Of a stretch of DNA of 64,000 bases, positions 1 to 64,000 are shown piece by piece; positions within the stretch are counted from its first letter, which is position 1; every line of letters starts with the position of its first letter. Under the pieces are notes generated by a model that was given only the letters and a program-made list of their open reading frames with translations, was not told the DNA's origin and did no database searches. The DNA is taken from assembly GCA_944392695.1 (NCBI GenBank), contig CALXXN010000010.1:1-64000 (forward strand), given 5' to 3'. The stretch is from an uncultured Spirochaetales bacterium (lineage in GTDB: Bacteria; Spirochaetota; Spirochaetia; Sphaerochaetales; Sphaerochaetaceae). The position numbers and the translations under genes were made by a program.

Positions 1-65
1 GTTGTATAACTTGTTGATTCTGTAAAGTGCTTTTTAGCCTTAAAACTTTCTAGTGCTAAAACTCA

Positions 66-144
66 AAATACGGGGATTCGGACCTTCGAAGGCTAAGCCA
101 ACAGATTTACAGTCTGCCCCCTTTGACCGCTCGGGAACCTCTCC
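66..144 (-). tRNA. tRNA-Tyr-like gene with a defective 3' end
   Basis: Read on the minus strand from 144, the sequence matches the first two thirds of a bacterial type II tRNA-Tyr: 5' GGAGAGG, a D arm starting TTCCCGAGCGG, an anticodon loop CTGTAAA (anticodon GTA) on a paired stem, and a long variable arm. The 3' part does not fit. After the T-loop-like TCCGAAT the sequence runs into CCCCG and an AT-rich stretch, and no CCTCTCC exists to pair with GGAGAGG. An alternative 7-bp pairing of ACGGAGA (from 146) with TCCCCGT has one mismatch. It may be a pseudo-tRNA or a tRNA broken at an element boundary. The Tyr identity of the 5' part is firm; function is doubtful. Confidence 0.6.
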
Positions 145-157
145 GTCAAACACGGGC

Positions 158-187
158 TATTCAAGCAGGATTCAGCCTCTTTGTCAA
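158..187 (-). promoter_or_regulatory. Promoter for the tRNA-Tyr-like gene
   Basis: On the minus strand a perfect -35 TTGACA (182-187) is followed after 18 bp by TGAATA (158-163). A start near 151 would place the tRNA 5' end about 7 nt downstream. The good promoter suggests the tRNA was once expressed. Confidence 0.5.
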
Positions 188-246
188 CAGTTCCAGCGCA
201 ATTTTACTCAATTTCTTTGCAATATCATGTATTTAAATGAATTATC

Positions 247-888
247 TCATGTTCCCCATGCCAATATCAAAGACGGGGCAATACGCACCCCCTTCACAGT
301 TTCATCGATATCGTCACTTATGACATAATCTATTGGATAATTGACACTGAAAGAGTATGGGCTGGAAACAATCACACCAAGTCCAATACGGAATGCATTA
401 AACGTGAATTCGGCCATCGCCCGTCCATATACACCAAATTCGTCATACTCAATAACGCCAGACATCAGACCACCCCAAACATAAGGATTCTCGAATTTAA
501 TATGTTTTTCCCTGTATCGGTGATCAAGTCCAACTCCGACACTGATGGCGAACATATCGGTGAAGTCATATCGTAAACCAAAACCAACACGGAATGAGAT
601 ACACCAGAAATCATTGATGAAAAATCCATCCACATCGGGATCAAAAGGAAACGCACCGCCCAACTCAGCCTCTACGCCATACCCCAAATGCCCAGAACCG
701 AAATAGGTACCTACATATAAATTGAAAAGCATGTCCTGCCCCTCAAAATCAACACGAGGTCCATCGTCTTGTCTGGACTCGAAATCAGTCTTTTCAACTT
801 GGTAGGTCAAACCAACCGTCCCTCTTGCTGAGTACAGGGCGCTGACAGCAAGAAGCATGCACAGGATGATAAACAGGCGCTTGTACAT
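247..888 (-). CDS. Small outer-membrane beta-barrel protein
   Basis: A secreted protein of 213 residues. Its first 20 or so residues form a signal peptide (MYKRLFIILCMLLAVSALYS). The rest alternates hydrophobic and polar residues and is rich in Gly and aromatic residues (for example the VGFGLRYDF and ISVGVGLDHRY stretches). It ends in a strand-like LILAWGT, as expected for an 8-10 strand outer-membrane barrel. I chose the ATG at 888 because GGAG lies 6 nt upstream of it; in-frame starts at 903 and 900 lack such a site. It is monocistronic with its own promoter. The family is not recognised; OmpW/OmpA-barrel-like is the closest description. Confidence 0.7.
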   Translation of the reverse strand: MYKRLFIILCMLLAVSALYSARGTVGLTYQVEKTDFESRQDDGPRVDFEGQDMLFNLYVGTYFGSGHLGYGVEAELGGAFPFDPDVDGFFINDFWCISFRVGFGLRYDFTDMFAISVGVGLDHRYREKHIKFENPYVWGGLMSGVIEYDEFGVYGRAMAEFTFNAFRIGLGVIVSSPYSFSVNYPIDYVISDDIDETVKGVRIAPSLILAWGT

Positions 889-917
889 CACACACTCCAT
901 CAATGTTCTTACTTGAA

Positions 918-946
918 ATCATCATGGAGCTTTTACGCGCTGTCAA
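918..946 (-). promoter_or_regulatory. Promoter of the small barrel protein
   Basis: Minus strand: TTGACA (941-946), 17-bp spacer, GATGAT (918-923), about 30 bp before the ATG at 888. Confidence 0.45.
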
Positions 947-976
947 GATGTTTATAATCTGAATCAGTTGTAGAGG

Positions 977-1007
977 AAAGACAAGCACCTGGCTTTTGAC
1001 CAGGTGC
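977..1007 (-). terminator. Rho-independent terminator after coaD
   Basis: An 8-bp perfect stem, GCACCTGG (985-992) with CCAGGTGC (1000-1007) and a 7-nt loop, followed on the minus strand by TTGTCTTTCC. It lies just downstream of the coaD stop. Confidence 0.7.
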
Positions 1008-1015
1008 CATGTGGT

Positions 1016-1525
1016 TCATGCAAGTGAGCCGCTACCTACAACAGGGACCTTCTCGTGCAGGAGCTCGACGACTTCCGCAGGAACCAATGATGAGACATCG
1101 GCGCCAAAGGCGGCCATCTCCTTGATCTGGCTGCTGCGCAACATGAAGTAGTTGGGATCAGTCGGCATGAAGAGGACCTCGAGCTCATCCATCATCTGCT
1201 TGTTCGTCATCGCAAGCTCGAACTCATAGCCGAAATCCCCTACAGCACGCACTCCACGGATCATGACGCCAACACCATGTTCCCGGGCGAAATTGACCAT
1301 CAAGCCATCATAGGACAGGACCTCGATGTTCGGACTGTCTGGGAAGATCCGCTTGAGCACATCAACCCTCTCCTGTGCTGTGAAGAGGCAATGCTTGTTT
1401 ATGTTGTCCGCGACGACAACATAGAGGTGGTCATAGAGGCGCAGGCTGCGCTTTATGATGTTGATATGTCCAAGTGTCGGAGGATCGAAGGATCCAGGGA
1501 ACATGGCGACATGCGGATCAACCAT
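1016..1525 (-). CDS. coaD: Phosphopantetheine adenylyltransferase
   Basis: Transfers an adenylyl group from ATP to 4'-phosphopantetheine, giving dephospho-CoA, the penultimate step of CoA synthesis in the cytosol. The nucleotidyltransferase signature is present near the N-terminus (FPGSFDPPTLGH, the T/HxGH motif). MIRGVRAVGDFGYE and the C-terminal MLRSSQIKEMAAFG match the CoaD family. The start at 1525 is preferred because GAGGAG sits about 8 nt upstream; an ATG at 1543 is possible. It overlaps the end of the upstream gene (stop at 1518), so the two are probably translationally coupled. The second CoA gene here, coaX, is about 14 kb away. Confidence 0.95.
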   Translation of the reverse strand: MVDPHVAMFPGSFDPPTLGHINIIKRSLRLYDHLYVVVADNINKHCLFTAQERVDVLKRIFPDSPNIEVLSYDGLMVNFAREHGVGVMIRGVRAVGDFGYEFELAMTNKQMMDELEVLFMPTDPNYFMLRSSQIKEMAAFGADVSSLVPAEVVELLHEKVPVVGSGSLA

Positions 1526-1994
1526 GGCGGTGCTCCTCGACATAGGCCTTCATCTTGTCATAGGAAGCCTGGTCTTCGTAGGAGATGCGCTCCTTGATGT
1601 ACCACTTGCCATCCTCGTCCTTGGCGCAGATGCCGAAGCTGCCACGTCCGATGTATGAGAGCTTGTCGCCCTCTGAGAGATGGCTTGAAGCCCTTACAGA
1701 TTCCAAGGCGCAATCGAAATGGACATAGCCCTGGGCTGAGCACATGGCACCAGAGATGTTGTCTATGGTCCTGCCACAAATCGGACAGGTATCATGTGGT
1801 TCGGTGAGCACCCTGGCCTCTGGCACAGGAATGCGTGAATGGAACTTATAGGGCTTGGGGCCACCAGCCACCTGCTGCAGCGTCTTGAAGCCTTCAAGCC
1901 GGCTGTCATCCTTGCGCTTCTTCTTGGAGCCATGGCCCTTCTTCGCCACAGGCCTGCCCTTAGGAGGGGCCTGGCGTTGGGAGTTCTTCTTCAT
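1518..1994 (-). CDS. Conserved hypothetical protein with a Cys/His motif
   Basis: 158 residues with no family I recognise. The N-terminal 30 residues are very basic (many Lys, with a KKGHGSKKKRKDD stretch), which suggests nucleic-acid or ribosome contact. The middle has CPICGRTIDNISGAMCS followed by HFDC, a plausible single zinc site (CxxC...C...HxxC). The C-terminal third (YIGRGSFGICAKDEDGKWYIKERISYED) looks like a small beta-rich module. It lies between rplS and coaD on the same strand, has its own likely promoter and overlaps coaD. The location suggests a housekeeping, perhaps translation-linked, role; that is inference. Confidence 0.7.
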   Translation of the reverse strand: MKKNSQRQAPPKGRPVAKKGHGSKKKRKDDSRLEGFKTLQQVAGGPKPYKFHSRIPVPEARVLTEPHDTCPICGRTIDNISGAMCSAQGYVHFDCALESVRASSHLSEGDKLSYIGRGSFGICAKDEDGKWYIKERISYEDQASYDKMKAYVEEHRHG

Positions 1995-2003
1995 ATGCTA
2001 GGG

Positions 2004-2033
2004 ATTATCCTACGAAAAAGGCCTGTAATGCAA
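2004..2033 (-). promoter_or_regulatory. Promoter of the Cys-motif gene and coaD
   Basis: Minus strand: TTGCAT (2028-2033), 18-bp spacer, GATAAT (2004-2009), ending about 10 bp before the ATG at 1994. The -35 overlaps the T-rich tail of the rplS terminator. The very short distance to the ATG implies little or no leader. Confidence 0.45.
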
Positions 2034-2056
2034 GAAACCGGAGCACTTGGCTCCGG
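2030..2056 (-). terminator. Terminator after rplS
   Basis: CCGGAGC (2038-2044) pairs with GCTCCGG (2050-2056) around a 5-nt loop, followed on the minus strand by TTTCTT. It ends the ffh-to-rplS block. Confidence 0.65.
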
Positions 2057-2077
2057 CTTCTGAATTCGTTGAAGACC

Positions 2078-2434
2078 TCAGTCGGCCTTCTTCTTGATGA
2101 GCTCCTTGACCTTGGCGGCCTTGCCTACGCGGCCACGGAGGTAGTAGAGCTTGGCGCGGCGGACACGGCCACGGCGGACGACCTCGACATGGTCGATGCG
2201 TGGTGAGTGGAGAGGGAAGATCCTCTCGACGCCGACACCGTAACTGATCTTGCGGACCGTGAAGGTCCTCCTGATACCAGTGTTGTTCTTGGCGATGACG
2301 ATGCCCTCGAAGACCTGGATCCTTTCGGTCGTGCCTTCGACAATCCTGAAGAAAACCTTGACGGTGTCACCGATGGAGAAGTTCTCAGCGTCCTTCTTCA
2401 TCTGCCTTGCTTCAATGGTCCTGATGATGTCCAT
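2078..2434 (-). CDS. rplS: 50S ribosomal protein L19
   Basis: L19 sits at the 30S-50S interface of the ribosome. The 118 residues carry the family features: [13 protein letters not shown] at the N-terminus, [13 protein letters not shown], the [13 protein letters not shown] strand, [21 protein letters not shown], and a basic C-terminal tail ending in KKKAD. Length is normal. It is the last gene of the ribosomal block and starts 7 bp after trmD, the usual bacterial rpsP-rimM-trmD-rplS order. Confidence 0.98.
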
Positions 2435-2441
2435 AATGACA

Positions 2442-3173
2442 TTACCCCTTCATCTGATCTAGTAATTCTATGAGTCTTCTTCTCATGTCCCGGTCGAGAG
2501 AGGCCCGGCTGAGAACTTCCGGTCGGCTCAGCATCGTTTTTTCGAGCTTGCGGAAATCACGCCAGGTGGCAATCCTGTCGTGATGACCTGACAACAATAC
2601 ATCGGGAACGGATTTTGCGCAATACCTTTCAGGCCTTGTATATTGAGGATATTCCAAGAGCCCATCACTGAAGCTCTCGTCCTCAAGGCTCTCACCACGG
2701 ATGACACCATCAACAAGGCGGTAGACCGCATCGATGATCACTGTGGCAGCACTCTCTCCTGAGGAGAGCACGTAGTCACCTATGGAGATCTCATCCGTGA
2801 CATACGTATCGATCACACGCTGGTCCAGGCCTTCGTAATGACCACAGATGAAGACCAGGCGCTGCTCCTTGCTGAGCTCCTCGGCAAGGGCCTGGTTGAA
2901 AAGCCGCCCAGAGGGGCTTGGATAAATGACGCGGCATGCGGATGCATCGATGGAATCCAAGGCCTTGCTTATGGGTTCTGGTTTCAGGACCATGCCCGCA
3001 CCTCCTCCATAGGGTACATCGTCACAGGTCCTGTGGCGGTCCTCAGCCCAGGCGCGGAAATCGATGAGGTTGTAGCTTATGATCCCCCTTGAGACAGCAC
3101 GGGCCATGATCGAGTTCCGGAAGAAGCTTTCGACCATGTCAGGGAAGAGTGTCAGGATGTCTATGTGCATCAT
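2442..3173 (-). CDS. trmD: tRNA (guanine-N1)-methyltransferase
   Basis: SPOUT methyltransferase that makes m1G37 next to the anticodon and prevents +1 frameshifting. The N-terminus [17 protein letters not shown], the [14 protein letters not shown] loop, [13 protein letters not shown] and the SAM-binding knot [14 protein letters not shown] are canonical. The C-terminal helical tRNA-binding domain follows. 243 residues is typical. Its start overlaps the rimM stop by 4 bp, indicating translational coupling. Confidence 0.98.
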
Positions 3174-3682
3174 GTGTCCCCGGCCAGCTCTGGCATCAGC
3201 AGCTCCACACAGCCTTTGGTGAAATCAGGCTTCGAGACAAAGGGGGCCATGTTGGGGATGAGGACTTCCTTGCCATCCTCCTTCTTGATGACCAGGTAGT
3301 CAGCCTGGGCGCCATCGGCGACAGCTGTGATGGTGCCGATCGTGACATCCCCTGCTGTGAGCTTGAGCCCATAGAGGTCGGCTATATAATACTCACCCTC
3401 TTCAAGGACAGGAGCGTCAGACCTGTCGATCAGGAGGACAGCTCCAGAGAGGGCAGCTGCCTTCTCCTTGCTGTCATAGCCGGAGAAGCGCATAAGGAAA
3501 GAATCGGCATGGTGGCGGGTGGCTGAGACAGTGACAGCCACCTGCCTTCCGTCACGCAGGCGGACAACACCCTTCTGGAGCTTCTCAAGATGATCCACCT
3601 CCCCACTGAAGGGGTGGATCCTCAAGAAGCCCTCGAGGCCATGTGTCCGTCCAATCGTGGCGGTGGCAAGCGGCTTGTCCAT
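3170..3682 (-). CDS. rimM: 16S rRNA processing protein RimM
   Basis: Assembly factor for the 30S head that binds S19. It starts with the family motif ATIGRTHGLEGFLRIHPFSG; the barrel domain occupies about residues 1-90 and the PRC-barrel (YYIADLYGLKLTAGDVTIGTI) about 95-165. It shares one base with khpA and overlaps trmD by 4 bp. 170 residues is normal. Confidence 0.95.
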   Translation of the reverse strand: MDKPLATATIGRTHGLEGFLRIHPFSGEVDHLEKLQKGVVRLRDGRQVAVTVSATRHHADSFLMRFSGYDSKEKAAALSGAVLLIDRSDAPVLEEGEYYIADLYGLKLTAGDVTIGTITAVADGAQADYLVIKKEDGKEVLIPNMAPFVSKPDFTKGCVELLMPELAGDT

Positions 3683-3915
3683 CAGTCAAGAATCTCCAAG
3701 GTCGCCCTCTTGCCGTCCTTGGTGGCGCAGGCTGAAAGCACAGTGCGGATAGCCTGGGCGATACGCCCCTGCTTTCCAATCACCTTGCCTACGTCATCTG
3801 GTGCGACACGGAGCTCAAGAATCGTTGACTTCTCTCCTTCGACCACGTTCACGGAGACTTCCTCTGGGTGGTCGACAAGGTTCCTCACAAGGAACTCAAC
3901 CAATTCCTTCTCCAT
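3682..3915 (-). CDS. khpA: KH-domain RNA-binding protein KhpA
   Basis: A 77-residue single KH domain with the intact GxxG-type loop [13 protein letters not shown]. This is the small KhpA/YlqC family, normally encoded between rpsP and rimM exactly as here. In other bacteria KhpA pairs with KhpB and binds many RNAs, affecting cell length and division. Fifteen bp separate it from the rpsP stop. Confidence 0.95.
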
Positions 3916-3930
3916 ACGCGCCTCCGGAAG

Positions 3931-4191
3931 TTATTCCGTGGCGACGCGATTGACAGTGATGCCCTGCTTGTTGAGGATCCTCTTGACGGTCGCAGTCGGC
4001 TGGGCGCCCTTCTCAAGCCAGGCCTTTGCCTTGTCAGCGTCGAGGCGGACCTCGTCATTAGCCTCGATCGGATGATAGTATCCGATCTCGTCGAGGGTCC
4101 TGCCTGTGGCGGGATCCCTGCTGTCCATGACCACGATGCGGTAGTATGGTCTCTTCTTTGCGCCGAGGCGCTTCAGTCTGATGCTAACCAC
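3931..4191 (-). CDS. rpsP: 30S ribosomal protein S16
   Basis: 86 residues with the S16 signature (VSIRLKRLGAKKRPYYRIVVMDSR, then GYYHPIE and AKAWLEKGAQPTATVKRIL). S16 is needed for assembly of the 30S body. It lies 35 bp downstream of ffh and leads the khpA-rimM-trmD-rplS run. Confidence 0.98.
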   Translation of the reverse strand: MVSIRLKRLGAKKRPYYRIVVMDSRDPATGRTLDEIGYYHPIEANDEVRLDADKAKAWLEKGAQPTATVKRILNKQGITVNRVATE

Positions 4192-4226
4192 GCTCTTGTA
4201 TCTCCTTGTATCTACGTGATGGGCCC

Positions 4227-5558
4227 TTAGCCGAAATTCTTCAGCAGCTGGGCCTGCAATTTCTTGTTGTTCATGACCTTCCTCAACATCAGCTTCTGCT
4301 TCTCAAAGTTCTTCAGGAGCCTATTGACGTCGGCCACGGATGTTCCAGATCCCTTGGCGATCCTCTTGCGCCGGCTGGGTCCGATGATGCGGTAATTGGC
4401 ACGCTCGAACTTCGTCATCGACTTGATGATCGCTTTCTGGACCTCGAACTCCTTCATGTCGATGTCATCTTCCTTGATGTTCCCCTTGGCTCCGGGGATC
4501 ATCTCGATTAGCTTGTCGACAGAACCCATCTTCGACATGTTCTCCAGCTGGTCCAGATAGTCCTGGAGGTCGAAGGTGTTCTTCTGCATCTTGCGGGCGA
4601 GCTTCTCAGCCTCCTGCTCGTCATAGACCTGCTGGGCCTTCTCGACGAGGGAGACGATGTCACCCATGCCCAGGATGCGCTGGGCTATGCGCTCGGGGTG
4701 GAAGACCTCGAGGTCCTCTGGCTTCTCACCTGTACCGATGAACTTCAGCGGCTTGCCAACGACGCTCTTGAGTGAGAGCGCGGCACCACCCCTGGTGTCT
4801 GAATCGAACTTCGAGAGGACTATGCCGCTGATACCAACCTTGGTCTCGAACTCCTGGGCGATCGCCACGGCGTTCTGACCTGTCATCGCGTCAGCGACGA
4901 AGAGTGTCTCATCTGGATTGACGGCATGGGCGATGTCCTGGATCTCCTTCATCAGGACCTCGTCCAGGTGCATCCTTCCGCTTGTATCGACAATCAGTGT
5001 GTCATAGAGCTCATGACGGGCTGTGGAGAGGGCCTCACGTGCGACCTTGACCGGATCCTTCTCACCTGGGATCGAGAAGACACGCACACCGACTTTCTCT
5101 CCAAGGAGCTGCAGCTGTGTGACAGCGGCAGGGCGCACGAGGTCGGCAGCGACGAGCATGACCTTGCGGCCCTGCTCCTTCGTCAGCTTGAGTGCGAGCT
5201 TTGCAGCCGTCGTCGTCTTACCAGAACCCTGGAGGCCCATCATCAGGATGACTGATGTCGTGTCCTTGCCCTTGAGGCGGAGTCCCTGGTTGTCGCCACC
5301 AAGCAGGTCGACCATCTTGTCATAGACGATCTTCGTGAACTGCTGGCCTGGGTCGACAGACAGGAGGACCTTCTCACCAAGGGCCTCTTCCAGCGTGGAG
5401 TTGACGAACCTCCTGACGACACGCAGGTTGACATCCGCGTCGAGCAGGGAGAGCTTGATCTCCTCAACTGCGTCACGGATGTTCTTCTCTGTGATCTTTC
5501 CCTTCCCCGAAAGGGTTTTCATTACCGAGGAGAACTTCACGCTCAGGTTGTCGAACAT
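4227..5558 (-). CDS. ffh: Signal recognition particle GTPase Ffh
   Basis: Binds signal sequences and 4.5S RNA and delivers ribosomes to FtsY at the membrane. The N domain covers about residues 1-95 and the G domain 96-295 (GLQGSGKTTTAAKLA P-loop, DTSGRMHLDEVLM, SKFDSDTRGG). The Met-rich M domain follows (KMGSVDKLIEMIPGA, the RNA-binding RRKRIAKGSGTSVADVNRLL). 443 residues is typical. No 4.5S RNA gene was seen in the window. A promoter lies in the 58-bp gap to smc and extends into the end of smc. Confidence 0.98.
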   Translation of the reverse strand: MFDNLSVKFSSVMKTLSGKGKITEKNIRDAVEEIKLSLLDADVNLRVVRRFVNSTLEEALGEKVLLSVDPGQQFTKIVYDKMVDLLGGDNQGLRLKGKDTTSVILMMGLQGSGKTTTAAKLALKLTKEQGRKVMLVAADLVRPAAVTQLQLLGEKVGVRVFSIPGEKDPVKVAREALSTARHELYDTLIVDTSGRMHLDEVLMKEIQDIAHAVNPDETLFVADAMTGQNAVAIAQEFETKVGISGIVLSKFDSDTRGGAALSLKSVVGKPLKFIGTGEKPEDLEVFHPERIAQRILGMGDIVSLVEKAQQVYDEQEAEKLARKMQKNTFDLQDYLDQLENMSKMGSVDKLIEMIPGAKGNIKEDDIDMKEFEVQKAIIKSMTKFERANYRIIGPSRRKRIAKGSGTSVADVNRLLKNFEKQKLMLRKVMNNKKLQAQLLKNFG

Positions 5559-5590
5559 TGAGAATACCCCGTTGCTTGCGCAACATTGCC

Positions 5591-5620
5591 TTTATACAGA
5601 TTTTGAAGGCCTCTCGTCAA
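5591..5620 (-). promoter_or_regulatory. Promoter of the ffh-rplS operon
   Basis: Minus strand: TTGACG (5615-5620), 18-bp spacer, TATAAA (5591-5596), about 33 bp before the ffh ATG. The -35 overlaps the smc stop region. Confidence 0.55.
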
Positions 5621-8463
5621 GATTTGGTCTTCCTCTTGCCATCCGCGTCGAACTCAACCTTCTCGTCCGATTCATCGAGTATGACGGCCTCTCCTGCGAT
5701 GTTCGCAAGCTTGTAGGTCACGGTCGTCGAGACACCTGCCTCCATCTGGGTGACACCAAGCAATGAGGTCGAGCCCATGACCGTATGGGTGTTGTGCGTG
5801 ATGATGATGAACTGGCTCGTCTGGCTGAAGTCCTCAAGCACGGAGAGGAAGTAGCCGATGTTCCTGTCATCAAGCGCGGCATCGATCTCATCGAGGATGC
5901 AGAAGGGGCTGGGCTTTACAAGGTAGGTCGCGAACAGGAGGGCGACAGCCGTCATGCTGCGCTCGCCACCAGAGAGCAGTGTCAGGTTGATCAACTTCTT
6001 GCCAGGGGGCTGTGCGAATATGTTGATACCACTTGTCAGCACATTCTCCTCATCCTCCAGCGTGATCTCGGCACGACCTCCATTGAACAGGCGTTTGAAC
6101 ATCATCTGGAAGTTGTCGCTGATCTGCTTGTAGGTCTCGAGGAACATCTGCTCGCTCTTCTCCTGGATTTCAGCAAGGACCTTCTCCAGGTCCGCCTTGG
6201 CCTTGTTCAGGTCGCTAAGCTGCTTGGTGTAGAAGTTGTAACGCTCCTCGGCCTCCTTGAAGTCGTCAACAGCCATATGGTTGATGTTAGGGCCAAGGGC
6301 GGCGATCTTCTTACGGACCTCGGCGAGCTCGTTCTCGACCAGGACCTGCTCAGGAAGGTCCTGGCTCTCCAGGACATCCTGGTACTCGTTCAAACTGCGG
6401 TTGTATGTGTTGTAGAAGCTCGTGAAGAGGGCCTTGGCTTGCTCATCACTGTTCTGCTGCCACATCTCGTTCTTCTCGATCTCGCTCTTTATGTTCTGGA
6501 TCGTCTCTATCGTCCTGTTCTTGGCACCCTCACGGTCATTAATCAGGTTGTTCAGGCGCCCGATTTCAGCCATGACATCACCAAGCTCCTCCCTCATCTC
6601 TGCAATCGAATCGTTGAGGGCCTTCTTCTCCTCATCGGTCTGGATGATCGAGTCATTCGTCTCACTGATGCGCTTGGTGTAGTAGGCGACATTGCTCTCG
6701 GCATCATCGATGGAGACGCTGTTCTCCTCGATTGAACGGCGGATGTTCTGGATGACGAGCTCTGCTGATTCGATGCCGGCCTTCATGGATGCGATACGTA
6801 CCTCCATGCCGCTGACAGTCTCCCTCAGGCCCTCGATATCCTCATTGAGCGAGGCGATGCGCTCACGCACCTGGGTGATCCTGGCGCGGCTGTGCTCGAT
6901 CGCCTTCCTCTGGACCTCCTCTTCCTCCGTGATCTTCCTTTTCTGTGTCAGGAGGCCCTCAGGGGCGAGGAGGGAGTCGATGAAGGGAGGGATCGTCGAA
7001 CGGAAGATGTTGAACGCCCCCTCGAGCCCGTCGATGGAGGACAGGATGGCATCAAGGTCGCCACGCACCTTCTCCCTGATATCCACACCCTCTGGCACAG
7101 TGGAATAGAAGGAGATCTTCTCCTCCAGGCGGTGGCGTAATGTGGCAAGCGCCTCACGGAAGTCCGCCTCCCCTGCACTGCGCTTGGCATGGGAGTACTC
7201 CTCCCCCATCTTCTCATCAAGTTCAAGGGCGAGGTCTTCGATGACAGCCTTGAGCTGGCCCGACAGCTCTGTGATACGCCCCTCCGCCTCGATGATGGCG
7301 GCTTCCTCTGTCCGGACCTCCTCCTCAGCCTGGGAGAGGGCCTTCTGGTCGTCCTCGATTGTCGCCTTGGCACGGCGAACATGGGAAAGCGACTCGTCAA
7401 GGACATCCTTCTTGTCCTCGACAGAGGCGAGGTTCTGTTCGAGCTCGACCTTGTAACGGTCTATGATGCCGCGCAGGGATGCGAGCTTGGACTCGTTGTC
7501 TTCCTTGTTGCGTATGTATTCACGGTACTGTTCTTCAAGTATGTGGATACGGTCGCCCTTGCTGTTGATCTCGGCTTCGGCACGGTTGATCTTGTTCTGT
7601 ATGCTGAAGGAATAGCTGTTCTTCTCACGCAGGGCGGCGCTCTCCTCCTCTATACCGCTCTTGTAACCTTCAAGCGAGGCCGTCAGGTTCTCAAGCTGGC
7701 GGCGGTGTTCCTCGTTCTGCTGTTCACGGATCTGCTTGAGGTTGGTGAATGTCTGCAGCTTCAAGGCATGGAGCTGGACATCAAGCTCCATCTGCTTCTT
7801 CATCAGCTCATTGTAGGCCATGGCCTTCTCAGCCTGGTTCTTGAGCAGGGTGTAGCTGCGCTTTTCAACCGAGATGAGGTTCTCGACCTGCAGGATGTTC
7901 TCGTCGGTACGCTCGATCTTCTTCTGCGCCTCGTTGCACTCGACCTTGAAGCGTGAGATGCCGGCGGCTTCCTCGAAGATGTACCTCCTGTCCTCAGGAC
8001 GTGAGGAGAGGATCTGGTCGATCTTGCCCTGCTCCAGGATCGAATATGCGGACTTGCCGATACCAGTGTCGAAGAAAAGCTCCTTGACGTTCTTCAACAG
8101 GCAGCGCTGCCTGTTGATGTAGTACTCGCCCGCACCCTCGCCTGCACGGAAAACACGGCGGCGGATCTCGATCTCGGCCAGGTCGGTCTGGAGGATGTGC
8201 TCGCTGTTGTCGATCGTCAGCGTGACTTCAGCGAACTGCAATGGCTTGCGCTTGTCGGTGCCATTGAATATGACGTCCTCCATCTTGCCTGCACGGAGCG
8301 TCTTCGTGGACTGCTCCCCAAGCACCCACTTGATCGCATCCACGATGTTGGACTTGCCACAACCATTGGGACCAAGAAGGCTGGTGATACCATCCGCGAA
8401 GTCGATATGGGTCTTGTCGGCGAAACTCTTGAATCCATTCAAATCAAGGCTCTTAAGGAACAA
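5617..8463 (-). CDS. smc: Chromosome segregation ATPase SMC, short form
   Basis: Condensin ATPase that compacts and separates chromosomes. The N-terminal head has the P-loop SLLGPNGCGKSNIVDAIKWV (about residues 30-49). The C-terminal head has the signature LLSGGERSMTAVALLF and the Walker B FCILDEIDAALDD. Long coiled coils lie between. At 948 residues it is well below the roughly 1,190 of Bacillus SMC. In the middle (about residues 400-500) I cannot find the Gly-rich hinge; there is only a short helical stretch (FYSTVPEGVDIREKVRGD and GAFNIFRSTIPPF). It diverges from rnhB. Identity is firm; the missing hinge is described in the findings. Confidence 0.95.
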   Translation of the reverse strand: MFLKSLDLNGFKSFADKTHIDFADGITSLLGPNGCGKSNIVDAIKWVLGEQSTKTLRAGKMEDVIFNGTDKRKPLQFAEVTLTIDNSEHILQTDLAEIEIRRRVFRAGEGAGEYYINRQRCLLKNVKELFFDTGIGKSAYSILEQGKIDQILSSRPEDRRYIFEEAAGISRFKVECNEAQKKIERTDENILQVENLISVEKRSYTLLKNQAEKAMAYNELMKKQMELDVQLHALKLQTFTNLKQIREQQNEEHRRQLENLTASLEGYKSGIEEESAALREKNSYSFSIQNKINRAEAEINSKGDRIHILEEQYREYIRNKEDNESKLASLRGIIDRYKVELEQNLASVEDKKDVLDESLSHVRRAKATIEDDQKALSQAEEEVRTEEAAIIEAEGRITELSGQLKAVIEDLALELDEKMGEEYSHAKRSAGEADFREALATLRHRLEEKISFYSTVPEGVDIREKVRGDLDAILSSIDGLEGAFNIFRSTIPPFIDSLLAPEGLLTQKRKITEEEEVQRKAIEHSRARITQVRERIASLNEDIEGLRETVSGMEVRIASMKAGIESAELVIQNIRRSIEENSVSIDDAESNVAYYTKRISETNDSIIQTDEEKKALNDSIAEMREELGDVMAEIGRLNNLINDREGAKNRTIETIQNIKSEIEKNEMWQQNSDEQAKALFTSFYNTYNRSLNEYQDVLESQDLPEQVLVENELAEVRKKIAALGPNINHMAVDDFKEAEERYNFYTKQLSDLNKAKADLEKVLAEIQEKSEQMFLETYKQISDNFQMMFKRLFNGGRAEITLEDEENVLTSGINIFAQPPGKKLINLTLLSGGERSMTAVALLFATYLVKPSPFCILDEIDAALDDRNIGYFLSVLEDFSQTSQFIIITHNTHTVMGSTSLLGVTQMEAGVSTTVTYKLANIAGEAVILDESDEKVEFDADGKRKTKS

Positions 8464-8490
8464 AGCTCATCCTCTCCATAACAGTCCGGC

Positions 8491-9156
8491 TTGACGGCGG
8501 ACTATCGTGAAGATAGCATTTTCCACACTCTTATGGAAGAACAGCTTGATCTCTTCGACTTCGTCCCGGACGGGCTCGTTGCGGGCTGCGACGAGGCAGG
8601 ACGTGGCCCCTTGGCCGGGCCGCTGGCCGTCGCCGCGGTCATCCTGCCTGATGACTTCGACACCTCCCTGCTGCGTGACAGCAAGAAGCTGTCAGAGAAG
8701 CGCCGCTTCGAACTGGAGCCCATCATCAAGGAAGGGGCAACTGCCTGGACTGTGATACTCATCAGCCCTGAGGAAATTGATGAGAAGAACATACTGCGTG
8801 CCACGATGGATGGCATGGCCCAGTGCTACAGGAACCTGGAAAAGGACCACCCCATCCGGACTTATTATGTTGATGGCAACAGGAAGCCTGTCATAGAAGG
8901 CTGCCTTGCCAACATAGAGGCAGTGGTCAAGGGTGATGACAAGATTCCTGAGATCATGGCTGCCAGCATCCTAGCCAAGACAGCGCGTGACCACTACATG
9001 ATCGAGGTCGCTGACAAGAAGTGGCCCATGTACGGCTTCGCCAAGCACAAGGGCTATGGGACCAAGGAGCACTGCGAGGCGATCGCCCAGTACGGGCGCT
9101 GCCCAATACACCGCAAGAGCTTCATCCTCCATGACAAGCCAGCAACAACCGCATAG
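8491..9156 (+). CDS. rnhB: Ribonuclease HII
   Basis: Cleaves RNA in RNA-DNA hybrids and single ribonucleotides in DNA. The family motif AGCDEAGRGPLAGPLAVAAV carries two catalytic acids. DGNRKPV, KGDDKIPEIMAASILAKTARDHYM and YGFAKHKGYGTKEH follow. The listed start is a TTG at 8491. An ATG at 8533 (giving MEEQLDLFDF) may be the true start, would leave more room for divergent promoters, and fits the usual family N-terminus. Neither has a strong ribosome binding site. Confidence 0.95.
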   Translation: MTADYREDSIFHTLMEEQLDLFDFVPDGLVAGCDEAGRGPLAGPLAVAAVILPDDFDTSLLRDSKKLSEKRRFELEPIIKEGATAWTVILISPEEIDEKNILRATMDGMAQCYRNLEKDHPIRTYYVDGNRKPVIEGCLANIEAVVKGDDKIPEIMAASILAKTARDHYMIEVADKKWPMYGFAKHKGYGTKEHCEAIAQYGRCPIHRKSFILHDKPATTA

Positions 9157-9163
9157 GCGGCCA

Positions 9164-9185
9164 AGTTGTCCAACAACTCCTTTTT
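9164..9185 (+). terminator. Terminator after rnhB
   Basis: AGTTGT (9164-9169) and ACAACT (9173-9178) form a 6-bp stem with a 3-nt loop, followed by CCTTTTT. Confidence 0.7.
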
Positions 9186-9189
9186 GAAT

Positions 9190-9398
9190 ACAACAGCCAG
9201 CTTGGAAGGCTGAGCTGACAGCTTCACTTAAACGTGTGCATGTTGATGGATTGACACATGGTCCGTACATCATTTCCAGACTTTGGGAACCATGCTGGCA
9301 CCCAGGGCAACATGCAACATGCCAAGCATCTCATGACACATTTACGGCATGCTTCCACCAGATGGTGTGGAGACGCTGTCAGGTCCCCTGTCTTATGT
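9190..9398 (-). ncRNA. Possible guide-RNA region downstream of the tnpB-like gene
   Basis: No gene lies in this stretch. On the minus strand, directly after the tnpB-like stop, it contains a structured segment: CATGCC (9318-9323) can pair with GGCATG (9346-9351), with further pairable runs on both sides. TnpB-family nucleases usually have their omega-RNA at this place, overlapping the end of the gene. No boundary or guide end can be fixed from sequence alone, so this is only a candidate. Confidence 0.25.
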
Positions 9399-10964
9399 TC
9401 AAAACCCACTGTTATGGATTTTCATACCAGCCTCCTTCAGCGAAGCGAGCAACTCATCGTGCATGGCTTTGAAAGAATTGAACAGATCACAACAGGCTGT
9501 CCTGTCAATATCTTTTACATCAGCATCAGCACAAGCAAGGAGGAAGGCACTATATAAATCACGTTGTACACAACTTCCATCCGCGAGCACGAGCAACCTC
9601 TGTGATAAAGACCGTTTCACATAGCTCCCATCCGTATGGTCGAACTGGCTAGCCTTATACATGGCAGGAACTTCGATATAAAGACCACCTGTCCTGGCAA
9701 ATTTCTCTTTACATAACTGTTGGAACTGGCCTGGACTGTGCATCTGGATTGACTTTGTATGGATACCAGCACCAACCCTGGAATGGAGTTCATTGGCATT
9801 AGGCCTCTCTGTAATCAATACATCACCAAGGGAACGCAAATGATTTGCCATTTCCTGCTGGGCGAGCCTCCTGTTGATTGCAAGCTTCCTCTGTATGTCC
9901 CTGAGGCGGGTCCTGTCAGCTTTGTAGCCTTTTGAGAGGACCCATTTCAGACACCCAGGCATAGGCTTTCCATCTCCATCGTAATTCCCTGGATTCATAG
10001 CACGTCTTGAGCGTTCCAGCTTCCTCCTGATTCGACCTTCAATTCCAAGTACCTGGGATATGGACAACCCACGCTCTCCAAGATTATCAAGGCCACAACC
10101 ATTAGGCGAAAAGAAAGCAACAGAACGGGTACCAATATCACAACCTACCCGGCCGACACCAAGATGATGCCTAGGCTGTCCATCCACCCTTTTCTTTGCA
10201 ACGGCCCTTCCCTCAACCAGCAAGTGGATGAAGACACGCATGCGCCCCCTGATGACTTGGCATTTCAAGGCCACACTACACGGCCTATATGTATCCAGCA
10301 CGCGGCCTGTTTCCGCATATACAGCCAAGGCATCATTCTCGATTGAAGGATCTGACAGGAAAGCAAGCACCCTTGCAAGCTCTTCTTCTTGGAACCTGTC
10401 CTTGACGATTAGGGTGAAAACCAGCCCAAGTGCATGGAAGACAACCTGTCCGGAAACACACTTGATCCTTATACAGCTACCTGCCTGCTTGCCACGCATG
10501 ATAGGAAAGTGCCCTTTTGGCATGAGATGAAGCCGCTTCCCTCCATGGAATAGCAATGATTCCATGCCCCGCCAGACATCCTCTGCCCTTGTAAGTCCCA
10601 ATACACTTGGAAGGCCAAGACGTTGACGTATGCTTATCATTGCATGGCAGCAAGCTTCACGGATGACTCCATATTGGTCACGCATCTCCCCCATCTGGCT
10701 TCCAAGGGATTTCATACACTGGGAATCACCTTCCTTGGATGCCTGGGCATAGAGCTGGGACAACTTCCGATAACGCTTTGTGCGGATTAGTTGGTCATAA
10801 CGTTTCATCATCAGGATTGAAAGCTCATTACCTGCAATCCTGAGCTTTTCCGCCACATGGAAACAGTGTTGTTTCTGGACAGCATCCATATCGGCTTCAA
10901 AGACCACAACATGGCGGCTGTTTACCTTGTGGAATGCGGAAGTCGAACGCGCCTGACCCTTCAT
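9399..10964 (-). CDS. TnpB-like RuvC nuclease without a zinc ribbon
   Basis: 521 residues from the ATG at 10964, which follows the upstream stop by 4 bp and a GGGGGA site. The C-terminal half has the three RuvC motifs of TnpB/Cas12-type proteins: D276 in GCDIGTRSVAFF, E386 in VLITERPNAN, and D469 in VQRDLYSAFLLA. A Lys/Arg-rich helical insertion lies between motifs I and II. The usual CxxC...CxxC ribbon between motifs II and III is absent and replaced by YKASQFDHTDGSYVKRSLSQ, a pattern I recall from a TnpB subfamily in Clostridia. There is no TnpA nearby. RNA-guided DNA cleavage is what the family does; here it is inferred. It is in an operon with a RelB/DinJ-like gene. Confidence 0.75.
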   Translation of the reverse strand: MKGQARSTSAFHKVNSRHVVVFEADMDAVQKQHCFHVAEKLRIAGNELSILMMKRYDQLIRTKRYRKLSQLYAQASKEGDSQCMKSLGSQMGEMRDQYGVIREACCHAMISIRQRLGLPSVLGLTRAEDVWRGMESLLFHGGKRLHLMPKGHFPIMRGKQAGSCIRIKCVSGQVVFHALGLVFTLIVKDRFQEEELARVLAFLSDPSIENDALAVYAETGRVLDTYRPCSVALKCQVIRGRMRVFIHLLVEGRAVAKKRVDGQPRHHLGVGRVGCDIGTRSVAFFSPNGCGLDNLGERGLSISQVLGIEGRIRRKLERSRRAMNPGNYDGDGKPMPGCLKWVLSKGYKADRTRLRDIQRKLAINRRLAQQEMANHLRSLGDVLITERPNANELHSRVGAGIHTKSIQMHSPGQFQQLCKEKFARTGGLYIEVPAMYKASQFDHTDGSYVKRSLSQRLLVLADGSCVQRDLYSAFLLACADADVKDIDRTACCDLFNSFKAMHDELLASLKEAGMKIHNSGF

Positions 10965-10968
10965 GGAC

Positions 10969-11205
10969 CTAGCAGTCCCCCTCAAATCCATCAAGTTGGT
11001 GCTGAGCATGATAAGCAGGAGCACTATCCGCAGCCAACTCATCACGTAAATCAAATGGCAATCCACGCACAAGAATAGATTTGTGAAGGAAAATGCTTAT
11101 CGCATCTGAAAGACTGAGACCATAGCGTGAGAAAATGATTGAAGCCTCATCCTTTGTCTTTGAATCTATTCTTACGTATATTGTCGCATCTTTTGCTGTT
11201 TTCAT
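10969..11205 (-). CDS. RelB/DinJ-like ribbon-helix-helix protein
   Basis: 78 residues from the ATG at 11205. MKTAKDATIYVRIDSKTKDEA followed by FSRYGLSLSDAISIFLHKSI is the ribbon-helix-helix pattern of RelB/DinJ antitoxins. No RelE/YafQ-type toxin follows; the next gene, 4 bp away, is the TnpB-like nuclease. The tail after RGLPFDL is longer than needed for toxin wrapping and is partly Ala/His/Asp-rich. The promoter's predicted start is almost at the ATG, so the message may be leaderless. It is probably an autorepressor of the pair. Confidence 0.75.
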   Translation of the reverse strand: MKTAKDATIYVRIDSKTKDEASIIFSRYGLSLSDAISIFLHKSILVRGLPFDLRDELAADSAPAYHAQHQLDGFEGDC

Positions 11206-11211
11206 ACCTTG

Positions 11212-11259
11212 ATTGTAAGGCATGAATTCACATATCGCAAGCAAAATTTAGCATTTTGC
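11212..11259 (-). promoter_or_regulatory. Promoter and operator of the RelB-TnpB pair
   Basis: Minus strand: TTGCGA (11235-11240), 17-bp spacer, TACAAT (11212-11217). Immediately upstream is a perfect inverted repeat, GCAAAAT (11241-11247), 5-bp spacer, ATTTTGC (11253-11259), well placed as a ribbon-helix-helix operator. Confidence 0.55.
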
Positions 11260-11279
11260 AATACAAACGCTAGCAAACT

Positions 11280-12053
11280 TCAAAGACTTGTAAGCCCAAG
11301 TGTCAGCCCCATCAAGACCATGCCTGCGACGACTGCGTAGATGACAAGGTGGTGGTGGCCGTAGTTCTCCGCTGTGGGCAGGAGCTCATCGAAGGCCAGG
11401 TAGACCATGATGCCTGCGACCATGGCATAGACCATGGAGAATGCGAATGGGGTCAGCACGCTCCTGAGGAAGAGGAAGCCCGCAAGCGCACCAAGAGGCT
11501 CTGCGAGCCCTGATGCAAGGGCAAGGCCAAAGGCCTTCGCCTTGCTTCCAGTCGCACTGTAGACAGGACTTGATACCGTGATTCCTTCAGGAATGTTATG
11601 AAGTGCGACCGCTATGGCGATCGAGAGTCCGCTCACTGGATCGGCCAGGGCGCTCATGAATGAGGCGAGGCCTTCCGGGAAGTTGTGCACCGCGATTGCC
11701 ACGGCGCTCATCACACCCATCTTGCCCAGTGGGCCTGAGTGTCCGAACTCATGTGGGTTGTGGTCCTCTGGCACAAGGCGGTCGATCAGGGCGATCAGGC
11801 CCATGCCAAGCAGGAAGAAGGCCAAGGCGGTCAGCTGGGCCTTCCCCTCGCCCTGTGTGGGCACGAGCTGCTCCACTGCGTCCGAGAGCATCTCCATGAA
11901 GGAGATGTAGACCATCACGCCGGCCGAGAGGCCAAGCGAGAAGCAGAGGAACTTCGTGTCGTCACGCTTCCTGAAGAAGGGGATCAGGCCACCAATGCCT
12001 GTTGAAAGCCCTGCCAGGAGCGAGACGAGGAAGGCGAAGAGGATGGGCGGCAT
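11280..12053 (-). CDS. zupT: ZIP-family metal transporter
   Basis: A 257-residue inner-membrane protein with about eight hydrophobic helices, matching ZupT (ZIP family), which imports zinc and other divalent metals. The two metal-site helices carry HNFPEGLASF and HNIPEGITVSSP. A His-rich loop (NPHEFGHSG) precedes the first, and the C-terminal part has YGHHH. It touches the PUR-domain gene at 12053 and is co-transcribed with it. No Zur site was recognised. Confidence 0.93.
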   Translation of the reverse strand: MPPILFAFLVSLLAGLSTGIGGLIPFFRKRDDTKFLCFSLGLSAGVMVYISFMEMLSDAVEQLVPTQGEGKAQLTALAFFLLGMGLIALIDRLVPEDHNPHEFGHSGPLGKMGVMSAVAIAVHNFPEGLASFMSALADPVSGLSIAIAVALHNIPEGITVSSPVYSATGSKAKAFGLALASGLAEPLGALAGFLFLRSVLTPFAFSMVYAMVAGIMVYLAFDELLPTAENYGHHHLVIYAVVAGMVLMGLTLGLTSL

Positions 12054-12364
12054 CAGGCCTCCCCATCCTCTCCTGCGTCCACAGATCCATCTCCGCTGTA
12101 ACGGGAGACAGGGTCCGGACGACGGGAACCCTTGCGGGCATGCATCTTCAGGTAATCAAGGCTCTTCTGCATTTCCTTGATAAACTCACCAATGTCCTCC
12201 TGATAGACCAGGACCGACTGGCGCAGGAAGCGTCCGTCATCCATTGGCTTGCTCTCGACGATGTTCAGGTAAAGGTCTCCGTACATGTTCTCCTTGACGT
12301 TGAAGAAATAAGTCCGGTCTTCCTTTACAAGCCGGCTGGAGAACAACTCACCACGCTGTCCCAT
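12053..12364 (-). CDS. PUR-domain nucleic-acid-binding protein (DUF3276, Bpur-like)
   Basis: 103 residues. MGQRGELFSSRLVKEDRTYFFNVKENMYGDLYLNIVES is the conserved PUR-alpha-type repeat of the DUF3276 family, followed by a second strand set and the helix QEDIGEFIKEMQKSLDYL. The Borrelia member (Bpur) forms dimers and binds RNA and DNA, controlling surface-protein expression; that role is known there and only possible here. The acidic, Gly-rich C-terminal tail is probably disordered. It is first in an operon with zupT. Confidence 0.85.
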   Translation of the reverse strand: MGQRGELFSSRLVKEDRTYFFNVKENMYGDLYLNIVESKPMDDGRFLRQSVLVYQEDIGEFIKEMQKSLDYLKMHARKGSRRPDPVSRYSGDGSVDAGEDGEA

Positions 12365-12404
12365 GATAGAACCTCCGCTTTGGATGAAATGATTTACTGA
12401 GGCG

Positions 12405-12434
12405 ATTAAAGCACCTCCTATTTGTGCATGTCAA
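12405..12434 (-). promoter_or_regulatory. Promoter of the PUR-zupT operon
   Basis: Minus strand: TTGACA (12429-12434), 18-bp spacer, TTTAAT (12405-12410), 40 bp upstream of the ATG. Confidence 0.5.
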
Positions 12435-12494
12435 TAGGATAAGTCAAAACTAAATCATTGCTACAGAAGAGGATGAATAAATCAGGCAAATCTG

Positions 12495-12523
12495 TTGACT
12501 AAATCGCGTCCATGAAGTAGCAT
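12495..12523 (+). promoter_or_regulatory. Promoter of tRNA-Gly
   Basis: TTGACT (12495-12500), 17-bp spacer, TAGCAT (12518-12523), 13 bp upstream of the tRNA 5' end. Confidence 0.5.
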
Positions 12524-12536
12524 AGCCTTCGTCAAT

Positions 12537-12607
12537 GCACCTGTGGTCTAATGGTATGACTTGAGCCTTCCAAGCTCTTAGCGCGAGTTCGATTCTCGTC
12601 GGGTGCT
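12537..12607 (+). tRNA. tRNA-Gly (anticodon TCC)
   Basis: A complete cloverleaf: acceptor GCACCTG with CGGGTGC, D arm with GGTCTAATGGTATGAC, anticodon loop CTTCCAA (TCC), T arm with GTTCGATTC. No CCA is encoded. Confidence 0.95.
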
Positions 12608-12611
12608 CTAG

Positions 12612-12650
12612 CAGGCCTCTTGGATTCCCAGGAGGCCTGTTCTACAATTT
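12612..12650 (+). terminator. Hairpin after tRNA-Gly
   Basis: CAGGCCTC (12612-12619) pairs with GAGGCCTG (12632-12639), and the stem can extend inward through TGG/CCA. A modest T-rich tail follows (TTCTACAATTT). It may end the tRNA transcript or only attenuate it, since the dipeptidase starts 6 bp later without its own clear promoter. Confidence 0.6.
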
Positions 12651-12655
12651 CCACC

Positions 12656-13567
12656 ATGATAGACCTCCACTGCGATACGATACTCCGTCTCATGACGGAG
12701 GCCCCTGAAGCCACGCTGACAGAGAACCCCTTCTCTGTCAGCCTCCCCCATCTTGAAGCTGCAGGTGCCAAGGCCCAGGCCTTCGCCCTCTTCACCCCTC
12801 TAGAGGAGGACTGGTCCTTCCTCTGCAGGATGCACAAGCGTTTCGTTGATGAAGTAGGAGCATCAGGCATCAAGCAGGCCACATGCAAGGAAGAGCTGCT
12901 GGGAGATGCTTTCAAGGCCATGCTGACCATAGAAGGCCTTGGATCCTTGCAGGGTGATGATGACAGGCTTGAGGAGCTGCTCTCCTGGAAGCCACTGATT
13001 GTCTCACTGACCTGGAACGACTGCAATGCCTACGCCTACCCGAATTCCACAGACAAGGACATCATGGGAAGGGGGCTCACAGCCAAAGGAAGGGAAGTGG
13101 TCGGACGCCTTTCCTCACAGGGCATCGTCATAGACACATCCCATCTCAGCGATGGGGGTTTCTGGAACCTTGTCGACATGGGTGTGTCGATGATGGCAAG
13201 CCACTCCAACTGCCGTGCCATCACAGGACACCAGAGGAACCTCACAGATGAGCAGATACGCGCCCTTGCCGACAGGGGTGGTGTCATGGGTTTGAACTTC
13301 TGCCCGATCTTCCTTTCCGATAGGAATGACAACAAGAGCTGCATCAGCGACATGGTGCGCCATGTCATGCACATGTACCAGGTGGGAGGAGCCGGGGTCA
13401 TGGCCCTCGGCACTGACTTCGATGGAATAGAGGGGGAACTGGAGATCGCCCATCCTGACGGGCTTTGGCGCCTCTTCGATGCGCTTTCCGATGCAGGACT
13501 CCCTTCTTCCGCAATCGAGGCCTTCGCCTATGGCAATGCGCTGAGGGTGCTGACTCAATCCTTCTGA
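12656..13567 (+). CDS. Membrane-dipeptidase family (M19) peptidase
   Basis: 303 residues from the ATG at 12656. The M19 metal ligands are visible: DLHCDT near the N-terminus, the bridging Glu in LTIEGLGSL, SHSNCRAITGHQRNLTDEQI (His ligands and the conserved N), and LGTDFDGIEG near the C-terminus. The family hydrolyses a range of dipeptides using two zinc ions. No signal peptide is seen, so it is probably cytosolic. It is slightly short for the family. It is followed by the M29-like gene on the same strand after 32 bp, suggesting a peptide-degradation pair. Confidence 0.9.
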   Translation: MIDLHCDTILRLMTEAPEATLTENPFSVSLPHLEAAGAKAQAFALFTPLEEDWSFLCRMHKRFVDEVGASGIKQATCKEELLGDAFKAMLTIEGLGSLQGDDDRLEELLSWKPLIVSLTWNDCNAYAYPNSTDKDIMGRGLTAKGREVVGRLSSQGIVIDTSHLSDGGFWNLVDMGVSMMASHSNCRAITGHQRNLTDEQIRALADRGGVMGLNFCPIFLSDRNDNKSCISDMVRHVMHMYQVGGAGVMALGTDFDGIEGELEIAHPDGLWRLFDALSDAGLPSSAIEAFAYGNALRVLTQSF

Positions 13568-13599
13568 AAGAGTAAGATCCCTCTTCTGAGGAAAAACGG

Positions 13600-14754
13600 A
13601 TGAGAACATCAGCAGACAGCTATGCATACAGGATAGTACACAGCATGCTCCGCCTCCAGGAAGGCGAGAGGTTGAATGTGACCGCGGGTCCGGAGACGAT
13701 CGCCTTCGCCCACAAGGTCGCCCATGAGGCGGCTGACAGCAGTGGCGTTCCAGCCTCCCTGGTCTACGTCGAGAACGGACGGGTGGAATCTGCTGATGAG
13801 ATCGCACCAACATCAGGCTCCCCAAGGGACCCCGAGGGGGAGGTCATGTTGCACCTTGCAGCCTTCACCCCCTCGACCTTCAAGGAAGAGGATGAACTCG
13901 ATGCCATCCACCTCCAAGCACACCGCCTTCTGGCGGACCCTGTCTTCCTTGACAGGAGGATCAGCATACCTTGGGCCGTGGCCTATGTGCCTACGGCAGC
14001 CTGGGCTGAGTTCGTCCATGGACCTGGAGCCACGGTCGACAGGCTCTACCTCGACCTTGCAGAAGCCCTGGCCTTGGATGAGGAGGATGACCACAGCGCG
14101 ACGCTGGAGAAGGTCCTCTCGATGAGGGCGGAGAAACTCTCATCCCTCCACCTGAGGAAGATAAGGCTTGAAAGCCCCATAATCTCACTGGAAGCTGATG
14201 TCGCCCGTGGCGCCTCGATCGGCACCAGTGCGGTGCGCCTGCCCTCAGGGCGCTTCTTCTACCCCAGCCTCCCCTGTGAGGACCTGATTATCCCCGTCGA
14301 CTGCAGGAGTGCAAGGGGGACGCTCAGGGCGAGCTATCCCTTCCGCTTCTTCGACCGTGTCATAGAGGACGCCACGATCAAGGTCGAGGGAGGTCGGATC
14401 ACAAGTTTCGAAAGCCAGTATCCTGGCTATGTGGCACGCTATCTGAACATTGATGAGGAGGCATCCCGCCTCAGCGAGGTCATACTCTGCGAGGAGCTGA
14501 CCAGGGCCTCACGTTTCAAGAAGGCCTGGGGCGTGCCGATGCTGGACAGGATGCGCACAAGCCAGGTCGTCTTCGGAGGCATCACACCTGAGCGGATCAC
14601 GCTTGGCGACGAGTCCCTCCTTGGCGTCCATGGCCTCAACACGAGCATGGCCCGTCTAGAAGTCCCAGTGGGAGGCCATGGCCTCTCTGTCACCGGCATT
14701 GATGAAGATGGCAACCAGGTCACCATCTTCAAGGATGGGCTCTTCAGCTGTTGA
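13600..14754 (+). CDS. Divergent M29-family (aminopeptidase T-like) protein
   Basis: 384 residues, AGGAAAAACGG just before the ATG. The N-terminal domain opens like M29 aminopeptidases (LRLQEGERLNVTAGPETIAFAHKVAHEA). The C-terminal domain keeps the layout (LPSGRFFYPSLPCEDLIIPVD, a Glu in RLSEVILCEE, and GVHGLNTSMARLEVPVGG). Several metal ligands seem replaced: the usual GxNxSxxHxD is GLNTSMARLEV, and the His before the G-rich loop is not evident. It may be inactive or use a different site. Its end overlaps convergent coaX by 11 bp. Confidence 0.65.
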   Translation: MRTSADSYAYRIVHSMLRLQEGERLNVTAGPETIAFAHKVAHEAADSSGVPASLVYVENGRVESADEIAPTSGSPRDPEGEVMLHLAAFTPSTFKEEDELDAIHLQAHRLLADPVFLDRRISIPWAVAYVPTAAWAEFVHGPGATVDRLYLDLAEALALDEEDDHSATLEKVLSMRAEKLSSLHLRKIRLESPIISLEADVARGASIGTSAVRLPSGRFFYPSLPCEDLIIPVDCRSARGTLRASYPFRFFDRVIEDATIKVEGGRITSFESQYPGYVARYLNIDEEASRLSEVILCEELTRASRFKKAWGVPMLDRMRTSQVVFGGITPERITLGDESLLGVHGLNTSMARLEVPVGGHGLSVTGIDEDGNQVTIFKDGLFSC

Positions 14755-15508
14755 GGTCGCTTAGGAGCTTCAAGCCCCTGAGCGTATGCATACGATCAAT
14801 CTCATCAATCCTGGGGATCAGAGGGGAAATCGTCTTGCACAGGCCGCCTGTCGCGATGCAATGGACGGCCTCTCCCAATTCCGCCTCCGTCCGGGCGATG
14901 ATGCTCTCCACAAGACCAGCATAGCCATACATCACACCAGCCCTGATCGATGAGACGCTGTCACGTCCAAGCACAGACCCAGGAACCTTCAACTCGACCT
15001 GGGGCAGCTGGGCTGTCGCACCAGTCAGCGAATTGACAGCTGTCAGCAGGCCAGGGACTATGGCGACTCCACGCACCCTGCCCTCCCTGTCGACTGTCGA
15101 GAAGGTCAATGCGGTGCCGAAGTCGATTGTCATCGCAGCCCCATCAGGCCAGGCATGATGGGCCTGTGCAAGGTCGCATAGGAGGTCGGAACCAAGCTCA
15201 GATGGAATCTTTGAACGTACCAAGCCACTCTTGGCATCATGGTCGATGATCATGGGCACGAGTGAGAAGAGACGCTGCAAGACCTTGCCAATCGAGAGCG
15301 TCAGATTAGGTACGACTGAGGAAAGGGCCGCACGGTCGACAGAGGAAAGCTCCACTCCAGCCCCATCCAGCAGGGAGCGGAAGATCACATAATACTCGTC
15401 ACCTGTGCGGCGGGTGTCACTACCAATACGCCATGTATGCACAAAGTCCTCCCCATCAGCGATGGAGAGGACGATGTTGCTGTTCCCGATATCAACAAGG
15501 GCGGTCAC
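14744..15508 (-). CDS. coaX: Type III pantothenate kinase
   Basis: First step of CoA synthesis from pantothenate. The ASKHA-fold motifs are clear: DIGNSNIVLSIADG (phosphate 1), the pantothenate region ending in SDLLCDLAQAHHAW, MTIDFGTALTFSTVD (phosphate 2) and IATGGLCKTISPLI. 254 residues is normal. It needs a monovalent cation in characterised members. Its start overlaps the ABC-F stop by 4 bp, so it is translationally coupled to it. Confidence 0.95.
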   Translation of the reverse strand: MTALVDIGNSNIVLSIADGEDFVHTWRIGSDTRRTGDEYYVIFRSLLDGAGVELSSVDRAALSSVVPNLTLSIGKVLQRLFSLVPMIIDHDAKSGLVRSKIPSELGSDLLCDLAQAHHAWPDGAAMTIDFGTALTFSTVDREGRVRGVAIVPGLLTAVNSLTGATAQLPQVELKVPGSVLGRDSVSSIRAGVMYGYAGLVESIIARTEAELGEAVHCIATGGLCKTISPLIPRIDEIDRMHTLRGLKLLSDLNS

Positions 15509-17142
15509 AGGAGGACGACCCCCTTGCGTCCTGCATAAGCCTTCTCGCGCAGGTCCTTGATGCCCTGGTCCTCGAGGTAGGCTTCGAAGTTCGTCATGCG
15601 GTCGATGACACCCTGTGGTGTGAACTCGATGATGCGGTTGGCGACAGAGTCTACGAACTGGTGGTCATGGCTGTTGAAGAGCAAGGTGCCCTTGAAGGCT
15701 ATAAGCCCATCGTTCAAGGCCTGGATCGCCTCAAGGTCAAGGTGGCTCGTCGGCTCATCGAAGATCATGCAGTTGGCACCTTCAAGCATCATCTTGGCCA
15801 GGAGGACACGGACCTTCTCACCACCAGAGAGGACACGGCAGCTCTTGAGCGCCTCGTCCCCTGTGAAGAGCATGCGTCCAAGGAAGGAACGCACGAAGGT
15901 GTCATCATCCTCCTTGCTGTACTGCTGGAGATAGTCGGCGATCGACATGTCAGTGTCGAAGATCTTCGTATTGTCCTTCGGGAAGTAGCTCAAGGATGTC
16001 GTGACACCCCAGGTGTATGAACCCTCATCAGGCTCCATCTCCCCTGCCAGGATCTGGAAGAGCACAGTCTTCGCATAATGGTTGGGGCCTACGAAGGCGA
16101 CCTTGTCATTCGGGTTGATCGTCAGGTTGAGGTCCTTGAAGATCACCTCACCATCAATCGTCTTTGAAAGCCCCTTGATCTCAAGGCAGTTGCGTCCGAT
16201 CTCGCGCTCAGGCTTGAATGCGACATAGGGGAAGCGGCGGCTGGATGGCTTGATGTCATCAAGCGTCAGCTTCTCGATCAGCTTCTTGCGGCTTGTCGCC
16301 TGCTTGGCCTTGGCGACGTTGGAGCTGAAGCGCTGGATGAACTCCTTGAGTTCAGCGATCTTCTCCTCCCTCCTCTTCTTCTCATCCTTCAGCTGCTTGG
16401 CGGCAAGCTGTGAGGACATGTACCAGAAATCGTAGTTACCGACATACAGCTGGATGCGGCCATAGTCGATGTCGCAGATATGGGTGCAGACAGTGTTCAG
16501 GAAGTGCCTGTCATGGCTGACGACGATGACTGTGTTGTTGAAGTCAGCCAGGAAGTCCTCAAGCCAGTGGACGGACTCAAGGTCGAGGTGGTTCGTTGGC
16601 TCGTCCAAGAGGAGGATGTCAGGGTTGCCGAAGAGCGCCTGCGCCAAAAGGACACGGACCTTCAGGTTGTCCTCGATTTCCTCCATGCGCTTGTCATGCA
16701 GCGATGTGGGGATGCCAAGACCATCAAGCATCTGGGCGGCCTCGCTCTCTGCCTCCCATCCTCCCATCTCGGCGAACTCGGTCTCCAGCTCGGCGGCACG
16801 GATGCCATCCTCCTCGCTGAAGTCCTCCTTGGCGTAAATCTCATCACGTTCCTTCATGACAGAGTACAACTTGTCATAACCCATGATGACGGTCTCAAGG
16901 ACACCGTACTTGTTGAATGCGAAGTGGTCCTGGCGGAGGGACGCCATCCTCTCACCCGGGGTGATGATGACTTCGCCACTGTCAGCCTCGATCTCACCTG
17001 ACAGGATCTTCAGGAAGGTCGACTTGCCCGCGCCATTGGCACCAATGATGCCATAGCAGTTGCCCGGCGTGAACTTGATGTTGACGTCCTTGAAAAGGAC
17101 CTGGGTCCCGTAGGACAGTGAGATGTTGCTCGCAGTAATCAT
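15505..17142 (-). CDS. ABC-F family ATPase (YbiT-like)
   Basis: 545 residues with two ABC domains and no membrane segment. The first P-loop is GIIGANGAGKSTFLKILSG and its Walker B LLLDEPTNHLDLES. The second half has FVGPNHYAKTVLFQIL, a P-loop in which the usual GKS/T is changed to AKT, and LSGGEKVRVLLAKMM with MIFDEPTSHLDLEA. The linker is charged and helical (KQLKDEKKRREEKIAELKEF). ABC-F proteins act on the ribosomal E site. The YbiT group is the best fit by length and pattern. It leads coaX in an operon. Confidence 0.9.
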   Translation of the reverse strand: MITASNISLSYGTQVLFKDVNIKFTPGNCYGIIGANGAGKSTFLKILSGEIEADSGEVIITPGERMASLRQDHFAFNKYGVLETVIMGYDKLYSVMKERDEIYAKEDFSEEDGIRAAELETEFAEMGGWEAESEAAQMLDGLGIPTSLHDKRMEEIEDNLKVRVLLAQALFGNPDILLLDEPTNHLDLESVHWLEDFLADFNNTVIVVSHDRHFLNTVCTHICDIDYGRIQLYVGNYDFWYMSSQLAAKQLKDEKKRREEKIAELKEFIQRFSSNVAKAKQATSRKKLIEKLTLDDIKPSSRRFPYVAFKPEREIGRNCLEIKGLSKTIDGEVIFKDLNLTINPNDKVAFVGPNHYAKTVLFQILAGEMEPDEGSYTWGVTTSLSYFPKDNTKIFDTDMSIADYLQQYSKEDDDTFVRSFLGRMLFTGDEALKSCRVLSGGEKVRVLLAKMMLEGANCMIFDEPTSHLDLEAIQALNDGLIAFKGTLLFNSHDHQFVDSVANRIIEFTPQGVIDRMTNFEAYLEDQGIKDLREKAYAGRKGVVLL

Positions 17143-17163
17143 CAGCAGAACTCCTAGACTAAG

Positions 17164-17200
17164 ACAAAAAAAGCAGCATGGATTGGTTCCGATGCTGCTT
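17164..17200 (-). terminator. Terminator after the tRNA-Gln/tRNA-Glu pair
   Basis: A perfect 9-bp stem, AAGCAGCAT (17171-17179) with ATGCTGCTT (17192-17200), followed on the minus strand by a T7 run. Confidence 0.9.
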
Positions 17201-17203
17201 GTT

Positions 17204-17273
17204 AGTTCCTAGGGGAATCGAACCCCTATTTAGAGACTGAGAATCTCCCGTCCTAACCGTTAGACGAAGGAAC
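17204..17273 (-). tRNA. tRNA-Glu (anticodon CTC)
   Basis: Minus strand GTTCCTTCGTCTAACGGTTA at the 5' end; anticodon loop TTCTCAG reads CTC; T arm GGGGTTCGATTCCCC; 3' acceptor AGGAAC plus T. No CCA is encoded. Confidence 0.93.
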
Positions 17274-17280
17274 CATCTTG

Positions 17281-17351
17281 CTGGGATGGAGGGATTCGAA
17301 CCCCCAAAGGCAGAACCAGAATCTGCAGTGTTACCATTACACTACATCCCA
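17281..17351 (-). tRNA. tRNA-Gln (anticodon CTG)
   Basis: Minus strand TGGGATGTAGTGTAATGGTA at the 5' end; anticodon stem GCAGA/TCTGC with loop TTCTGGT (CTG); T arm around GGTTCGAATCC; 3' CATCCCAG. It is 7 bp upstream of tRNA-Glu, so both form one transcript. Confidence 0.93.
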
Positions 17352-17375
17352 ATCTGACTTATTCAGTCCTCGAGT

Positions 17376-17405
17376 AAGCTACCCGATATGCCATGCTAAT
17401 GTCAA
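17376..17405 (-). promoter_or_regulatory. Promoter of the tRNA-Gln/Glu pair
   Basis: Minus strand: perfect -35 TTGACA (17400-17405), 18-bp spacer, TAGCTT (17376-17381). The rest of 17406-17600 is AT-rich and shows no gene. Confidence 0.45.
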
Positions 17406-17605
17406 CAAGGTTTTGGAAAATTTTGTGAAATTCGCAGTCATCATTACATAAAAGCATGCAAATCAAGCAATTAAACAGCAGAAGATCTTTTCAAAACACC
17501 CCAACACATCCAAACCACACATCTACCAACAATGTCACACCATCCAAGAAAACAACGGAAGTCCTGACAACTCCAGCAAGTCACCAGGACTCCCCTATCC
17601 TCCCC

Positions 17606-17627
17606 AGCCCACCCCGCGGGATGGGCT
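17606..17627 (-). terminator. GC hairpin downstream of lipoprotein A
   Basis: AGCCCA and TGGGCT arms enclose a CCCGCGGG core, just after the stop of lipoprotein A. There is no T-run on the minus side. A near-identical hairpin follows lipoprotein B (20523-20544), so it is a duplicated 3' element, perhaps for transcript stability. Confidence 0.5.
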
Positions 17628-17644
17628 AAGAAAAGACTTCAGCC

Positions 17645-20251
17645 TCAACGCTTATCGATAGTGATAGTAACAGGATCTATCAGTTCGTTAGAAATATAAA
17701 TGGTACCAAGACCAAAACCTTCACGTAATTCAGTTGATGGTCGGTCCAAAGAAAGCCATTCAGAGTATTCACCTACAAGACAGATATCTTGATACCGCTC
17801 ACTGGTTGTGAAAGCGGCAGAGACCTCATAACGTGCATCATCATCCAATCCTTCAAGGAAAACCGCCATTGGAAGGTTCTCATACGTTGTTGCAGGAAGC
17901 TCGATAGTCATTGGATCTGCATCAAAAGTCCTGGTGTTCTTAGAAACAGTCTCCTTTTCTGTATCAGATATCTCCCGGATACGGATTGTGTTTGTTTCAC
18001 TGTTGTAAATAGGATAAGGCATGCTGACTATGATGCGGCCATCATGCTTTCCTATATAGCACACAGCAGTATTTGTCTCTTCGTCATAACTGAATGGAGC
18101 AAAATGCTTAATCCTGGCACCTGTATCCAAATTGTAGGCACTTCCGTCACTAATCGAACTGGCTTTCCACCAAGATGGGTATTCACTTGTGAAAGTCATT
18201 TCAAGTACAAGTTCTTCAGACGGATCCGCATCGAAAGTGAAGAGGCCAGGCAGGCTATAAGATTGTCCATCATGACCAATAGCAGTTGGCTCGATGAGCT
18301 CTAGTTCGGCCTTGACTTCACCTTCCCTTGCATAGACGACCATGACAACCGTCATCTCACTTTCATCAAACACATATGTGTTGTTGCCATAGGTGGTGTA
18401 AAGCTCATGGCCTCTATTATCCAATACGATTGGGTATCCATTCCCTCCCTCAGTCGAATCTACTGAAAACAGATAAGGCTGTCCTGTCTTCAAGTCAGAC
18501 AACTTGAAACAGGCAATTGCCATGTATCCATCTTCTGTCTGCAAGAAAAAGTCCGTATCAGAAGCTGATGCTTCAAATGTATCTGATGGAGCAAACTGTG
18601 CGAACTGGATTTGACAGCTGTCAGTGATACCAAAGTCTGAAACATTGACTTCCTTTTCAGTATCAGTGGCAAGGAAACCAATCAGACCATCACGAATCCA
18701 TATGAATTCATCATTATTCCATACATCTTCATTCTCACCAAAGTAAAGGACATAGAATGAACCAGGAGTCAGGTTCTTGAACACAAGCTTGCTGTCCCAC
18801 CTAAGAGTCTCTGCTGCTGACAAGTCCTCTTTCAGCGTTGCTCCATCGACCTCCACTATTGGTTGGTTTATTGGATCAAAGCCATTGGTGCTCAACTCGA
18901 TTGTGACTGTACCTGACATCTTATTCCGATTTCTTACAAATGCATGTTCAAGGATGAAGTTGTCCCGGATATCAATGACTTCCAAGTCATCCAAGCCATA
19001 AGAAGAATAGCCATTTCCATCAGCATTCCGTGAAACAAGGCGGACCCAGAAGCCTCCATCTGGATAATGAGCCCTGACCTTCAAACCATCAAAGCCACCG
19101 CCTTCGAAAATAACTGGCCTGAAGTACTCGGTCTCACTAATCGGAATATCAATAGACATCTTTCCATCATCAGAGAGACCGTCAGTTATATTGACTACGC
19201 AATTTTCAATGTTTGTTTTCTCATTGCCCTCTATTGGACGCAACTTGATTGTACCAGGAGCAGAGATTCCCTCGTCCATGATGATATCAAAGAAGAAATC
19301 CTTTTCCTCATTGCCTACATACAGCAAGAGTGTCCCAGCAGATTCGTCATACTCGAATGGGAAGAGATAGGGCTTGCGCTCCCAATTATTGTCATCAATA
19401 TAACATGGTTCAATGTTCCCATCAGCGACATCATAATCCCAGACATTGTTTGTCCCGATGCTCAACTCAAGTACCATCTCTCCATTGCAATCAGCAGCTG
19501 ACACCTTGTACAAGCCATGGCATGGATTGAGAGGAACCTCTGTGTTACCAATTTTGATGGGATTCTCAAACACTATCTCCTGGGCGAGATTCCCATCCCC
19601 ATCTCCTCTGCGGACAGCTATCTGGCTGAAGATGTAAAGCTTGGAAACATCTTCCAATGAAGTCAGTCCGTATGGTCTGTAGATACGCCAACTGCCATTC
19701 TCACGAATTTCAACTATGCAGCAATCCGACCTGTATCCCCCTCTTCCCGTGACATACTCATACACTCCGACTTCTGACAGGTTGGAAAGACCAAGAGATT
19801 GGATGTCCACCTCATAGTATTCCTCATAGACATCCCATCGATATCCTTCAGATGTATAGGAGTAGAGGGCATGTCCTGATGTGTCCAATTTCAATCCGGT
19901 CTCACTATCAGGTGTGACAGCTTCATACTTGAAGACTGTCACCTGCCCTGTTCCTGAAATGCCAAGCTCCGCACCAGTGAAACTCATGGAAGTAGTAGAG
20001 GCAACGAACAGATGGATATCTGAATTGGACCAATACATATCTGGCAATCTGATTGGGGCAGTGATGCCATAGAGCTCACCAATCTCCAATCCAGTGAGGG
20101 TGACAGTGTCCTCGCTAGAAATCTGAAGAGTGTGAGGCTTACCAACTTCGGGTGTTATCCTATGCTCCTGCGGTTGAGCAGTATCATTGGAGCACGAAGC
20201 CATCAGCAGCACTGCGATGAGTGCTACAAGAACAGTGGCAGCTTTCTTCAT
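17645..20251 (-). CDS. Large lipoprotein A (three-member tandem family)
   Basis: 868 residues from the ATG at 20251, which has AGGAG 8 nt upstream. The N-terminus MKKAATVLVALIAVLLMASC is a lipoprotein signal peptide with the lipidated Cys at 20. The remainder is acidic, beta-rich and has no domain I recognise. It contains repeated blocks: LTGLEIGELYGI near the N-terminus, FKNLTPGSFYVLYFGEN in the middle, and PSEELVLEMTF later, and it ends with VTITIDKR. The same blocks occur in lipoproteins B and C, so the three are paralogues. Surface exposure is inferred. The leader carries a poly-G tract and a hairpin. Confidence 0.85.
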   Translation of the reverse strand: MKKAATVLVALIAVLLMASCSNDTAQPQEHRITPEVGKPHTLQISSEDTVTLTGLEIGELYGITAPIRLPDMYWSNSDIHLFVASTTSMSFTGAELGISGTGQVTVFKYEAVTPDSETGLKLDTSGHALYSYTSEGYRWDVYEEYYEVDIQSLGLSNLSEVGVYEYVTGRGGYRSDCCIVEIRENGSWRIYRPYGLTSLEDVSKLYIFSQIAVRRGDGDGNLAQEIVFENPIKIGNTEVPLNPCHGLYKVSAADCNGEMVLELSIGTNNVWDYDVADGNIEPCYIDDNNWERKPYLFPFEYDESAGTLLLYVGNEEKDFFFDIIMDEGISAPGTIKLRPIEGNEKTNIENCVVNITDGLSDDGKMSIDIPISETEYFRPVIFEGGGFDGLKVRAHYPDGGFWVRLVSRNADGNGYSSYGLDDLEVIDIRDNFILEHAFVRNRNKMSGTVTIELSTNGFDPINQPIVEVDGATLKEDLSAAETLRWDSKLVFKNLTPGSFYVLYFGENEDVWNNDEFIWIRDGLIGFLATDTEKEVNVSDFGITDSCQIQFAQFAPSDTFEASASDTDFFLQTEDGYMAIACFKLSDLKTGQPYLFSVDSTEGGNGYPIVLDNRGHELYTTYGNNTYVFDESEMTVVMVVYAREGEVKAELELIEPTAIGHDGQSYSLPGLFTFDADPSEELVLEMTFTSEYPSWWKASSISDGSAYNLDTGARIKHFAPFSYDEETNTAVCYIGKHDGRIIVSMPYPIYNSETNTIRIREISDTEKETVSKNTRTFDADPMTIELPATTYENLPMAVFLEGLDDDARYEVSAAFTTSERYQDICLVGEYSEWLSLDRPSTELREGFGLGTIYISNELIDPVTITIDKR

Positions 20252-20270
20252 AAGCAAACTCCTTTTATAG

Positions 20271-20304
20271 ACACAAAAGCACCACGGCTTCCTGCCCATG
20301 GTGC
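20271..20304 (-). terminator. Terminator-like hairpin in the leader of lipoprotein A
   Basis: GCACCA (20279-20284) pairs with TGGTGC (20299-20304), followed on the minus strand by TTTTGTGT and then, within a few bases, the AGGAG site and ATG of lipoprotein A. It is well placed to act as an attenuator or to mask the start. Confidence 0.55.
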
Positions 20305-20372
20305 TCTGTGTATTAGTCGTATGGATGTATGTTGTTTTACATTGAAGTCACTGGATGAAGCTAGGAGCGATA

Positions 20373-20382
20373 CCCCCCCCCC
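20373..20382 (-). repeat. Poly-G tract (10 G) in the leader of lipoprotein A
   Basis: Ten consecutive C on the plus strand (G on the coding strand), about 120 bp before the ATG and about 70 bp after the predicted transcription start. Tracts like this change length by slippage; see the findings. Confidence 0.9.
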
Positions 20383-20458
20383 ATTCACCTATCTGCTTGT
20401 ATGAATTGGAATCAATGAATATAGCTTTGACAGACTTCATTCAATTTCCCTTGCTTCC

Positions 20459-20487
20459 ATCCTATGTGAAGAATTTGAAGCGGTCAA
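20459..20487 (-). promoter_or_regulatory. Promoter of lipoprotein A
   Basis: Minus strand: TTGACC (20482-20487), 17-bp spacer, TAGGAT (20459-20464). The whole block, including the TCAATCTTGATTT region upstream and CATTCAATTTCCC downstream, is repeated at 26045-26073. Confidence 0.65.
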
Positions 20488-20522
20488 TCTTGATTTGTAC
20501 AAACAAGCATTGATTACAACTC

Positions 20523-20544
20523 AGCCCACCCCGCAGGATGGGCC
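20523..20544 (-). terminator. GC hairpin downstream of lipoprotein B
   Basis: The AGCCCA arm pairs imperfectly with TGGGCC around CCCGCAGG. It is a near-copy of the hairpin at 17606-17627 and lies 20 bp after the lipoprotein B stop. Confidence 0.5.
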
Positions 20545-20564
20545 GATAAGGAGAAGTGCAGGAA

Positions 20565-23246
20565 TCAGCGTTTATCGATTTCTATTGTCACAGGCTCTTG
20601 AGCTGTCCCCTCGAGGAAGATTGCGCGAAGACCATAGTATTCATCTACGTCAATGCTAGGTCTATCCTTCCCGAGTGAGTTATAACGCCCATACCCTACG
20701 ACAACCACATCGAAGTATCCGTCACTCGATGCTGATACAGTATATCGTGCACCTTCCTCCACTCCATCAAGGAAAACTGCCTTAAAGCCGCTGTCATCGG
20801 CAGTCTTTGTAATCACTTCATGGTCTTCATCAACTTGGACAGTGTTTTCCGTGATGAGTGTCCTTTCGTCATCTGAAATAGGTCTGATGAGGATCTTGTC
20901 CGTCTCAACTCCTCCAAGGAAGGGGTCTCTTAACAGGATTGCTATACGACCATCATAGCGGCCGATATAACAGAGTACAGTAGCAGTGTCTGTATTGCTG
21001 TCAAAGCTGAATGGAAGGAAATCCATCAGGGGTTCTTCACTCTCATAATCGAAGGCCCTGATATAGCTGACACCATGGACACCTCCCCAAGTCAGGTTCC
21101 CACCCTGGAGAGTAATCTCAAGTATGAGTTCCTCTGAGGAATCAGCATCGGCAAAGTAAAGTCCAGGCGCATCAAAATCCTGTCCTTCAGAAGTCAAGGT
21201 TATCGGCAATACAAGTTCAAATGACTCTGTCGACTCTGAGGGACGTTCTGGATCACCACTATCCCGTACTTCGATACGACTGATCAAGATGACTTCCTCA
21301 TCTTCCAACATGTATGAAGAATCAGCATAAAGGCCATCAATCTCATATCCGCTATCAATATCAATGAGATACCAGCTATTAGAGAAACTGCCAGAACCAA
21401 GAGATGTATTTGCCAGCACATGCAAGCGACCTGGTTCTGGAACCCTCATCTTGAAGCAACCAATGACGAGGTCACCTTCATCAGTCTTGGCTATAGCGTT
21501 TTCAGCTTTGGCAACCATGGAAGCTTCTTCGCTTGGAACAAACTTGATGGCTCTGAATTCTGCAGAACCCTCAATGCCAAAACCTGCCGCATCAACGCTC
21601 ATCTCTGTATCAGTTGCAAGGAAGACGAAGAATCCTGGATAGACCTCGATGAAGCGGTCATCAGGCCGTGGCATGTTTTGTCCAAAGTAGAATCCATACA
21701 CATTGCCAATCTCAAGGTTCTCAAAGACCAGCTTGTCGTTCCAGCCGATTGATATTGCCCTAGATAATTCATCTGTCAATGTAGATGCATCGACTCTCAC
21801 TTCTTTTTGTACAACAGGATCAAAGCCTTTAGTGCTGAGCTCGAGCACGAATTCTCCTTTGACACATCCATCATTGCTTATGAACGCATGCTCAAGAATC
21901 CAGTTGCTGTGCCTATCATTCACTTCTCCGCTATCAGAACTATGATTTGCATAACCATAGCCATTAGTATGTCCACTTGTAATCTTGAAGAAGTATGCAT
22001 CAGGGTACAACGCCCTGAGCTGCAATCCTTGATAGGTACGAGGATCATCCCCTTTGAAGATGATAGGAACGAGGAAAGTATCTTCATTAAGAGTGAAGGT
22101 TTCTTCCATGTAACCATCTTGCATCTTGGATAAGTCCACTTCCCTGATAAGATTCCTTTCGTCTTCCGTTATCTCCCTGAGCCTTATTGTTCCAGGATTT
22201 TCAATTGTGGTGTCCTGGACAATGATGTCAAAGATGAAGTCCTCTTCAACCTCTCCTACATAAAGGACAACCTTGTTCTCTGTTTGATCATAGTCGATTG
22301 GGAATAGATAAGGCTGCCGTTTGCCCCTGTTGCCATTATCATCATATGCCACACGGGAGTTGACGGTATTATAGAAGAAGTCGAAATCCCCAATCCAGTT
22401 ATCGCCGATATCGAGTTCGAGAACCATCTCCTCACTATCAGGGCAATCCGCCTTTTCCACCTGGTAGAGCCCTCTGACTGGGGCTATTGTTGTACTTTGC
22501 TCGTTTCCTGCCGCGACCACCGTGGGATTCTGGATTATGATTTCATAATGCCTATCACTATCACCCGATTTGACTATCTGGCTGAAGATGTACAATTCAT
22601 CGTGCTCGTACTCACTCAAGTCGAGGATACCATCCTTGCTGTTATCCCTGAAAGAATATGGATCGTTTGGATCAAGGATTCCAAAGTCAGTATCGAACCG
22701 ACTTGTCCTGCCTCCTTCTCCTACCCTGGTCATATAGTCATATATTGCAAAGCGTTCCAGCTCTAATCCCTGTTCCCTAAGCTCATCAAGTCTTACCACA
22801 TAGAATTCTTCATACGCCCTGCAATGGTAGCCTTCATCATCCCAATACTCATAGGCATGAGCATCATCCATGGTATTGATGACCATGTCATCTTGAGTGA
22901 TGGGATACTCCAAGATGGTCACCTCACTACTCCCAGAAACCCCAAGCTCGGCAGCAGAGAATGTCACATCTGTCCCATCTGACAGCAGGAGCTGGGTTCC
23001 TCCGTTCGTTGGCACCAAGCCTGGAGCAGAGCTACGGGCTCGAGCATCAACACCATGGGCGTTGATGCCGTATAGCCTATTCGGTGTAAGCCCGGTCAGG
23101 GTGATCGTGTCACCTGCAGATACAGTTATCTCCTGAGATGTTTCTGTTGGGCTGATTTCCAGATTCCTAGGTTCTGGAGTCTCCTGGGAACATGATATTA
23201 CAAGTAATAATGAAATGATCACCAGAATAGTGGCAGTCTTTTTCAT
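20565..23246 (-). CDS. Large lipoprotein B (three-member tandem family)
   Basis: 893 residues from the ATG at 23246 (GGGGAG 8 nt upstream). Signal peptide MKKTATILVIISLLLVISC with the lipidated Cys at 19. It shares with A and C the N-terminal block TLTGLTPNRLYGINAHG, a DGTDVTFSAAELGVSGSSEV strand pair, FENLEIGNVYGFYFGQN, VDAAGFGIEGSAEF, DSSEELILEITLQG and the C-terminal VTIEIDKR. It starts 14 bp after the stop of lipoprotein C and has no separate promoter, so both depend on the upstream leader. Function unknown. Confidence 0.85.
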   Translation of the reverse strand: MKKTATILVIISLLLVISCSQETPEPRNLEISPTETSQEITVSAGDTITLTGLTPNRLYGINAHGVDARARSSAPGLVPTNGGTQLLLSDGTDVTFSAAELGVSGSSEVTILEYPITQDDMVINTMDDAHAYEYWDDEGYHCRAYEEFYVVRLDELREQGLELERFAIYDYMTRVGEGGRTSRFDTDFGILDPNDPYSFRDNSKDGILDLSEYEHDELYIFSQIVKSGDSDRHYEIIIQNPTVVAAGNEQSTTIAPVRGLYQVEKADCPDSEEMVLELDIGDNWIGDFDFFYNTVNSRVAYDDNGNRGKRQPYLFPIDYDQTENKVVLYVGEVEEDFIFDIIVQDTTIENPGTIRLREITEDERNLIREVDLSKMQDGYMEETFTLNEDTFLVPIIFKGDDPRTYQGLQLRALYPDAYFFKITSGHTNGYGYANHSSDSGEVNDRHSNWILEHAFISNDGCVKGEFVLELSTKGFDPVVQKEVRVDASTLTDELSRAISIGWNDKLVFENLEIGNVYGFYFGQNMPRPDDRFIEVYPGFFVFLATDTEMSVDAAGFGIEGSAEFRAIKFVPSEEASMVAKAENAIAKTDEGDLVIGCFKMRVPEPGRLHVLANTSLGSGSFSNSWYLIDIDSGYEIDGLYADSSYMLEDEEVILISRIEVRDSGDPERPSESTESFELVLPITLTSEGQDFDAPGLYFADADSSEELILEITLQGGNLTWGGVHGVSYIRAFDYESEEPLMDFLPFSFDSNTDTATVLCYIGRYDGRIAILLRDPFLGGVETDKILIRPISDDERTLITENTVQVDEDHEVITKTADDSGFKAVFLDGVEEGARYTVSASSDGYFDVVVVGYGRYNSLGKDRPSIDVDEYYGLRAIFLEGTAQEPVTIEIDKR

Positions 23247-23260
23247 GACAATCTCCCCTT

Positions 23261-25849
23261 TCATTGCTTATCAATGCTGATGACGAACGGCTCCTTTGAA
23301 TAACCAGCAACACAGATGGTCTGGAGACCGCTGTTCCGATTGAACGTGTAATCAAGCTTACCACCAGCATGATGATATCCATTTTCATCACTGATGAAGA
23401 CATCGATGTCCTCAGGAAGAGTCGTCGCTGAGAAATGCAAAGGCCCAGCCACCCGCTGGTCAATGAATCTGATATATGGCATGCCTGTACTCATATCGAC
23501 AGTCAATGTTTCATCTCCATCGATAATAAACTTGTTCTTACTCATCATGGCTGCTTGTTCATCAGACAGAGGGTACACCCTTATGGAGTCTGGCTCCGCA
23601 ACAGGTTGCTTCTCGAAGCTTACAATCAAGTCCTCATCATGAGGTCCGATATAGAGCTGTCCTGCCCTCTGTGCCACAGACAATGGCATACGGTCGACAA
23701 AGAGGCTTTCGTCCAATCCAACCATCCTGATTTTACAGAGGCTGCCAATGTCATCAGCAGAAGTGTCTGTTTTGAATGTCATATCCAAGACAGTCGGCTC
23801 TGTACTGGCTTTCAGCAAGTAACATGAAGAGGCATCCAAATCCTGGTATTCCTCATCAAGAGGCTGCATTTCAACAAGCTTGAACGAAGCCATGACAGGA
23901 TCTTCACCGATGACTGTCCTCTGCACAAAGACATATGAGCCCTCATCGAATACATAGGTGTAACCATCAAGACGGTTCAGCCAGTAACCATTCATCTCGA
24001 AGACATAGTCAGTACAACGGCTGCTTGGAGTGACAGATCTTTCAATCTTGTACACCCCGGGTCCTGGCACATCAAGCTTGAAGCAGTCAATCACGACATG
24101 GCCATCTGAAGTCTCTGCAATGGCCCTGTCTTTTGTGAGGTCGGCCTCCAAGTCTTCCTGCATCTCGAAGGAAACACAGCTCAAGGAGACTTCATCACGA
24201 ATGCCGAAAACAGCAGCTTCTACTTCAAGTCTGTCACTTGTGGCAAGGAAGATGAAGAAACCATCCTCAACCTCTATGAAACGGCTATTTGGGCTCGTTG
24301 CCCCTGATCCAAGATTGAAACCATAGACATTGCCAGGGACAAGGTTGGTGAAGGTGATTGTCGTACCAAAGTCCACATTACCCTGTTCTGAAGGTTCGTC
24401 TATCTGGAGCCTGCTGGCATCTACAATCAGTTCATTCTGGACAGGGCCTCCATGACTTTCCGAGCTGAGGGTGAGATTGATAGTCCCATCCCTACCTGAT
24501 GTGTTCCTGGCGACCGCATACTCAAGCTGTTGTCCATCAGGAGACCATGCCTCCCCTCTCCTCAGGTCGACGCTGGAAACACTTGTGCCTCCAGAGCTTG
24601 ATGCGACGACCATGAGGTTCTGTCCTCCATCAGAGTACGTTGCAAGAAGGCTCAGGTCAGGATATTTGCCATTGTCGTTCTCGAAGATGACAGGAGTAAA
24701 CCACTCAGAGGCACTGAGATCGATGGCAACTTCCATGAAACCCTCATTTCCAACCGTATCCAGGTTAACATGCTGTATCCGATCCTTCTCATCCTCAGTG
24801 ACAGCCCTGGTCTTTATCGTCCAAGGTTGGACATCACCTGTTGTAGTGATTTCGAAGACAAAGTCCTCTTCAACAGGACCTGCATAGAGGACTACAGTGT
24901 TTTCATCTTTGTTGTAAGACAATGGGAAGACATAGCGCTTACGGAGTCCACCATCCGCAAGACGGGAATCTATACGCCTGCCATTCAAATCAAAGTCTTC
25001 AATACTGTTTCCGCCAAGACCAATCTCGATTGCCATCTCATCATCAGCCCCAAGGCCAGTAGGTCCTGTTAGGAAGACTGCATTGTCATCAGTGATTGTC
25101 ACCTGTTCTTCAAACTCAAGCTCGACGGGGTTTTCAATAAAGACCTCCTGCTGGATTTCCCCTTCAATCAACACGACCTGGTTGAAGACATGTATCACGT
25201 CATAATCTTTGGAAGAAAGATTCAACACACCACTCTTCTTGATGCTCTCAAGATTGCCATGACCTTCCTCCTGGTAGAAGATGTCGTAGTTGGTGCTAGA
25301 TGTGCCATGCCCATCATACCTGCGGAATTGGACGACATTGTTACGCTTGAGACCCGTAACCTCATTAAGCCTTATCGGGTAATACTCCTCGTAGACATAA
25401 CACCTACGTCCCTGGGAATCTGTATATCGATAAAGATACTCCTCCTTCGTCGTATCGATGAGCATGTCGTTATCGATATCAGGTTGTGGAACATACTCGA
25501 CAACTGTCACATTCCCATCACCCATGATGCCGACATCAGCGCCAGAGAATGTGACATCACTGCCATCAGAGAGGAAGAGCTGGGTCCCACCATCTGTGCT
25601 TATGAAAGGTGTGTCCCCTGCTGCCCTGGAAGAAGCCTGGGCACCATGTGGGTTGATACCATAGAGGGTCCCTTCCTTAAGACCTTTCAATGTAACTGTA
25701 TCATTGCCAGATACTGCTACGACCTGGATCGACTCATCCAGGACGACATCAGTGTTCTGGGTTGGAGCTTCTGGCGTGTCTGGTGAACAGGATGCCAGGA
25801 GCATGAGTGTGATTACGATGGTCGAGATGATAGAGACAGCTTTCTTCAT
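23261..25849 (-). CDS. Large lipoprotein C (three-member tandem family)
   Basis: 862 residues from the ATG at 25849, chosen for the GGGGGGA site just upstream and the signal peptide MKKAVSIISTIVITLMLLASC (Cys at 21). The first third is closest to lipoprotein B (LKGLKEGTLYGINPHG, DGSDVTFSGADVGIMGDGNV); FTNLVPGNVYGFNLGSG and VEAAVFGIRDEVSL follow. It ends in FVISIDKQ. It is first in a two-gene operon with B. The leader is a duplicate of the lipoprotein A leader and includes a 9-G tract. Probably a surface lipoprotein; no enzymatic motif seen. Confidence 0.85.
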   Translation of the reverse strand: MKKAVSIISTIVITLMLLASCSPDTPEAPTQNTDVVLDESIQVVAVSGNDTVTLKGLKEGTLYGINPHGAQASSRAAGDTPFISTDGGTQLFLSDGSDVTFSGADVGIMGDGNVTVVEYVPQPDIDNDMLIDTTKEEYLYRYTDSQGRRCYVYEEYYPIRLNEVTGLKRNNVVQFRRYDGHGTSSTNYDIFYQEEGHGNLESIKKSGVLNLSSKDYDVIHVFNQVVLIEGEIQQEVFIENPVELEFEEQVTITDDNAVFLTGPTGLGADDEMAIEIGLGGNSIEDFDLNGRRIDSRLADGGLRKRYVFPLSYNKDENTVVLYAGPVEEDFVFEITTTGDVQPWTIKTRAVTEDEKDRIQHVNLDTVGNEGFMEVAIDLSASEWFTPVIFENDNGKYPDLSLLATYSDGGQNLMVVASSSGGTSVSSVDLRRGEAWSPDGQQLEYAVARNTSGRDGTINLTLSSESHGGPVQNELIVDASRLQIDEPSEQGNVDFGTTITFTNLVPGNVYGFNLGSGATSPNSRFIEVEDGFFIFLATSDRLEVEAAVFGIRDEVSLSCVSFEMQEDLEADLTKDRAIAETSDGHVVIDCFKLDVPGPGVYKIERSVTPSSRCTDYVFEMNGYWLNRLDGYTYVFDEGSYVFVQRTVIGEDPVMASFKLVEMQPLDEEYQDLDASSCYLLKASTEPTVLDMTFKTDTSADDIGSLCKIRMVGLDESLFVDRMPLSVAQRAGQLYIGPHDEDLIVSFEKQPVAEPDSIRVYPLSDEQAAMMSKNKFIIDGDETLTVDMSTGMPYIRFIDQRVAGPLHFSATTLPEDIDVFISDENGYHHAGGKLDYTFNRNSGLQTICVAGYSKEPFVISIDKQ

Positions 25850-25864
25850 TGATCCCCCCGATAT

Positions 25865-25901
25865 GACAAAAGCGCCAGGGCCATGGTGATGGCTGTGGCG
25901 C
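25865..25901 (-). terminator. Terminator-like hairpin in the leader of lipoprotein C
   Basis: GCGCCA (25872-25877) pairs with TGGCGC (25896-25901), with an inner GCC/GGC pairing, followed on the minus strand by TTTTGTC and then the ribosome binding site of lipoprotein C. Same placement as at 20279-20304. Confidence 0.55.
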
Positions 25902-25951
25902 CTTGTTTTCGTTCTTGATGATGCTGGGTCTTGTCTGACTAGGAATCCCCG

Positions 25952-25960
25952 CCCCCCCCC
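25952..25960 (-). repeat. Poly-G tract (9 G) in the leader of lipoprotein C
   Basis: Nine consecutive C on the plus strand, preceded by CCCCG. It is about 100 bp before the ATG and about 80 bp after the predicted start, the same spacing as the tract at 20373-20382. Confidence 0.9.
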
Positions 25961-26044
25961 ATTGCTGTTTTGGAGGGACCAGCTGGCTGGTGTTGGATTG
26001 ATGGATGATTCAGAGACAGGCATCATTCAATTTCCCCTGAATCC

Positions 26045-26073
26045 ATCCTAGGTGAAGATCGGGGAGCGGTCAA
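26045..26073 (-). promoter_or_regulatory. Promoter of the lipoprotein C-B operon
   Basis: Minus strand: TTGACC (26068-26073), 17-bp spacer, TAGGAT (26045-26050). It is closely similar to the lipoprotein A promoter over about 65 bp. Confidence 0.65.
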
Positions 26074-26131
26074 TCTTGATTTTGGGACAGTCTGGTGGCT
26101 TTGGGAATATTAGATGGCAGGAGGGTTCCTG

Positions 26132-26356
26132 ATGAAGCAAGACCTGATGAGGAACAGGAAGCTCTTCGCAAGCCTGGTCAACAACATCAGCAAGGCTGGT
26201 GAGAGGAAGATCAAGGCGGAAGAGCTGACACTGGAGGACGAGGATGTCCTTGATTGTGATGCGGTGAGGAAGCTGCTGCCCAACTACGCCGGCTGCACCA
26301 TGATGCACTCCCCCAATGGGGATTACAAGCTGATACAGCTCGGCGATGGCAGGTGA
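26132..26356 (+). CDS. Small hypothetical protein
   Basis: 74 residues starting MKQDLMRNRKLFASLV, with GGAGG 7 nt upstream of the ATG at 26132; an in-frame ATG at 26114 lacks such a site. A basic, helical N-terminal half is followed by an acidic segment (EELTLEDEDVLDCDAV) and a C-terminal CTMMHSPNGDYKLIQLG. No family recognised. It stops one base before the convergent tsaD stop. Confidence 0.6.
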   Translation: MKQDLMRNRKLFASLVNNISKAGERKIKAEELTLEDEDVLDCDAVRKLLPNYAGCTMMHSPNGDYKLIQLGDGR

Positions 26357-27376
26357 TCAGGGATAGGTGTGCTTGAAGGCACTGACGCGGCTTGTCGCAG
26401 AAAGGTGGATGTCATCCCTATGGCCATCCATCAGGTAGCGCCAGGCGAGTCCTGCGACCATTGCTCCGTTGTCTGTGCAGAGCTTCAAGGATGGGAAGGT
26501 GACCGTGTAACCACCCTTCTCAAGGTCCTTGAGCTGGCTCCTCAGTAGGCTGTTGGCAGCCACCCCGCCACCTGCGGAGACACGCTTGAGACCTGTATCG
26601 GCAAGGGCGAGCTTGACACGCTTCATCAGTATGCCGACGGCAGCACGCTGGAAGGATGCCGCAATGTTCTCCGGCGTCGCCTTGGCATCCCCATTGCGGA
26701 ACTTGTCCAGCTGGTTGATCACAGCTGTCTTGAGACCACTGTAGGACATGTCATATGGATGCTCACCCCTGTCCAAGGTGGGACCTGGGAAGAGAAAGGC
26801 CATCGGGTCGCCCGTCTTCGAGAGGCGGTCGATCACGACGCCCCCGGGGAAACCGAGGTTGTAGAACTTCGCGACCTTGTCAAAGGCCTCGCCTATGGCA
26901 TCATCGATTGTCGTTCCAAGGACCTGCACCTGGTCATAGCCATCGACACGGCAGATCACGGTGTGTCCTCCTGAGACGAGGACACCCAGGTAAGGGTATT
27001 CGAGCGGCTGCTCGATCTGGGATGCGTATAGGTGCGCCCTGATATGATCGATGCCGATCAGTGGGACGCCAAGCGCTGTGGCGAAAGCTTTGGCGAAGTT
27101 CACACCCACAAGGAGCGAACCAAGCAGGCCCGGGCGGTTGGAGACGGCGACAGCATCAATGTCCTTGTTCTCCAGGCCCGTCTGGGCTATGGCGGCCTTG
27201 ACGACCTGGGCGATCCACTCCGTATGGAGGCGGCTTGCCAGCTCTGGTACGACACCCTGGTAGGGTTTGTGCAGCTCTATCTGCGTGGCGATCACATTCG
27301 AGAGTATCTCATGGCCATCGCGCACGACTGCCGCAGAGCACTCATCACAGCTCGTCTCTATGCCAAGTACATTCAC
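26357..27376 (-). CDS. tsaD: tRNA threonylcarbamoyladenosine synthase subunit TsaD
   Basis: Catalytic subunit that, with TsaB and TsaE, transfers the threonylcarbamoyl group to A37 of ANN-decoding tRNAs. The N-terminus VLGIETSCDECSAAVV, the metal-binding DHIRAHLYA, the VSGGHT motif, GEAFDKVAKFYNLGFPGG and the late SAGGGVAANSLLR and CTDNGAMVA are all canonical. 339 residues is the usual length. No tsaB or tsaE lies nearby. It is preceded by a small hypothetical gene whose stop abuts its start. Confidence 0.97.
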   Translation of the reverse strand: MNVLGIETSCDECSAAVVRDGHEILSNVIATQIELHKPYQGVVPELASRLHTEWIAQVVKAAIAQTGLENKDIDAVAVSNRPGLLGSLLVGVNFAKAFATALGVPLIGIDHIRAHLYASQIEQPLEYPYLGVLVSGGHTVICRVDGYDQVQVLGTTIDDAIGEAFDKVAKFYNLGFPGGVVIDRLSKTGDPMAFLFPGPTLDRGEHPYDMSYSGLKTAVINQLDKFRNGDAKATPENIAASFQRAAVGILMKRVKLALADTGLKRVSAGGGVAANSLLRSQLKDLEKGGYTVTFPSLKLCTDNGAMVAGLAWRYLMDGHRDDIHLSATSRVSAFKHTYP

Positions 27377-27616
27377 CTAGATCCACTCCTGGTCATCATC
27401 GTCGTCAAGGTCCTCCACCCTCACGATGCTGGCATCGTAGTAGTGGTTCAGCATGAGGAAGTTGAAGTAATCCTCCTCATATACCGACTGGTAATAGCTT
27501 GCGACGTCGAGGCCCACCGCATTGCCGATCCTGACCGACTGCGGTTTCCCCGCCCTCGGATCCACGACAGGGATGAGCATGTCGCTTGTAACTGAACGCC
27601 CTCTGTATTCTCCCAT
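27377..27616 (-). CDS. Small hypothetical protein upstream of tsaD
   Basis: 79 residues from the ATG at 27616, which has AGGAGG 7 nt upstream. MGEYRGRSVTSDMLIPVVDPRAGKPQSVRIG is followed by YYQSVYEEDYFNFLMLNHYY, an aromatic-rich helix, and an acidic tail (VEDLDDDDDQEW). No family recognised. It abuts tsaD, so co-expression is likely. No signal peptide from the chosen start. Confidence 0.6.
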   Translation of the reverse strand: MGEYRGRSVTSDMLIPVVDPRAGKPQSVRIGNAVGLDVASYYQSVYEEDYFNFLMLNHYYDASIVRVEDLDDDDDQEWI

Positions 27617-27707
27617 GCATTGACCTCCTATCAATATTGTAGTTGTAATTCCTGCCACAAAGATACACGAATTCCGCAAAAAGGGAACTCTCTTTCACTC
27701 AAGAGAT

Positions 27708-27742
27708 GTAAAAAGCACGGCCTGTCTTGTGACAAACCGTGC
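27708..27742 (-). terminator. Terminator after tRNA-Thr
   Basis: GCACGG (27715-27720) pairs with CCGTGC (27737-27742), with an inner TGTC/GACA pairing, followed on the minus strand by TTTTTA. Confidence 0.8.
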
Positions 27743-27750
27743 ATCCTAGG

Positions 27751-27822
27751 AGCCGGGAAAGGGAATTGAACCCTTGACCTGCTCATTACGAGTGAGCCGC
27801 TCTACCCCTGAGCTATTCCGGC
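27751..27822 (-). tRNA. tRNA-Thr (anticodon CGT)
   Basis: Minus strand GCCGGAATAGCTCAGGGGTA at the 5' end; anticodon stem GCTCA/TGAGC with loop CTCGTAA (CGT); T arm GGGTTCAATTCCC; 3' CCCGGCT. A TATACT -10-like box lies upstream at about 27855. Confidence 0.95.
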
Positions 27823-27929
27823 ATCGTGCCTCCACATGGCGGAAACACTTTGATGAGTATACGAAATTTGACCCTCAATGGGAAGTGCCCTGCCATATTT
27901 CATGCAAGGCACGTCACCATATGGACTTA

Positions 27930-29267
27930 TCATTCGCCGGAGACTGAAAGCCCCTCGATCAGGGCGTCAGGGCTGCCCGTACGCATCGCACCCAGTGTCA
28001 CCGCCCAGCGGACCTGGTCCGAGAGCGCCTTGATCGACCCCAGCATCGTGAAGAAGTTCCCAGACACGGTGAAACCCTGGACCGGGCGGCTGACCTGTCC
28101 ATGCTCGATCAGGAAACCAGACGACTCGATGGAGAAGTCTCCTGAGACAGGATCGGCTCCTGCATGGAAGCCCTTCATGTCAGTGACATAGACTCCATCA
28201 CCTACCATCTGGACAAGCTCGTCAAAGGAGAGGGATCCTGCGGCTATGTGGAAGGAGTATGGGCGTATGATGCTGCCAGAACCCGTCATGGCAGCGTTGC
28301 CCGTGCTCTCTGTTCCAGAGCGCAGCGCCCACTCCCTGTTGTAAAGCAGGGTGTTGAGGCGGCCACGGTCTATGACAGCCTTCCTCCAGGTCGCCCTGCC
28401 TTCCCCATCCCAGGTCCTTTGTCCTGGGTAGCCCGGGTAGAGGGGGTCGTCGATCAGGCTGACGATGGGCGATGCGGCCTCGTCACCAATCCTGTCCTTG
28501 TAGGGGGAGAGCCCCAGGAAGGCGTTGCGTCCTGAGAAAGCCGGGCTGTAAGTCGAGAGGAAGAGCCTCAGGCAGTCACCAGAGAGCACGACAGGATAAC
28601 GTCCGCTCTTCACAGTGCCCGCGCCAAGCTTGCGTATGGCCTTCCAGACCGCCTCATCAGTCTGGATTGCGGAGATATCCCCTTCTCCTGACTCGTAGGC
28701 GTTCCTGACGTCCCCATCCTGTCTGACAACGGCTTCGCTGATGATGTAGCTTGAAGCGTAGTCATCACAGAGCGAGAGCCCTGCGGAGTTGACAAGCCTC
28801 GTGCTGCTCTTGATCGATGCGGCATCACTTCCTGTTCCAAAGGACACACGTCCATCAAGGGAGAAGAGGTGCTCCTGGCATGTGGCGAGGACAGCCTTCA
28901 CCTCACCCGCGCTGAAGTAGTTCCTTCCTGGATCCATCTTCTCCGGGTAGGAGGCATCGCCCTTGTAGACCTCAGGCACATAGCCTTCCTGCACCGCCTT
29001 GACCCGACTGTTGGCAAGAGCCGAAGCGACGAGGCGTGGCACTATTGACCCATCAAGCTTCTCACTCGAGGCCGAGCCTTCACGGCCATCGGCTATTACA
29101 CGCAGTGAGATCGAGCAGTCACGGGCAGAGGAGGACTCGACGACCTCCTGGTCGACCATGGAGGCGGAAAAGGAGGTCGATGCTGATGTCATGTACTCCC
29201 ACTCCTCGACAGAGAGGGCCTTGCAAGTACTGGCAATTAGTTCCTCCAACTTGGCTTCATCAATCAT
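27930..29267 (-). CDS. pmbA: TldE/PmbA family protein
   Basis: 445 residues. Partner of TldD in the TldD/E metalloprotease that trims modified peptides and unfolded substrates in other bacteria. Family features: DCSISLRVIADGREGSASSEKLD in the N-terminal domain and GSIIRPYSFHIAAGSLSFDELVQMVGDGVYVTDMKGFHAGADPVSGDFSIESSGFLIEHGQ near the end. Like other TldE proteins it lacks the HExxxH site. It starts one base after the tldD stop, the usual tldD-tldE arrangement. Confidence 0.93.
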   Translation of the reverse strand: MIDEAKLEELIASTCKALSVEEWEYMTSASTSFSASMVDQEVVESSSARDCSISLRVIADGREGSASSEKLDGSIVPRLVASALANSRVKAVQEGYVPEVYKGDASYPEKMDPGRNYFSAGEVKAVLATCQEHLFSLDGRVSFGTGSDAASIKSSTRLVNSAGLSLCDDYASSYIISEAVVRQDGDVRNAYESGEGDISAIQTDEAVWKAIRKLGAGTVKSGRYPVVLSGDCLRLFLSTYSPAFSGRNAFLGLSPYKDRIGDEAASPIVSLIDDPLYPGYPGQRTWDGEGRATWRKAVIDRGRLNTLLYNREWALRSGTESTGNAAMTGSGSIIRPYSFHIAAGSLSFDELVQMVGDGVYVTDMKGFHAGADPVSGDFSIESSGFLIEHGQVSRPVQGFTVSGNFFTMLGSIKALSDQVRWAVTLGAMRTGSPDALIEGLSVSGE

Positions 29268-29268
29268 C

Positions 29269-30657
29269 CTAGCGTCCTCCTACTGTGATCTGGCGCACCC
29301 TTATAAGCGGCTGGCCCACGTCAGTCGGAATCGAACCTGACGAGGAACCGCACATGCCCTGCCCTGTCGCCAGGTCGGGACCAACCATGTCGATATCCAT
29401 CAGGATCTGGCTGCCCTTGCCAACCAGGCTGGCACCCCGCACCGCCTCGCAGACCTTGCCACCATGGATGCGGTAGGCCTCGGTGACAGCGAAGTTGAAT
29501 TCCCCAGTGAGGGGGTTCACGCTGCCACCACCCATCTTGGCGCAGTAGAGCCCTTCATCGATGCTGGCGATGATGTCCTCATTGCGGTCATTGCCAGGGT
29601 CAATGAAGGTGTTCGTCATACGGCTTGTCGGTGTGTAGGCATAACTCTCACGCCGGGCGGAGCCACTGGATGGCATGCCCATGCGGCGCCCATTGAAGCG
29701 GTCGATCATGTAACGCCTCAAGATGCCGTTCTCTATCAAGACCTTGCGCTGGGTGGGCTCACCCTCGTCATCGATGTTCAAGGAGCCCCAGGCGTTTGGA
29801 ATGGTGCCATCGTCTATGGCAGTCACCTTCTCATTGGCGATCTGCTTTCCAAGGCAGCCTGCGAACTCGCTTGTGCCATAGGCGACACGCGTCGCCTCCA
29901 GGGAGTGGCCGCAGGACTCATGGAAGATGACACCACCAAAGCCATTCTCGATCGCGACAGGATAGGTGCCGCTCTCCATGTAACCCGCCTCGATGTTCAC
30001 CAAGGCCTGGCGTGCGGCTTCACGCCCGATCTCCTCAGGGCTCATCACCTTGTCGAAGAGCTCGAGGCCCATGCGGCGTCCAGGCGAGCAGCTGCCCGTC
30101 TGGCTGTCAGTGCCCTTGGTGGCGACCGCGCTTGATGCCATGCGGCAACGGACCTGGCGGTCGCTGGTGAGGAGGCCCTCGCTGTTCGCGACCATGATGC
30201 GCCTGTCGACATCAAGGAAGGTGCCAGTGACCTGGCTTATCATTGGAGAGACGGCAGAGGCGGCTTCCCCCATGCGCTTGAGCAAGGCCGCCTTCTCTTC
30301 GACAGGGACACTTGATGGCACGATGTCGATCTGGTGGACATTGGTCACCAGGCGCTCCCTCAATGAAATCGGAGGAGCGATGCGCCTGCCCTCTCCTATC
30401 AGGGCGGCGACATCCCCTGCAGTGGCAAGGAGGGCGTCACGGCTGAGGTCGCTGGAAGTTGCCGAGACGCTCCTCAGCCCCAGGTAGGCCCGGATCCCCA
30501 CCCCGCTGACGATGTGGGTCGCACTCTTGTCTATCCTCCCATCAACCAGGGAGAGCGAATTCTCAAGGCTCTCCTCGACGAAGACCTCCGCGAAGTCCGC
30601 GCCGGTCGAGAGGGCCCTGTCCAATACCTCGAGTACGAGGTGTTCATCCAACAACAT
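29269..30657 (-). CDS. tldD: TldD metalloprotease subunit
   Basis: 462 residues. The catalytic HExxxH is HESCGHSLEA, with FNFAVTEAYRIHGGKVCEAVRGASLVG and the Cys-containing GMCGSSSG near the C-terminus, all TldD features. The protease acts as a TldD/TldE heterodimer in the cytosol. It overlaps the PNPOx-like gene by 14 bp and is followed at once by pmbA. The substrate here is unknown; no modified-peptide precursor was seen in the window. Confidence 0.95.
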   Translation of the reverse strand: MLLDEHLVLEVLDRALSTGADFAEVFVEESLENSLSLVDGRIDKSATHIVSGVGIRAYLGLRSVSATSSDLSRDALLATAGDVAALIGEGRRIAPPISLRERLVTNVHQIDIVPSSVPVEEKAALLKRMGEAASAVSPMISQVTGTFLDVDRRIMVANSEGLLTSDRQVRCRMASSAVATKGTDSQTGSCSPGRRMGLELFDKVMSPEEIGREAARQALVNIEAGYMESGTYPVAIENGFGGVIFHESCGHSLEATRVAYGTSEFAGCLGKQIANEKVTAIDDGTIPNAWGSLNIDDEGEPTQRKVLIENGILRRYMIDRFNGRRMGMPSSGSARRESYAYTPTSRMTNTFIDPGNDRNEDIIASIDEGLYCAKMGGGSVNPLTGEFNFAVTEAYRIHGGKVCEAVRGASLVGKGSQILMDIDMVGPDLATGQGMCGSSSGSIPTDVGQPLIRVRQITVGGR

Positions 30658-31141
30658 TGCCTTCCCTCCACCCCTTGGTCGCCTTCATCGTCAGCTCCTC
30701 GACATCAAGGGCCCAGATGTTGATCGCAGCCATGGCACGGCGTTCGTATTCGAAGTCCCCATGACCATACTGACGCATGATGAGGTCCATGCCATGCAAG
30801 CGCTCATCCTCATCGCCGACGACCCTTATACGTCCGTGTCCGACGATGGAGGCGTAGTCCATGTTGCACATCTTCTTCTCATAGTCGAGCCAGGTCGAGC
30901 AGCGTCCATCAAGCTCGAAGCCGACACAAGGATCCGCTTTGACAAGCTCTTCGAAGAGCCCACCCCTGTTCTTGTGGATGTAGAAGACGGTCTTCCCATC
31001 CACCTCCTCCCAGCCGAAGCACAGGGGGATGATGTAAGGAGCCCCATCGCACTTTGCTGCGAGGTGCAGGACCTGGCTTTCGGCCAGGCAGCGCATGATG
31101 AGTCCCCTGTCCCCCGTACAGTCCCTGTCAAGCCTGCGCAT
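30644..31141 (-). CDS. Pyridoxamine 5'-phosphate oxidase-like flavin protein (NimA-type)
   Basis: 165 residues with the split-barrel FMN fold. It starts MRRLDRDCTGDRGLIMRCLAESQVLHLAA, the pattern of the NimA/DUF447-like group, then PYIIPLCFGWEE, VFYIHKNRGGLFEELVKADP and the late GHGRIRVVGDEDERLHGMDLIMRQYG. Members reduce or bind flavin substrates; some give nitroimidazole resistance. The specific reaction here cannot be assigned. It overlaps both neighbours by 14 bp, so it belongs to the DUF368-tldD-pmbA operon. Confidence 0.85.
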   Translation of the reverse strand: MRRLDRDCTGDRGLIMRCLAESQVLHLAAKCDGAPYIIPLCFGWEEVDGKTVFYIHKNRGGLFEELVKADPCVGFELDGRCSTWLDYEKKMCNMDYASIVGHGRIRVVGDEDERLHGMDLIMRQYGHGDFEYERRAMAAINIWALDVEELTMKATKGWREGNVVG

Positions 31142-31949
31142 TGGAAGCAGCCTCCTTCTTTGAGATGAAGTAAATGATCACGAACCCCACGGCGAAGGCC
31201 AGGAGGGACCAGAGGATCTCAAGTCCATGTGGATTGCCTGGGTAGACAGTGTACACAGATCCGATCAGGAAGCCGATGATCATCGAGTAGGTGACCTGTG
31301 GGAAGCGCTTCATGCACATCCCAAGGACCTTGGTAAGCGCGATGACACCGATGATGAAGCCAAGCACGAAGGGCACCAGGGCCAGGATGTTGAAGGTCGA
31401 GAGCGCCTCCATGATGAAATCATAGGTGCCAAGAAGCAAAAGGAGGTAGCTTGTGCTGATTCCTGGAAGTATGAAGCCGATGGCCACGGCAACACCTGTC
31501 AGGATCTGCAGGAAGAAGACCCCCACACTCATGCCATCCACCCCTGCGCCTTCCATTGGAGGCAGGTAGGCCATGGCTATGACGACGGCGAGTCCGACGA
31601 TGAAGGACACGAGGTAGCTCCAGTTGAAGCGTTTGATCCCAGCCTCCTTGACCAGCATCGGCAGTGAACCGAAGACAAGTCCGAAGAAGAAGAACATGGA
31701 GACTATCGGGAAGCTGTCGATCAGCGCTGTGATGGGATTTGCGCAGAGTATGATTCCAAGGAGCGCGGGGATGGCGAAGACTGCGAGGTAGACGAGGTTG
31801 CCCTTCCAATCCTTGAAGAAGTCGCCAAGCGCATCAATCAGGCGGTCGTAGATGCCTAGTATCATGGCCATGGAGCCGCCTGAGACCCCAGGTACCATCA
31901 TCGTGGATCCAACCACGAAGCCCTTGATTGCCAAAGCCAAGTGTTTCAT
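31128..31949 (-). CDS. DUF368 (PopT-type) membrane transporter
   Basis: 273 residues with about eight or nine hydrophobic helices. The family motif FVVGSTMMVPGVSGGSMAMILG is at the N-terminus and the symmetric copy GFILPGISTSYLLLLLGTYDF is in the second half. DUF368 proteins were shown in other bacteria to recycle undecaprenyl phosphate across the inner membrane. It is the first gene of a four-gene overlapping operon. Confidence 0.9.
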   Translation of the reverse strand: MKHLALAIKGFVVGSTMMVPGVSGGSMAMILGIYDRLIDALGDFFKDWKGNLVYLAVFAIPALLGIILCANPITALIDSFPIVSMFFFFGLVFGSLPMLVKEAGIKRFNWSYLVSFIVGLAVVIAMAYLPPMEGAGVDGMSVGVFFLQILTGVAVAIGFILPGISTSYLLLLLGTYDFIMEALSTFNILALVPFVLGFIIGVIALTKVLGMCMKRFPQVTYSMIIGFLIGSVYTVYPGNPHGLEILWSLLAFAVGFVIIYFISKKEAASNAQA

Positions 31950-32009
31950 AACGCTTAGGAATATAGCACCACAGGCATGTACAAGGCCATAACACTTTAT
32001 GAACCATGG

Positions 32010-33377
32010 CTAACCCCGGGAAAAGAAGAGGTCGTCCAAGCCTATCTGGACATAGTCCCCAGGACTTTCGAAGCCCCCTGTACTGATAACACCCCAGGAC
32101 AGTACGGATTGTCCAAGCATCATGACCTGGCGTTCCTCGACCTTGGCATCTTTCACACTGAAGGGCTTTGAAATGAACTCTGCACCATAAACCTCGTAAC
32201 CACCTTCGACCTTCAATGCGACATCGAACTCCCCGTTCACAGGCCTGTACTTGTCATCATACCAGTACGTCCCTATGTCAAGGATGTCGGTACGCCTGCC
32301 AAGGCTGATCAAGCGGAGGAAGTACTGTCTGCATTCGTCCTCGAAACGGCGGGAGATGAAGTCCATCAGGCTACCTGCGATCCTGGTATCGAAGAAGGCT
32401 CCCGGGTTGGACTGCTGTATGCTCGGATGCGGTTGGATGTAGGTGAAATAGAAGCGCAGCAGGGGATCGGCTATCTCATAGAAAATCTTCTTGTTGTCCT
32501 TGTTGTTGATTGGCTGACGCCTGTCCAGGATATCCAATGAACACAGTTCTTTAAGCTCCTTGGCAAGCACGCCCTTGGAATCCTTCCCTATGACATCCTC
32601 CAGCTCACTGTACCTGCGCTTCCCATTGCCAATCAATGAGAGGATCGTGATGCCATGGGGAGTCCTCCCAGCTTCCATTTCAATGACAGCTTCGACATAG
32701 GAACGCACCGCCCCTTGCGGGTTGATCAATGCGTTCATGATATTCTCCCTGAGTCCTTCTCCTGGTTCAAGCAATGTGAGGACGTGAGGGGAACCTCCAA
32801 AGACAGCATGGAAGGCAAGTTGATCACGGCGAGCCAGGCCTGGGAAGAAGAGGGATGAATCGAAGTAATCAAACTCCTTGAGCCTCATGCTGAGCGTGAA
32901 GCGTCCGAAAAGAGGGTTCTCCTCCTCAAGGAGGCTTTGCATGACTTTCAGCGCAGAACCCATCAGCACAACAGAGACTGTATTGGGAAGCCTGTCGACG
33001 ACAGTCCTCATGTAGGAATCGACCTCACCCTTCTTCGCGTAAGTCGTCAAGTCACAGTACTCGTCCATGACGACGATGACGCGCTTGCCTTGTGCCGCTA
33101 TGAAGGAGAAGGCATCTGCCAAAGATATGAAGGGAGGGAGCATGGGGTAGCCAAGCCCCTCTGCGATTGAAGAGGAGAACTCCGTGAGGTTTTGTAACAA
33201 CGTGACCTTATGGAATTCGTGGAATATGACAACCTGGTCGTCAATACCCTTCAAGGCTTCATCAATGAGCCTTGTCTTGCCAACCCTCCTGCGACCATAC
33301 AAGAGAATCGCCGATTTCCGATCCTTCCTCAGTTCCTTCCTCAGGCACTCGAGCTCTTCTTCCCTTCCTATGAACAT
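32010..33377 (-). CDS. Archaeal-type ATPase with DUF234 domain
   Basis: 455 residues from the ATG at 33377 (GGAG 6 nt upstream). The N-terminal STAND/AAA-like ATPase has FIGREEELECLRKEL, P-loop LYGRRRVGKTRLIDEA, Walker B VIVVMDEYCDL and sensor VVLMGSALKVM. A winged-helix region follows (ITILSLIGNGKRRYSELEDVI). The C-terminal DUF234 has a nuclease-like strand pattern (RRTDILDIGTYWYDDKYRPVNGEFDVAL with a late E). The gene stands alone, has a palindromic operator just upstream, and is of a family commonly spread by transfer. Its role is unknown, possibly a selfish or defence-like element. Confidence 0.9.
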   Translation of the reverse strand: MFIGREEELECLRKELRKDRKSAILLYGRRRVGKTRLIDEALKGIDDQVVIFHEFHKVTLLQNLTEFSSSIAEGLGYPMLPPFISLADAFSFIAAQGKRVIVVMDEYCDLTTYAKKGEVDSYMRTVVDRLPNTVSVVLMGSALKVMQSLLEEENPLFGRFTLSMRLKEFDYFDSSLFFPGLARRDQLAFHAVFGGSPHVLTLLEPGEGLRENIMNALINPQGAVRSYVEAVIEMEAGRTPHGITILSLIGNGKRRYSELEDVIGKDSKGVLAKELKELCSLDILDRRQPINNKDNKKIFYEIADPLLRFYFTYIQPHPSIQQSNPGAFFDTRIAGSLMDFISRRFEDECRQYFLRLISLGRRTDILDIGTYWYDDKYRPVNGEFDVALKVEGGYEVYGAEFISKPFSVKDAKVEERQVMMLGQSVLSWGVISTGGFESPGDYVQIGLDDLFFSRG

Positions 33378-33390
33378 GGCCACTCCACTA

Positions 33391-33432
33391 GTAAATTTTC
33401 CAGTAGGAAATTTTCTACTGGAATTTTAACTA
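33391..33432 (-). promoter_or_regulatory. Palindromic operator upstream of the DUF234 ATPase
   Basis: TTCCAGTAG (33398-33406) and CTACTGGAA (33415-33423) form a perfect 9-bp inverted repeat with an 8-bp AT spacer. Related half sites flank it (GTAAATTTTC on the left, GGAATTTTAA on the right). It lies 21-46 bp before the ATG. Confidence 0.6.
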
Positions 33433-33459
33433 ATATTCAGGGAACTGACAAGGGAAGAT

Positions 33460-34725
33460 TCAGGGCTCCCAGCCAATGCTTGCCCGGACAGTCAGGGCAT
33501 CGACTGGCTTGGCCCCAAGCTGGCGTCCGAACTCATTCCAGTAGTAGGCGGCTTCGAGGTGGATCACGTTGAATACATCCACACCAGCCCCGAATGAGAC
33601 ATAGCCGGCATTCAAGCCCGCCCTGAGCTCCACTGTCCTCAGGATCTCAAGTTCGAATCCCATGTGAAGCCTGGCGAGGAAGTCCACCCAGCCAGGTGCT
33701 TGGATGAAGCCGACCAGGTCCACGATGTCGAAAGCGAACTCAGGAGAGACTATCCAATCTATGGAACCAAGATCCGGACTCCAGGCGAAGGCCAGTGTCC
33801 AATATGGTCTTGAATGTGCTGTGAATCCACTGCCTTCTCCTGAGAACATGTCTCCAAGCACCCCGCCGAAGTCATCAAGGAAGACGCCAAAGCCTTCCTG
33901 GATGATGTAGTTGTAACCACCCTTCACAAGCCCTATGTTCGATACGACATTTGATATCGTGAAACCATAAGGCAGGTTGACATTGACACCCAGGCTCAAG
34001 GGCAGGCTCCAACCTATGGCTACCGGGGTCTTGCTGCGCAGGAAGCTCATGAAGTAATCATTGGCACCGCTGAAGGCATCAATCAACATATGGGCATCGA
34101 CCGCTTCCATGAAGGCGCGTATGCCAAGCCCCAGTGACAACCCGACATCCAGAGACACCGCCCTGTCACGGAAGAAACGCCAGCCAAAGCCCATGGTCGC
34201 CATCAGGTCCACCTGTGGTATTGCCGAAACCGCATCACCATCACCAGAGACGACATTGCCATTCTCATTGAAGGTGTTGAGGTTGACCTGGGCGTCCATG
34301 CCAAGGGCGAAGGGACCTGCTTCGAAACCAAGCCCTGCATCTATTGTCGCAAGCCTGTTGGCTCCCGCTCCAATGAGAAGGTCCAAGACATCTCCAAGGA
34401 AGGCGAAGGCACCTTCCTTGTCCTGGATATCGAAGAGCCCTGTCCACAATGAGTCTAGGTTGTAAATCGTCAGGCCAACTGTAGGAAGGCTTATCCAGAC
34501 GCCATCCTCTGCCAGCGATGCTGGGTTGATGTAAAGCGCATCCTGGGATGACAGCAAGGCGGTGCCAGCTCCCCCCATCGCCCTCATCTTCGCACTTGTC
34601 CTTGTGAAGGGCTGGTTCATCATCGAGTATACAGGATCCCTCTCCGGGTTCATGCCGCGCCCTGCCGCACCAAGTGGCAGCACGGCAAGCAAGGCAAGCA
34701 AGAGGCAAAGCAACTTCCTAGACAT
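33460..34725 (-). CDS. UPF0164 family outer-membrane protein, copy 1
   Basis: 421 residues with a signal peptide (MSRKLLCLLLALLAVLPLGAAG). The N-terminal block MMNQPFTRTSAKMRAMGGAGTALLSSQDALYINPASLAE resembles FadL/PorV and is the hallmark of the spirochaete UPF0164 family. The rest predicts a barrel of about 14 strands ending in VRASIGWEP. It overlaps the upstream lipoprotein by 8 bp. Treponemal members are thought to be fatty-acid or hydrophobic-nutrient porins; the substrate here is unknown. It is a paralogue of the gene at 35663-36946. Confidence 0.88.
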   Translation of the reverse strand: MSRKLLCLLLALLAVLPLGAAGRGMNPERDPVYSMMNQPFTRTSAKMRAMGGAGTALLSSQDALYINPASLAEDGVWISLPTVGLTIYNLDSLWTGLFDIQDKEGAFAFLGDVLDLLIGAGANRLATIDAGLGFEAGPFALGMDAQVNLNTFNENGNVVSGDGDAVSAIPQVDLMATMGFGWRFFRDRAVSLDVGLSLGLGIRAFMEAVDAHMLIDAFSGANDYFMSFLRSKTPVAIGWSLPLSLGVNVNLPYGFTISNVVSNIGLVKGGYNYIIQEGFGVFLDDFGGVLGDMFSGEGSGFTAHSRPYWTLAFAWSPDLGSIDWIVSPEFAFDIVDLVGFIQAPGWVDFLARLHMGFELEILRTVELRAGLNAGYVSFGAGVDVFNVIHLEAAYYWNEFGRQLGAKPVDALTVRASIGWEP

Positions 34726-35587
34726 CACCCACCTCCCCGCTTATATCAAAGACGCCAAGGATCTCATCCACACTCGGCAGGTCTATCATGTCGACACCAG
34801 CTGATGACATCATGTAGGTGAAACGGGAGAAGGAGACCAGGTTGTTCACCAGGTCATCAACATAATCGACATCGAGTATGTTATCTTTCTTATCAACACC
34901 CCTGTTGTGATTCAAAGCATCCACTGAAAGCGCAATGACATGTGCGAAGCGTGAGACCATCTGCACCTGGATGACCTCTGCCACAGTCATGTCAGTTGTT
35001 GGTTCCTGCGTCGCCTCATAAATGTTGTCAATAACAGCATCAATCATCTGATTGACTTCATCTGGGAGGATATTCTCCAGATTACCCTCAATGAATGCCT
35101 GCACATAATTTGTAAGCAGGGTCGCTGTGACTGCGATTGTGTTGGATGCGGCCCCGCCCTGTTCCGCACCAGCCCTGCCCTTCATGTAAGCAGTAAGCTC
35201 TTCCCTGTTGTAATGACCAGTGAGGGCTTTGTTGATGGCAGGGAAAAGCCCCACTGAATCAGAAGGATCCAGGAGGCCATAAAGGGCAAGTGATTCCTCA
35301 AATCCACTGCTGACATCCCTGATTGTTATGACCTTTTCATCAGTCAGGTCTTTCAACGCCGTTGTAAGACCAGAGAACTCAGGGACGTCATCCATGTCGA
35401 GGACACCATTCTCAACCACAACATCGCCTGTCCGTCCCATTCCAGAGACAATACGTACGACTTCTTCCACATCCCTGCTCTTGTAATCCACCAGTCCGGA
35501 TTCGATGTATATGTTGCGTCCCATCCAGTCCATGGAACAGGATGCCAGCAAGAGTATTGGAACAAGGACCAGGACAAGGCGTTTCAT
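34718..35587 (-). CDS. Lipoprotein paired with UPF0164 copy 1
   Basis: 289 residues. Signal peptide MKRLVLVLVPILLLASC with the lipidated Cys at 17. Then MGRNIYIESGLVDYKSRDVEEVVRIVSGMG and VPEFSGLTTALKDLTDEKVITIRD, which parallel the first half of the longer lipoprotein at 36949-38664 (MGNKYIEMGWAELDTSNADNV, then TVNEALKNAGITDTTITISD). Mostly helical and acidic, with a conserved AEVIQVQMVSRFAHVI segment. It overlaps the UPF0164 gene, so it is likely a periplasmic or surface partner of that barrel. No known family named. Confidence 0.8.
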   Translation of the reverse strand: MKRLVLVLVPILLLASCSMDWMGRNIYIESGLVDYKSRDVEEVVRIVSGMGRTGDVVVENGVLDMDDVPEFSGLTTALKDLTDEKVITIRDVSSGFEESLALYGLLDPSDSVGLFPAINKALTGHYNREELTAYMKGRAGAEQGGAASNTIAVTATLLTNYVQAFIEGNLENILPDEVNQMIDAVIDNIYEATQEPTTDMTVAEVIQVQMVSRFAHVIALSVDALNHNRGVDKKDNILDVDYVDDLVNNLVSFSRFTYMMSSAGVDMIDLPSVDEILGVFDISGEVGDV

Positions 35588-35599
35588 ACAAAGCTCCTA

Positions 35600-35630
35600 G
35601 AGAAGAAGGCCACAGCTTCCGCCATGGCCT
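35600..35630 (-). terminator. Hairpin between the two lipoprotein/UPF0164 modules
   Basis: AGGCCA (35607-35612) pairs with TGGCCT (35625-35630), followed on the minus strand by TCTTCTCT and then the AGGAG site of the downstream lipoprotein. It may terminate most transcripts between the two modules, or attenuate the second. Confidence 0.5.
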
Positions 35631-35662
35631 TCTCATCATAACACGGTTTCACGGTGTTGGGT

Positions 35663-36946
35663 TCAGCGTTCCCAGCCTATGTTCATCCTGATCGTCAGGG
35701 CATCGACATCCTTCTCACCGAGGACATCACCGAACTCGTTCCAGTAGTAGGACGCCTCGAGGTGGATGACATTGAAGAGGTTGACACCAGCACCAACAGA
35801 GACATAACCACCATTGAGACCAGCGCGGAGCTCGAAGGCCTTGAAGAGCTGGAGTTCGACACCGGCCCTGACACGGGCAAGGAGGTTCGTTGTAGACCAG
35901 TCCTTGACAAGGCCGTTTATATCGACAAGGTCGATCGCCACTGTCGGGTCGATGATCCACTCGAAGCCACCAAGGTCAGGAGACCAGCCGAAGCCAAGGT
36001 TGAGCATCATACCGCTCTTGACTGTGAACTGTGTATCCTCTGTGAATGGCGAGAGGATGGCGTGGAGGGGATCGTCAGTGAAAGCCTCATAGTTCTCCTG
36101 GACCACATAATTGTAACCACCCTTGATCAGGTGCACGTTGGACAGGGTGCTGGAGATTGTGAAGCCGAATGGGAAGTTCACATTGATGCCGAAACTCAAT
36201 GGCAGGGCCCAGCCAATGGCGACTGGCTGTCCACCAAGGACACTGTCAAGGATGTTGGAATCATCTTCACTGTTCGTGAAAGCTGAAATCAATGTCTGGG
36301 CATCAAAGGCCTGCATGAAGGCACGGATGTTCAGCTGCGCACTGACACCTACGTCGAAGTTGATCGCATTGTCACGGAAGAAGCGGAAACCAAGGCCTGC
36401 CGTGGCAGCGACATCGACTTGAGGGACCAGCTGGATGTCTGTCGTACCAGAGCCGACAGGAAGGTAGGTGTTCAGGTTGACCTGGGTGTCGATACCAAGT
36501 GCGAAGCGCCCTGCCTTGAAACCAATCCCCGCATCAACAGTGGCAATACGGTTGCGACCTGCCGTACCAAGCATGTCAAGCACACCACCAAGAACATTGT
36601 CCATCAGGAAGTCCGTATCTGTGAACTTGCCTGGATCGTCAAGCAACTGGTCGAAGATGCCTGAATCAACATAGCCGGTCTTGATGTTGTAAAGCGTGAA
36701 CGCGGCGTTTGGAAGGTTAAAGACAAGCCCCTTGCCTCCGAGCGAGGCTGGGTTCAAGTAGAGGGAGTCCTGGTTGTTGAAGACGGCGAGTCCTGCCCCA
36801 CCCATGGCGGCGACCCTCGCACTTGTCTTGGTGAATGGCGCACCCATGGCTGAAAGGTAAGCCGCATCCTGATAATTGAAATCAACAGCAAAGACAGAAG
36901 TGGCAGAGACCAGTACGATAAGCAATATGACAAGTACTTTCTTCAT
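35663..36946 (-). CDS. UPF0164 family outer-membrane protein, copy 2
   Basis: 427 residues from the ATG at 36946 (AGGAGG 7 nt upstream). Signal peptide MKKVLVILLIVLVSATSVFA, then LSAMGAPFTKTSARVAAMGGAGLAVFNNQDSLYLNPASLGG, the family block. It aligns along its length with copy 1, including VHLIKGGYNYVVQE (copy 1: GLVKGGYNYIIQE) and FNVIHLEASYYWNEFG near the end. It lies 2 bp after the long lipoprotein gene. Predicted FadL-like barrel, exact cargo unknown. Confidence 0.88.
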   Translation of the reverse strand: MKKVLVILLIVLVSATSVFAVDFNYQDAAYLSAMGAPFTKTSARVAAMGGAGLAVFNNQDSLYLNPASLGGKGLVFNLPNAAFTLYNIKTGYVDSGIFDQLLDDPGKFTDTDFLMDNVLGGVLDMLGTAGRNRIATVDAGIGFKAGRFALGIDTQVNLNTYLPVGSGTTDIQLVPQVDVAATAGLGFRFFRDNAINFDVGVSAQLNIRAFMQAFDAQTLISAFTNSEDDSNILDSVLGGQPVAIGWALPLSFGINVNFPFGFTISSTLSNVHLIKGGYNYVVQENYEAFTDDPLHAILSPFTEDTQFTVKSGMMLNLGFGWSPDLGGFEWIIDPTVAIDLVDINGLVKDWSTTNLLARVRAGVELQLFKAFELRAGLNGGYVSVGAGVNLFNVIHLEASYYWNEFGDVLGEKDVDALTIRMNIGWER

Positions 36947-36948
36947 CT

Positions 36949-38664
36949 TCACACCTCCTCGTTGCTTGTACTTCCAAGCCACTCATCAAGATCCGCCAAG
37001 GCATTTTCCAGCCAGTCGCTGACTGATGTGATCTCCTCATCTCCTTCGACATCACCAGCACCAACCATGTCAAGGATGTCCTGGACAGAGAAGTTACCGA
37101 CAATCATCATCTTGTCCAAGGTCACAGACTTGGTCTTGAAAGAGTCCCTAAGGTCAGACTCAGGCCCAATCAATGAGTCAACCAAGGACTTCATCGCGCT
37201 CTCATCCTGGTTGTTAGTCAAATTGAAGGCTGTGACGATTTCATCTGGGATGTAAATCAGGTCGCCATCATTCATGTATCCTCTGTAAATCCACTCATTG
37301 AGGCTGTAGAAATCAGCTATCGCCTGACCAAGGTCATAGTCAGTGCACTTATCCATCAGGACCTGGTCGACGGAACTCAGCAGGATGGCAAGCAGGTAGT
37401 CCAAGGCCTTTGAGGTCGAGCTGTAATCACCAAGGGCTTCCTGATAAAGAGTTTCATTGTCTTTAAAGGCCTGCAAGTCACCGAATGAGTACATGACATC
37501 ATAAGCGTTTGCAAGTGCCTTGAATGCTGAAAGCCTTACCCGGACTTCATTGGGATCAAAGGATGCGCCATTCCTCGTCGCTGTGATTCCAAGCGCATCC
37601 TCGAAGAAGTTACGTCCGAAGTTGATACCAGCCCTGATCCTCTCTTCTACTGCATCATCAACATCCGCAGCATAAAATGGATCATCGATATACCAACCCT
37701 TTTCATCCTTCTGCAGGCTTCCATCGCCTGTGACAGCAAGAGGCATGACCATTCTTGCCGCAGGTTCGGAAGAAGACCCAGAAGAAGAATCATCCATGAA
37801 GGCACTGATCAGGTCTGTGAGACCAGGCACCTGGATAAGGTCGACATCACCAGAGAGGGCTTTGCTCGTGTTGGAAAGCAAGGAAGCGTCATTAAGCAGC
37901 TCACGGGCTTCATTGCTTTCAATGATGGTCTCAGGAGATGATGAACCACCATCTGTGACAAGACCTGCGACATTGGCGGCAGATGTGACCATGTTGGTGA
38001 TCATCTGGACCTGGAGGACCTCGGCCTTGGACAGGGTTTCTGAAGATGAGGCCTTTTCAGTCAACTGGTTCTGGAGATCAGTCAAAGTTTCAAGGATGGT
38101 GTTGACAGTCTCATTCTCCTGTGTGGCAAGCTGGTCCTTGACAGTATTGATGATTTCGGATGTGACAGCCATCGAGTTCTTGGCAGCTGCGCTCTGCTGC
38201 GCCGTCGCACTTTCCTTCATCTGATTTGAGAAGGCCTCACGGGAAGCGGAACCAGCAAGGGCCTGGGAGATGGAGTTGTTAAGATCCTGTTTCTGATCCT
38301 TATCCTGGGCTGCAAGAATGCCATAATCCTTGATGCTCTGGACCAGATTGGAATCGCTTATTGTAATGGTAGTATCTGTGATACCAGCATTCTTAAGAGC
38401 TTCGTTAACAGTGTCCATGCTGCCAATCTGGCTAAGATCAAGCTCACCATCATCACTGATAGCATTCTTTGAAGATTCATCAGCACCCATGTCACCAACA
38501 GCTTTGTTGACATTGTCAGCATTGGATGTGTCGAGTTCAGCCCATCCCATCTCGATGTACTTGTTCCCCATCATCGCATCAAGCGCCTCTTCCAGAGAGC
38601 AGGATGAGAGGGCCACGAGGATGAGTGCGCAAAGCATCAACACTTCGATAACACGTCTTTTCAT
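36949..38664 (-). CDS. Lipoprotein paired with UPF0164 copy 2
   Basis: 571 residues from the ATG at 38664. Signal peptide with lipobox ALSSC (Cys at 22). The first 300 residues are helical, with many Ser, Asn and Gln and a KSIKDYG-to-SSGSSSEPAARM stretch; the middle shares AEVLQVQMITNMVTSAANVAG with the shorter paralogue. The second half (GRNFFEDALGITATRNG, LNEWIYRGYMNDGDLIYIPDEIV) has no counterpart in the short copy. It is first in the four-gene minus-strand block. Function unknown. Confidence 0.8.
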   Translation of the reverse strand: MKRRVIEVLMLCALILVALSSCSLEEALDAMMGNKYIEMGWAELDTSNADNVNKAVGDMGADESSKNAISDDGELDLSQIGSMDTVNEALKNAGITDTTITISDSNLVQSIKDYGILAAQDKDQKQDLNNSISQALAGSASREAFSNQMKESATAQQSAAAKNSMAVTSEIINTVKDQLATQENETVNTILETLTDLQNQLTEKASSSETLSKAEVLQVQMITNMVTSAANVAGLVTDGGSSSPETIIESNEARELLNDASLLSNTSKALSGDVDLIQVPGLTDLISAFMDDSSSGSSSEPAARMVMPLAVTGDGSLQKDEKGWYIDDPFYAADVDDAVEERIRAGINFGRNFFEDALGITATRNGASFDPNEVRVRLSAFKALANAYDVMYSFGDLQAFKDNETLYQEALGDYSSTSKALDYLLAILLSSVDQVLMDKCTDYDLGQAIADFYSLNEWIYRGYMNDGDLIYIPDEIVTAFNLTNNQDESAMKSLVDSLIGPESDLRDSFKTKSVTLDKMMIVGNFSVQDILDMVGAGDVEGDEEITSVSDWLENALADLDEWLGSTSNEEV

Positions 38665-38861
38665 ACCTTCCCCTTGATAGTCACGCACCCAGCACCTTTG
38701 CCTGGTGAATGTGGCTATCTTGCGAATATACGACAATCTGGCCACTTCCCCCTGGACGAGGCCGGATCCGTTCTCTAAATATTAAACACCGAAGATTGTC
38801 ATATTACAACACATCTGGATCCAAATTGGTCCAATAAGCCATACCGACATGTACAGATGTG

Positions 38862-39089
38862 TCAATCGTGATCCAGTGTCTTTATCTCACTGTCCAGCTC
38901 GGAGAAGTCGTACATGTCCTCCAAGCGGTAGTTCAGGACCTTGGCAAGCTTGTATGCCAGCGCCAAGGAGGGTGAGAAGACGCCCTTCTCTATCGAGATG
39001 ATCGTCTGACGGCTCACCCCGCAGCAATAAGCGAGGTCGCCCTGCGTCATCTTGCGTTTCACTCTCAATGCCTTGACCAGGTTATCCAT
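38862..39089 (-). CDS. XRE-family transcriptional regulator
   Basis: 75 residues, essentially one helix-turn-helix: VKALRVKRKMTQGDLAYCCGVSRQTIISIEKGVFSPSLALAYKLAKVLNYRLEDMYDF. This is the small YozG-like group of Cro/CI regulators. A GTG one codon earlier (39092) is an alternative start. A perfect inverted repeat lies 32-49 bp upstream, so it probably represses itself. In many genomes such genes sit beside a small membrane protein; none is evident here. Confidence 0.9.
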   Translation of the reverse strand: MDNLVKALRVKRKMTQGDLAYCCGVSRQTIISIEKGVFSPSLALAYKLAKVLNYRLEDMYDFSELDSEIKTLDHD

Positions 39090-39120
39090 CACCCTCTCTC
39101 TTAGTACCCAAACAAATCTT

Positions 39121-39138
39121 TGTCAAGTCAGGTTGACA
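39121..39138 (-). promoter_or_regulatory. Palindromic operator upstream of the XRE regulator
   Basis: TGTCAA (39121-39126), 6-bp spacer, TTGACA (39133-39138), a perfect inverted repeat. The left arm reads TTGACA on the coding strand and is a likely -35; a TACTAA at 39101-39106 is only 14 bp away, so the -10 is uncertain. Confidence 0.55.
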
Positions 39139-39179
39139 TGAAATACAGTGGAAACTGTGATCCATGAACCAAATATGTT

Positions 39180-39211
39180 TTGAAGGAGACGCCCGGCACT
39201 TACCGGGCGTC
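39180..39211 (-). terminator. Terminator after ppdK
   Basis: A perfect 9-bp GC stem, GACGCCCGG (39188-39196) with CCGGGCGTC (39203-39211) and a 6-nt loop, followed on the minus strand by TCCTTC. Confidence 0.75.
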
Positions 39212-39223
39212 GTCCTTAGTGGT

Positions 39224-41929
39224 TCAAGCCTTCTTCCCAGCGATTGCTGCCTGTGCGGCTGCAAGACGGGCGATTGGCACACGGAAGGGTGAGCATGAGA
39301 CGTAGTTCAAACCAACCTCCTGGCAGAAGCGGATCGTCTTCGGATCGCCTCCGTGCTCGCCACAGATGCCCAGCTTGATATCAGGGCGGACAGAGCGGCC
39401 AAGGTCCGCAGCCATCTTCACGAGCTTGCCCACACCACCGACATCGATTGTCGCGAAGGGGTCGTACTCGTAGAACTGCTTGTCAGCATCCCCTACATAG
39501 TGGGAGAGGAAGCTTGCGGCATCATCACGTGAGAAGCCACAGGTCATCTGGGTCAGGTCGTTGGTGCCGAAGCTGAAGAACTCAGCCTCCTTTGCGATCT
39601 CATCAGCGGTGATAGCGGCACGTGGGACCTCGATCATCGTACCGATCTTGTAGTCGACCTTGAGCCCCTGCTCGTCGAAGACACGATCGATCACAGCGAG
39701 GGCCTTCTTCTTACAATAGATGAACTCCTTGTCGATGCCCACGAGAGGGATCATGATCTCAGGCTTCACATCATAACCTTCCCTCTTCGCCTGGATGGCG
39801 GCCTCTATGATCGCCCTGACCTGCATCTCGAGGATCTCAGGATAGACGACGGCAAGGCGGCAGCCACGGAAGCCGAGCATCGGGTTGAACTCATGGTGAC
39901 GTGCGATCTTCTGGCTCAGCTCCTCGACGGAGATGCCAAGCTGCAAGGCCGTCTCATGACGCGTCGTGCTGTCGTTGGGCAGGAACTCGTGCAGAGGCGG
40001 GTCGAGGAGGCGGATCGTCACAGGAAGACCGTTGAGTGTCTTGAAGATCTCATAGAAGTCACCACGCTGCATCGGCAAGAGCTCGGAAAGCGCCTGCTCA
40101 CGGGCACCAAGCGTGTCCGCGAGGATCATCTTGCGCATGGAGAGGATGCGGTTGCCACCGAAGAACATGTGCTCGGTGCGGCACAGTCCTATGCCCTCCG
40201 CTCCAAGCAGGACGGCGTAACGTGCATCCTTCGGTGTATCGGCATTGGTCCTGACACCCATGGTCTTGATCTCGTTCACGTAATCCATGAACTTCTTGTA
40301 GTTCTGGTAGAGGAGGCTCTCGGATTCCCTCATCGTACCATCGAGGACCTGCATGATCTCGCTTGGGCGCACAGGGATCTTCTGGGTGTAGACCGCGCCT
40401 GTGAAACCATCAATCGCCATGTAGTCGCCTTCGACCAGTTTGACACCATTGACGGTGAGTGTCTTCTGGATCTCGTTGACATGGATCTCGCCGCAACCGG
40501 AGACACAGGGGCAGCCCATGCCACGTGCGACAACGGCGGCGTGGCTTGTCATGCCACCACGGCAGGTGACGACACCACGGCTGACAGCCATGCCCCCGAT
40601 ATCCTCAGGACTTGTCTCCTCACGCACAAGGATGACGTCCTTGCCCTCGGCGGCGGCTTCCTCAGCGGCCTTGGCAGTGAAGTAGATCTGGCCGCAGGCA
40701 CCACCAGGGCTGGCGGCGAGGCCTGTCGTGGCGACCTTGATCGAGAGGTCGCGGATGATCTTGTTGTCAAGGATCGGGGCGAAGAGCTTGTTGAACTCCT
40801 GGGCCGGGACACGGGATACAGCCGTCTCCTTGTCGATCAGGCCCTCCTCCACCATCTCAACCTGGCTGCGCAGCCAGGAGAAGATCGTCCTCTTGCCACT
40901 GCGGGTCTGCAACATGTAGAGCTTGCCTTCCTGGATGGTGAACTCGATGTCCTGCATGTCATGGTAGTGCTCTTCCAGCTTGGTGCGGATCTGGCACAAC
41001 TGCCCATAGACATCAGGATTGACCTTGGCGAGCGTATCAATCGACTGCGGGGTGCGGATACCTGCGACGACATCCTCACCCTGGGCGTTCATCAGGAATT
41101 CACCGAAGAAGCGGTTCTCGCCACTGGAGGGGTCACGGGTGAAGGCGACACCTGTACCAGAGGTCTCACCCATGTTTCCAAAGACCATGGACTGCACGTT
41201 GACGGCAGTCCCCAGGAGGCCGCGGATGTCGTTCATCAGGCGGTACTTGATCGCACGTTCGTTGTTCCAGGACCTGAAGACAGCGTCGATGGTCTTGAAG
41301 AGCTGGTATTCGGGGTCTGTCGGGAAGTCCTCCCCTGTGCCCTTCTTGTAGACGATCTTGTAACGCTTGATGACTTCCTTGAGGTTGTCGACATCAAGCT
41401 CGGTGTCGAAGGTCTTGCCATTCTCGTCCTTGACAGCCTGCAGGACACGCTCGAACTCGCTGTGGGGGACACCCATGACGACATCACCGAACATCTGGAT
41501 GAAGCGGCGGTAGCTGTCCCAGGCGAAGCGCTCGTTGCCCGTCTTGTCGATGAGGGCCTGGAGCGAGTCGGGGTTAAGTCCCAGGTTGAGGACGGTGTCC
41601 ATCATTCCAGGCATCGACTGCGCGGCACCGGAACGGACTGAGACCAGGAGAGGGTTCTTCTTGTCGCCGAGCTTGGCACCCATCAGCTTCTCCAACTTGG
41701 CAAGGTTCTTGAGCACCTCGTCCCTGAGGCCTTCTGGATAGGCGCCTTCATGTTCATCAAAGTAGGCACAGGCCTCTGTCGTGATCGTGAAGCCTGGAGG
41801 AACTGGAAGGCCAATGCTGGTCATGTCAGCCAGGTTGGCACCCTTGCCTCCAAGCAGCGCCTTCATATCAGCCCTGCCCTCTGTCTGGCCGGCTCCAAAG
41901 AAGTAGACATACTTTTTATCTTTGCTCAT
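39224..41929 (-). CDS. ppdK: Pyruvate, phosphate dikinase
   Basis: 901 residues. Interconverts pyruvate, ATP and phosphate with PEP, AMP and PPi; in anaerobes it serves PPi-linked glycolysis or gluconeogenesis. The N-terminal ATP-grasp domain begins YVYFFGAGQTEG and has LLGGKGANLADMTSIGLPVPPGFTITTEAC. The phosphohistidine domain has CRGGMTSHAAVVARGMGCPCVSG with the catalytic His. The C-terminal barrel has LCRTEHMFF and SFGTNDLTQMTCGFSRDD. Full length. It is monocistronic, with its own promoter and terminator. Confidence 0.98.
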   Translation of the reverse strand: MSKDKKYVYFFGAGQTEGRADMKALLGGKGANLADMTSIGLPVPPGFTITTEACAYFDEHEGAYPEGLRDEVLKNLAKLEKLMGAKLGDKKNPLLVSVRSGAAQSMPGMMDTVLNLGLNPDSLQALIDKTGNERFAWDSYRRFIQMFGDVVMGVPHSEFERVLQAVKDENGKTFDTELDVDNLKEVIKRYKIVYKKGTGEDFPTDPEYQLFKTIDAVFRSWNNERAIKYRLMNDIRGLLGTAVNVQSMVFGNMGETSGTGVAFTRDPSSGENRFFGEFLMNAQGEDVVAGIRTPQSIDTLAKVNPDVYGQLCQIRTKLEEHYHDMQDIEFTIQEGKLYMLQTRSGKRTIFSWLRSQVEMVEEGLIDKETAVSRVPAQEFNKLFAPILDNKIIRDLSIKVATTGLAASPGGACGQIYFTAKAAEEAAAEGKDVILVREETSPEDIGGMAVSRGVVTCRGGMTSHAAVVARGMGCPCVSGCGEIHVNEIQKTLTVNGVKLVEGDYMAIDGFTGAVYTQKIPVRPSEIMQVLDGTMRESESLLYQNYKKFMDYVNEIKTMGVRTNADTPKDARYAVLLGAEGIGLCRTEHMFFGGNRILSMRKMILADTLGAREQALSELLPMQRGDFYEIFKTLNGLPVTIRLLDPPLHEFLPNDSTTRHETALQLGISVEELSQKIARHHEFNPMLGFRGCRLAVVYPEILEMQVRAIIEAAIQAKREGYDVKPEIMIPLVGIDKEFIYCKKKALAVIDRVFDEQGLKVDYKIGTMIEVPRAAITADEIAKEAEFFSFGTNDLTQMTCGFSRDDAASFLSHYVGDADKQFYEYDPFATIDVGGVGKLVKMAADLGRSVRPDIKLGICGEHGGDPKTIRFCQEVGLNYVSCSPFRVPIARLAAAQAAIAGKKA

Positions 41930-42005
41930 TCACTATCCGGATGCTGCGGCATCCTCCTCCTTGGTTTTTGTTTCTCCCTTTTCCGTACTAAACGGTAACC
42001 ACTTC

Positions 42006-42033
42006 ATTGTACCAAATACACAGAGGAAGTCAA
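42006..42033 (-). promoter_or_regulatory. Promoter of ppdK
   Basis: Minus strand: TTGACT (42028-42033), 16-bp spacer, TACAAT (42006-42011), about 77 bp before the ATG. The leader contains AAGGAGGAGG close to the start region. Confidence 0.6.
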
Positions 42034-42116
42034 TTGCTTGCCATTCAAGAAAATAGTGAAAACAAAAATTGAAAGCGGATGTCTAATCCCTTTCAAGGGA
42101 AATATTTGAAACAACA

Positions 42117-42142
42117 TGTTCCACTAGGCGGAACATTGTTCC
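42117..42142. repeat. Overlapping palindromes of TGTTCC/GGAACA
   Basis: TGTTCC (42117-42122), 7-bp gap, GGAACA (42130-42135), then directly TTGTTCC, so GGAACATTGTTCC is itself a 13-bp palindrome. Three half sites in a row between the sigma-factor terminator and the ppdK promoter, suggesting a dimeric repressor site. The spacing is one short of the Gram-positive LexA box. Confidence 0.4.
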
Positions 42143-42147
42143 ACGGA

Positions 42148-42183
42148 AACGAAAGAAAAGCCATGCCCTATATGGACATGGCC
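42148..42183 (-). terminator. Terminator after the sigma factor gene
   Basis: GCCATG (42160-42165) pairs with CATGGC (42177-42182), followed on the minus strand by TTTTCTTTC. Confidence 0.7.
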
Positions 42184-42208
42184 GCTATGGAAATGGGTGT
42201 GGCCTTTA

Positions 42209-43084
42209 TCAGGCTGTGTAACTCTCGAGGAGCCTTGCACGGGAAGGCTGCTTCATCCTCTCGAGCGCCCTCTTCTCGATCTGGCGGATCCTCTCCTTGG
42301 TGAGGTTGTAGATCTCACCAATCTCCTTCAGGCTCATCGGTGCGGTGTTGTTGAGGCCGAAGCGCAGTGTGATGATCTCCCTCTCCTTGTCGCTCAGCGT
42401 AGACAGGACGGTGTTGATATCCTCCTTGAGGCACTGCTGCATCGTCAGTTCCTCAGGGCCGAAGCCCTCGTCCTCGATGAAATCGCCAAGCTTGCTTGTC
42501 GAAGGATCCGAACCAGAGGTGACAGGCGTGTCGAAGGAGACAGTGTCACGGGAAATCATCAGCAGCTCCTGGACGAGCTGGGGCTCGAGTCCGGCCTCCT
42601 CTGCGATCTCCTCGATCGAGACCTCGGCGCTGCCGGAAGAGGTCATGAGGTTCTTCTGGGCCTTCTGGATCTGGAAGAGCTCATTAGCCCTGTTCAGAGG
42701 CAGGCGTACCGCCCTGCTCTTCTCGCAGATCGCCTTCATGATCGACTGGCGGATCCACCAGACAGCGTAGGAGATGAAGTGGAAGCCCTTGTCAGGCTCG
42801 AACTTGTCGAGGGCGATCAGGAGTCCGATGTTGCCCTCATCTATGAGGTCTTCCAAAGGAAGGCCCTGTCCCTGGTATTTCTTCGCAACAGCCACGACGA
42901 AACGCAGGTTGGCGTTGATCAGCCTCTCACGGGCCTTCTCATCACCCTTCTGTGCCTTCACAGCAAGCTCGTATTCCTCGTCATGGTCAAGCAGTGGCAC
43001 CTGGTTGATCTCCTTGAGGTAGATTGAAAGGACGTCCTTGTCCTCATCAGCTGTGAATGTGGCGTTGAGCATACCTTTTGACAT
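42209..43084 (-). CDS. Sigma-70 family RNA polymerase sigma factor (short primary type)
   Basis: 291 residues. Region 1.2 (DVLSIYLKEINQVPLLDHDEEYEL), region 2 (LINANLRFVVAVAKKYQGQGLPLEDLIDEGNIGLL, then FHFISYAVWWIRQSIMKAI for -10 recognition), region 3 (VSIEEIAEEAGLEPQLVQELL) and region 4 (LSDKEREIITLRFGLNN, SLKEIGEIYNLTKERIRQIEKRAL) are complete. Region 1.1 and the large non-conserved insert of RpoD are missing, so it is a group 1/2 short form. From memory, treponemes keep a similar short sigma gene next to groES, as here. The upstream region holds repeated TGACACAGGG boxes. Confidence 0.93.
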   Translation of the reverse strand: MSKGMLNATFTADEDKDVLSIYLKEINQVPLLDHDEEYELAVKAQKGDEKARERLINANLRFVVAVAKKYQGQGLPLEDLIDEGNIGLLIALDKFEPDKGFHFISYAVWWIRQSIMKAICEKSRAVRLPLNRANELFQIQKAQKNLMTSSGSAEVSIEEIAEEAGLEPQLVQELLMISRDTVSFDTPVTSGSDPSTSKLGDFIEDEGFGPEELTMQQCLKEDINTVLSTLSDKEREIITLRFGLNNTAPMSLKEIGEIYNLTKERIRQIEKRALERMKQPSRARLLESYTA

Positions 43085-43201
43085 ATATCTATGTTCTCCT
43101 TTGATGCAAACACATATGCAAGAGGCATGCCAAGTCTGGGTGATTTCAAACCAACACCTTACATGATAAGTAATTGCTTTAGATTATCAAAATGTGTGCA
43201 T

Positions 43202-43272
43202 CCTGTGTGGTTTGTTTCTTTTTGACACAGGGTGTGTTTTCAACGCAGGAATGGTGTCAAAATGACACAGGG
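43202..43272. promoter_or_regulatory. TGACACAGGG repeats upstream of the sigma factor
   Basis: TGACACAGGG occurs at 43223-43232 and again at 43263-43272, exactly 40 bp apart. GTGTCA (43254-43259) and TGACAC (43263-43268) form a perfect inverted repeat with a 3-bp gap, and CCTGTGT at 43202-43208 mirrors ACACAGG. This cluster lies between the sigma gene and the 127-residue gene and is a likely regulator site. Confidence 0.5.
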
Positions 43273-43278
43273 AAAAAG

Positions 43279-43659
43279 TCAAGCGGTACGTACTGGGTGT
43301 TTTTTGCCCTCGAAGTCGATCTCCACGCTGCTCAGCAAGGCCCACTCGCCATCACCTGAGGTGCAGAAAGGCGATGAATCGATGCTGATACGCATCGCCT
43401 CATAGGCGTCCTTGATCAGGGTGCAGACCTCGTCCCCCTCATCAAGGGCCAGGGAGCCTTCATGGCGTCCGAGGAGGAATACACGGAACTGGTAGCGGAA
43501 GAAACTTGAGAACTCGACATCAATGAGGTCCGCGCTTGTACAGCGGAGGTAAAAGGCCTTGGTATAAGCAAGTACGCACTCTTCCACGTCACCGCGGCAC
43601 TCCGCCTCGCGGGCTTGTTTGATATATGTCAGGCTTCTCAGTTTCCTCAGGTCCAACAT
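43279..43659 (-). CDS. Hypothetical helical protein upstream of the sigma factor
   Basis: 127 residues from the ATG at 43659 (GGAAGAG upstream; in-frame ATGs further upstream, at 43719, lack context). MLDLRKLRSLTYIKQAREAECRGDVEECVLAYTKAFYLRC resembles one TPR-like helical hairpin. The remainder (FSSFFRYQFRVFLLGRHEGSLALDEGDEVCTLIKDAYEAMRISIDSSP) is mixed helix and strand. No family recognised. Same strand as the sigma gene but separated by the repeat cluster. Confidence 0.6.
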   Translation of the reverse strand: MLDLRKLRSLTYIKQAREAECRGDVEECVLAYTKAFYLRCTSADLIDVEFSSFFRYQFRVFLLGRHEGSLALDEGDEVCTLIKDAYEAMRISIDSSPFCTSGDGEWALLSSVEIDFEGKKHPVRTA

Positions 43660-43766
43660 CGTCTTTCTCTTCCGTTCCCCTTCTAGATAACCAAAGAAAA
43701 TGCCATCGGCAATAGCCAAGGGGATAAAAATTTCACACTGTTACAAAATTTCACAGCCAGCCCACC

Positions 43767-43795
43767 TTGCCGCCCCACCACTCCTTGGCTATATT
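43767..43795 (+). promoter_or_regulatory. Promoter of groES
   Basis: TTGCCG (43767-43772), 17-bp spacer, TATATT (43790-43795). A GC-rich inverted repeat (GGGGTCGC with GCGGCCCC, 43803-43820) lies just downstream in the leader. No CIRCE element (TTAGCACTC) is present. Confidence 0.5.
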
Positions 43796-43860
43796 ATCCC
43801 ACGGGGTCGCTAGCGGCCCCATCTGAGACTGTCAAAGAACATCTAAGGAGAGAATAAAAG

Positions 43861-44124
43861 ATGAAGATCATTCCTTTGAACGACAGGGTGCTGATCAAGC
43901 CCACGGTGAGCGAGGAGAAAACGGCCAGCGGCCTCTACATCCCTCAGACAAGCCAGGAGAAGACACAGGTCGCCGAGGTCATCGCCATTGGTGACAGCGA
44001 GGATATCAAGGTCAAGGTCGGCCAGAAGGTCCTCCATGACAAGTATGCCGGTACGGAGATCAAGGCTGATGGCGAGGACTACCTCATCGTCACAGCTGGC
44101 GACATCCTGGCCGTCATCGAGTAA
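43861..44124 (+). CDS. groES: Co-chaperonin GroES
   Basis: 87 residues. MKIIPLNDRVLIKPTVSEEKTASGLYIPQ includes the mobile loop that binds GroEL. VIAIGD, VKVGQKVLHDKYAGTEIKADGEDYLIV and the C-terminal GDILAVIE complete the family pattern. It caps the GroEL folding chamber in the cytosol. No groEL follows; the next feature is a terminator. A separate groEL locus must exist elsewhere. AAGGAG lies upstream of the ATG. Confidence 0.97.
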   Translation: MKIIPLNDRVLIKPTVSEEKTASGLYIPQTSQEKTQVAEVIAIGDSEDIKVKVGQKVLHDKYAGTEIKADGEDYLIVTAGDILAVIE

Positions 44125-44145
44125 GGATCCATCTTTACTGCAATC

Positions 44146-44180
44146 ACAGGGCTCCATCAGGGGCCCTGTCTTTGTCTTTC
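44146..44180 (+). terminator. Terminator after groES
   Basis: ACAGGGC (44146-44152) pairs with GCCCTGT (44163-44169), followed by CTTTGTCTTTC. The minus-strand helicase fragment ends at its right edge. Confidence 0.75.
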
Positions 44181-44586
44181 AGGAGAAGAGGAAGCGCTCC
44201 ACCTTGTCAGGATAGCCCGAGAGCACCTGGCCTTCGTCGTCAGGACGGGCGAAGGGTGGTATGCAGCTCAGGACGGTCTGGGCGTAGCGCCGTCCCATGC
44301 GCCCATCGGCGATCAGGGCCACGCCCCTGTCATCCTGGCTCCGGATCAGGCGGCCCAGCCCCTGCTTCAACCTCATCAGCATCAACGGCAGGTCGATCTC
44401 CCTGAAGGAGGCCCACTCGTTGCCCGTCTGTCTGGCGATCGCCCTCTTGCGCGCCTTCATCACACAATCGCTTATGTTCTGGAAGGGCAGCTGGGTGATG
44501 ATCAACAGCCTCAAGGCATCACCTTGGATGTCCACGCCTTCCCAGAAGGACTGGAGGCCGTAGAGCACCGCGTCCAGGTTTACCAT
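44179..44586 (-). pseudogene. 3' fragment of the DinG/XPD-type helicase gene
   Basis: 135 codons starting at a fortuitous ATG supplied by the island (MVNLD). They then match the last 128 or so residues of the intact helicase at 51011-53152 (helicase motifs V-VI, LRLLIITQLPFQNISDCVMK to RLKQGLGRLIRSQDDRGV), apart from the penultimate residue of the tail (FLFS here, FLYS there). The Walker A half is missing, so it cannot be a helicase. Because the GC-rich flank toward groES looks native, this is probably the original 3' end of the gene, displaced by the island. Confidence 0.9.
44192..44575 (+). repeat. Left copy of a 384-bp direct repeat
   Basis: Matches 51024-51407 base for base, except G at 44239 against A at 51071 (a silent change). 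The offset is 6,832 bp. It bounds the three-gene island on the left. Confidence 0.95.
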
Positions 44587-44633
44587 GATTTATTTTGATA
44601 AAGCTGATTACTAGTGCTTGATTCTCAATATGG

Positions 44634-47405
44634 CTATAAATCAACGCTACAAACAGGTAAAGATGTTGTAGCAGAATCCATTAGAGTTATGCCTTGCGTT
44701 CCTTTTCCTCCAGAAAAAGCGAATTTATCAAGTATAACATGACTTGTTCCAGTCCCGCCTACACCAGAATAAGTGTATGAATTAGCACTACAATTTGATA
44801 AAGACATTGTAGCAGAATCATAACTCCAATAGCCAATAGCATTATTATTACTTCTACAATTTACACATTTCAAATTGGAATCATCGGAACACGCATATCC
44901 TGCTTCCTTGCAATTTGAACTATTACAATGCGTGCATACACATTTAGATTTTCCACTACAGGCAAACCCAACACTGCATAAGTTACTACCGCAATCTTTT
45001 AAGCTACACATACCATCTTGCAAGAAGAAGCCATAGTTTTTTGAATTATTAAATTCGCAAGCCTTAAACTCCGCATTAGAATCACCGAACACGCCAGCAC
45101 AGGCGTTTTCACATTTCTCGAACATGGTATCCCTTACTTCAATGTTTGAGCCTTCAACATACAAAGCTGTATCGCCTCCAGAAAAGAAGCAGGAATGTAT
45201 ACTTGCTGTAGACTTACCACTGATATGTACAGCGTATTCTTTAGCATTCTCTACATTGCAACGGGTGAAATAAGCTTCACAACCCTCTTCTATAGTGAAT
45301 CCTTCAGAACAACAATTGGCAACACAGCCGTTAAATCTAAGATGACTGGTTTTTTTATTTCTGCTAAATATACGAGAAAAAGTGTCTGTTGGTTTAAATG
45401 TTTTATCATTGAGGTAAAAACACTCAATTCCAATGTCAGAATAAAAACCATAATCACATTCAGTAGCAATACAATTTGAAACTTCGGTATAACGCACTGA
45501 ATTGAGGCGGAATCCTGTATTACAACCATTTGCTTCACAATCTGACACTTCTGCTTCACGGCCAATGTCACAACCTATTTCACAATTTAAAAACCTGTTG
45601 CCTCTCAAACTCAGTTTCCATTTAGAAGGTATTGAATCTGCTTCTATACCATTGTTGCAATTGCTGATTCTGCAATCTACAACACTCAGATTTCCAGACA
45701 AATGTGAAGCATTAATCCCAAAATCACAAGAAGAAATATCAAGAGAACATAGATTATACAATCTCTCTGCTCCACATAGTCCAAAATCGAAGTCTATACC
45801 CATTTGGCATCCATATATACAAGTATTCATTATACTGCCAGAAGATGCTTTTCCGACTGAAATCCCTCTCAAAACCATTGAGGAAGCATCAGAAATAAAA
45901 ACACAATGCTCAATAGCTATACCAGCAGCATAAAGATAAATAAGCGACCTGATTTCCTCTTCTGGTTCATCATCAGTTATATAAACTTGTGGATCAAGTT
46001 GCTTCGCTACCTCCATCTTTGTTTTCAATTCATCTTTTTCGATAGACCAATCATCTGTAAAGGCAATGTCTATTAAACGCGCGGGAGCCAAAACCTCAGA
46101 TCCATTTCTAGTAACAATAATAGGCATAGATCCTGATTCCCCAGCCTTAAGTGTAATAGACTTATCGATATGAAGGTCTTCTTCATAAATCCCAGGCTGA
46201 ATTAGTATCGTGACACCCTCAGGAACGGAGTCCAAAGCTTCCGAGATAGTGGAGAAATCAGCATTACCTGAACACGAAACAGATATTTCGTCTCCTGCCT
46301 TGAATTCTTTTTTTACTGGATTGGCACCACCATCAAAGATTGATGATTTAGCTTGCAAGATACGCAGCCTTTCAAGAGGTCTCGTTTCTTCTATTTCAAG
46401 CGTAGCTGCGAGTTGCTGAGCTGCCTCCATATAGCTCTCAATACCAAGAGTTTTGGCATTTCCAAGAAGAACCATAACTTTACACGCTTTTATAACAGCA
46501 CTGTCAGGATACATTTCGACTGCATCGTTAACAATATCCCATGCCTCCAACAATGCGCCGCGATTCAAGGCATCATCAACAAGAAAGGGAATAACGCTTA
46601 TAGAAGATTTTGGCATTTGCAATAAGACATCGTCAAAGCGTTCTGGTGATTCATGTTTAACCGCACTCAAAAAACATAATAGGATTTCTTCATCACCAGG
46701 ATGTTTGCTATATAATGGTTCAATTAAAGACATTGCACCTGAAGCGCCGTCCAACACAAGCTTTTCTGCTTTATCAAGAATACCTTGTTCTATAAGATCA
46801 AGCTTAGTTTTTGACTTTGAGTCTTCTTTCAGTATTGAGGCCAAAAGCTTTTCTGCGTGATCTGCATCCACGCCAAAAACAGTAGCTTTAGAAAGCAATG
46901 TAGAACGACGGAGTGCCCCAACAGGTCCATTTATTTCATTGTGAAGGAATGCCCGATAAGATTCTGTTGCTTCACAACGCTCTTCTTCTACACATTTTAC
47001 ACATGCTGAATTTTCTTCATCATAACAACTAGCACAAACAAATCGTCCGCATCTAGGACATGTAAAGCCATCTACACCAATCAAATGTCGTCCACAGAGA
47101 CTGCAAATCTTAACCCGCCTAGTATCATCTTCATTTTTAATGATAGTGGCATCTCCGGAAATATGAAAATCATCTTTTGAGCCGATTACATCACCAGCAA
47201 TAACATTTCGATTTCCAATCATAGGCGATGATTCAGAAGGAACTCCACTATCGAGAGAGAAACCACAATGCATACAAAACCGGGCGTCAGAAGAAACTTC
47301 CACACCACATGATGGACAGGTTCTACTCAGTTTTGTTCCGCAAAGCTCACAAAAACGGCTCCCAGCAGGATTGTCATGTCCGCAATTTTGAGAAGGGCAC
47401 CTCAT
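44634..47405 (-). CDS. Zinc-ribbon and right-handed beta-helix protein
   Basis: 923 residues from the ATG at 47405 (AGAGG 9 nt upstream, 2 bp after the previous stop). Residues 1-50 hold two zinc ribbons (C3/C8/C19/C22 and C30/C33/C44/C47). Residues about 58-86 (GNRNVIAGDVIGSKDDFHIS) look like a short beta-stack. Residues about 95-138 form a third Cys cluster like a B-box or RING (CSLCG, CPRCGRFVCASC, CVKC). A helical region of about 200 residues follows. From about 370 to the end there is a long right-handed parallel beta-helix of short repeats rich in Cys, Asn and Ser (NCNNGIEAD, GCNTGFRLN, ECDYGFYSD), starting with a pectate-lyase-like FSTISEALDSVPEGVTILIQPG. No signal peptide: it is intracellular. 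Probably a scaffold or ligand sensor. Confidence 0.85.
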   Translation of the reverse strand: MRCPSQNCGHDNPAGSRFCELCGTKLSRTCPSCGVEVSSDARFCMHCGFSLDSGVPSESSPMIGNRNVIAGDVIGSKDDFHISGDATIIKNEDDTRRVKICSLCGRHLIGVDGFTCPRCGRFVCASCYDEENSACVKCVEEERCEATESYRAFLHNEINGPVGALRRSTLLSKATVFGVDADHAEKLLASILKEDSKSKTKLDLIEQGILDKAEKLVLDGASGAMSLIEPLYSKHPGDEEILLCFLSAVKHESPERFDDVLLQMPKSSISVIPFLVDDALNRGALLEAWDIVNDAVEMYPDSAVIKACKVMVLLGNAKTLGIESYMEAAQQLAATLEIEETRPLERLRILQAKSSIFDGGANPVKKEFKAGDEISVSCSGNADFSTISEALDSVPEGVTILIQPGIYEEDLHIDKSITLKAGESGSMPIIVTRNGSEVLAPARLIDIAFTDDWSIEKDELKTKMEVAKQLDPQVYITDDEPEEEIRSLIYLYAAGIAIEHCVFISDASSMVLRGISVGKASSGSIMNTCIYGCQMGIDFDFGLCGAERLYNLCSLDISSCDFGINASHLSGNLSVVDCRISNCNNGIEADSIPSKWKLSLRGNRFLNCEIGCDIGREAEVSDCEANGCNTGFRLNSVRYTEVSNCIATECDYGFYSDIGIECFYLNDKTFKPTDTFSRIFSRNKKTSHLRFNGCVANCCSEGFTIEEGCEAYFTRCNVENAKEYAVHISGKSTASIHSCFFSGGDTALYVEGSNIEVRDTMFEKCENACAGVFGDSNAEFKACEFNNSKNYGFFLQDGMCSLKDCGSNLCSVGFACSGKSKCVCTHCNSSNCKEAGYACSDDSNLKCVNCRSNNNAIGYWSYDSATMSLSNCSANSYTYSGVGGTGTSHVILDKFAFSGGKGTQGITLMDSATTSLPVCSVDL

Positions 47406-47407
47406 TC

Positions 47408-49243
47408 TTACATCCTCTTTCCACAAGTCTGACAAAAAGTAGCTTCAACAGGATTTGAAGCTCCGCAAGATGGACAAGTACTTACCCTACCTGCTCCAGT
47501 GATACTACGCACAGTTGTTTCCATTACCTGTGTATACCTATCTTGCTCAGACCTAGCATCGCTACGTACACGTTCAACTTCACTTTCCCTCTTATGGCCC
47601 TCTGCAATTACCATGGTTCGCATGAGATCCATTTGCTTTTCCATGAACGAACGCATTTCTTCACTCTTCTCTTGTACGAGGCGGACTTTCTCCTCGGCTT
47701 GCTCTGACGAGAACTTTCTAGCAAGAGCTTCAGCCGCAGCAGGAGTGATACATGGATTTGCTGCCATGATTTGTTCCGCATTCATCCCTGAATAAACCTT
47801 CAGTTTTTCCTCTTCGGAACTAAGATTCAACCTAAGTTTCTCTTGTTCTGCTTCGATGGCCAGCTTTTGCTTTTCGAGTTCCATATTGTGGTATGCACTT
47901 TCTCTCGCCAATCTTATTTCTTGTGCTTGACGAAGCGCATCTATTTGGCTTGATGTTTCTTCTCTATCAAGTCTTAAAGTTTCTCTCCTTAGATTTAAAT
48001 AGTATTCATCTTCCAGTTTTTTCCGTTCTATAGCGTTTTTATGGCGGATTGCTTTTATGTCCTCTTCCCTTCGGACTTGCAGTGATTCAAGTTCAGACTC
48101 ACCATCAAACATCGCTCTTGCAGCGAGCTGGGCATCGCTGATTTCCTGCATCTTATCCTTTTGTTGAAGCGAACGTACTAAGCTATCATATTCAGAATCA
48201 CGAAGAAGCTTGCTTTGACGGATTCCTGAAAGGGCTACCTCTTCATCCTCTTTTGTACGAGCTTCTCTTAATCGGCGCTGAGAAGCTAGTAAAAGGGCAA
48301 ATGCTTGACGTTCTTCATCAGTTAACAATTTCCTTTCATCAACCTTCTCCATGAGAGCTGAGAAATCAGCCTCACTTGATGCATGGCGGAGCTGCTGTTC
48401 CATGTCCTCTCTGTTCAAACGAAGCATGAAGTCATTGCGACGTCGAATTTGAGCAAGGCCAGCTTCTGAAACATGAAGCTCTTCATCTAATTTCCTGACT
48501 TCATCTAGAGGTTCATTAGAAAAAACAAATGAGCTGACATTGTTGAGAGAAAGATAAGGATATGAAGCTGTAAAGCATGCTTCAAAAATTGGCCTTGTTT
48601 CTTCGATTACAGCATCTTCGTCCAGAAGTTCCCTATATGATTTGTCTTTGGTATATCTTCTCAGTTTTGAAGTGATGTCGGTTTTTAGTAAAGATGAAAC
48701 AAAGCTGCTTGTAACATCTTTCTGCTCAACTAAAAGGGCTTTATGGAAAGCAAGAATGTCGTTGATTTGGCAACTGAATGACAATGCAGCAGATACTGAA
48801 ACATCTGCAGCAGGAAGACCTTCAATGTACACAGATAAAGGAAAGCCTGCCTCCCGAATCAATATGATTGATATAAAGTTTGAGGCAGTATCTCCTTTAC
48901 CCTTGAATACCCCTGCAATGAATCGCTTAAACCGACTAATTGCAGACGAATCAGAGAGAACATCAAAATCATAGCGTCCCGGTCCAAGTTCGCCCAGGAT
49001 CTTACCATCGATAGTTATCAAGGATTTCACACCTGGTGGAATATTGATTCCTTTGATTGTTCCCTCAAAATCATCTTGGTCGATTCTAACAGCAATCTGG
49101 CCTGGCAACATATTCCACTGCATGTAGTCAGCTATAATATCATAACCACGTAGTTTTTCTTGGTTTTTAACAGGCTTTCCACAAGCTGTACAGAAAACAG
49201 CCCCTTCCCTTAGTTCATTTCCACAATTCGAACACGTAGCCAT
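47408..49243 (-). CDS. SPFH-like coiled-coil protein with zinc ribbons at both ends
   Basis: 611 residues, AGGAGGGG before the ATG. N-terminal ribbon C4/C7/C18/C21. Residues about 40-250 resemble an SPFH/band-7 domain (LPGQIAVRIDQDDFEG, IPPGVKSLITIDGKILGELGPGRYDFD, and a strand-helix core), but with no N-terminal membrane anchor. Residues about 255-540 are a long charged coiled coil (KNAIERKKLEDEYYLNLRRE). A small UBA-like helical segment is inside it (MNAEQIMAANPCITPAAAEALA). The C-terminal ribbon is C590/C593/C604/C607. SPFH proteins form ring or cage oligomers. It is probably the oligomeric scaffold of this operon. Confidence 0.85.
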   Translation of the reverse strand: MATCSNCGNELREGAVFCTACGKPVKNQEKLRGYDIIADYMQWNMLPGQIAVRIDQDDFEGTIKGINIPPGVKSLITIDGKILGELGPGRYDFDVLSDSSAISRFKRFIAGVFKGKGDTASNFISIILIREAGFPLSVYIEGLPAADVSVSAALSFSCQINDILAFHKALLVEQKDVTSSFVSSLLKTDITSKLRRYTKDKSYRELLDEDAVIEETRPIFEACFTASYPYLSLNNVSSFVFSNEPLDEVRKLDEELHVSEAGLAQIRRRNDFMLRLNREDMEQQLRHASSEADFSALMEKVDERKLLTDEERQAFALLLASQRRLREARTKEDEEVALSGIRQSKLLRDSEYDSLVRSLQQKDKMQEISDAQLAARAMFDGESELESLQVRREEDIKAIRHKNAIERKKLEDEYYLNLRRETLRLDREETSSQIDALRQAQEIRLARESAYHNMELEKQKLAIEAEQEKLRLNLSSEEEKLKVYSGMNAEQIMAANPCITPAAAEALARKFSSEQAEEKVRLVQEKSEEMRSFMEKQMDLMRTMVIAEGHKRESEVERVRSDARSEQDRYTQVMETTVRSITGAGRVSTCPSCGASNPVEATFCQTCGKRM

Positions 49244-49260
49244 AATTCCCCTCCTGTCAA

Positions 49261-50718
49261 TTATTTCGATGTATACTCTGTCAAAATCGAATTATTTTCG
49301 CCGGTAACCAAGACTAAAACCTGGGGCACCCTCCCCCTCACGTCTTCATATATGACAAGGTTTTCGTCATTTATTCCCCTAGAATAAATTCTTGGCATGA
49401 CATCCAACATGTTTTGATGAAACTGCATGAGATAATCATCAAGTTTAATCTTCATCTCCTTAGATAAATCAGAAAGGCGTGAAAATGTTATTTGTCTGAC
49501 ATCTGGAAATTCAACCTTCAAAGAAGCATTTCTTGCTTTTGTCTCGAATGAAGTCCGCATCCTTAATTCAGGATCTCCAAAGAGGTTGAACTCTAATAAT
49601 GTTTTCAGCTCAATCTCTCTAACATTGCCCGCAAGTATGGATTCACGAGCTGCTTGGAATGCACTACCGGAAGAGGCTCCTTTCGATATATTAGAAAGGA
49701 AAACTGATGTCATTACGTCAGCACCTAGTAAAGAGCCATTCGAGGCACCAAATGCAATTCGACTAGAACCAAGAAAGGCTAAACATCCACCATCAATCGC
49801 ACTTAGAAGACCAGAGTTTCGTTTTTCAAACCCATTAAACCGGGCACCATAACAAGCCTCACAAGCCAACATGTATCCATGCTGTCTTGAAAGCAATTCT
49901 GGAACAAATGCTGTAGGATAACCACTTCCACGTTGACCATACCATTCGGCAGATTCCAAGTTGGCCGAACCATGGAGATTAAAATGAAGCAATGCACTTT
50001 CTGAAGGAAGTAATTCGGCTACATCCTCAGGGCCAGCATCGGGAGAAAGTAAAGGTTCTCCAGCTCCAAAAGAAGAAAGAATCACTTGTGAAGTCTTTTT
50101 CCAAACCTCTGCGCTAAGACAGAATGATTGCAAATCTTCATTTACAGTACGCCACGTGGCAGCACGATCAAGATATTGGAAAAGGGTTGATGCGCCACCA
50201 CGATAGGTTGGAAGTCGTCCAACTTGAAGCCAATATGCTGTATCAGGTAGCTTTGCTTTCCATGGAGAAGCTGTATTAAGTATGCTGTAACAAAAATCGG
50301 ACTCTATATCTTCATCTGTTTCTGTGGGGTCGTCATATCTTGCCATTGGAACAACAAAATCACTTCCTATGATAAACAGACTTGAAATACTTGTACGACG
50401 ATTCTTCACATCCTCAATAATGGCTATCACATCATTGAGACTAATATCTTGGCCATACTGAGCTAAATCGATAATACTATATTTTACACCAGACATTCTC
50501 ATTCGACTGGTATATTTCTCAATCAGTCCAATGATGATATTAGGATCAATACCTCCAAGTTCAAGCGACAGCTTTTTTGAATGTGTGATTATTAAGCAAT
50601 ATCTTTTCACTGTATCTTGCTTGGAAACCTGATGCGTGGCAGCACCACATTTTGGGCAATAACAATCAGATATTTGTAGGGGAGAACCACAAAAGGCACA
50701 AAATCTATCATCTGTCAT
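49261..50718 (-). CDS. Zinc-ribbon clan CD (caspase/gingipain-like) peptidase
   Basis: 485 residues from the ATG at 50718 (AGGAG 9 nt upstream; an ATG at 50727 lies too close to that site). N-terminal zinc ribbon C7/C10/C21/C24. The core has alternating strands and helices as in C25 and CHAT peptidases, with a His-Gly after a strand (LLHFNLHGSAN, H249) and a Cys after the next strand (YMLACEACYGARF, C289 most likely, C286 possible). These are the clan CD His/Cys dyad positions. A conserved-looking FNLFGDPELRMR near residue 380 resembles the end of C25 domains. No signal peptide, so it acts in the cytosol. First gene of the island operon; probably the effector. Confidence 0.82.
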   Translation of the reverse strand: MTDDRFCAFCGSPLQISDCYCPKCGAATHQVSKQDTVKRYCLIITHSKKLSLELGGIDPNIIIGLIEKYTSRMRMSGVKYSIIDLAQYGQDISLNDVIAIIEDVKNRRTSISSLFIIGSDFVVPMARYDDPTETDEDIESDFCYSILNTASPWKAKLPDTAYWLQVGRLPTYRGGASTLFQYLDRAATWRTVNEDLQSFCLSAEVWKKTSQVILSSFGAGEPLLSPDAGPEDVAELLPSESALLHFNLHGSANLESAEWYGQRGSGYPTAFVPELLSRQHGYMLACEACYGARFNGFEKRNSGLLSAIDGGCLAFLGSSRIAFGASNGSLLGADVMTSVFLSNISKGASSGSAFQAARESILAGNVREIELKTLLEFNLFGDPELRMRTSFETKARNASLKVEFPDVRQITFSRLSDLSKEMKIKLDDYLMQFHQNMLDVMPRIYSRGINDENLVIYEDVRGRVPQVLVLVTGENNSILTEYTSK

Positions 50719-50767
50719 AGCCAGCATCTCCTATAACAAAGACAGAACCACACACACCTAGAAAACA

Positions 50768-50798
50768 TGGTTATCCCGCCTTTTGAACCTTATCAAAA
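50768..50798 (-). promoter_or_regulatory. Promoter and inverted repeat upstream of the island operon
   Basis: Minus strand: TTGATA (50791-50796), 17-bp spacer, TAACCA (50768-50773), about 50 bp before the ATG. TTTTGA (50781-50786) and TCAAAA (50793-50798) form an inverted repeat over the -35. The rest of 50799-51010 is AT-rich with further TATAAA-like boxes and no gene. Confidence 0.4.
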
Positions 50799-51010
50799 GA
50801 CTACCACAGGACAAAGCCATACTCAATAGTTATTTATAGTACAAAGATAAATATAACAGTTCAGAAAACTTATACAATCGATAAGTCCTAGCACTCTATC
50901 ATTTCAGTCATAGAATTAACACAGATAGTATTTCGACTACAAAATCTTGGACGAATTCGTTTTCAATATACACTCTGTACTAAATCTATTATTCACAGTG
51001 AAAACTATCG

Positions 51011-53152
51011 CTATGAATATAAAAAGCGCTCCACCTTGTCAGGATAGCCCGAGAGCACCTGGCCTTCGTCATCAGGACGGGCGAAGGGTGGTATGCAGCT
51101 CAGGACGGTCTGGGCGTAGCGCCGTCCCATGCGCCCATCGGCGATCAGGGCCACGCCCCTGTCATCCTGGCTCCGGATCAGGCGGCCCAGCCCCTGCTTC
51201 AACCTCATCAGCATCAACGGCAGGTCGATCTCCCTGAAGGAGGCCCACTCGTTGCCCGTCTGTCTGGCGATCGCCCTCTTGCGCGCCTTCATCACACAAT
51301 CGCTTATGTTCTGGAAGGGCAGCTGGGTGATGATCAACAGCCTCAAGGCATCACCTTGGATGTCCACGCCTTCCCAGAAGGACTGGAGGCCGTAGAGCAC
51401 CGCGTCCCCGCTTGTTCGGAAGGTCTTCACAAGCTCACCTGTGTTCACACCACGCCCCTGCTTGAGCATGGGCAGCTTGACAAGGTCCTTCGTACGGCTC
51501 CAGACCTTCTCGAGCATCTCACGCGAGGTGAAGAGCACAAGGGCACCTCCACCACTCGATTCCACCAGGGGTGGGATGAGCGAGGCCAGGTAATCGGCGT
51601 ACTCATCCTTCTTCTTCGTGTTGAAGTCCACAGCCTCCTGGCATATCGGATAGAGCAACAGTGCCTTGGATGCGTAGTCGAAGGGAGAGGGGTAGAAGCC
51701 TGTCACCAGGTCATCCTTGCCATCAAGCCCCGTCTGTTTCAGGAAGAAGGAGAAGTCCTTGCCTGTCTTCAGCGTAGCAGAGGTGCATACGACTGATTCA
51801 AGCTTGTCGAAGATCATGTGGCGTAGCAAGGGCCCTACGCTGAGCGGGCTTGCATGCATCACGACATCCGATTCATCACTCTCATATGAGTACCAGAAGA
51901 CCTGGTCGGGATGGGCCTCGTGGTCCAAAAAACCCTCGATCACCGCGGCCATGCCACGGACATCGTCGAAGAGGCTTCGGAAGATGTTCAAGCGGACAAG
52001 GTCCTCGTTGTCCAGCTCGTTTGGCAGGATGATGGGCCTCAGGCCCTCCATCAGGCGGCACACCTCCTCTATCATCGGCAGGAGGGATTCAAGCGTCGGG
52101 GCGATTTCGGCATCGAAGGAGCGCACTGTCTCATCGATCAGGCACTGGGAGCTGAAGCGCTCGACATCCTCGCGTTGGATGATGTTCACCAGGAGGGCGC
52201 GTGCCAGGTCTATGAAGGAGCGCAGCGTGGCCCTCAAGGCCTCGGCATCCTCCTTCCTCACCCCGCCCCGGATCTCGGCGACCCTGTCGGCGAGGCACAT
52301 GTCACCACCACGGTAGAGCTTGTTGTAGACCTCCTCCATCTGGCGGCCTCCAAGCTCTGCTGAGAAGTACTCGGTCGCAGCGCGGTCGATGTTGTGGCAC
52401 TCGTCTATGACCAGGTGGTTGAAGGGAGGCAGCAGGGCCTGTTCACTGTACTCCTCCTCGCCTGCCGCCCTCATCGCGGCATCAATCAAGAGGAGGGCAT
52501 GGTTCGTGACGACTATGCGGCTCTTCGTGGCCTTCTCCGCAGCCTTGTAGTAGAAGCAGTGGCCGAAGTGTGGGCAGCGTTGCTTGAGGCAGCGGTCCTT
52601 GTCAGAGCGGATCTCCTTGACGAAGGCGCTGCGCAGCAGGTCCAGGTCCATCTCATCGACGATGCCCGACTCCGTGTTGGATGCCCATCTGAAGACACGT
52701 TCCTCTATGCTGGCCGTGTCCTTGAAGAGCTCGTCCCCCTCGCCCCTTGCCTTCTTCGTATAAGACAGGACAGCCCTGATGCAGGCGTAGTGGGCACGTC
52801 CCAGGAGGAGGCTGTAGGGCACACCCTCCCCAAGCGCGTCGATCAAGGTGGGCAGGTCCTTGTCGACAAGCTGGCGCTGCAATGCCGTGTTGCTTGTCGC
52901 GACGACGGTGCGCTGCTTGTCATCCCGCCCTGCCAGGATCGCAGAGGCGAGGTAGGCATAGGACTTGCCTATGCCAGTACCGGCCTCGATCACGGCGATA
53001 CCTGACTCGTTGTAGCACCTGGCCACATCCTTGGCCATCTGGAGCTGGTCAGGACGTTCCTCCCAGGAGGCGGTCTTCTCCTCAAGGAGGCCTCCGGGGG
53101 CGAAAATGTCCTCGATCATCTCATCAGTGATACGTGAACGGAGGGGGCTCAT
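51011..53152 (-). CDS. dinG: DinG/XPD-type superfamily 2 helicase
   Basis: 713 residues. Walker A EAGTGIGKS at about 56-64, DECH box at 250-253, and four cysteines between them (C124, C188, C193, C199) fit a 4Fe-4S cluster as in DinG/XPD. The C-terminal motifs SFWEGVDIQG and RLKQGLGRLIR are intact. It should unwind 5'-tailed DNA, for instance R-loops or replication forks. Its last 128 codons and stop now come from the 384-bp repeat and the island edge, so only the tail changes (FLYS instead of FLFS). It is last in the murG-to-helicase operon and overlaps the regulator gene by 4 bp. Confidence 0.93.
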   Translation of the reverse strand: MSPLRSRITDEMIEDIFAPGGLLEEKTASWEERPDQLQMAKDVARCYNESGIAVIEAGTGIGKSYAYLASAILAGRDDKQRTVVATSNTALQRQLVDKDLPTLIDALGEGVPYSLLLGRAHYACIRAVLSYTKKARGEGDELFKDTASIEERVFRWASNTESGIVDEMDLDLLRSAFVKEIRSDKDRCLKQRCPHFGHCFYYKAAEKATKSRIVVTNHALLLIDAAMRAAGEEEYSEQALLPPFNHLVIDECHNIDRAATEYFSAELGGRQMEEVYNKLYRGGDMCLADRVAEIRGGVRKEDAEALRATLRSFIDLARALLVNIIQREDVERFSSQCLIDETVRSFDAEIAPTLESLLPMIEEVCRLMEGLRPIILPNELDNEDLVRLNIFRSLFDDVRGMAAVIEGFLDHEAHPDQVFWYSYESDESDVVMHASPLSVGPLLRHMIFDKLESVVCTSATLKTGKDFSFFLKQTGLDGKDDLVTGFYPSPFDYASKALLLYPICQEAVDFNTKKKDEYADYLASLIPPLVESSGGGALVLFTSREMLEKVWSRTKDLVKLPMLKQGRGVNTGELVKTFRTSGDAVLYGLQSFWEGVDIQGDALRLLIITQLPFQNISDCVMKARKRAIARQTGNEWASFREIDLPLMLMRLKQGLGRLIRSQDDRGVALIADGRMGRRYAQTVLSCIPPFARPDDEGQVLSGYPDKVERFLYS
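51024..51407 (+). repeat. Right copy of a 384-bp direct repeat
   Basis: Same sequence as 44192-44575 with one difference (51071). It is inside the 3' end of the intact helicase gene and bounds the island on the right. Confidence 0.95.
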
Positions 53153-54501
53153 CGTTGTGAGTACTCCTCAAGTTTGCGGTGCAGCGTCTTGCGCCCGATC
53201 CCAAGCACCTCGGCCGCACGGCTCTTGTTGCCACCACACCAGCCGATCGTGGCTATGATCAGCTCCTTCTCAGCCTCATCAAGCGTGGTGCCGATCCGGA
53301 TGCGCACACTCTCCTCCCCCGCTCCTTCAGAAACCTGGGGAGGAAGCTCGTCGACATCGATCAAGCGGCCACGCGCCATGACGACGCAGCTTTCCACCGT
53401 GTTCCTCAGCTCCCTGATGTTGCCAGGCCAGGAGTAGGATACAAGCGCACGGCGCGCCGCCGGCGTGAAACCTTCGACCTGGCGCCCGTCCTCATTGTTG
53501 AAGGTCTCGAGGAAGGACGATACCAGGAGGGGGATGTCATCCTTGCGCTCCCTCAGTGGTGGCACTTCAATGTGCACGACGTTGAGGCGGTAGTAGAGGT
53601 CCTCACGGAAGTTGCCCTTCCGGATCTCCTCCTCCAGGTCGCGGTTCGTCGCAGCGACGAGGCGCACATCGACATGGATCGTCTCCTCACCTCCGACACG
53701 TTCGAAACAGCGCTCCTGGAGGACACGGAGGATCTTGACCTGGGTCGAGAGGTCGATCTCACCGATCTCGTCAAGGAAGATCGTCCCACCATCGGCCAGC
53801 TCGAAGCGTCCCTTCTTCTGGCTGACAGCACCAGTGAAGGCTCCCTTCTCATGGCCGAAGAGCTCGCTTTCAAGGAGGCTCTGGGAGAGGGAGGCGCAGT
53901 GGACCTTTATGAAGGGGCCTGAAGAGCGGTTCGACAGCTCATGGAGGGCATCTGCGACCAGCTCCTTTCCTGTCCCGCTCTCACCTGTGATCAGGACGCT
54001 GGCCTTGGTCGGGGCGACCTGGCGGATCACCTCCATCATCTTCATCACGCTGTTGCTCTTGCCTATGATCTTCTGGTAGCCCTGCTGCTTGCGCAGGTTC
54101 TCGATCTCAGCGGTGAGCCGCTTGTTCTGCTCCTTGACCAGTTTGTTGGAGAGCGCCCCGGCGACAGTCAGGACCAGGTGGTCCAGGTCGACAGGCTTGG
54201 TGAAGAAATCGACAGCGCCATCCCTCATCGCCTGGACAGCGTCCTCGATCGAGCCATGGCCCGTGAGCACTATGACAGGCAGCGTGGGGTAAGCCGCATT
54301 GACCTTCTTCAACAGCTCGTAGCCATCAATGCCCGGCATGCGCAGGTCGGTGATCAGGAGGTCGACGGACTTCTTGTTGACCAGGTTCCAGGCCTGGGTG
54401 CCATCAGCGGCCTCAAGTGTGTCATAGCCCTCGTCCTGGAAGGCTATCGCAAGACCTGAGCGGATGTTCTTCTCGTCGTCAGCTATCAAGATTGTCGCCA
54501 T
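53149..54501 (-). CDS. NtrC-type sigma-54-dependent response regulator
   Basis: 450 residues from the ATG at 54501 (GGAGG 5 nt upstream). Receiver domain with ILIADDEKNIRSGL, phospho-acceptor Asp in LLITDLRMPGIDGYE and Lys in FFTKPVDL. AAA+ domain with GESGTGKELVADALH, the sigma-54 loop GAFTGA, FLDEIGEID and PPLRERKDDIPLL. C-terminal Fis-type helix-turn-helix (GNKSRAAEVLGIGRKTLHRKL). It should activate sigma-54 promoters; none was identified in the window. Overlaps the kinase gene by 23 bp. Confidence 0.95.
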   Translation of the reverse strand: MATILIADDEKNIRSGLAIAFQDEGYDTLEAADGTQAWNLVNKKSVDLLITDLRMPGIDGYELLKKVNAAYPTLPVIVLTGHGSIEDAVQAMRDGAVDFFTKPVDLDHLVLTVAGALSNKLVKEQNKRLTAEIENLRKQQGYQKIIGKSNSVMKMMEVIRQVAPTKASVLITGESGTGKELVADALHELSNRSSGPFIKVHCASLSQSLLESELFGHEKGAFTGAVSQKKGRFELADGGTIFLDEIGEIDLSTQVKILRVLQERCFERVGGEETIHVDVRLVAATNRDLEEEIRKGNFREDLYYRLNVVHIEVPPLRERKDDIPLLVSSFLETFNNEDGRQVEGFTPAARRALVSYSWPGNIRELRNTVESCVVMARGRLIDVDELPPQVSEGAGEESVRIRIGTTLDEAEKELIIATIGWCGGNKSRAAEVLGIGRKTLHRKLEEYSQR

Positions 54502-55666
54502 CAACACCTCCTTCGGCCAACACCATGCGTTCATCAGAAGGGACAGGGAGGGAGAGTGTGAATGTCGTTCCCTCCCCCACTTCACTTGTCACGCTGATAT
54601 CCCCGCCATGCTCCTTGATGATCTTGTACACGACTGTCAGCCCGAGGCCTGTACCTGTCGCCTTAGTCGTGAAGTAAGGTTCGAAGATCTTCGCCAGGTG
54701 CTCCCTGTCCATGCCACAGCCGGTGTCGCTGATGGCGATCTGGACAAAGTCCCCTGAACCATGGACATCGATCACCAGGCGTCCACCACCCTCCATCGCG
54801 TTCTCAGCGTTCTTGATGATGTTCAAGAGCGCCTGCCTCATGTAGTTCGGATCCAGCATCAACTGGGGCAGGAAGGGCTCGACCTTGACGGTGAGCCTTA
54901 TGCCCGCCTCCTCGAGCTCGGGACGGATGAAGTCCTCAAGCGATTGGATCAGCGGCTCTATCCTCTGCTTCTTCAAGCTGACATTCATCGGACGCACAGC
55001 GAAGAGGAAGTCGACGGCTATGCCATTCAAGCGCCCGATCTCCTCATCCAGCACATCGATGTAACGCTCCGCCTCCTCCCCTGTCAGGCTGCCCTTCTTG
55101 GTGAAGGCCTTTTTCAAAAGCTGGAGGTGGATCTGCATGGCGGCAAGCGGGTTCTTTATCTCATGGGCGATGCCCGCAGCCATCGTGGTCATCGAAGCGA
55201 GTGACTCACTACGCCGCAACCTGGCCTCCGACCTCTTCTCCTCGCTGATGTCCCTGACAGCCAGGTCCACATAGTCACCTTCCTGTGTCGTCAGGCGGCG
55301 CGATGCCATGAGTATCGTACGCACCTCGCTTCCTACCTGGAAATAGAATTCCTTCTCACCTTCCGCCCTGTCCAGAGTGAGTCCTGAGACATAGTCCAGC
55401 ACCTCATCATCTGTGATCAGCTCATCCAGGCGCCGCCCCTCGGCCCTGCCGAGGTAGAGCCTGTTCGTCGGCAGCAATGTGCAGAAAGGCGTGTTCACAT
55501 AACGTATCACCTGGTCGGAGAGCACGCAGTGCCCCACCTTGCCGTTCTCCAGCAAGGACTCCAACATGTCAGTCTCTGCGACCTGCAGGGCCATGAGGCG
55601 CTTCAACTCGCGTTCCGGCATGCTGTCGATACGCGAGAGCGCCTTCCTCAGCATCTTGCTGCTCAT
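54479..55666 (-). CDS. Cytosolic PAS-domain sensor histidine kinase (NtrB/AtoS-like)
   Basis: 395 residues with no membrane helix. A PAS-like sensor (NGKVGHCVLSDQVIRYVNTPFCTLLP through DYVDLAVRDISEEK) is followed by the phospho-His box MAAGIAHEIKNPLAAMQIHLQLL, the N box LLNIIKNAENAMEGGG, and G boxes (ISDTGCGMDREHLAKIFEPYFTTKATGTGLGL). It is the cognate kinase of the overlapping NtrC-type regulator. The signal is intracellular and unknown; location beside murG, cvpA and a replication gene gives no clear hint. Confidence 0.95.
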   Translation of the reverse strand: MSSKMLRKALSRIDSMPERELKRLMALQVAETDMLESLLENGKVGHCVLSDQVIRYVNTPFCTLLPTNRLYLGRAEGRRLDELITDDEVLDYVSGLTLDRAEGEKEFYFQVGSEVRTILMASRRLTTQEGDYVDLAVRDISEEKRSEARLRRSESLASMTTMAAGIAHEIKNPLAAMQIHLQLLKKAFTKKGSLTGEEAERYIDVLDEEIGRLNGIAVDFLFAVRPMNVSLKKQRIEPLIQSLEDFIRPELEEAGIRLTVKVEPFLPQLMLDPNYMRQALLNIIKNAENAMEGGGRLVIDVHGSGDFVQIAISDTGCGMDREHLAKIFEPYFTTKATGTGLGLTVVYKIIKEHGGDISVTSEVGEGTTFTLSLPVPSDERMVLAEGGVDGDNLDS

Positions 55667-56790
55667 GTCTTTACAAGCCCCCTTGAGATCCTGTCCAGCA
55701 TCGTCCTCTTGTTCTGGTTGAAACGCGAGGCCTCATCACAGGCACTGCTGACGATGGAGAGGCAGCGCCTGGCCTCGCGGGGTGCCACATGTCCACCCCT
55801 CATCCCATCCTCCACAATCGCCATGACGCGGCGCAGGAAGACCTCGTAACTCGAGAAGCTGTCGAGGAAGGTGCACAGCGTCGTCATCTCAGCCGCGCTT
55901 TGTGGCTCATGCCTGACGAGGAGGGAGTGGACGAACTCCTCTGCGAAGGCGTCGAGCTTCGCCATGTCGAGACCGCTGGATGCCTGGATGAAGTCCTCTA
56001 TGCTGTTGTAGCCGGAGGCGGCGAAGCGCCTCATCAGCAGTTCCTCCTGCCTAGCCTCCTCGATTGGATGGAAGTCATAGGGGCGCACCCTGGAGAGCAC
56101 GGTCGGCAGGATCCGCGTCCGGTTCTTCGAGACCAGGATGATGTAAGCGCCCTCTGGCGGCTCCTCAAGCAGTTTCAGGACGCTGTTCATGGCACCCGTC
56201 GTTACATCCTCAATACCTTCGAGGATGACACACTTCACCTGGCCGGCGCCCTGCTGCAGGAAGGCCTGGACGGCACGCACCTGGTCTATCGTGAAACCAG
56301 CACCCTTCCTCTTCTTGGAAAGGAAGCGGCCCAGGGCGGCATCATAGTCCTTGATGAAGGCATCAACCGCCTTGCCATCCTCCATGTCAGGCAGTTCATA
56401 GAAAAGGCTGCCAAGTTCATCAGCTGCATTGAAGAGGTCCTTGTCGGAAGCGGTCCACAGGGCCTCGTGGCAGGAGGAGAGGAGGATGCGTGTCTCATGG
56501 ACCAGGTTGTCCATGGCCGCCTGGTTGCGGCTCCTGGACAGGATGCCCTCTGCGGCCTTGAGCCTCAACTGGCTGTCACGGTCGCTGATGATCACAAGAC
56601 GTGATGTGCCAAGGCGCTCCCACTGGTCATCCTCCCCTGTCAGGGTCAGTGCCGTCTCGATGGCGGCGCTCATGCGGCCACTATAGGCAGGACCTGCGAA
56701 CAGCAGGGCCTGGGGCAGCCCGGAGGCCAGGTCGGCTTCAAGCCTGGAAGCCACCTGGGGTTGGACGAGGGCGGTCCTACTGAATGCCAT
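55663..56790 (-). CDS. holB: DNA polymerase III delta'-like clamp-loader subunit
   Basis: 375 residues from the ATG at 56790 (GGAG 6 nt upstream). The AAA+ fold is present but the Walker A is degenerate (FAGPAYSGRMSAAIE, no GKT/S), as expected for the non-ATPase delta' stator. TIDQVRAVQAFLQQ, VILEGIEDVTTGAMNSVLKLLEEPPEGAYIILVS and ILPTVLSRVRPYDF (an SRx motif in place of SRC) match HolB. The zinc-binding Cys set is absent. It overlaps the kinase by 4 bp and follows cvpA. Confidence 0.85.
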   Translation of the reverse strand: MAFSRTALVQPQVASRLEADLASGLPQALLFAGPAYSGRMSAAIETALTLTGEDDQWERLGTSRLVIISDRDSQLRLKAAEGILSRSRNQAAMDNLVHETRILLSSCHEALWTASDKDLFNAADELGSLFYELPDMEDGKAVDAFIKDYDAALGRFLSKKRKGAGFTIDQVRAVQAFLQQGAGQVKCVILEGIEDVTTGAMNSVLKLLEEPPEGAYIILVSKNRTRILPTVLSRVRPYDFHPIEEARQEELLMRRFAASGYNSIEDFIQASSGLDMAKLDAFAEEFVHSLLVRHEPQSAAEMTTLCTFLDSFSSYEVFLRRVMAIVEDGMRGGHVAPREARRCLSIVSSACDEASRFNQNKRTMLDRISRGLVKT

Positions 56791-57382
56791 CAATGGCTCC
56801 TTGGACAGAAGAAAGGCCCTCCTCTATGGCGCCTGCCAGCGCATCGGAGTTCTGTACGACGCTGAGCCCCTGCTGGGCGGCGGAGGTCACAAGGCCCATC
56901 GTCTGGTCAAGGTGCGGCAGGATGAAGCGGCTGATGATCAGGGACTCGTTGAACTGGGCGGACAGGTCGATCAGGGACTGGCGTGCCAGGATGCTGACGA
57001 CAACGCTGATCACCAAGAAGGAGAGCGCGACCCCCCAGGCGAAGCCAAGCACATGGTCCAGCCAACCTAGATGGAAGGTGTCGAAGATCTTGGCAAGCAT
57101 GTGTCCTACCAGGATGACCAGCAGGAAGCCGATAAGGAACAGGACGATGAAAGCGATCACGCTTCCAGCCCAGGCAGGTACGCTCTCAGGCAGGTAGTTC
57201 ATGGCGAAGGCACCAGCCTGGGAGTAGAACATCAGGCCGAGCATCAGGCCGACGAAGAGGCCGAACCACTTGGAAAGCTCTGCGACAATACCCTTGATGC
57301 AGCTGAAGATGGCTGTCACGAGGACGAGTGCTGCGATGATGATATCAGCAAGTGATACCATGTTACCGAAGATTTCAAACAT
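56777..57382 (-). CDS. cvpA: CvpA family membrane protein
   Basis: 201 residues. Four hydrophobic helices in the first 140 residues, with the family start LADIIIAALVLVTAIFSCIKGIVAELSKWFGLFVG and FDTFHLGWLDHVLGFAWGVALSFLV. CvpA proteins were first linked to colicin V production and in other bacteria to envelope stress. The amphipathic C-terminal part (LVTSAAQQGLSVVQNSDALAG) is cytosolic or periplasmic. It overlaps murG by 8 bp. Confidence 0.9.
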   Translation of the reverse strand: MFEIFGNMVSLADIIIAALVLVTAIFSCIKGIVAELSKWFGLFVGLMLGLMFYSQAGAFAMNYLPESVPAWAGSVIAFIVLFLIGFLLVILVGHMLAKIFDTFHLGWLDHVLGFAWGVALSFLVISVVVSILARQSLIDLSAQFNESLIISRFILPHLDQTMGLVTSAAQQGLSVVQNSDALAGAIEEGLSSVQGAIDGIQ

Positions 57383-58409
57383 TTACACACCCCTTGATCT
57401 GTCCGGCCACCGCCTGGGCCCCATCACGCCGTCCAAGGGAGGCCGAGGCCAGGCATAGCCTGTCATGAATCAAATCATCACAAAGCACTGAAGTTACAAG
57501 ATCCACCAGGGATCCCCCCTCTTCCAGGACCAATGCAGCACCACGCTCCTTGAGCCAGGCCGCGTTCTCGACCTGGTCGCCCCTTGTCGCACTGCGCAGT
57601 GGCACGAGCACCATGGCCTTGCCAAGAAGGCAGAGCTCACTGAGACTGTTGGCACCAGCGCGGCTGACCACCACCCTGGCCCGCTTCATCAGCCCACCAA
57701 GCGTGGCGGCATCAATGAAGGGATATGCCTCATAGCCTTCCCTCTCCACATCGACATGAGCCTTCGCCCCTGTCTGGTGGATGATGTGGAAGCGTGGCAG
57801 GAGCTGGTCGAGCGAGGACCAGACCAGCTGGTTGACTTCATCAGAGCCCTGGCTGCCGCCAAGGACGAGCACCAGGTCCCTCTCTTCAGTGAGCGACTCA
57901 TCATCCGCTGCCTCAAGGATCTCCCTGCGCACCGGGCTGCCCGTCCAGACATGGCGCCCGTCAGCCCAGGGGCCTGTGTCGAAGCCATGGCAGATCCTGG
58001 CGGCGTAGCGCGATGAGATCCTGTTGGCAAGCCCCATCGTCAGATCGCTCTCGTGGATCACGACTGGTATGTGGAGCCTGCTTGCCGCGATGACGGGTGG
58101 CACTGAGACATAGCCCCCCTTCGAGAAAAGGACGTCAGGACGCTCACGCCTGAGGATGGAATATGAAGAGAAGATCCCACCGATGACACGGAAGACATCA
58201 GTGAGGTTCTTCAGTGAGAAGTGACGCCTGAGCTTCCCTGTGCTGATAGGATGGAAGACGAGCCCAGACGCTTCGACAAGCGCCCTCTCCTCCTCCTTCT
58301 TCGAGCCTATGTAGAAGCCCTCGACGGCATCCTTGCGCAACTCATCCCAGACCGCCAGGGCCGGGATGACATGGCCAAGGGTGCCACCACCTGTGAACGC
58401 GCACTTCAT
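57375..58409 (-). CDS. murG: UDP-GlcNAc:undecaprenyl-PP-MurNAc-pentapeptide transferase
   Basis: Makes lipid II on the inner face of the membrane. The start at 58409 gives MKCAFTGGGTLGHVIPALAV, the GGGTxGHxxP loop (Thr and Gly kept). DVLFSKGGYVSVPPVIAA, VIHESDLTMGLANRI, LGGSQGSDEVNQLV, VVSRAGANSLSELCLLGKAMVLVPL and the late Arg-rich ATRGDQVENAAWLKERGAA are typical. 345 residues from this start. A TTGACA-17-TACCTT promoter lies almost at the ATG. First gene of the six-gene operon running to the helicase. Confidence 0.96.
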   Translation of the reverse strand: MKCAFTGGGTLGHVIPALAVWDELRKDAVEGFYIGSKKEEERALVEASGLVFHPISTGKLRRHFSLKNLTDVFRVIGGIFSSYSILRRERPDVLFSKGGYVSVPPVIAASRLHIPVVIHESDLTMGLANRISSRYAARICHGFDTGPWADGRHVWTGSPVRREILEAADDESLTEERDLVLVLGGSQGSDEVNQLVWSSLDQLLPRFHIIHQTGAKAHVDVEREGYEAYPFIDAATLGGLMKRARVVVSRAGANSLSELCLLGKAMVLVPLRSATRGDQVENAAWLKERGAALVLEEGGSLVDLVTSVLCDDLIHDRLCLASASLGRRDGAQAVAGQIKGCVNV

Positions 58410-58438
58410 GGGGACAAGGTACTCCCATGGAATGGCTG

Positions 58439-58470
58439 TGTCAATTGGAAACAGCTGTTTCGTTTTGACA
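58439..58470. promoter_or_regulatory. Palindrome between divergent murG and secA
   Basis: A perfect 14-bp palindrome GAAACAGCTGTTTC (58448-58461) is flanked by TGTCAA (58439-58444) and TTGACA (58465-58470), which are outward-facing -35 boxes. For murG a 17-bp spacer to TACCTT is present. The secA -10 is less clear. Confidence 0.5.
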
Positions 58471-58513
58471 CAACACCTTTCCACTGAGGCCCATTACAGC
58501 TATATTCATCCTC

Positions 58514-61294
<2,781 letters not shown>

Positions 61295-61305
61295 ATGACA
61301 CTGAG

Positions 61306-61338
61306 GCCCGTCGGGAAACCGGCGGGCTTCTTACTTTT
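61306..61338 (+). terminator. Terminator after secA
   Basis: GCCCGTCGG (61306-61314) with CCGGCGGGC (61319-61327), a 4-nt loop, then TTCTTACTTTT. It overlaps the last codons of the convergent ADP-ribosylglycohydrolase gene. Confidence 0.75.
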
Positions 61339-62461
61339 GTTCCATCAAGTCATGCCAGGCCTTGGGAGAGCGGTTGTGGAAATACTTGGCATCCCACTCA
61401 GGATACTCCCGATGATTGTACTCTGAGATGTCACAATCCTGGTAAAGGTCATCGGCGATTTCAAGGATGACGTCCTTCAGTTCCAGCCGTTCCAGATACT
61501 TTGATGGAATACCAGACAAGCCAAGATGGGCACCGACGATGTTGCCTGTGATCGATCCTGTGGAATCACTATCCCCATCATGATTCACTGCTGCACAGAT
61601 GGCTTCAGCGAAATCATCACAGTGACGAAGGGAGCAGAAAACCGCGATGGCAAGGGCTTCCTCCGCCACCCAGCCTTCACCAAGCTGCCTGATCGCTTCG
61701 ATATCACTGATGCTGGCATCCTCAGCCAAGGTGCATGCCTTATCGAACAGCTGGATGAAATCATTGATGTAGCAGCCATCGTCGAAGTCATGACATACCT
61801 CGCTCCTAGCATTGCGCACAGCATCCTTTATCGAGTAGTCATAGTGCACGATGAGTGCGATGATGTGGGTCAGTGTGGCAGCCGGTATGTAGCCAAGAGG
61901 ATGGCCATGTGTCAGCGCAGCGACCTGCGCACCCACCCTGTCTGCAAATTCCAAGTCCTCATGTCTTCCTCCGTAATAGAGGCCAACAGGGGCGGCCCTC
62001 ATCACACCACCGCACCCCTTGCTGTCATTGATTGGGTCCTCAATCGAGCCTTCCATCCCCGATGCGATGGCACTGAGGCAGGTGGCACCTGGTGCACGTC
62101 GGGAGAAGAGTCTTGGCTCATCAACAAGCCAGGAGAAACGATTTCCTACCAGAGGGTATTCCTCAGTCTGCGTCCTGTACCAGTCCTTATAGCTCAAGGC
62201 GACGTAAGTCCAAGGAGCACCACCAATACCGCGTATGCGGGCCCTGGTCTCTCCATGCATCATGCCAGTGGCTGTGAAAAGCGTCATCTGGGTATCATCG
62301 GAGATTTCTGCAAGCCCATCCTTCAGTTCATAAGAGGTGATACCACGCTCACCGTATCTGCTTATGATCGAATCCCTGCTCATGAATTCCACAGGGTAGC
62401 CCAATGCATCACCAGCCGCACCACCGACAAGGCAGCCTCTGTATTTATCCAGAATATCCAT
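61331..62461 (-). CDS. ADP-ribosylglycohydrolase family protein
   Basis: 376 residues from the ATG at 62461 (giving MDILDKYRGCLVGGAAGDALG; an ATG at 62479 is also in frame; neither has a good ribosome site). Metal ligands of the DraG/ARH family are present: DDTQMTLFTATGMM in the first third and NHDGDSDSTGSITGNIVGAHLG late. The family removes ADP-ribose from proteins or nucleic acids in a Mg-dependent way. No ADP-ribosyltransferase partner is in the window. It is convergent with secA and monocistronic. Confidence 0.93.
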   Translation of the reverse strand: MDILDKYRGCLVGGAAGDALGYPVEFMSRDSIISRYGERGITSYELKDGLAEISDDTQMTLFTATGMMHGETRARIRGIGGAPWTYVALSYKDWYRTQTEEYPLVGNRFSWLVDEPRLFSRRAPGATCLSAIASGMEGSIEDPINDSKGCGGVMRAAPVGLYYGGRHEDLEFADRVGAQVAALTHGHPLGYIPAATLTHIIALIVHYDYSIKDAVRNARSEVCHDFDDGCYINDFIQLFDKACTLAEDASISDIEAIRQLGEGWVAEEALAIAVFCSLRHCDDFAEAICAAVNHDGDSDSTGSITGNIVGAHLGLSGIPSKYLERLELKDVILEIADDLYQDCDISEYNHREYPEWDAKYFHNRSPKAWHDLMEQK

Positions 62462-62620
62462 GGAAGAATAATACTGCATTTTCTGGTTGAGGAAGCCTTT
62501 TTGCTCAAAGCATCATCGGGACATGCAGGAGTGCCTGGGTAAGCATTCAAGGAGGCCTGGGCTTGTAAGAAGGAATGTCCTGGCCAGAAGATGGACGAAG
62601 CTCATCATATGAATGCCGAG

Positions 62621-62655
62621 TGAAAAACAAGCCCGCAGGATGGTCCCACGGGCTT
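62621..62655 (-). terminator. Terminator after the LysM/LytM gene
   Basis: AAGCCCG (62629-62635) pairs with CGGGCTT (62649-62655), followed on the minus strand by GTTTTTC. Confidence 0.8.
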
Positions 62656-62676
62656 GGTCAGTTGCTTTTGCCTGTG

Positions 62677-63837
62677 TCAGAAGAAGAGCGATGGATCCAG
62701 GCTGATGCCCCCCTGCTCGATCTGGAAGTAGAGCGTCGGACGGCTGAACCGGCTGTTGGTGCCAAGAGTGCCGATCTGGCTGCCAGCTTCAACACTGTCA
62801 CCAATGGCGGCTGAGACACTGTCGAGGAAGGCGTAGGTCGTCTTGTAGCCCTGCTCGTGCTGGATGACGAGGAAGCGGCCAGTAGAGGCGCTGTTGCCAG
62901 AATCGACGACGACACCAGGGGCAGCTGCCAGGACAGGGCTTCCCGCCTCTGCTGTGACCAGTACGCCTTGGAGCTGGATATCATCAACCCTCTCACCAAA
63001 GGAGCTTGAGAGCCTTCCTGTGGCAATGGGCAGGCTGAATGTCACAGAGGTCGACTGGGGCAGCACGGCATCATCATCGTCATTGGAGGATGGGATGAAG
63101 AGCTCATCCCCAACCCTGATGTTCTCACTTGACAGTCCGTTGATGTCCATCAGCGTCCTCCAACCAAGCGAGGGGTCGAACTTCAATGCGATCGTCGAAA
63201 GCATGTCGCCATCCTGGACCGTGTAGAGCTGGCCATCCATGTTTGGGATGCGGAGGCGCACACCAGGAGTGACCGCGTTGAGGTCGCGTATGCGGTTGAC
63301 CGAGGTCAGGGTCCCGACCTCGAGGCCATAGAGCTCAGCGATGGAGGACAGGTCCTCACCTTCCTGGACCGTATGTGAGATGTAGGCAAGGCGGCTGCCA
63401 TCCTCCCAGGCGGCAAGGTTACCAGCTCCTTCTATGGCAAGGGCCGTGGTCCTGGCGCTTGAAGGGCTGTTGCTGGCGCTAGTGGAGGTGGAAGGTGCTG
63501 GGCTTGTGTTCTCAACAGGGGCCACGACCTCAGGCTCCACTGGCCCATCATCCCGGGCTGGTGCTCCCACTGCCGGCTGGCTGAGCTGGCTTTCCAGGAT
63601 CTCAGGTTCCTTGACGCTGACACTGAGCGGCGTCTGAGCTGGCGCTGGCGCTGTCTCCTCCTGGGGTGCTGGTGCCAGGATAAGGTAGACAAGGACTCCT
63701 ATCACAAGGACCAGGACGCAAAGGAGCGTGATCAAGGCAAGCCTACGCCCACCACCCTGGCGCCGGGGCTTCCTGTCAGGTCCCACCATGTCGTCGTAAC
63801 TGTCTCTGCCCATTCTTGGATTTCCCATCCTTGACAA
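62677..63837 (-). CDS. LysM protein with degenerate LytM (M23) domain
   Basis: 386 residues. Cytosolic basic N-terminus, one membrane helix at about 32-54, then a Pro/Ser/Thr-rich linker. Two LysM modules follow: HTVQEGEDLSSIAELYGLEV and YTVQDGDMLSTIALKFDPSL. The C-terminal LytM-like domain (about 265-386) starts LSSSFGERVDDIQLQGVLV and ends TLYFQIEQGGISLDP. The zinc ligands HxxxD and HxH of M23 peptidases are not there (LQGVLVTA, LYFQI), so it is probably an inactive activator or scaffold in the manner of EnvC/NlpD. Diverges from the gene at the right edge. Confidence 0.88.
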   Translation of the reverse strand: MSRMGNPRMGRDSYDDMVGPDRKPRRQGGGRRLALITLLCVLVLVIGVLVYLILAPAPQEETAPAPAQTPLSVSVKEPEILESQLSQPAVGAPARDDGPVEPEVVAPVENTSPAPSTSTSASNSPSSARTTALAIEGAGNLAAWEDGSRLAYISHTVQEGEDLSSIAELYGLEVGTLTSVNRIRDLNAVTPGVRLRIPNMDGQLYTVQDGDMLSTIALKFDPSLGWRTLMDINGLSSENIRVGDELFIPSSNDDDDAVLPQSTSVTFSLPIATGRLSSSFGERVDDIQLQGVLVTAEAGSPVLAAAPGVVVDSGNSASTGRFLVIQHEQGYKTTYAFLDSVSAAIGDSVEAGSQIGTLGTNSRFSRPTLYFQIEQGGISLDPSLFF

Positions 63838-63853
63838 CTATAATACAACACAA

Positions 63854-64000
63854 ATGAGTCAGGAATCCAGAAACAGGACCCCCATGGCCTTCCTCCTGGT
63901 CATCGTGCTGATCTTCATCGTCTTCCTTGTCAGGATAGCATATATCATGATGGAGGGCAAAGAAGGCGCCAAGGACTACGACGACCCTGTCGTTGCTGAA
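63854..64000 (+). CDS. N-terminus of a single-pass membrane protein (cut by the window edge)
   Basis: 49 codons from an ATG at 63854, open to the window end. A short polar start (MSQESRNRTP) precedes one strongly hydrophobic helix (MAFLLVIVLIFIVFLVRIAYIMM), followed by a charged segment (EGKEGAKDYDDPVVAE). This resembles the anchor of an FtsI/PBP-like protein or another envelope factor, but the fragment is too short to decide. It diverges from the LysM gene with 16 bp between the starts, a setting that would suit a cell-wall role. Confidence 0.5.
   Translation, partial: MSQESRNRTPMAFLLVIVLIFIVFLVRIAYIMMEGKEGAKDYDDPVVAE

Follow-up and report, generated by a model that had tools for sequence, protein, structure and literature searches.

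Poly-G tracts in two duplicated leaders of spirochaete lipoprotein genes: candidate phase-variable transcription attenuators

The window analysed here, a 64,000-nt stretch of spirochaete DNA, carries three large lipoprotein genes on its minus strand: gene A, and genes B and C in a two-gene operon (Table 1). The three are paralogues (29-36% identical), each with a lipoprotein signal peptide, and searches of Pfam, NCBIfam and PDB sequences gave no noteworthy match for their products. The AlphaFold model of the lipoprotein is a nearly all-beta chain (pLDDT 75, pTM 0.52), and because the Foldseek matches obtained with it were unspecific (TM ~0.1, rmsd mostly 16-40), we claim no function for it. 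Genes A and B are each preceded by a leader with a long poly-G tract; both have intact frames with their own ribosome site and signal peptide downstream of the tract, which does not lie within the lipoprotein frame. Gene A is separated from an ABC-F ATPase gene by two tRNA genes (17203-17351, minus strand), a tRNA-flanked site that could favour gain of the lipoprotein cluster.

Table 1. Positions of the lipoprotein genes and of the elements in their leaders (window coordinates).
Feature	Position	Strand	Remarks
Lipoprotein gene A	17645..20251	-	868 aa; lipobox LLMASC
Lipoprotein gene C	20565..23246	-	second gene of the operon; 893 aa; without a tract of its own
Lipoprotein gene B	23261..25849	-	862 aa; leads the two-gene operon
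Putative promoter, leader A	20459..20487	-	TTGACC (20487-20482), spacer of 17, TAGGAT (20464-20459); inside the block conserved with leader B
Putative promoter, leader B	26045..26073	-	TTGACC (26073-26068), spacer of 17, TAGGAT (26050-26045); duplicated block
Predicted ribosome site and start, leader A	20438..20452	-	AAGGGAAATTGA-ATG (ATG 20440-20438); same element starts a lipoprotein gene in G012 (L188); pattern in 16 genomes
Predicted ribosome site and start, leader B	26024..26038	-	AGGGGAAATTGA-ATG (ATG 26026-26024); block conservation; pattern in 16 genomes
Leader ORF A, as assembled (G10)	20348..20440	-	30 aa; ends 43 nt upstream of the hairpin
Leader ORF B, as assembled (G9)	25850..26026	-	open through the hairpin, in frame with the lipoprotein (59-codon extension)
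G10 tract, leader A	20373..20382	-	
G9 tract, leader B	25952..25960	-	
Terminator-like hairpin A	20270..20304	-	GCACCATGGGCAGGAAGCCGTGGTGC + TTTTGTGTC; -15.9 kcal/mol; rank 14 of 351 in the window
Terminator-like hairpin B	25863..25901	-	GCGCCACAGCCATCACCATGGCCCTGGCGC + TTTTGTCAT; -17.3 kcal/mol; rank 10 of 351 in the window

The two tracts are the only runs of at least 7 G or C in the 64-kb window. If transcription starts about 7 nt past the -10 of the conserved block, as we infer, they begin ~70 nt (A) and ~78 nt (B) into the transcript, and the lipoprotein start codons, at 20251 and 25849, follow 121 and 102 nt after the respective tracts. The sequence-only reading from which we set out had put the tracts 70-85 bp past the start, in line with these values, its positions for both tracts and its TTGACC-17-TAGGAT blocks were correct to the base, and its approximate distances from tract to ATG (100-120 bp) were right. 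Leaders A and B share a 68-nt block that is 84% identical (E = 2.7e-14) and has the layout AATCAAGATTGACCGCT-(7)-TCTTCAC-N-TAGGATGGA-(5)-GGGAAATTGAATGA, while the rest of the two leaders is dissimilar. Taken singly, the TTGACC/TAGGAT hexamers do not exceed chance as promoter predictions (9 sites against 14 expected from shuffles), and the promoter call for both leaders therefore rests on the conservation of the block; from this duplicated block we infer a promoter upstream of the leader ORF in each case. A DNA search of relatives for similar leaders returned none, only the start-codon part of the block in one sister species (G012), and an Rfam scan of the sequence had no hit above threshold other than the two downstream tRNAs, so that no known RNA element is assigned to the leaders. 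Among possible copies of the locus from other strains, viral contigs gave no match and genome contigs matched two other species only.

Two features common to both leaders were overlooked in the sequence-only reading, namely an ATG within the block and a terminator-like hairpin between tract and gene. The leader ATG lies ~18 nt past the -10 and is preceded by AAGGGA or AGGGGA. Both ribosome sites are weak: among random 18-mers, 29% and 19% equal or exceed their pairing with the anti-SD sequence. The sites of the lipoprotein genes themselves are strong in B and fair in A. The start-codon block TAGRATGGNNNNNRGGGAAATTNAATGA (pattern TAGRATGGnnnnnRGGGAAATTnAATGA) occurs in the 16 genomes at three sites, A, B and one lipoprotein gene of G012, all with zero mismatches, which is partly by design as the pattern was built to include G012; the reversed pattern, used as a control on the same 16 genomes, had no matches. 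By our own estimate, the chance of a 22/28-letter match beside a tract is less than 1 in 1000. The homologous lipoprotein of G012 (L188, G012:C1:205884-206005, assigned to the same family by profile match) has the block ATG as its own start codon, with a G10 tract 89 nt inside that frame; at this length the assembled gene is out of frame (OFF). Since the block ATG starts the lipoprotein in G012, the block appears to work as a promoter plus translation start, and the leader ATGs of A and B are thus probably used for translation as well. A run of six G forms the ribosome site of gene B (CGGGGGGATCAATG; 25855-25862, minus strand) and is possibly a second slippery site.

Both tracts fall inside the predicted leader ORF, 58 nt (A, G10) and 66 nt (B, G9) past the leader ATG, and the length of the tract modulo 3 decides whether the leader stop lies 37-56 nt before the hairpin or past it. 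In leader A a tract of 10 places the stop 43 nt, and a tract of 11 places it 56 nt, before the hairpin; with 9 or 12 the frame runs through the hairpin to a TGA that overlaps the lipoprotein ATG (ATGA). In leader B a tract of 8 or 11 gives a stop 37 nt before the hairpin, and a tract of 9 (the assembled length) or 10 carries the frame past it, with 9 and likewise 12 being in frame with the lipoprotein. This frame pattern is not significant in itself, as a switchable open frame is present in 20% (A) and 58% (B) of shuffled leaders.

The hairpins of both leaders are followed by TTTTGT and end 27 nt upstream of the lipoprotein ATG in A and 22 nt in B, with moderate U-tails (TTTTGTGT and TTTTGTCA). 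Their stems stand in the same place and are unlike in sequence, with one A-U/G-C pair exchange (GCACCA/TGGTGC against GCGCCA/TGGCGC). In a scan of both strands of the 64 kb they rank among real gene-end terminators, and they are the only strong hairpins in 5' leaders that have no upstream gene or tRNA end to explain them. Because the gene upstream of B is divergent and gene C carries a hairpin of its own (~20546-20521; poor U-tail), neither of the two leader hairpins has to serve as terminator for another gene. By their anatomy, we regard them as putative intrinsic terminators between leader ORF and gene at both loci. Read on the plus strand (25863-25907), hairpin B is the top-ranking terminator-like site of the window (rank 1) and may stop antisense transcription towards the divergent gene.

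We examined poly-G tracts in the rest of the genome and in the genus. In the 2.31-Mb assembly of the same genome, exact run lengths number six of 7, two of 8, five of 9, five of 10 and one of 13 nt, a bimodal tail with an excess above 8; counts that fall and then rise are the pattern of repeats kept at a slippery length. Nine of the 11 long tracts lie in or before genes for lipoproteins or surface glycans, as judged from protein sequences in the stretches of the assembly that surround the tracts. From the 16 genomes of the genus we collected 98 distinct tracts of at least 9 nt (15 genomes had any), and 32 of these are followed, within 160 nt on the G strand, by a lipoprotein start. Of the 32, 22 have a TTGACA-like hexamer (at least 5/6 matches; 19 perfect) 0-13 nt upstream, compared with 9% of random positions, and these 22 read as promoter-spacer switches like that of Treponema pallidum tp0126. 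Intragenic tracts are also common in the genus and occur within members of the A/B/C lipoprotein family (G005, G012). On this evidence the long G tracts of the genus are real contingency loci, and the cross-genus comparison lends good support to the phase variation of lipoproteins by poly-G slippage that the sequence-only reading had proposed. The window loci themselves are very probably phase-variable, by whatever route.

As to the route, the closest known counterpart is the pilus leader of Streptococcus gallolyticus. There, a GCAGA repeat lies in the leader ORF of pil1 and pil3 (Danne et al. 2014, PMC3894217); in pil1, expression is low when the leader stop lies 39-49 nt upstream of the terminator and high when it falls inside the terminator or beyond, and mutants and chloramphenicol support a switch by ribosome-mediated antitermination (PMC3894217). 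The window leaders resemble pil1/pil3 in their putative promoter, the predicted leader ORF with its repeat and weak ribosome site, and the putative intrinsic terminator before a surface-protein gene. As in pil1, the stop falls either shortly before the hairpin (43 or 56 nt in A, 37 nt in B) or past it, according to tract length modulo 3. Given this point-by-point match, an attenuator of this kind is what we judge most likely, and we lean, by a modest measure, towards each leader being a phase-variable transcription attenuator.

Under such a mechanism, the promoter would yield an mRNA that opens with a short leader ORF, whose ribosome site and ATG are conserved in both copies. A slipped-strand change of one G in the tract within this ORF would shift the leader frame, and the intrinsic terminator would stand between the early leader stop codons and the lipoprotein start. 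With a short frame, ribosomes would come off 37-56 nt ahead of the hairpin, the terminator would form and transcription would end (OFF), whereas in the long frame the ribosome would trail the polymerase through the hairpin, the terminator would be blocked and the lipoprotein gene would be transcribed (ON). The long frame of leader A would also couple translation through its ATGA overlap with the lipoprotein start, and that of leader B would be fused in frame to the lipoprotein. The assembled genome would thus have A (G10) OFF and B-C (G9) ON. This account fits well the tracts, the block, the leader frames, the hairpins and the start codon of the sister species, all of which are directly observed, and it would add to them leader translation, termination, switching and surface exposure. 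Against it, two of the three frames of leader B pass the hairpin, and the in-frame 59-residue extension before the signal peptide of B might disturb export. A pattern search with hairpin check across 395 genomes of the class returned no convincing further instance of the leader architecture, which thus lacks an independent replicate.

A different route would be a hidden second promoter at the tract, with tract length setting promoter strength, as is usual before lipoprotein genes of the genus. In T. pallidum, poly-G tracts of 7-11 nt lie upstream of the outer-membrane protein genes tprE/G/J/L and tp0126, and at tprL transcription starts 4 nt past a tract that varies between 7 and 11 G (PMC7864442). 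The window tracts are like these in being spirochaete poly-G tracts before genes for surface or outer-membrane proteins, the -35-like hexamers before 22 of the 32 lipoprotein tracts show that such promoters are the rule in the genus, and TATCGC directly follows tract A. Nevertheless, no -35 hexamer (at least 4/6 matches) was found within 13 nt of tract A or B, no -10-like hexamer directly follows tract B, and neither tract lies between a -35 and a -10; a second promoter at the window tracts, tried as a candidate, was rejected for want of -35/-10 elements around either. Moreover, the better promoter lies upstream, duplicated and conserved, and a promoter at the tract would leave both leader hairpins unexplained. 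We consider this route unlikely. The treponemal analogy drawn in the sequence-only reading accordingly holds for the genus, where other loci match the tp0126 spacer type, but not for the window loci, which have no adjacent -35: the T. pallidum tract lies in the promoter, upstream of the transcription start, and the window tracts lie inside the predicted transcript.

It is somewhat less probable again that phase variation is purely translational, the leader ORF acting by coupling (ATGA, A) or as an N-terminal extension (B) with no termination involved. The ATGA overlap of leader A and the in-frame fusion of leader B at G9 or G12 are what such a scheme would call for, and the intragenic tracts of the genus and of the A/B/C family provide a precedent. 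However, both lipoprotein genes own a ribosome site, and terminator-like hairpins that are kept in place though not in sequence would be left without a role. A further possibility, which we hold improbable, is that tracts and blocks are non-varying by-products of recombination among lipoprotein genes: recent copying could indeed account for a block shared between paralogues, but not readily for the excess and non-random placement of tracts across 16 species, and runs of 9-10 G fall within the range that varies in T. pallidum (7-11 G at tprL, PMC7864442). Least probable is length-dependent RNA folding or polymerase pausing in an untranslated leader, as the sequence-only reading had it, for although other parts of the leader can base-pair with the G tract, one base alters folding little, leader B is no more structured than its shuffles (z -0.82), leader A is moderately so (z -2.2) largely through the terminator hairpin, and the conserved ribosome site and ATG would go unexplained. 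Of that proposal, an effect of slippage on polymerase passage fits the attenuator reading; the likely device is the frame of the leader ORF together with an intrinsic terminator, not folding as such.

The attenuator proposed here would differ from pil1/pil3 in several respects. Its repeat is a mononucleotide G tract and not GCAGA, its targets are spirochaete lipoproteins and not pili, it is present in two copies at one locus over paralogues, and its ON leader overlaps the gene start in A (ATGA) and fuses in frame in B; furthermore, the function of pil1/pil3 was shown by mutants, whereas the window system is known from its anatomy. As in the trp and his leaders, a ribosome on a leader peptide would decide whether the terminator forms, but the signal would be a heritable repeat length and not stalling at amino-acid codons; an antiterminator hairpin as in those classical attenuators was not identified in the window leaders. 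In Helicobacter pylori, a variable G tract in the leader of tlpB is read by the small RNA RepG. The window loci share with tlpB a G tract in a transcribed leader; unlike in tlpB, where RepG acts in trans, nothing points to such an RNA at the window loci.

We know of no earlier report of a mononucleotide leader-peptide attenuation switch, and a library search returned none. We see an even chance that a poly-G switch of this kind arose in one spirochaete species, where a module of promoter, start codon and tract was set before a terminator and then duplicated, giving paralogous surface lipoproteins two switches that act independently; sister species, as we read their loci, achieve this through tracts in promoter spacers and within genes. 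If this is true, slippage-driven transcription attenuation has evolved twice and is not peculiar to streptococcal pili, its second origin being in a distant phylum, where it uses the simplest repeat possible. One gene family would then couple a G tract to expression in three ways (promoter spacing, reading frame and terminator control), so that the steps between these modes could be followed. The attenuator reading also predicts which tract lengths are ON and which are OFF, and metagenome reads would show these lengths directly.

Several other tracts seen in the course of this work deserve mention. In the same genome, a G13 tract (L011, G000:C3, 5573-5585) lies in a TTGACA-21-TACTAT spacer before the gene of a 1075-aa lipoprotein and appears to be a promoter-spacing switch that is too long (OFF). 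At L012 (G000:C4), two tandem and very similar lipoprotein genes each carry a tract just ahead of the start, 10 or 8 nt long and read as C on the coding strand (4984-4993 and 6365-6372). Two G10 tracts at L014 (G000:C16, 5243-5252 and 9762-9771) occupy the extreme 3' ends of sugar-transferase-like and acetyltransferase-like genes in a polysaccharide-type cluster, where tract length would alter C-terminal tails or coupling to the next gene. G9 tracts inside acyltransferase-, asparagine-synthase- and glycosyltransferase-like genes, named by eye (L010, G000:C2, 5261-5269 and 12085-12093; L013, 5030-5038), are likely frame switches of surface glycans. Among relatives, a homologue of the lipoprotein family at G005:C37 (L066/L172) is split by an internal G10 tract, its frame being lost in the assembly, and a neighbouring lipoprotein on that contig has a G9 tract in its signal peptide region. 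Three contig ends of G001 (L165, L166 and L167) carry a common sequence of ~70 nt that ends in GGGGGTCAGTTCA and is followed directly by a G9 tract; it is possibly a promoter-like element, repeated or mobile, at which the assembly breaks.

Follow-up and report, generated by a model that had tools for sequence, protein, structure and literature searches.

The window, by which we mean the whole 64-kb stretch of DNA analysed, contains three consecutive minus-strand genes at 44634-50718, separated in its list of open reading frames by gaps of 17 and 2 bp (Table 1). The initial annotation had described this arrangement, with a zinc ribbon opening every product, and it was confirmed here. The ATG of gene 1 lies at 50718, in a frame that is open from 50727, and the ATG of gene 3 lies at 47405, with an alternative TTG start at 47435. 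A promoter scan 5' of gene 1 gave results at chance level. Over segments of 19 residues, Kyte-Doolittle values in the three window proteins peak at 1.23, 1.33, and 1.54; none is strongly hydrophobic, which agrees, as judged by this hydrophobicity scan only, with the claimed lack of signal peptides.

Table 1. Features of the three-gene locus and its surroundings, in window coordinates.
Feature	Position	Strand	Basis
Gene 1: C25 (gingipain-fold, clan CD) cysteine peptidase with N-terminal zinc ribbon	49261..50718	-	Pfam, AlphaFold2, fold comparison
Predicted C25 zinc ribbon, CxxC at residues 7 and 21	50647..50700	-	Cysteine pattern
Predicted catalytic His, H252 (numbering from 50727)	49972..49974	-	Invariant in 10/10 rows of alignment A5 and 56/56 of A9
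Predicted catalytic Cys, C292 (numbering from 50727)	49852..49854	-	Invariant in 10/10 rows of A5 and 56/56 of A9
Gene 2: predicted diverged SPFH (Band_7_1/YdjI-like) domain and long helical part, ribbons at both ends	47408..49243	-	hhalign
N-terminal ribbon of SPFH protein, CxxC at 4 and 18	49181..49234	-	Pfam Zn_Ribbon_1, 49.2 bits
C-terminal ribbon of SPFH protein, CxxC at 590 and 604	47423..47476	-	Pfam DZR stretch 588-608
Gene 3: ribbon adaptor with C-terminal right-handed beta-helix	44634..47405	-	Pfam
Approximate N-terminal core common to Bacteroidaceae third proteins (ribbons, second Cys-rich module, helical part)	46761..47405	-	phmmer, alignment A6; borders by eye
Beta-helix region	44739..46247	-	Pfam PF12708, PF05048, and PF13229 stretches within residues 397-899
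Duplicated dinG 3'-end fragment, native end adjoining groES	44192..44575	-	Repeat comparison
Matching repeat copy within intact dinG, 1 mismatch in 384 bp	51024..51407	-	Repeat comparison
dinG, still open, with slightly altered C-terminal tail from island end	51011..53152	-	Helicase_C_2, E 1.6e-36
Pyruvate phosphate dikinase	39224-41929		Gene used in synteny comparison

Gene 1 is, by profile, dyad, and a modelled gingipain-type fold, a family C25 peptidase with predicted catalysis. It matched Pfam Peptidase_C25 (PF01364) at an E value of 4.4e-11 and 43.1 bits, over the cut-off of 23. An AlphaFold2 model (pLDDT 80) aligned to RgpB over 318 residues (Z 31.9, rmsd 3.0) and to Kgp at Z 28.4, with separase and Craspase/Csx29 scoring about 12-17. 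Loss of the dyad among relatives had been named as evidence against the proposed device, and both residues proved invariant in 56/56 aligned relatives. Neither the window C25 nor alignment A5 retrieved anything useful from PDB sequences. Because Pfam ribbon models fell under cut-off in this protein (the best, Zn_ribbon_NUD, at 22.7 bits vs 24.8), its ribbon is called from the cysteine pattern and from relatives.

Pfam ribbon models exceeded cut-off in genes 2 and 3 of the window. Neither gene 2 nor its counterpart at Bacteroidaceae locus L106 matched Pfam Band_7 or SPFH, and the PF13421 profile had no match in genome G000. When compared profile to profile with hhalign, the gene 2 alignment (A7) matched 22 Band_7_1 proteins over 198 columns (probability 94%, E 1.1e-7, score 63.2); 17 reversed or shuffled controls scored at most 22.4, and three other alignments at most 18.0. 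This comparison superseded that of A7 with a single YdjI-like sequence, which was unconvincing (probability 1.9). The SPFH-like character proposed for the middle protein was thus upheld as a Band_7_1/YdjI match, and on profile evidence gene 2 is a predicted SPFH superfamily relative, too diverged for Pfam Band_7_1. Judging by sequence, its long helical part is probably a coiled coil. The second, C-terminal ribbon was absent from the initial annotation. A structure model of the SPFH core, made from two sequences, reached a pLDDT of 48, too poor for a fold search, and PDB sequence searches with the window protein and A7 found nothing useful. Gene 3 matched Pfam Beta_helix (E 6.7e-21) and DZR (E 1.1e-11), with CxxC motifs at residues 19, 30, 44, and 101.

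Both the SPFH protein and the ribbon-bearing C25 were sought in one and the same set of 251 genomes, all belonging to the family that includes a Mediterranea (Bacteroidaceae) genome. After removal of matches to the ribbon only (2/11 SPFH genomes and 5/15 C25 genomes), the SPFH protein was found in 9 genomes and the ribbon-C25 in 10, with every SPFH genome carrying both (9 genomes; Fisher p 1.1e-15, a value that ignores kinship among the genomes). The C25 gene adjoins the SPFH gene in 10/11 loci, with the order swapped once (L112); at L107 the SPFH and adaptor genes lie together and the C25 of the same genome is on another contig. The 12 trio-labelled C25s form one clade (support 100/99 in a 71-row tree), and C25 and SPFH distances are correlated over 10 loci (rho 0.83; 0/5000 permutations as high). 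Identity between the window and Bacteroidaceae C25s is only 21-29%. The shared N-terminal ribbons remarked on in the initial annotation recur as CxxC pairs in 9/9 trio C25s with a complete N-terminus, 11/11 SPFH proteins, and 9/10 third proteins. Co-occurrence in distant genomes had been suggested as a check, and the trio is inherited together in both the Spirochaetales source and the Bacteroidaceae. SecA suggests a spirochaete as the source. We conclude that it is a real, co-inherited gene set in two distant lineages.

The third protein is the least constant of the trio. A phmmer query with gene 3 residues 101-390, which contain the second Cys-rich module, matched 5/9 Bacteroidaceae loci (L105, L106, L107, L109, and L110), and the third proteins of L108, L111, L112, and L113 were assigned by position, CxxC motifs, and repeats. 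A ribbon exceeded the Pfam cut-off in two of the eight Bacteroidaceae third proteins scanned (L106 and L108; L105 and L107 lay outside the scan). Predicted homology to the window is therefore weaker for this protein. A membrane-like segment is present in 8/10 Bacteroidaceae third proteins, which mostly have no beta-helix, and Sel1 or TPR repeats occur in several; the window protein, by contrast, has a beta-helix and no membrane segment. The adaptor C-terminus is lineage-specific and variable. Consequently, the beta-helix, originally listed as a member of the trio, is not a constant one and, given also the membrane-like segments in 8/10 and the repeats in several, the description of a self-contained intracellular device was overstated.

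Beyond the ribbon-bearing clade, C25 peptidases occur without these partners. Of 200 stretches in genome contigs that fit the C25 pattern, 110 were relatives, and the best 80 of the 110 were retained. Among these best 80, phmmer with the window protein found no SPFH neighbour in 79 loci, the exception being L013, and no CxxC-pair ribbon was seen within the first 250 frame residues in any of the 80 (L013 is incomplete at its start). C25 at large lacks the trio, and thus the link is limited to the ribbon-bearing clade. The initial annotation had named homologues that consistently stand alone as evidence against a device; this holds for C25s in general (79/80 loci) but not for the genes of the ribbon-bearing clade. 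The C25 was found in 1/297 class genomes, and the SPFH protein in 1/295 genomes of the class of G492, that one being the query itself (1/248 with the SPFH profile). On plasmids, the C25 matched 10 records, all at <60% identity, and the SPFH protein had no match; phmmer detected no window-protein neighbours in seven plasmid C25 regions, of which five were annotated and had no SPFH or beta-helix neighbour and two were unannotated. The C25 had no match among 50,697 records of a phage collection. Viral contigs yielded no relative in single-protein scans with the C25 or SPFH protein or with SPFH profile A4, and the one relative picked up by C25 profile A5 (L114) was a generic C25 with neither an SPFH nor a beta-helix match.

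In the window, the trio occupies an island of 6,448 bases (44576-51023) between dinG and groES, with a GC content of 39.9% vs 54.1% for the window minus island and repeats. On each flank lies one copy of a 384-bp direct repeat that corresponds to the 3' end of dinG, with a single mismatch between the copies; the repeat was absent from the initial annotation. The genes flanking the island in the window are housekeeping genes. We conclude that the trio island was horizontally acquired and that its insertion was recent.

Several known systems resemble parts of the trio. Gingipains are secreted P. gingivalis proteases; the C25 here shares the fold of RgpB and Kgp (Z 31.9 and 28.4) and their His/Cys dyad, but has no hydrophobic leader, is ribbon-tagged, and lies beside an SPFH gene. 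Craspase TPR-CHAT/Csx29, SAVED-CHAT, and separase are clan CD proteases under partner-protein control and belong to the same fold superfamily; in contrast to these, the island has no CRISPR or cyclic-nucleotide sensor (no gRAMP/Cas7-11 partner gene is among its three genes), and its peptidase is closer to C25 by Pfam and Z. HflKC-FtsH and stomatin-STOPP are SPFH-protease pairs, likewise with an SPFH scaffold next to a protease, but the protease clan differs and the trio adds a ribbon adaptor. Archaeal Meth_adaptin has SPFH, coiled coil, and zinc ribbon in a single protein, but its context is ESCRT/adaptin, and the words "C25" and "caspase" do not occur in the available text (PMC10936438).

The B. 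subtilis PspA-YdjGHI system also has a band 7/SPFH superfamily protein (YdjI), a ribbon partner with a membrane segment, and a link to peptidoglycan, whereas it is PspA-linked and, in the available parts of both sources, no peptidase is described (PMC8581546, PMC9239133). There, YdjI depends on YdjG/H to reach its place at the membrane, and wall synthesis is mislocalised when YdjG/H are lost (PMC8581546); YdjG has a zinc ribbon (PMC9239133). Unlike YdjI, the SPFH protein here has ribbons at both ends and is too diverged for Pfam Band_7_1. No PspA is among the island's three genes, and no Pfam PspA match was found in the Bacteroidaceae neighbours scanned (some flanking genes only). Those neighbours include an SLT transglycosylase at five loci, DUF6175 at four, LPP20 at two, and LpoB over cut-off at one; such envelope genes are not in the window island. 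As the initial annotation supposed, the trio matches no named system: full-text literature searches found no described equivalent, and it is apparently an undescribed protein-cutting surveillance module.

Our preferred reading, held tentatively and at a little under an even chance, is that the three proteins form a proteolytic surveillance module, gained by horizontal transfer, whose adaptor would sense, whose SPFH protein would gather, and whose protease would cut. The SPFH protein would oligomerise into a ring or cage, and the adaptor, membrane-like in most sampled Bacteroidaceae and a soluble beta-helix here, would detect damage to the envelope or membrane, or some other ligand. The peptidase might then be brought to the scaffold through ribbon contacts, and clustering or a conformational change could permit it to cut either a cellular protein or the adaptor itself. 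Such a module may parallel PspA-YdjGHI membrane surveillance, with a protease replacing PspA, or other SPFH-protease pairs. Co-occurrence, adjacency, the C25 clade, the distance correlation, the dyad, the fold, the SPFH match, and the envelope link in Bacteroidaceae support this reading. Of the interpretation first offered, the co-inherited set, conserved dyad, SPFH relative, and shared ribbons stand; the constant beta-helix and the self-contained intracellular setting do not. Points against the module are the envelope genes lying outside the window island, a window third protein with no membrane segment, the weaker homology of the third protein, the poor SPFH model (pLDDT 48), the low C25 identity, the rarity, and the C25 located elsewhere at L107.

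Abortive defence is the main rival to a surveillance module. The adaptor, through its beta-helix or repeats, may recognise an invader component, the SPFH protein assemble, and the protease kill or arrest the cell, a possibility that we regard as rather doubtful. Its patchiness (C25 in 1/297 class genomes, SPFH in 1/248 by profile and in 9/251 of the Bacteroidaceae set), the recent low-GC island, the variable adaptor C-terminus, and the clan CD fold relatives Craspase and SAVED-CHAT all fit an anti-phage role, as do the matches to PADLOC candidate families among neighbouring proteins at L106 and L109 (three of the six tested). However, these families are broad and confined to two loci, and peptidoglycan or envelope genes recur instead. 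PADLOC 2.0.0 matched 0/3 window trio proteins (E 0.1) and 0/4 Bacteroidaceae trio proteins (E 0.01), the C25 is unmatched in the phage records, and the island here sits among housekeeping genes. The defence option of the initial annotation thus gained no direct support. An immune or programmed-death module, in which the SPFH cage would license a gingipain-fold executioner and the sensor end of the adaptor would be swapped among lineages (beta-helix, TPR, or membrane-spanning Sel1), is similarly possible but unlikely.

Less likely again is constitutive proteostasis, with the SPFH scaffold controlling a protease that turns over membrane or cytosolic proteins, as in HflKC-FtsH or stomatin-STOPP. 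SPFH-protease partnership is a known theme, the dyad is conserved, and a 1999 title, as given in a reference list, concerns SPFH and targeted protein turnover. A housekeeping role is nevertheless a poor fit, because the C25 is in 1/297 class genomes and the insertion is recent. An assembly artefact, with a mixture of strains giving rise to the dinG repeat and the island junctions, is improbable: both 384-bp copies, with one mismatch, share a single contig (the assembly has 39), but their outer ends differ, dinG remains open with a new tail, and the trio itself is found again elsewhere. Finally, that there is no system, only three unrelated genes as chance neighbours or mobile-island hitchhikers, is very improbable and, despite the 79/80 C25 genome loci (best 80 of 110) and seven plasmid loci without an SPFH match, is largely refuted among the genomes examined by repeated adjacency, the nine-genome overlap, the single C25 clade, and matched distances.

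The trio joins SPFH scaffolds with caspase-fold C25 proteases, both widespread classes, in a single conserved gene set of bacteria, present in sampled Bacteroidaceae genomes and in a distant host. If the preferred reading is true, SPFH control of proteases and the possible intracellular action of gingipain-fold enzymes would become directly testable, some Bacteroidaceae being open to genetic work.

The initial annotation had described three closely packed minus-strand genes in this operon, and the re-examined coordinates and intergenic gaps of 17 and 2 bp bear this out. The reading of the third gene as a beta-helix protein likewise stands, given the Pfam match of the window copy. A hydropathy scan of the three proteins found no strongly hydrophobic segment in any of them.

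Features of the window discussed in this section
Feature	Coordinates	Strand	Length	Content
Operon	44634-50718	minus		three genes
Gene 1		minus	485 aa	ribbon-like CxxC pair and C25 peptidase domain (PF01364, E 4.4e-11)
Gene 2		minus	611 aa	SPFH protein, ribbon at each end
Gene 3		minus	923 aa from ATG	ribbons, extra Cys-rich module, right-handed beta-helix (Beta_helix, E 6.7e-21)
Direct repeat flanking the trio, 1 mismatch	44192-44575 and 51024-51407		384 bp	dinG 3' end
Three paralogous-looking lipoprotein-like genes	17645-26026		~900 residues each	lower-GC stretch

A pattern scan of genome contigs (genome_contigs) with the C25 alignment found 110 relatives; among the best 80 of these, one locus had an SPFH neighbor (1/80), that of an uncultured Mediterranea (L013; Bacteroidaceae). 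We then surveyed 251 genomes from the family of that Mediterranea genome. A two-row SPFH alignment matched 11 genomes, or 9 after ribbon-only matches (G513, G553) were dropped, and the C25 profile matched 15, or 10 after the same filter (G513, G574, G582, G687, G704); genomes carry the same handles in both surveys. All nine SPFH genomes fall within the ten C25 genomes (Fisher p = 1.1e-15, ignoring kinship between genomes), and in the tenth, G585, the contig ends 42 bases past the C25 stop. C25 lies beside SPFH at 10 of 11 loci, two of these loci being from one genome (G575), with the order of the pair reversed at L112; L107 has no C25, and the C25 of the same genome is a divergent form on a different contig. 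The co-occurrence in distant genomes raised by the initial annotation is thus seen for C25 and SPFH. All ten loci whose contig extends far enough also encode, in the same operon, a third protein bearing one or more CxxC motifs; in several, an intervening gene sets it apart from C25/SPFH. A small unassigned protein lies between the SPFH and third genes at several Bacteroidaceae loci (L106:7112-7582, L108:1156-1587) and is absent from the window.

The predicted catalytic dyad of the window C25, H252 and C292, is invariant in all ten aligned trio C25s, including the start-truncated L013, and in 56/56 rows of a wider alignment (54 of 74 usable generic ranges, plus the window and L013), so the proposed device, which had been staked on dyad conservation, survives this check. 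Using an AlphaFold2 model (mean pLDDT 80), Foldseek returned RgpB and Kgp as top matches (E 3.8e-12), and VIA-align gave Z 31.9 to RgpB (318 residues, rmsd 3.0) and 28.4 to Kgp, with separase, Csx29, and TPR-CHAT (Z ~12-17) and the C25 protein PorU (Z 14.2) ranked lower. Such predicted likeness to the gingipains does not prove function. One trio C25 (L111:845-3286) carries an additional C-terminal domain of >200 residues. Generic C25s on rhizobial plasmids (L002, L004, L008) have ferritin-like and radical SAM genes nearby, with a tryptophan 7-halogenase as well at L002 and L004, possibly another C25 gene set.

None of the band 7 models in Pfam matched the gene 2 product, and a direct structure model was of poor quality. 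In an hhalign-type profile-profile comparison, a profile of 11 homologs matched a profile of 22 Band_7_1/YdjI-like proteins (drawn from 31) over 198 columns, with probability 94%, E 1.1e-7, and a score of 63.2. Controls scored far lower: 18.4 and 17.7 for reversed profiles, at most 22.4 for 15 column shuffles, and at most 18.0 for three other alignments. This margin argues that gene 2 encodes a diverged SPFH protein, in keeping with the SPFH-like label first given to it. In a genus relative (G171), L152:1441-2643 encodes a YdjI-like SPFH protein that bears several zinc-ribbon motifs at its C-terminal end.

Residues 101-390 of the window third protein, which take in its second Cys-rich module, matched the third protein at 5 of 9 Bacteroidaceae loci by phmmer (L105, L106, L107, L109, L110; E 4.7e-9 to 3.3e-6); the third protein of L112 has a single CxxC only. 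In a Pfam scan of eight Bacteroidaceae third proteins (those of L106 and L108 to L112 and both of L113), a ribbon exceeded the cut-off in 2/8 (L106, L108), and Sel1/TPR repeats exceeded it in L109, L110, L111, and both L113 proteins and fell below it in L106, L108, and L112. Of the 10 third proteins from Bacteroidaceae, 8 have a membrane-like segment (maximum hydropathy at least 2.2); the L112 protein, the second L113 protein and the window protein lack one. Among the neighbors scanned were an SLT/MltC-like transglycosylase (L105, L106, L107, L108, L202), DUF6175 (L106, L107, L109, L110), LPP20 (L106, L107), and LpoB, above its cut-off at L109.

The trio is rare in the surveyed classes and phylum. 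In the host class, C25 was found in 1/297 genomes and SPFH in 1/248, and a single-sequence SPFH query of the host phylum gave 1/296, in each case the window's genome alone; in the class of G492, SPFH was found in G492 alone (1/295). In a 71-row C25 tree, the 12 trio-labeled C25s, including contig-end L202 and unlinked L203, form one group against 59 others (support 100/99), with the window on a long branch next to 11 Bacteroidaceae rows. C25 and SPFH distance matrices agree across 10 loci (rho 0.83; reached by 0/5000 permutations). By the tree and the distances, the gene set is old and the window copy was not recently donated by the sampled Bacteroidaceae. Over its full length, the window SecA matches class relatives at 53-60%, with 82% for a genus relative; its matches are piecemeal in four Bacteroidota genomes, and likewise in host-phylum G300 and others, and reach 48% over full length in Roseateles. 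This speaks, short of proof, against a Bacteroidota host.

The trio lies on a 6,448-base insert of 39.9% GC, compared with 54.1% for the window outside the island and repeats, between the housekeeping genes dinG and groES. The flanking repeat of the dinG end had gone unremarked in the initial annotation. The dinG reading frame remains open, with an altered tail contributed by the island. A dinG match is present in 14 of 16 genomes of the host genus, the window's own included, and dinG and groES are adjacent in all 13 others, at distances between tblastn match ends of at most 80 bp in 10 and of 314, 771, and 1766 bp in the rest. Their dinG pieces share 65-90% DNA identity with the window (~66% over the longest piece). 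This adjacency and lower identity point to a seemingly recent insertion and, most likely, to an origin of the repeat inside the species. None of the three island genes is an integrase by Pfam, and the remaining insert ORFs of at least 80 aa all overlap trio genes in alternative frames; recombination between the repeats could possibly excise the island. Read by eye, without a profile match, the gap holds TnpB-like and small acetyltransferase-like ORFs in one genus relative (L149, 7139-8904) and a nuclease-related-domain-like ORF in another (L148, 833-1603), so it may be a recurrent insertion spot. Elsewhere in the window, the lipoprotein-like genes had no significant Pfam, NCBIfam, or PADLOC match.

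No description of the trio appeared among the matches listed in full-text literature, a coverage that leaves out most subscription journals. The nearest studied parallel is B. subtilis YdjI with YdjG/H and PspA, where YdjI depends on YdjG/H to reach the membrane and wall synthesis is misplaced once YdjG/H are lost (PMC8581546); YdjG bears a zinc ribbon (PMC9239133). Beyond co-inheritance of the genes, we infer each step of the mechanism. Constitutive proteostasis seems improbable as the role of the trio, and abortive defence, if less doubtful, is still unlikely. The most economical model is a sensor-scaffold-protease chain joined by ribbons, in which the adaptor would sense, the SPFH protein would scaffold, and C25 would cut; with these steps, the trio may, as a tentative reading somewhat short of an even chance, carry out surveillance of the membrane or envelope.
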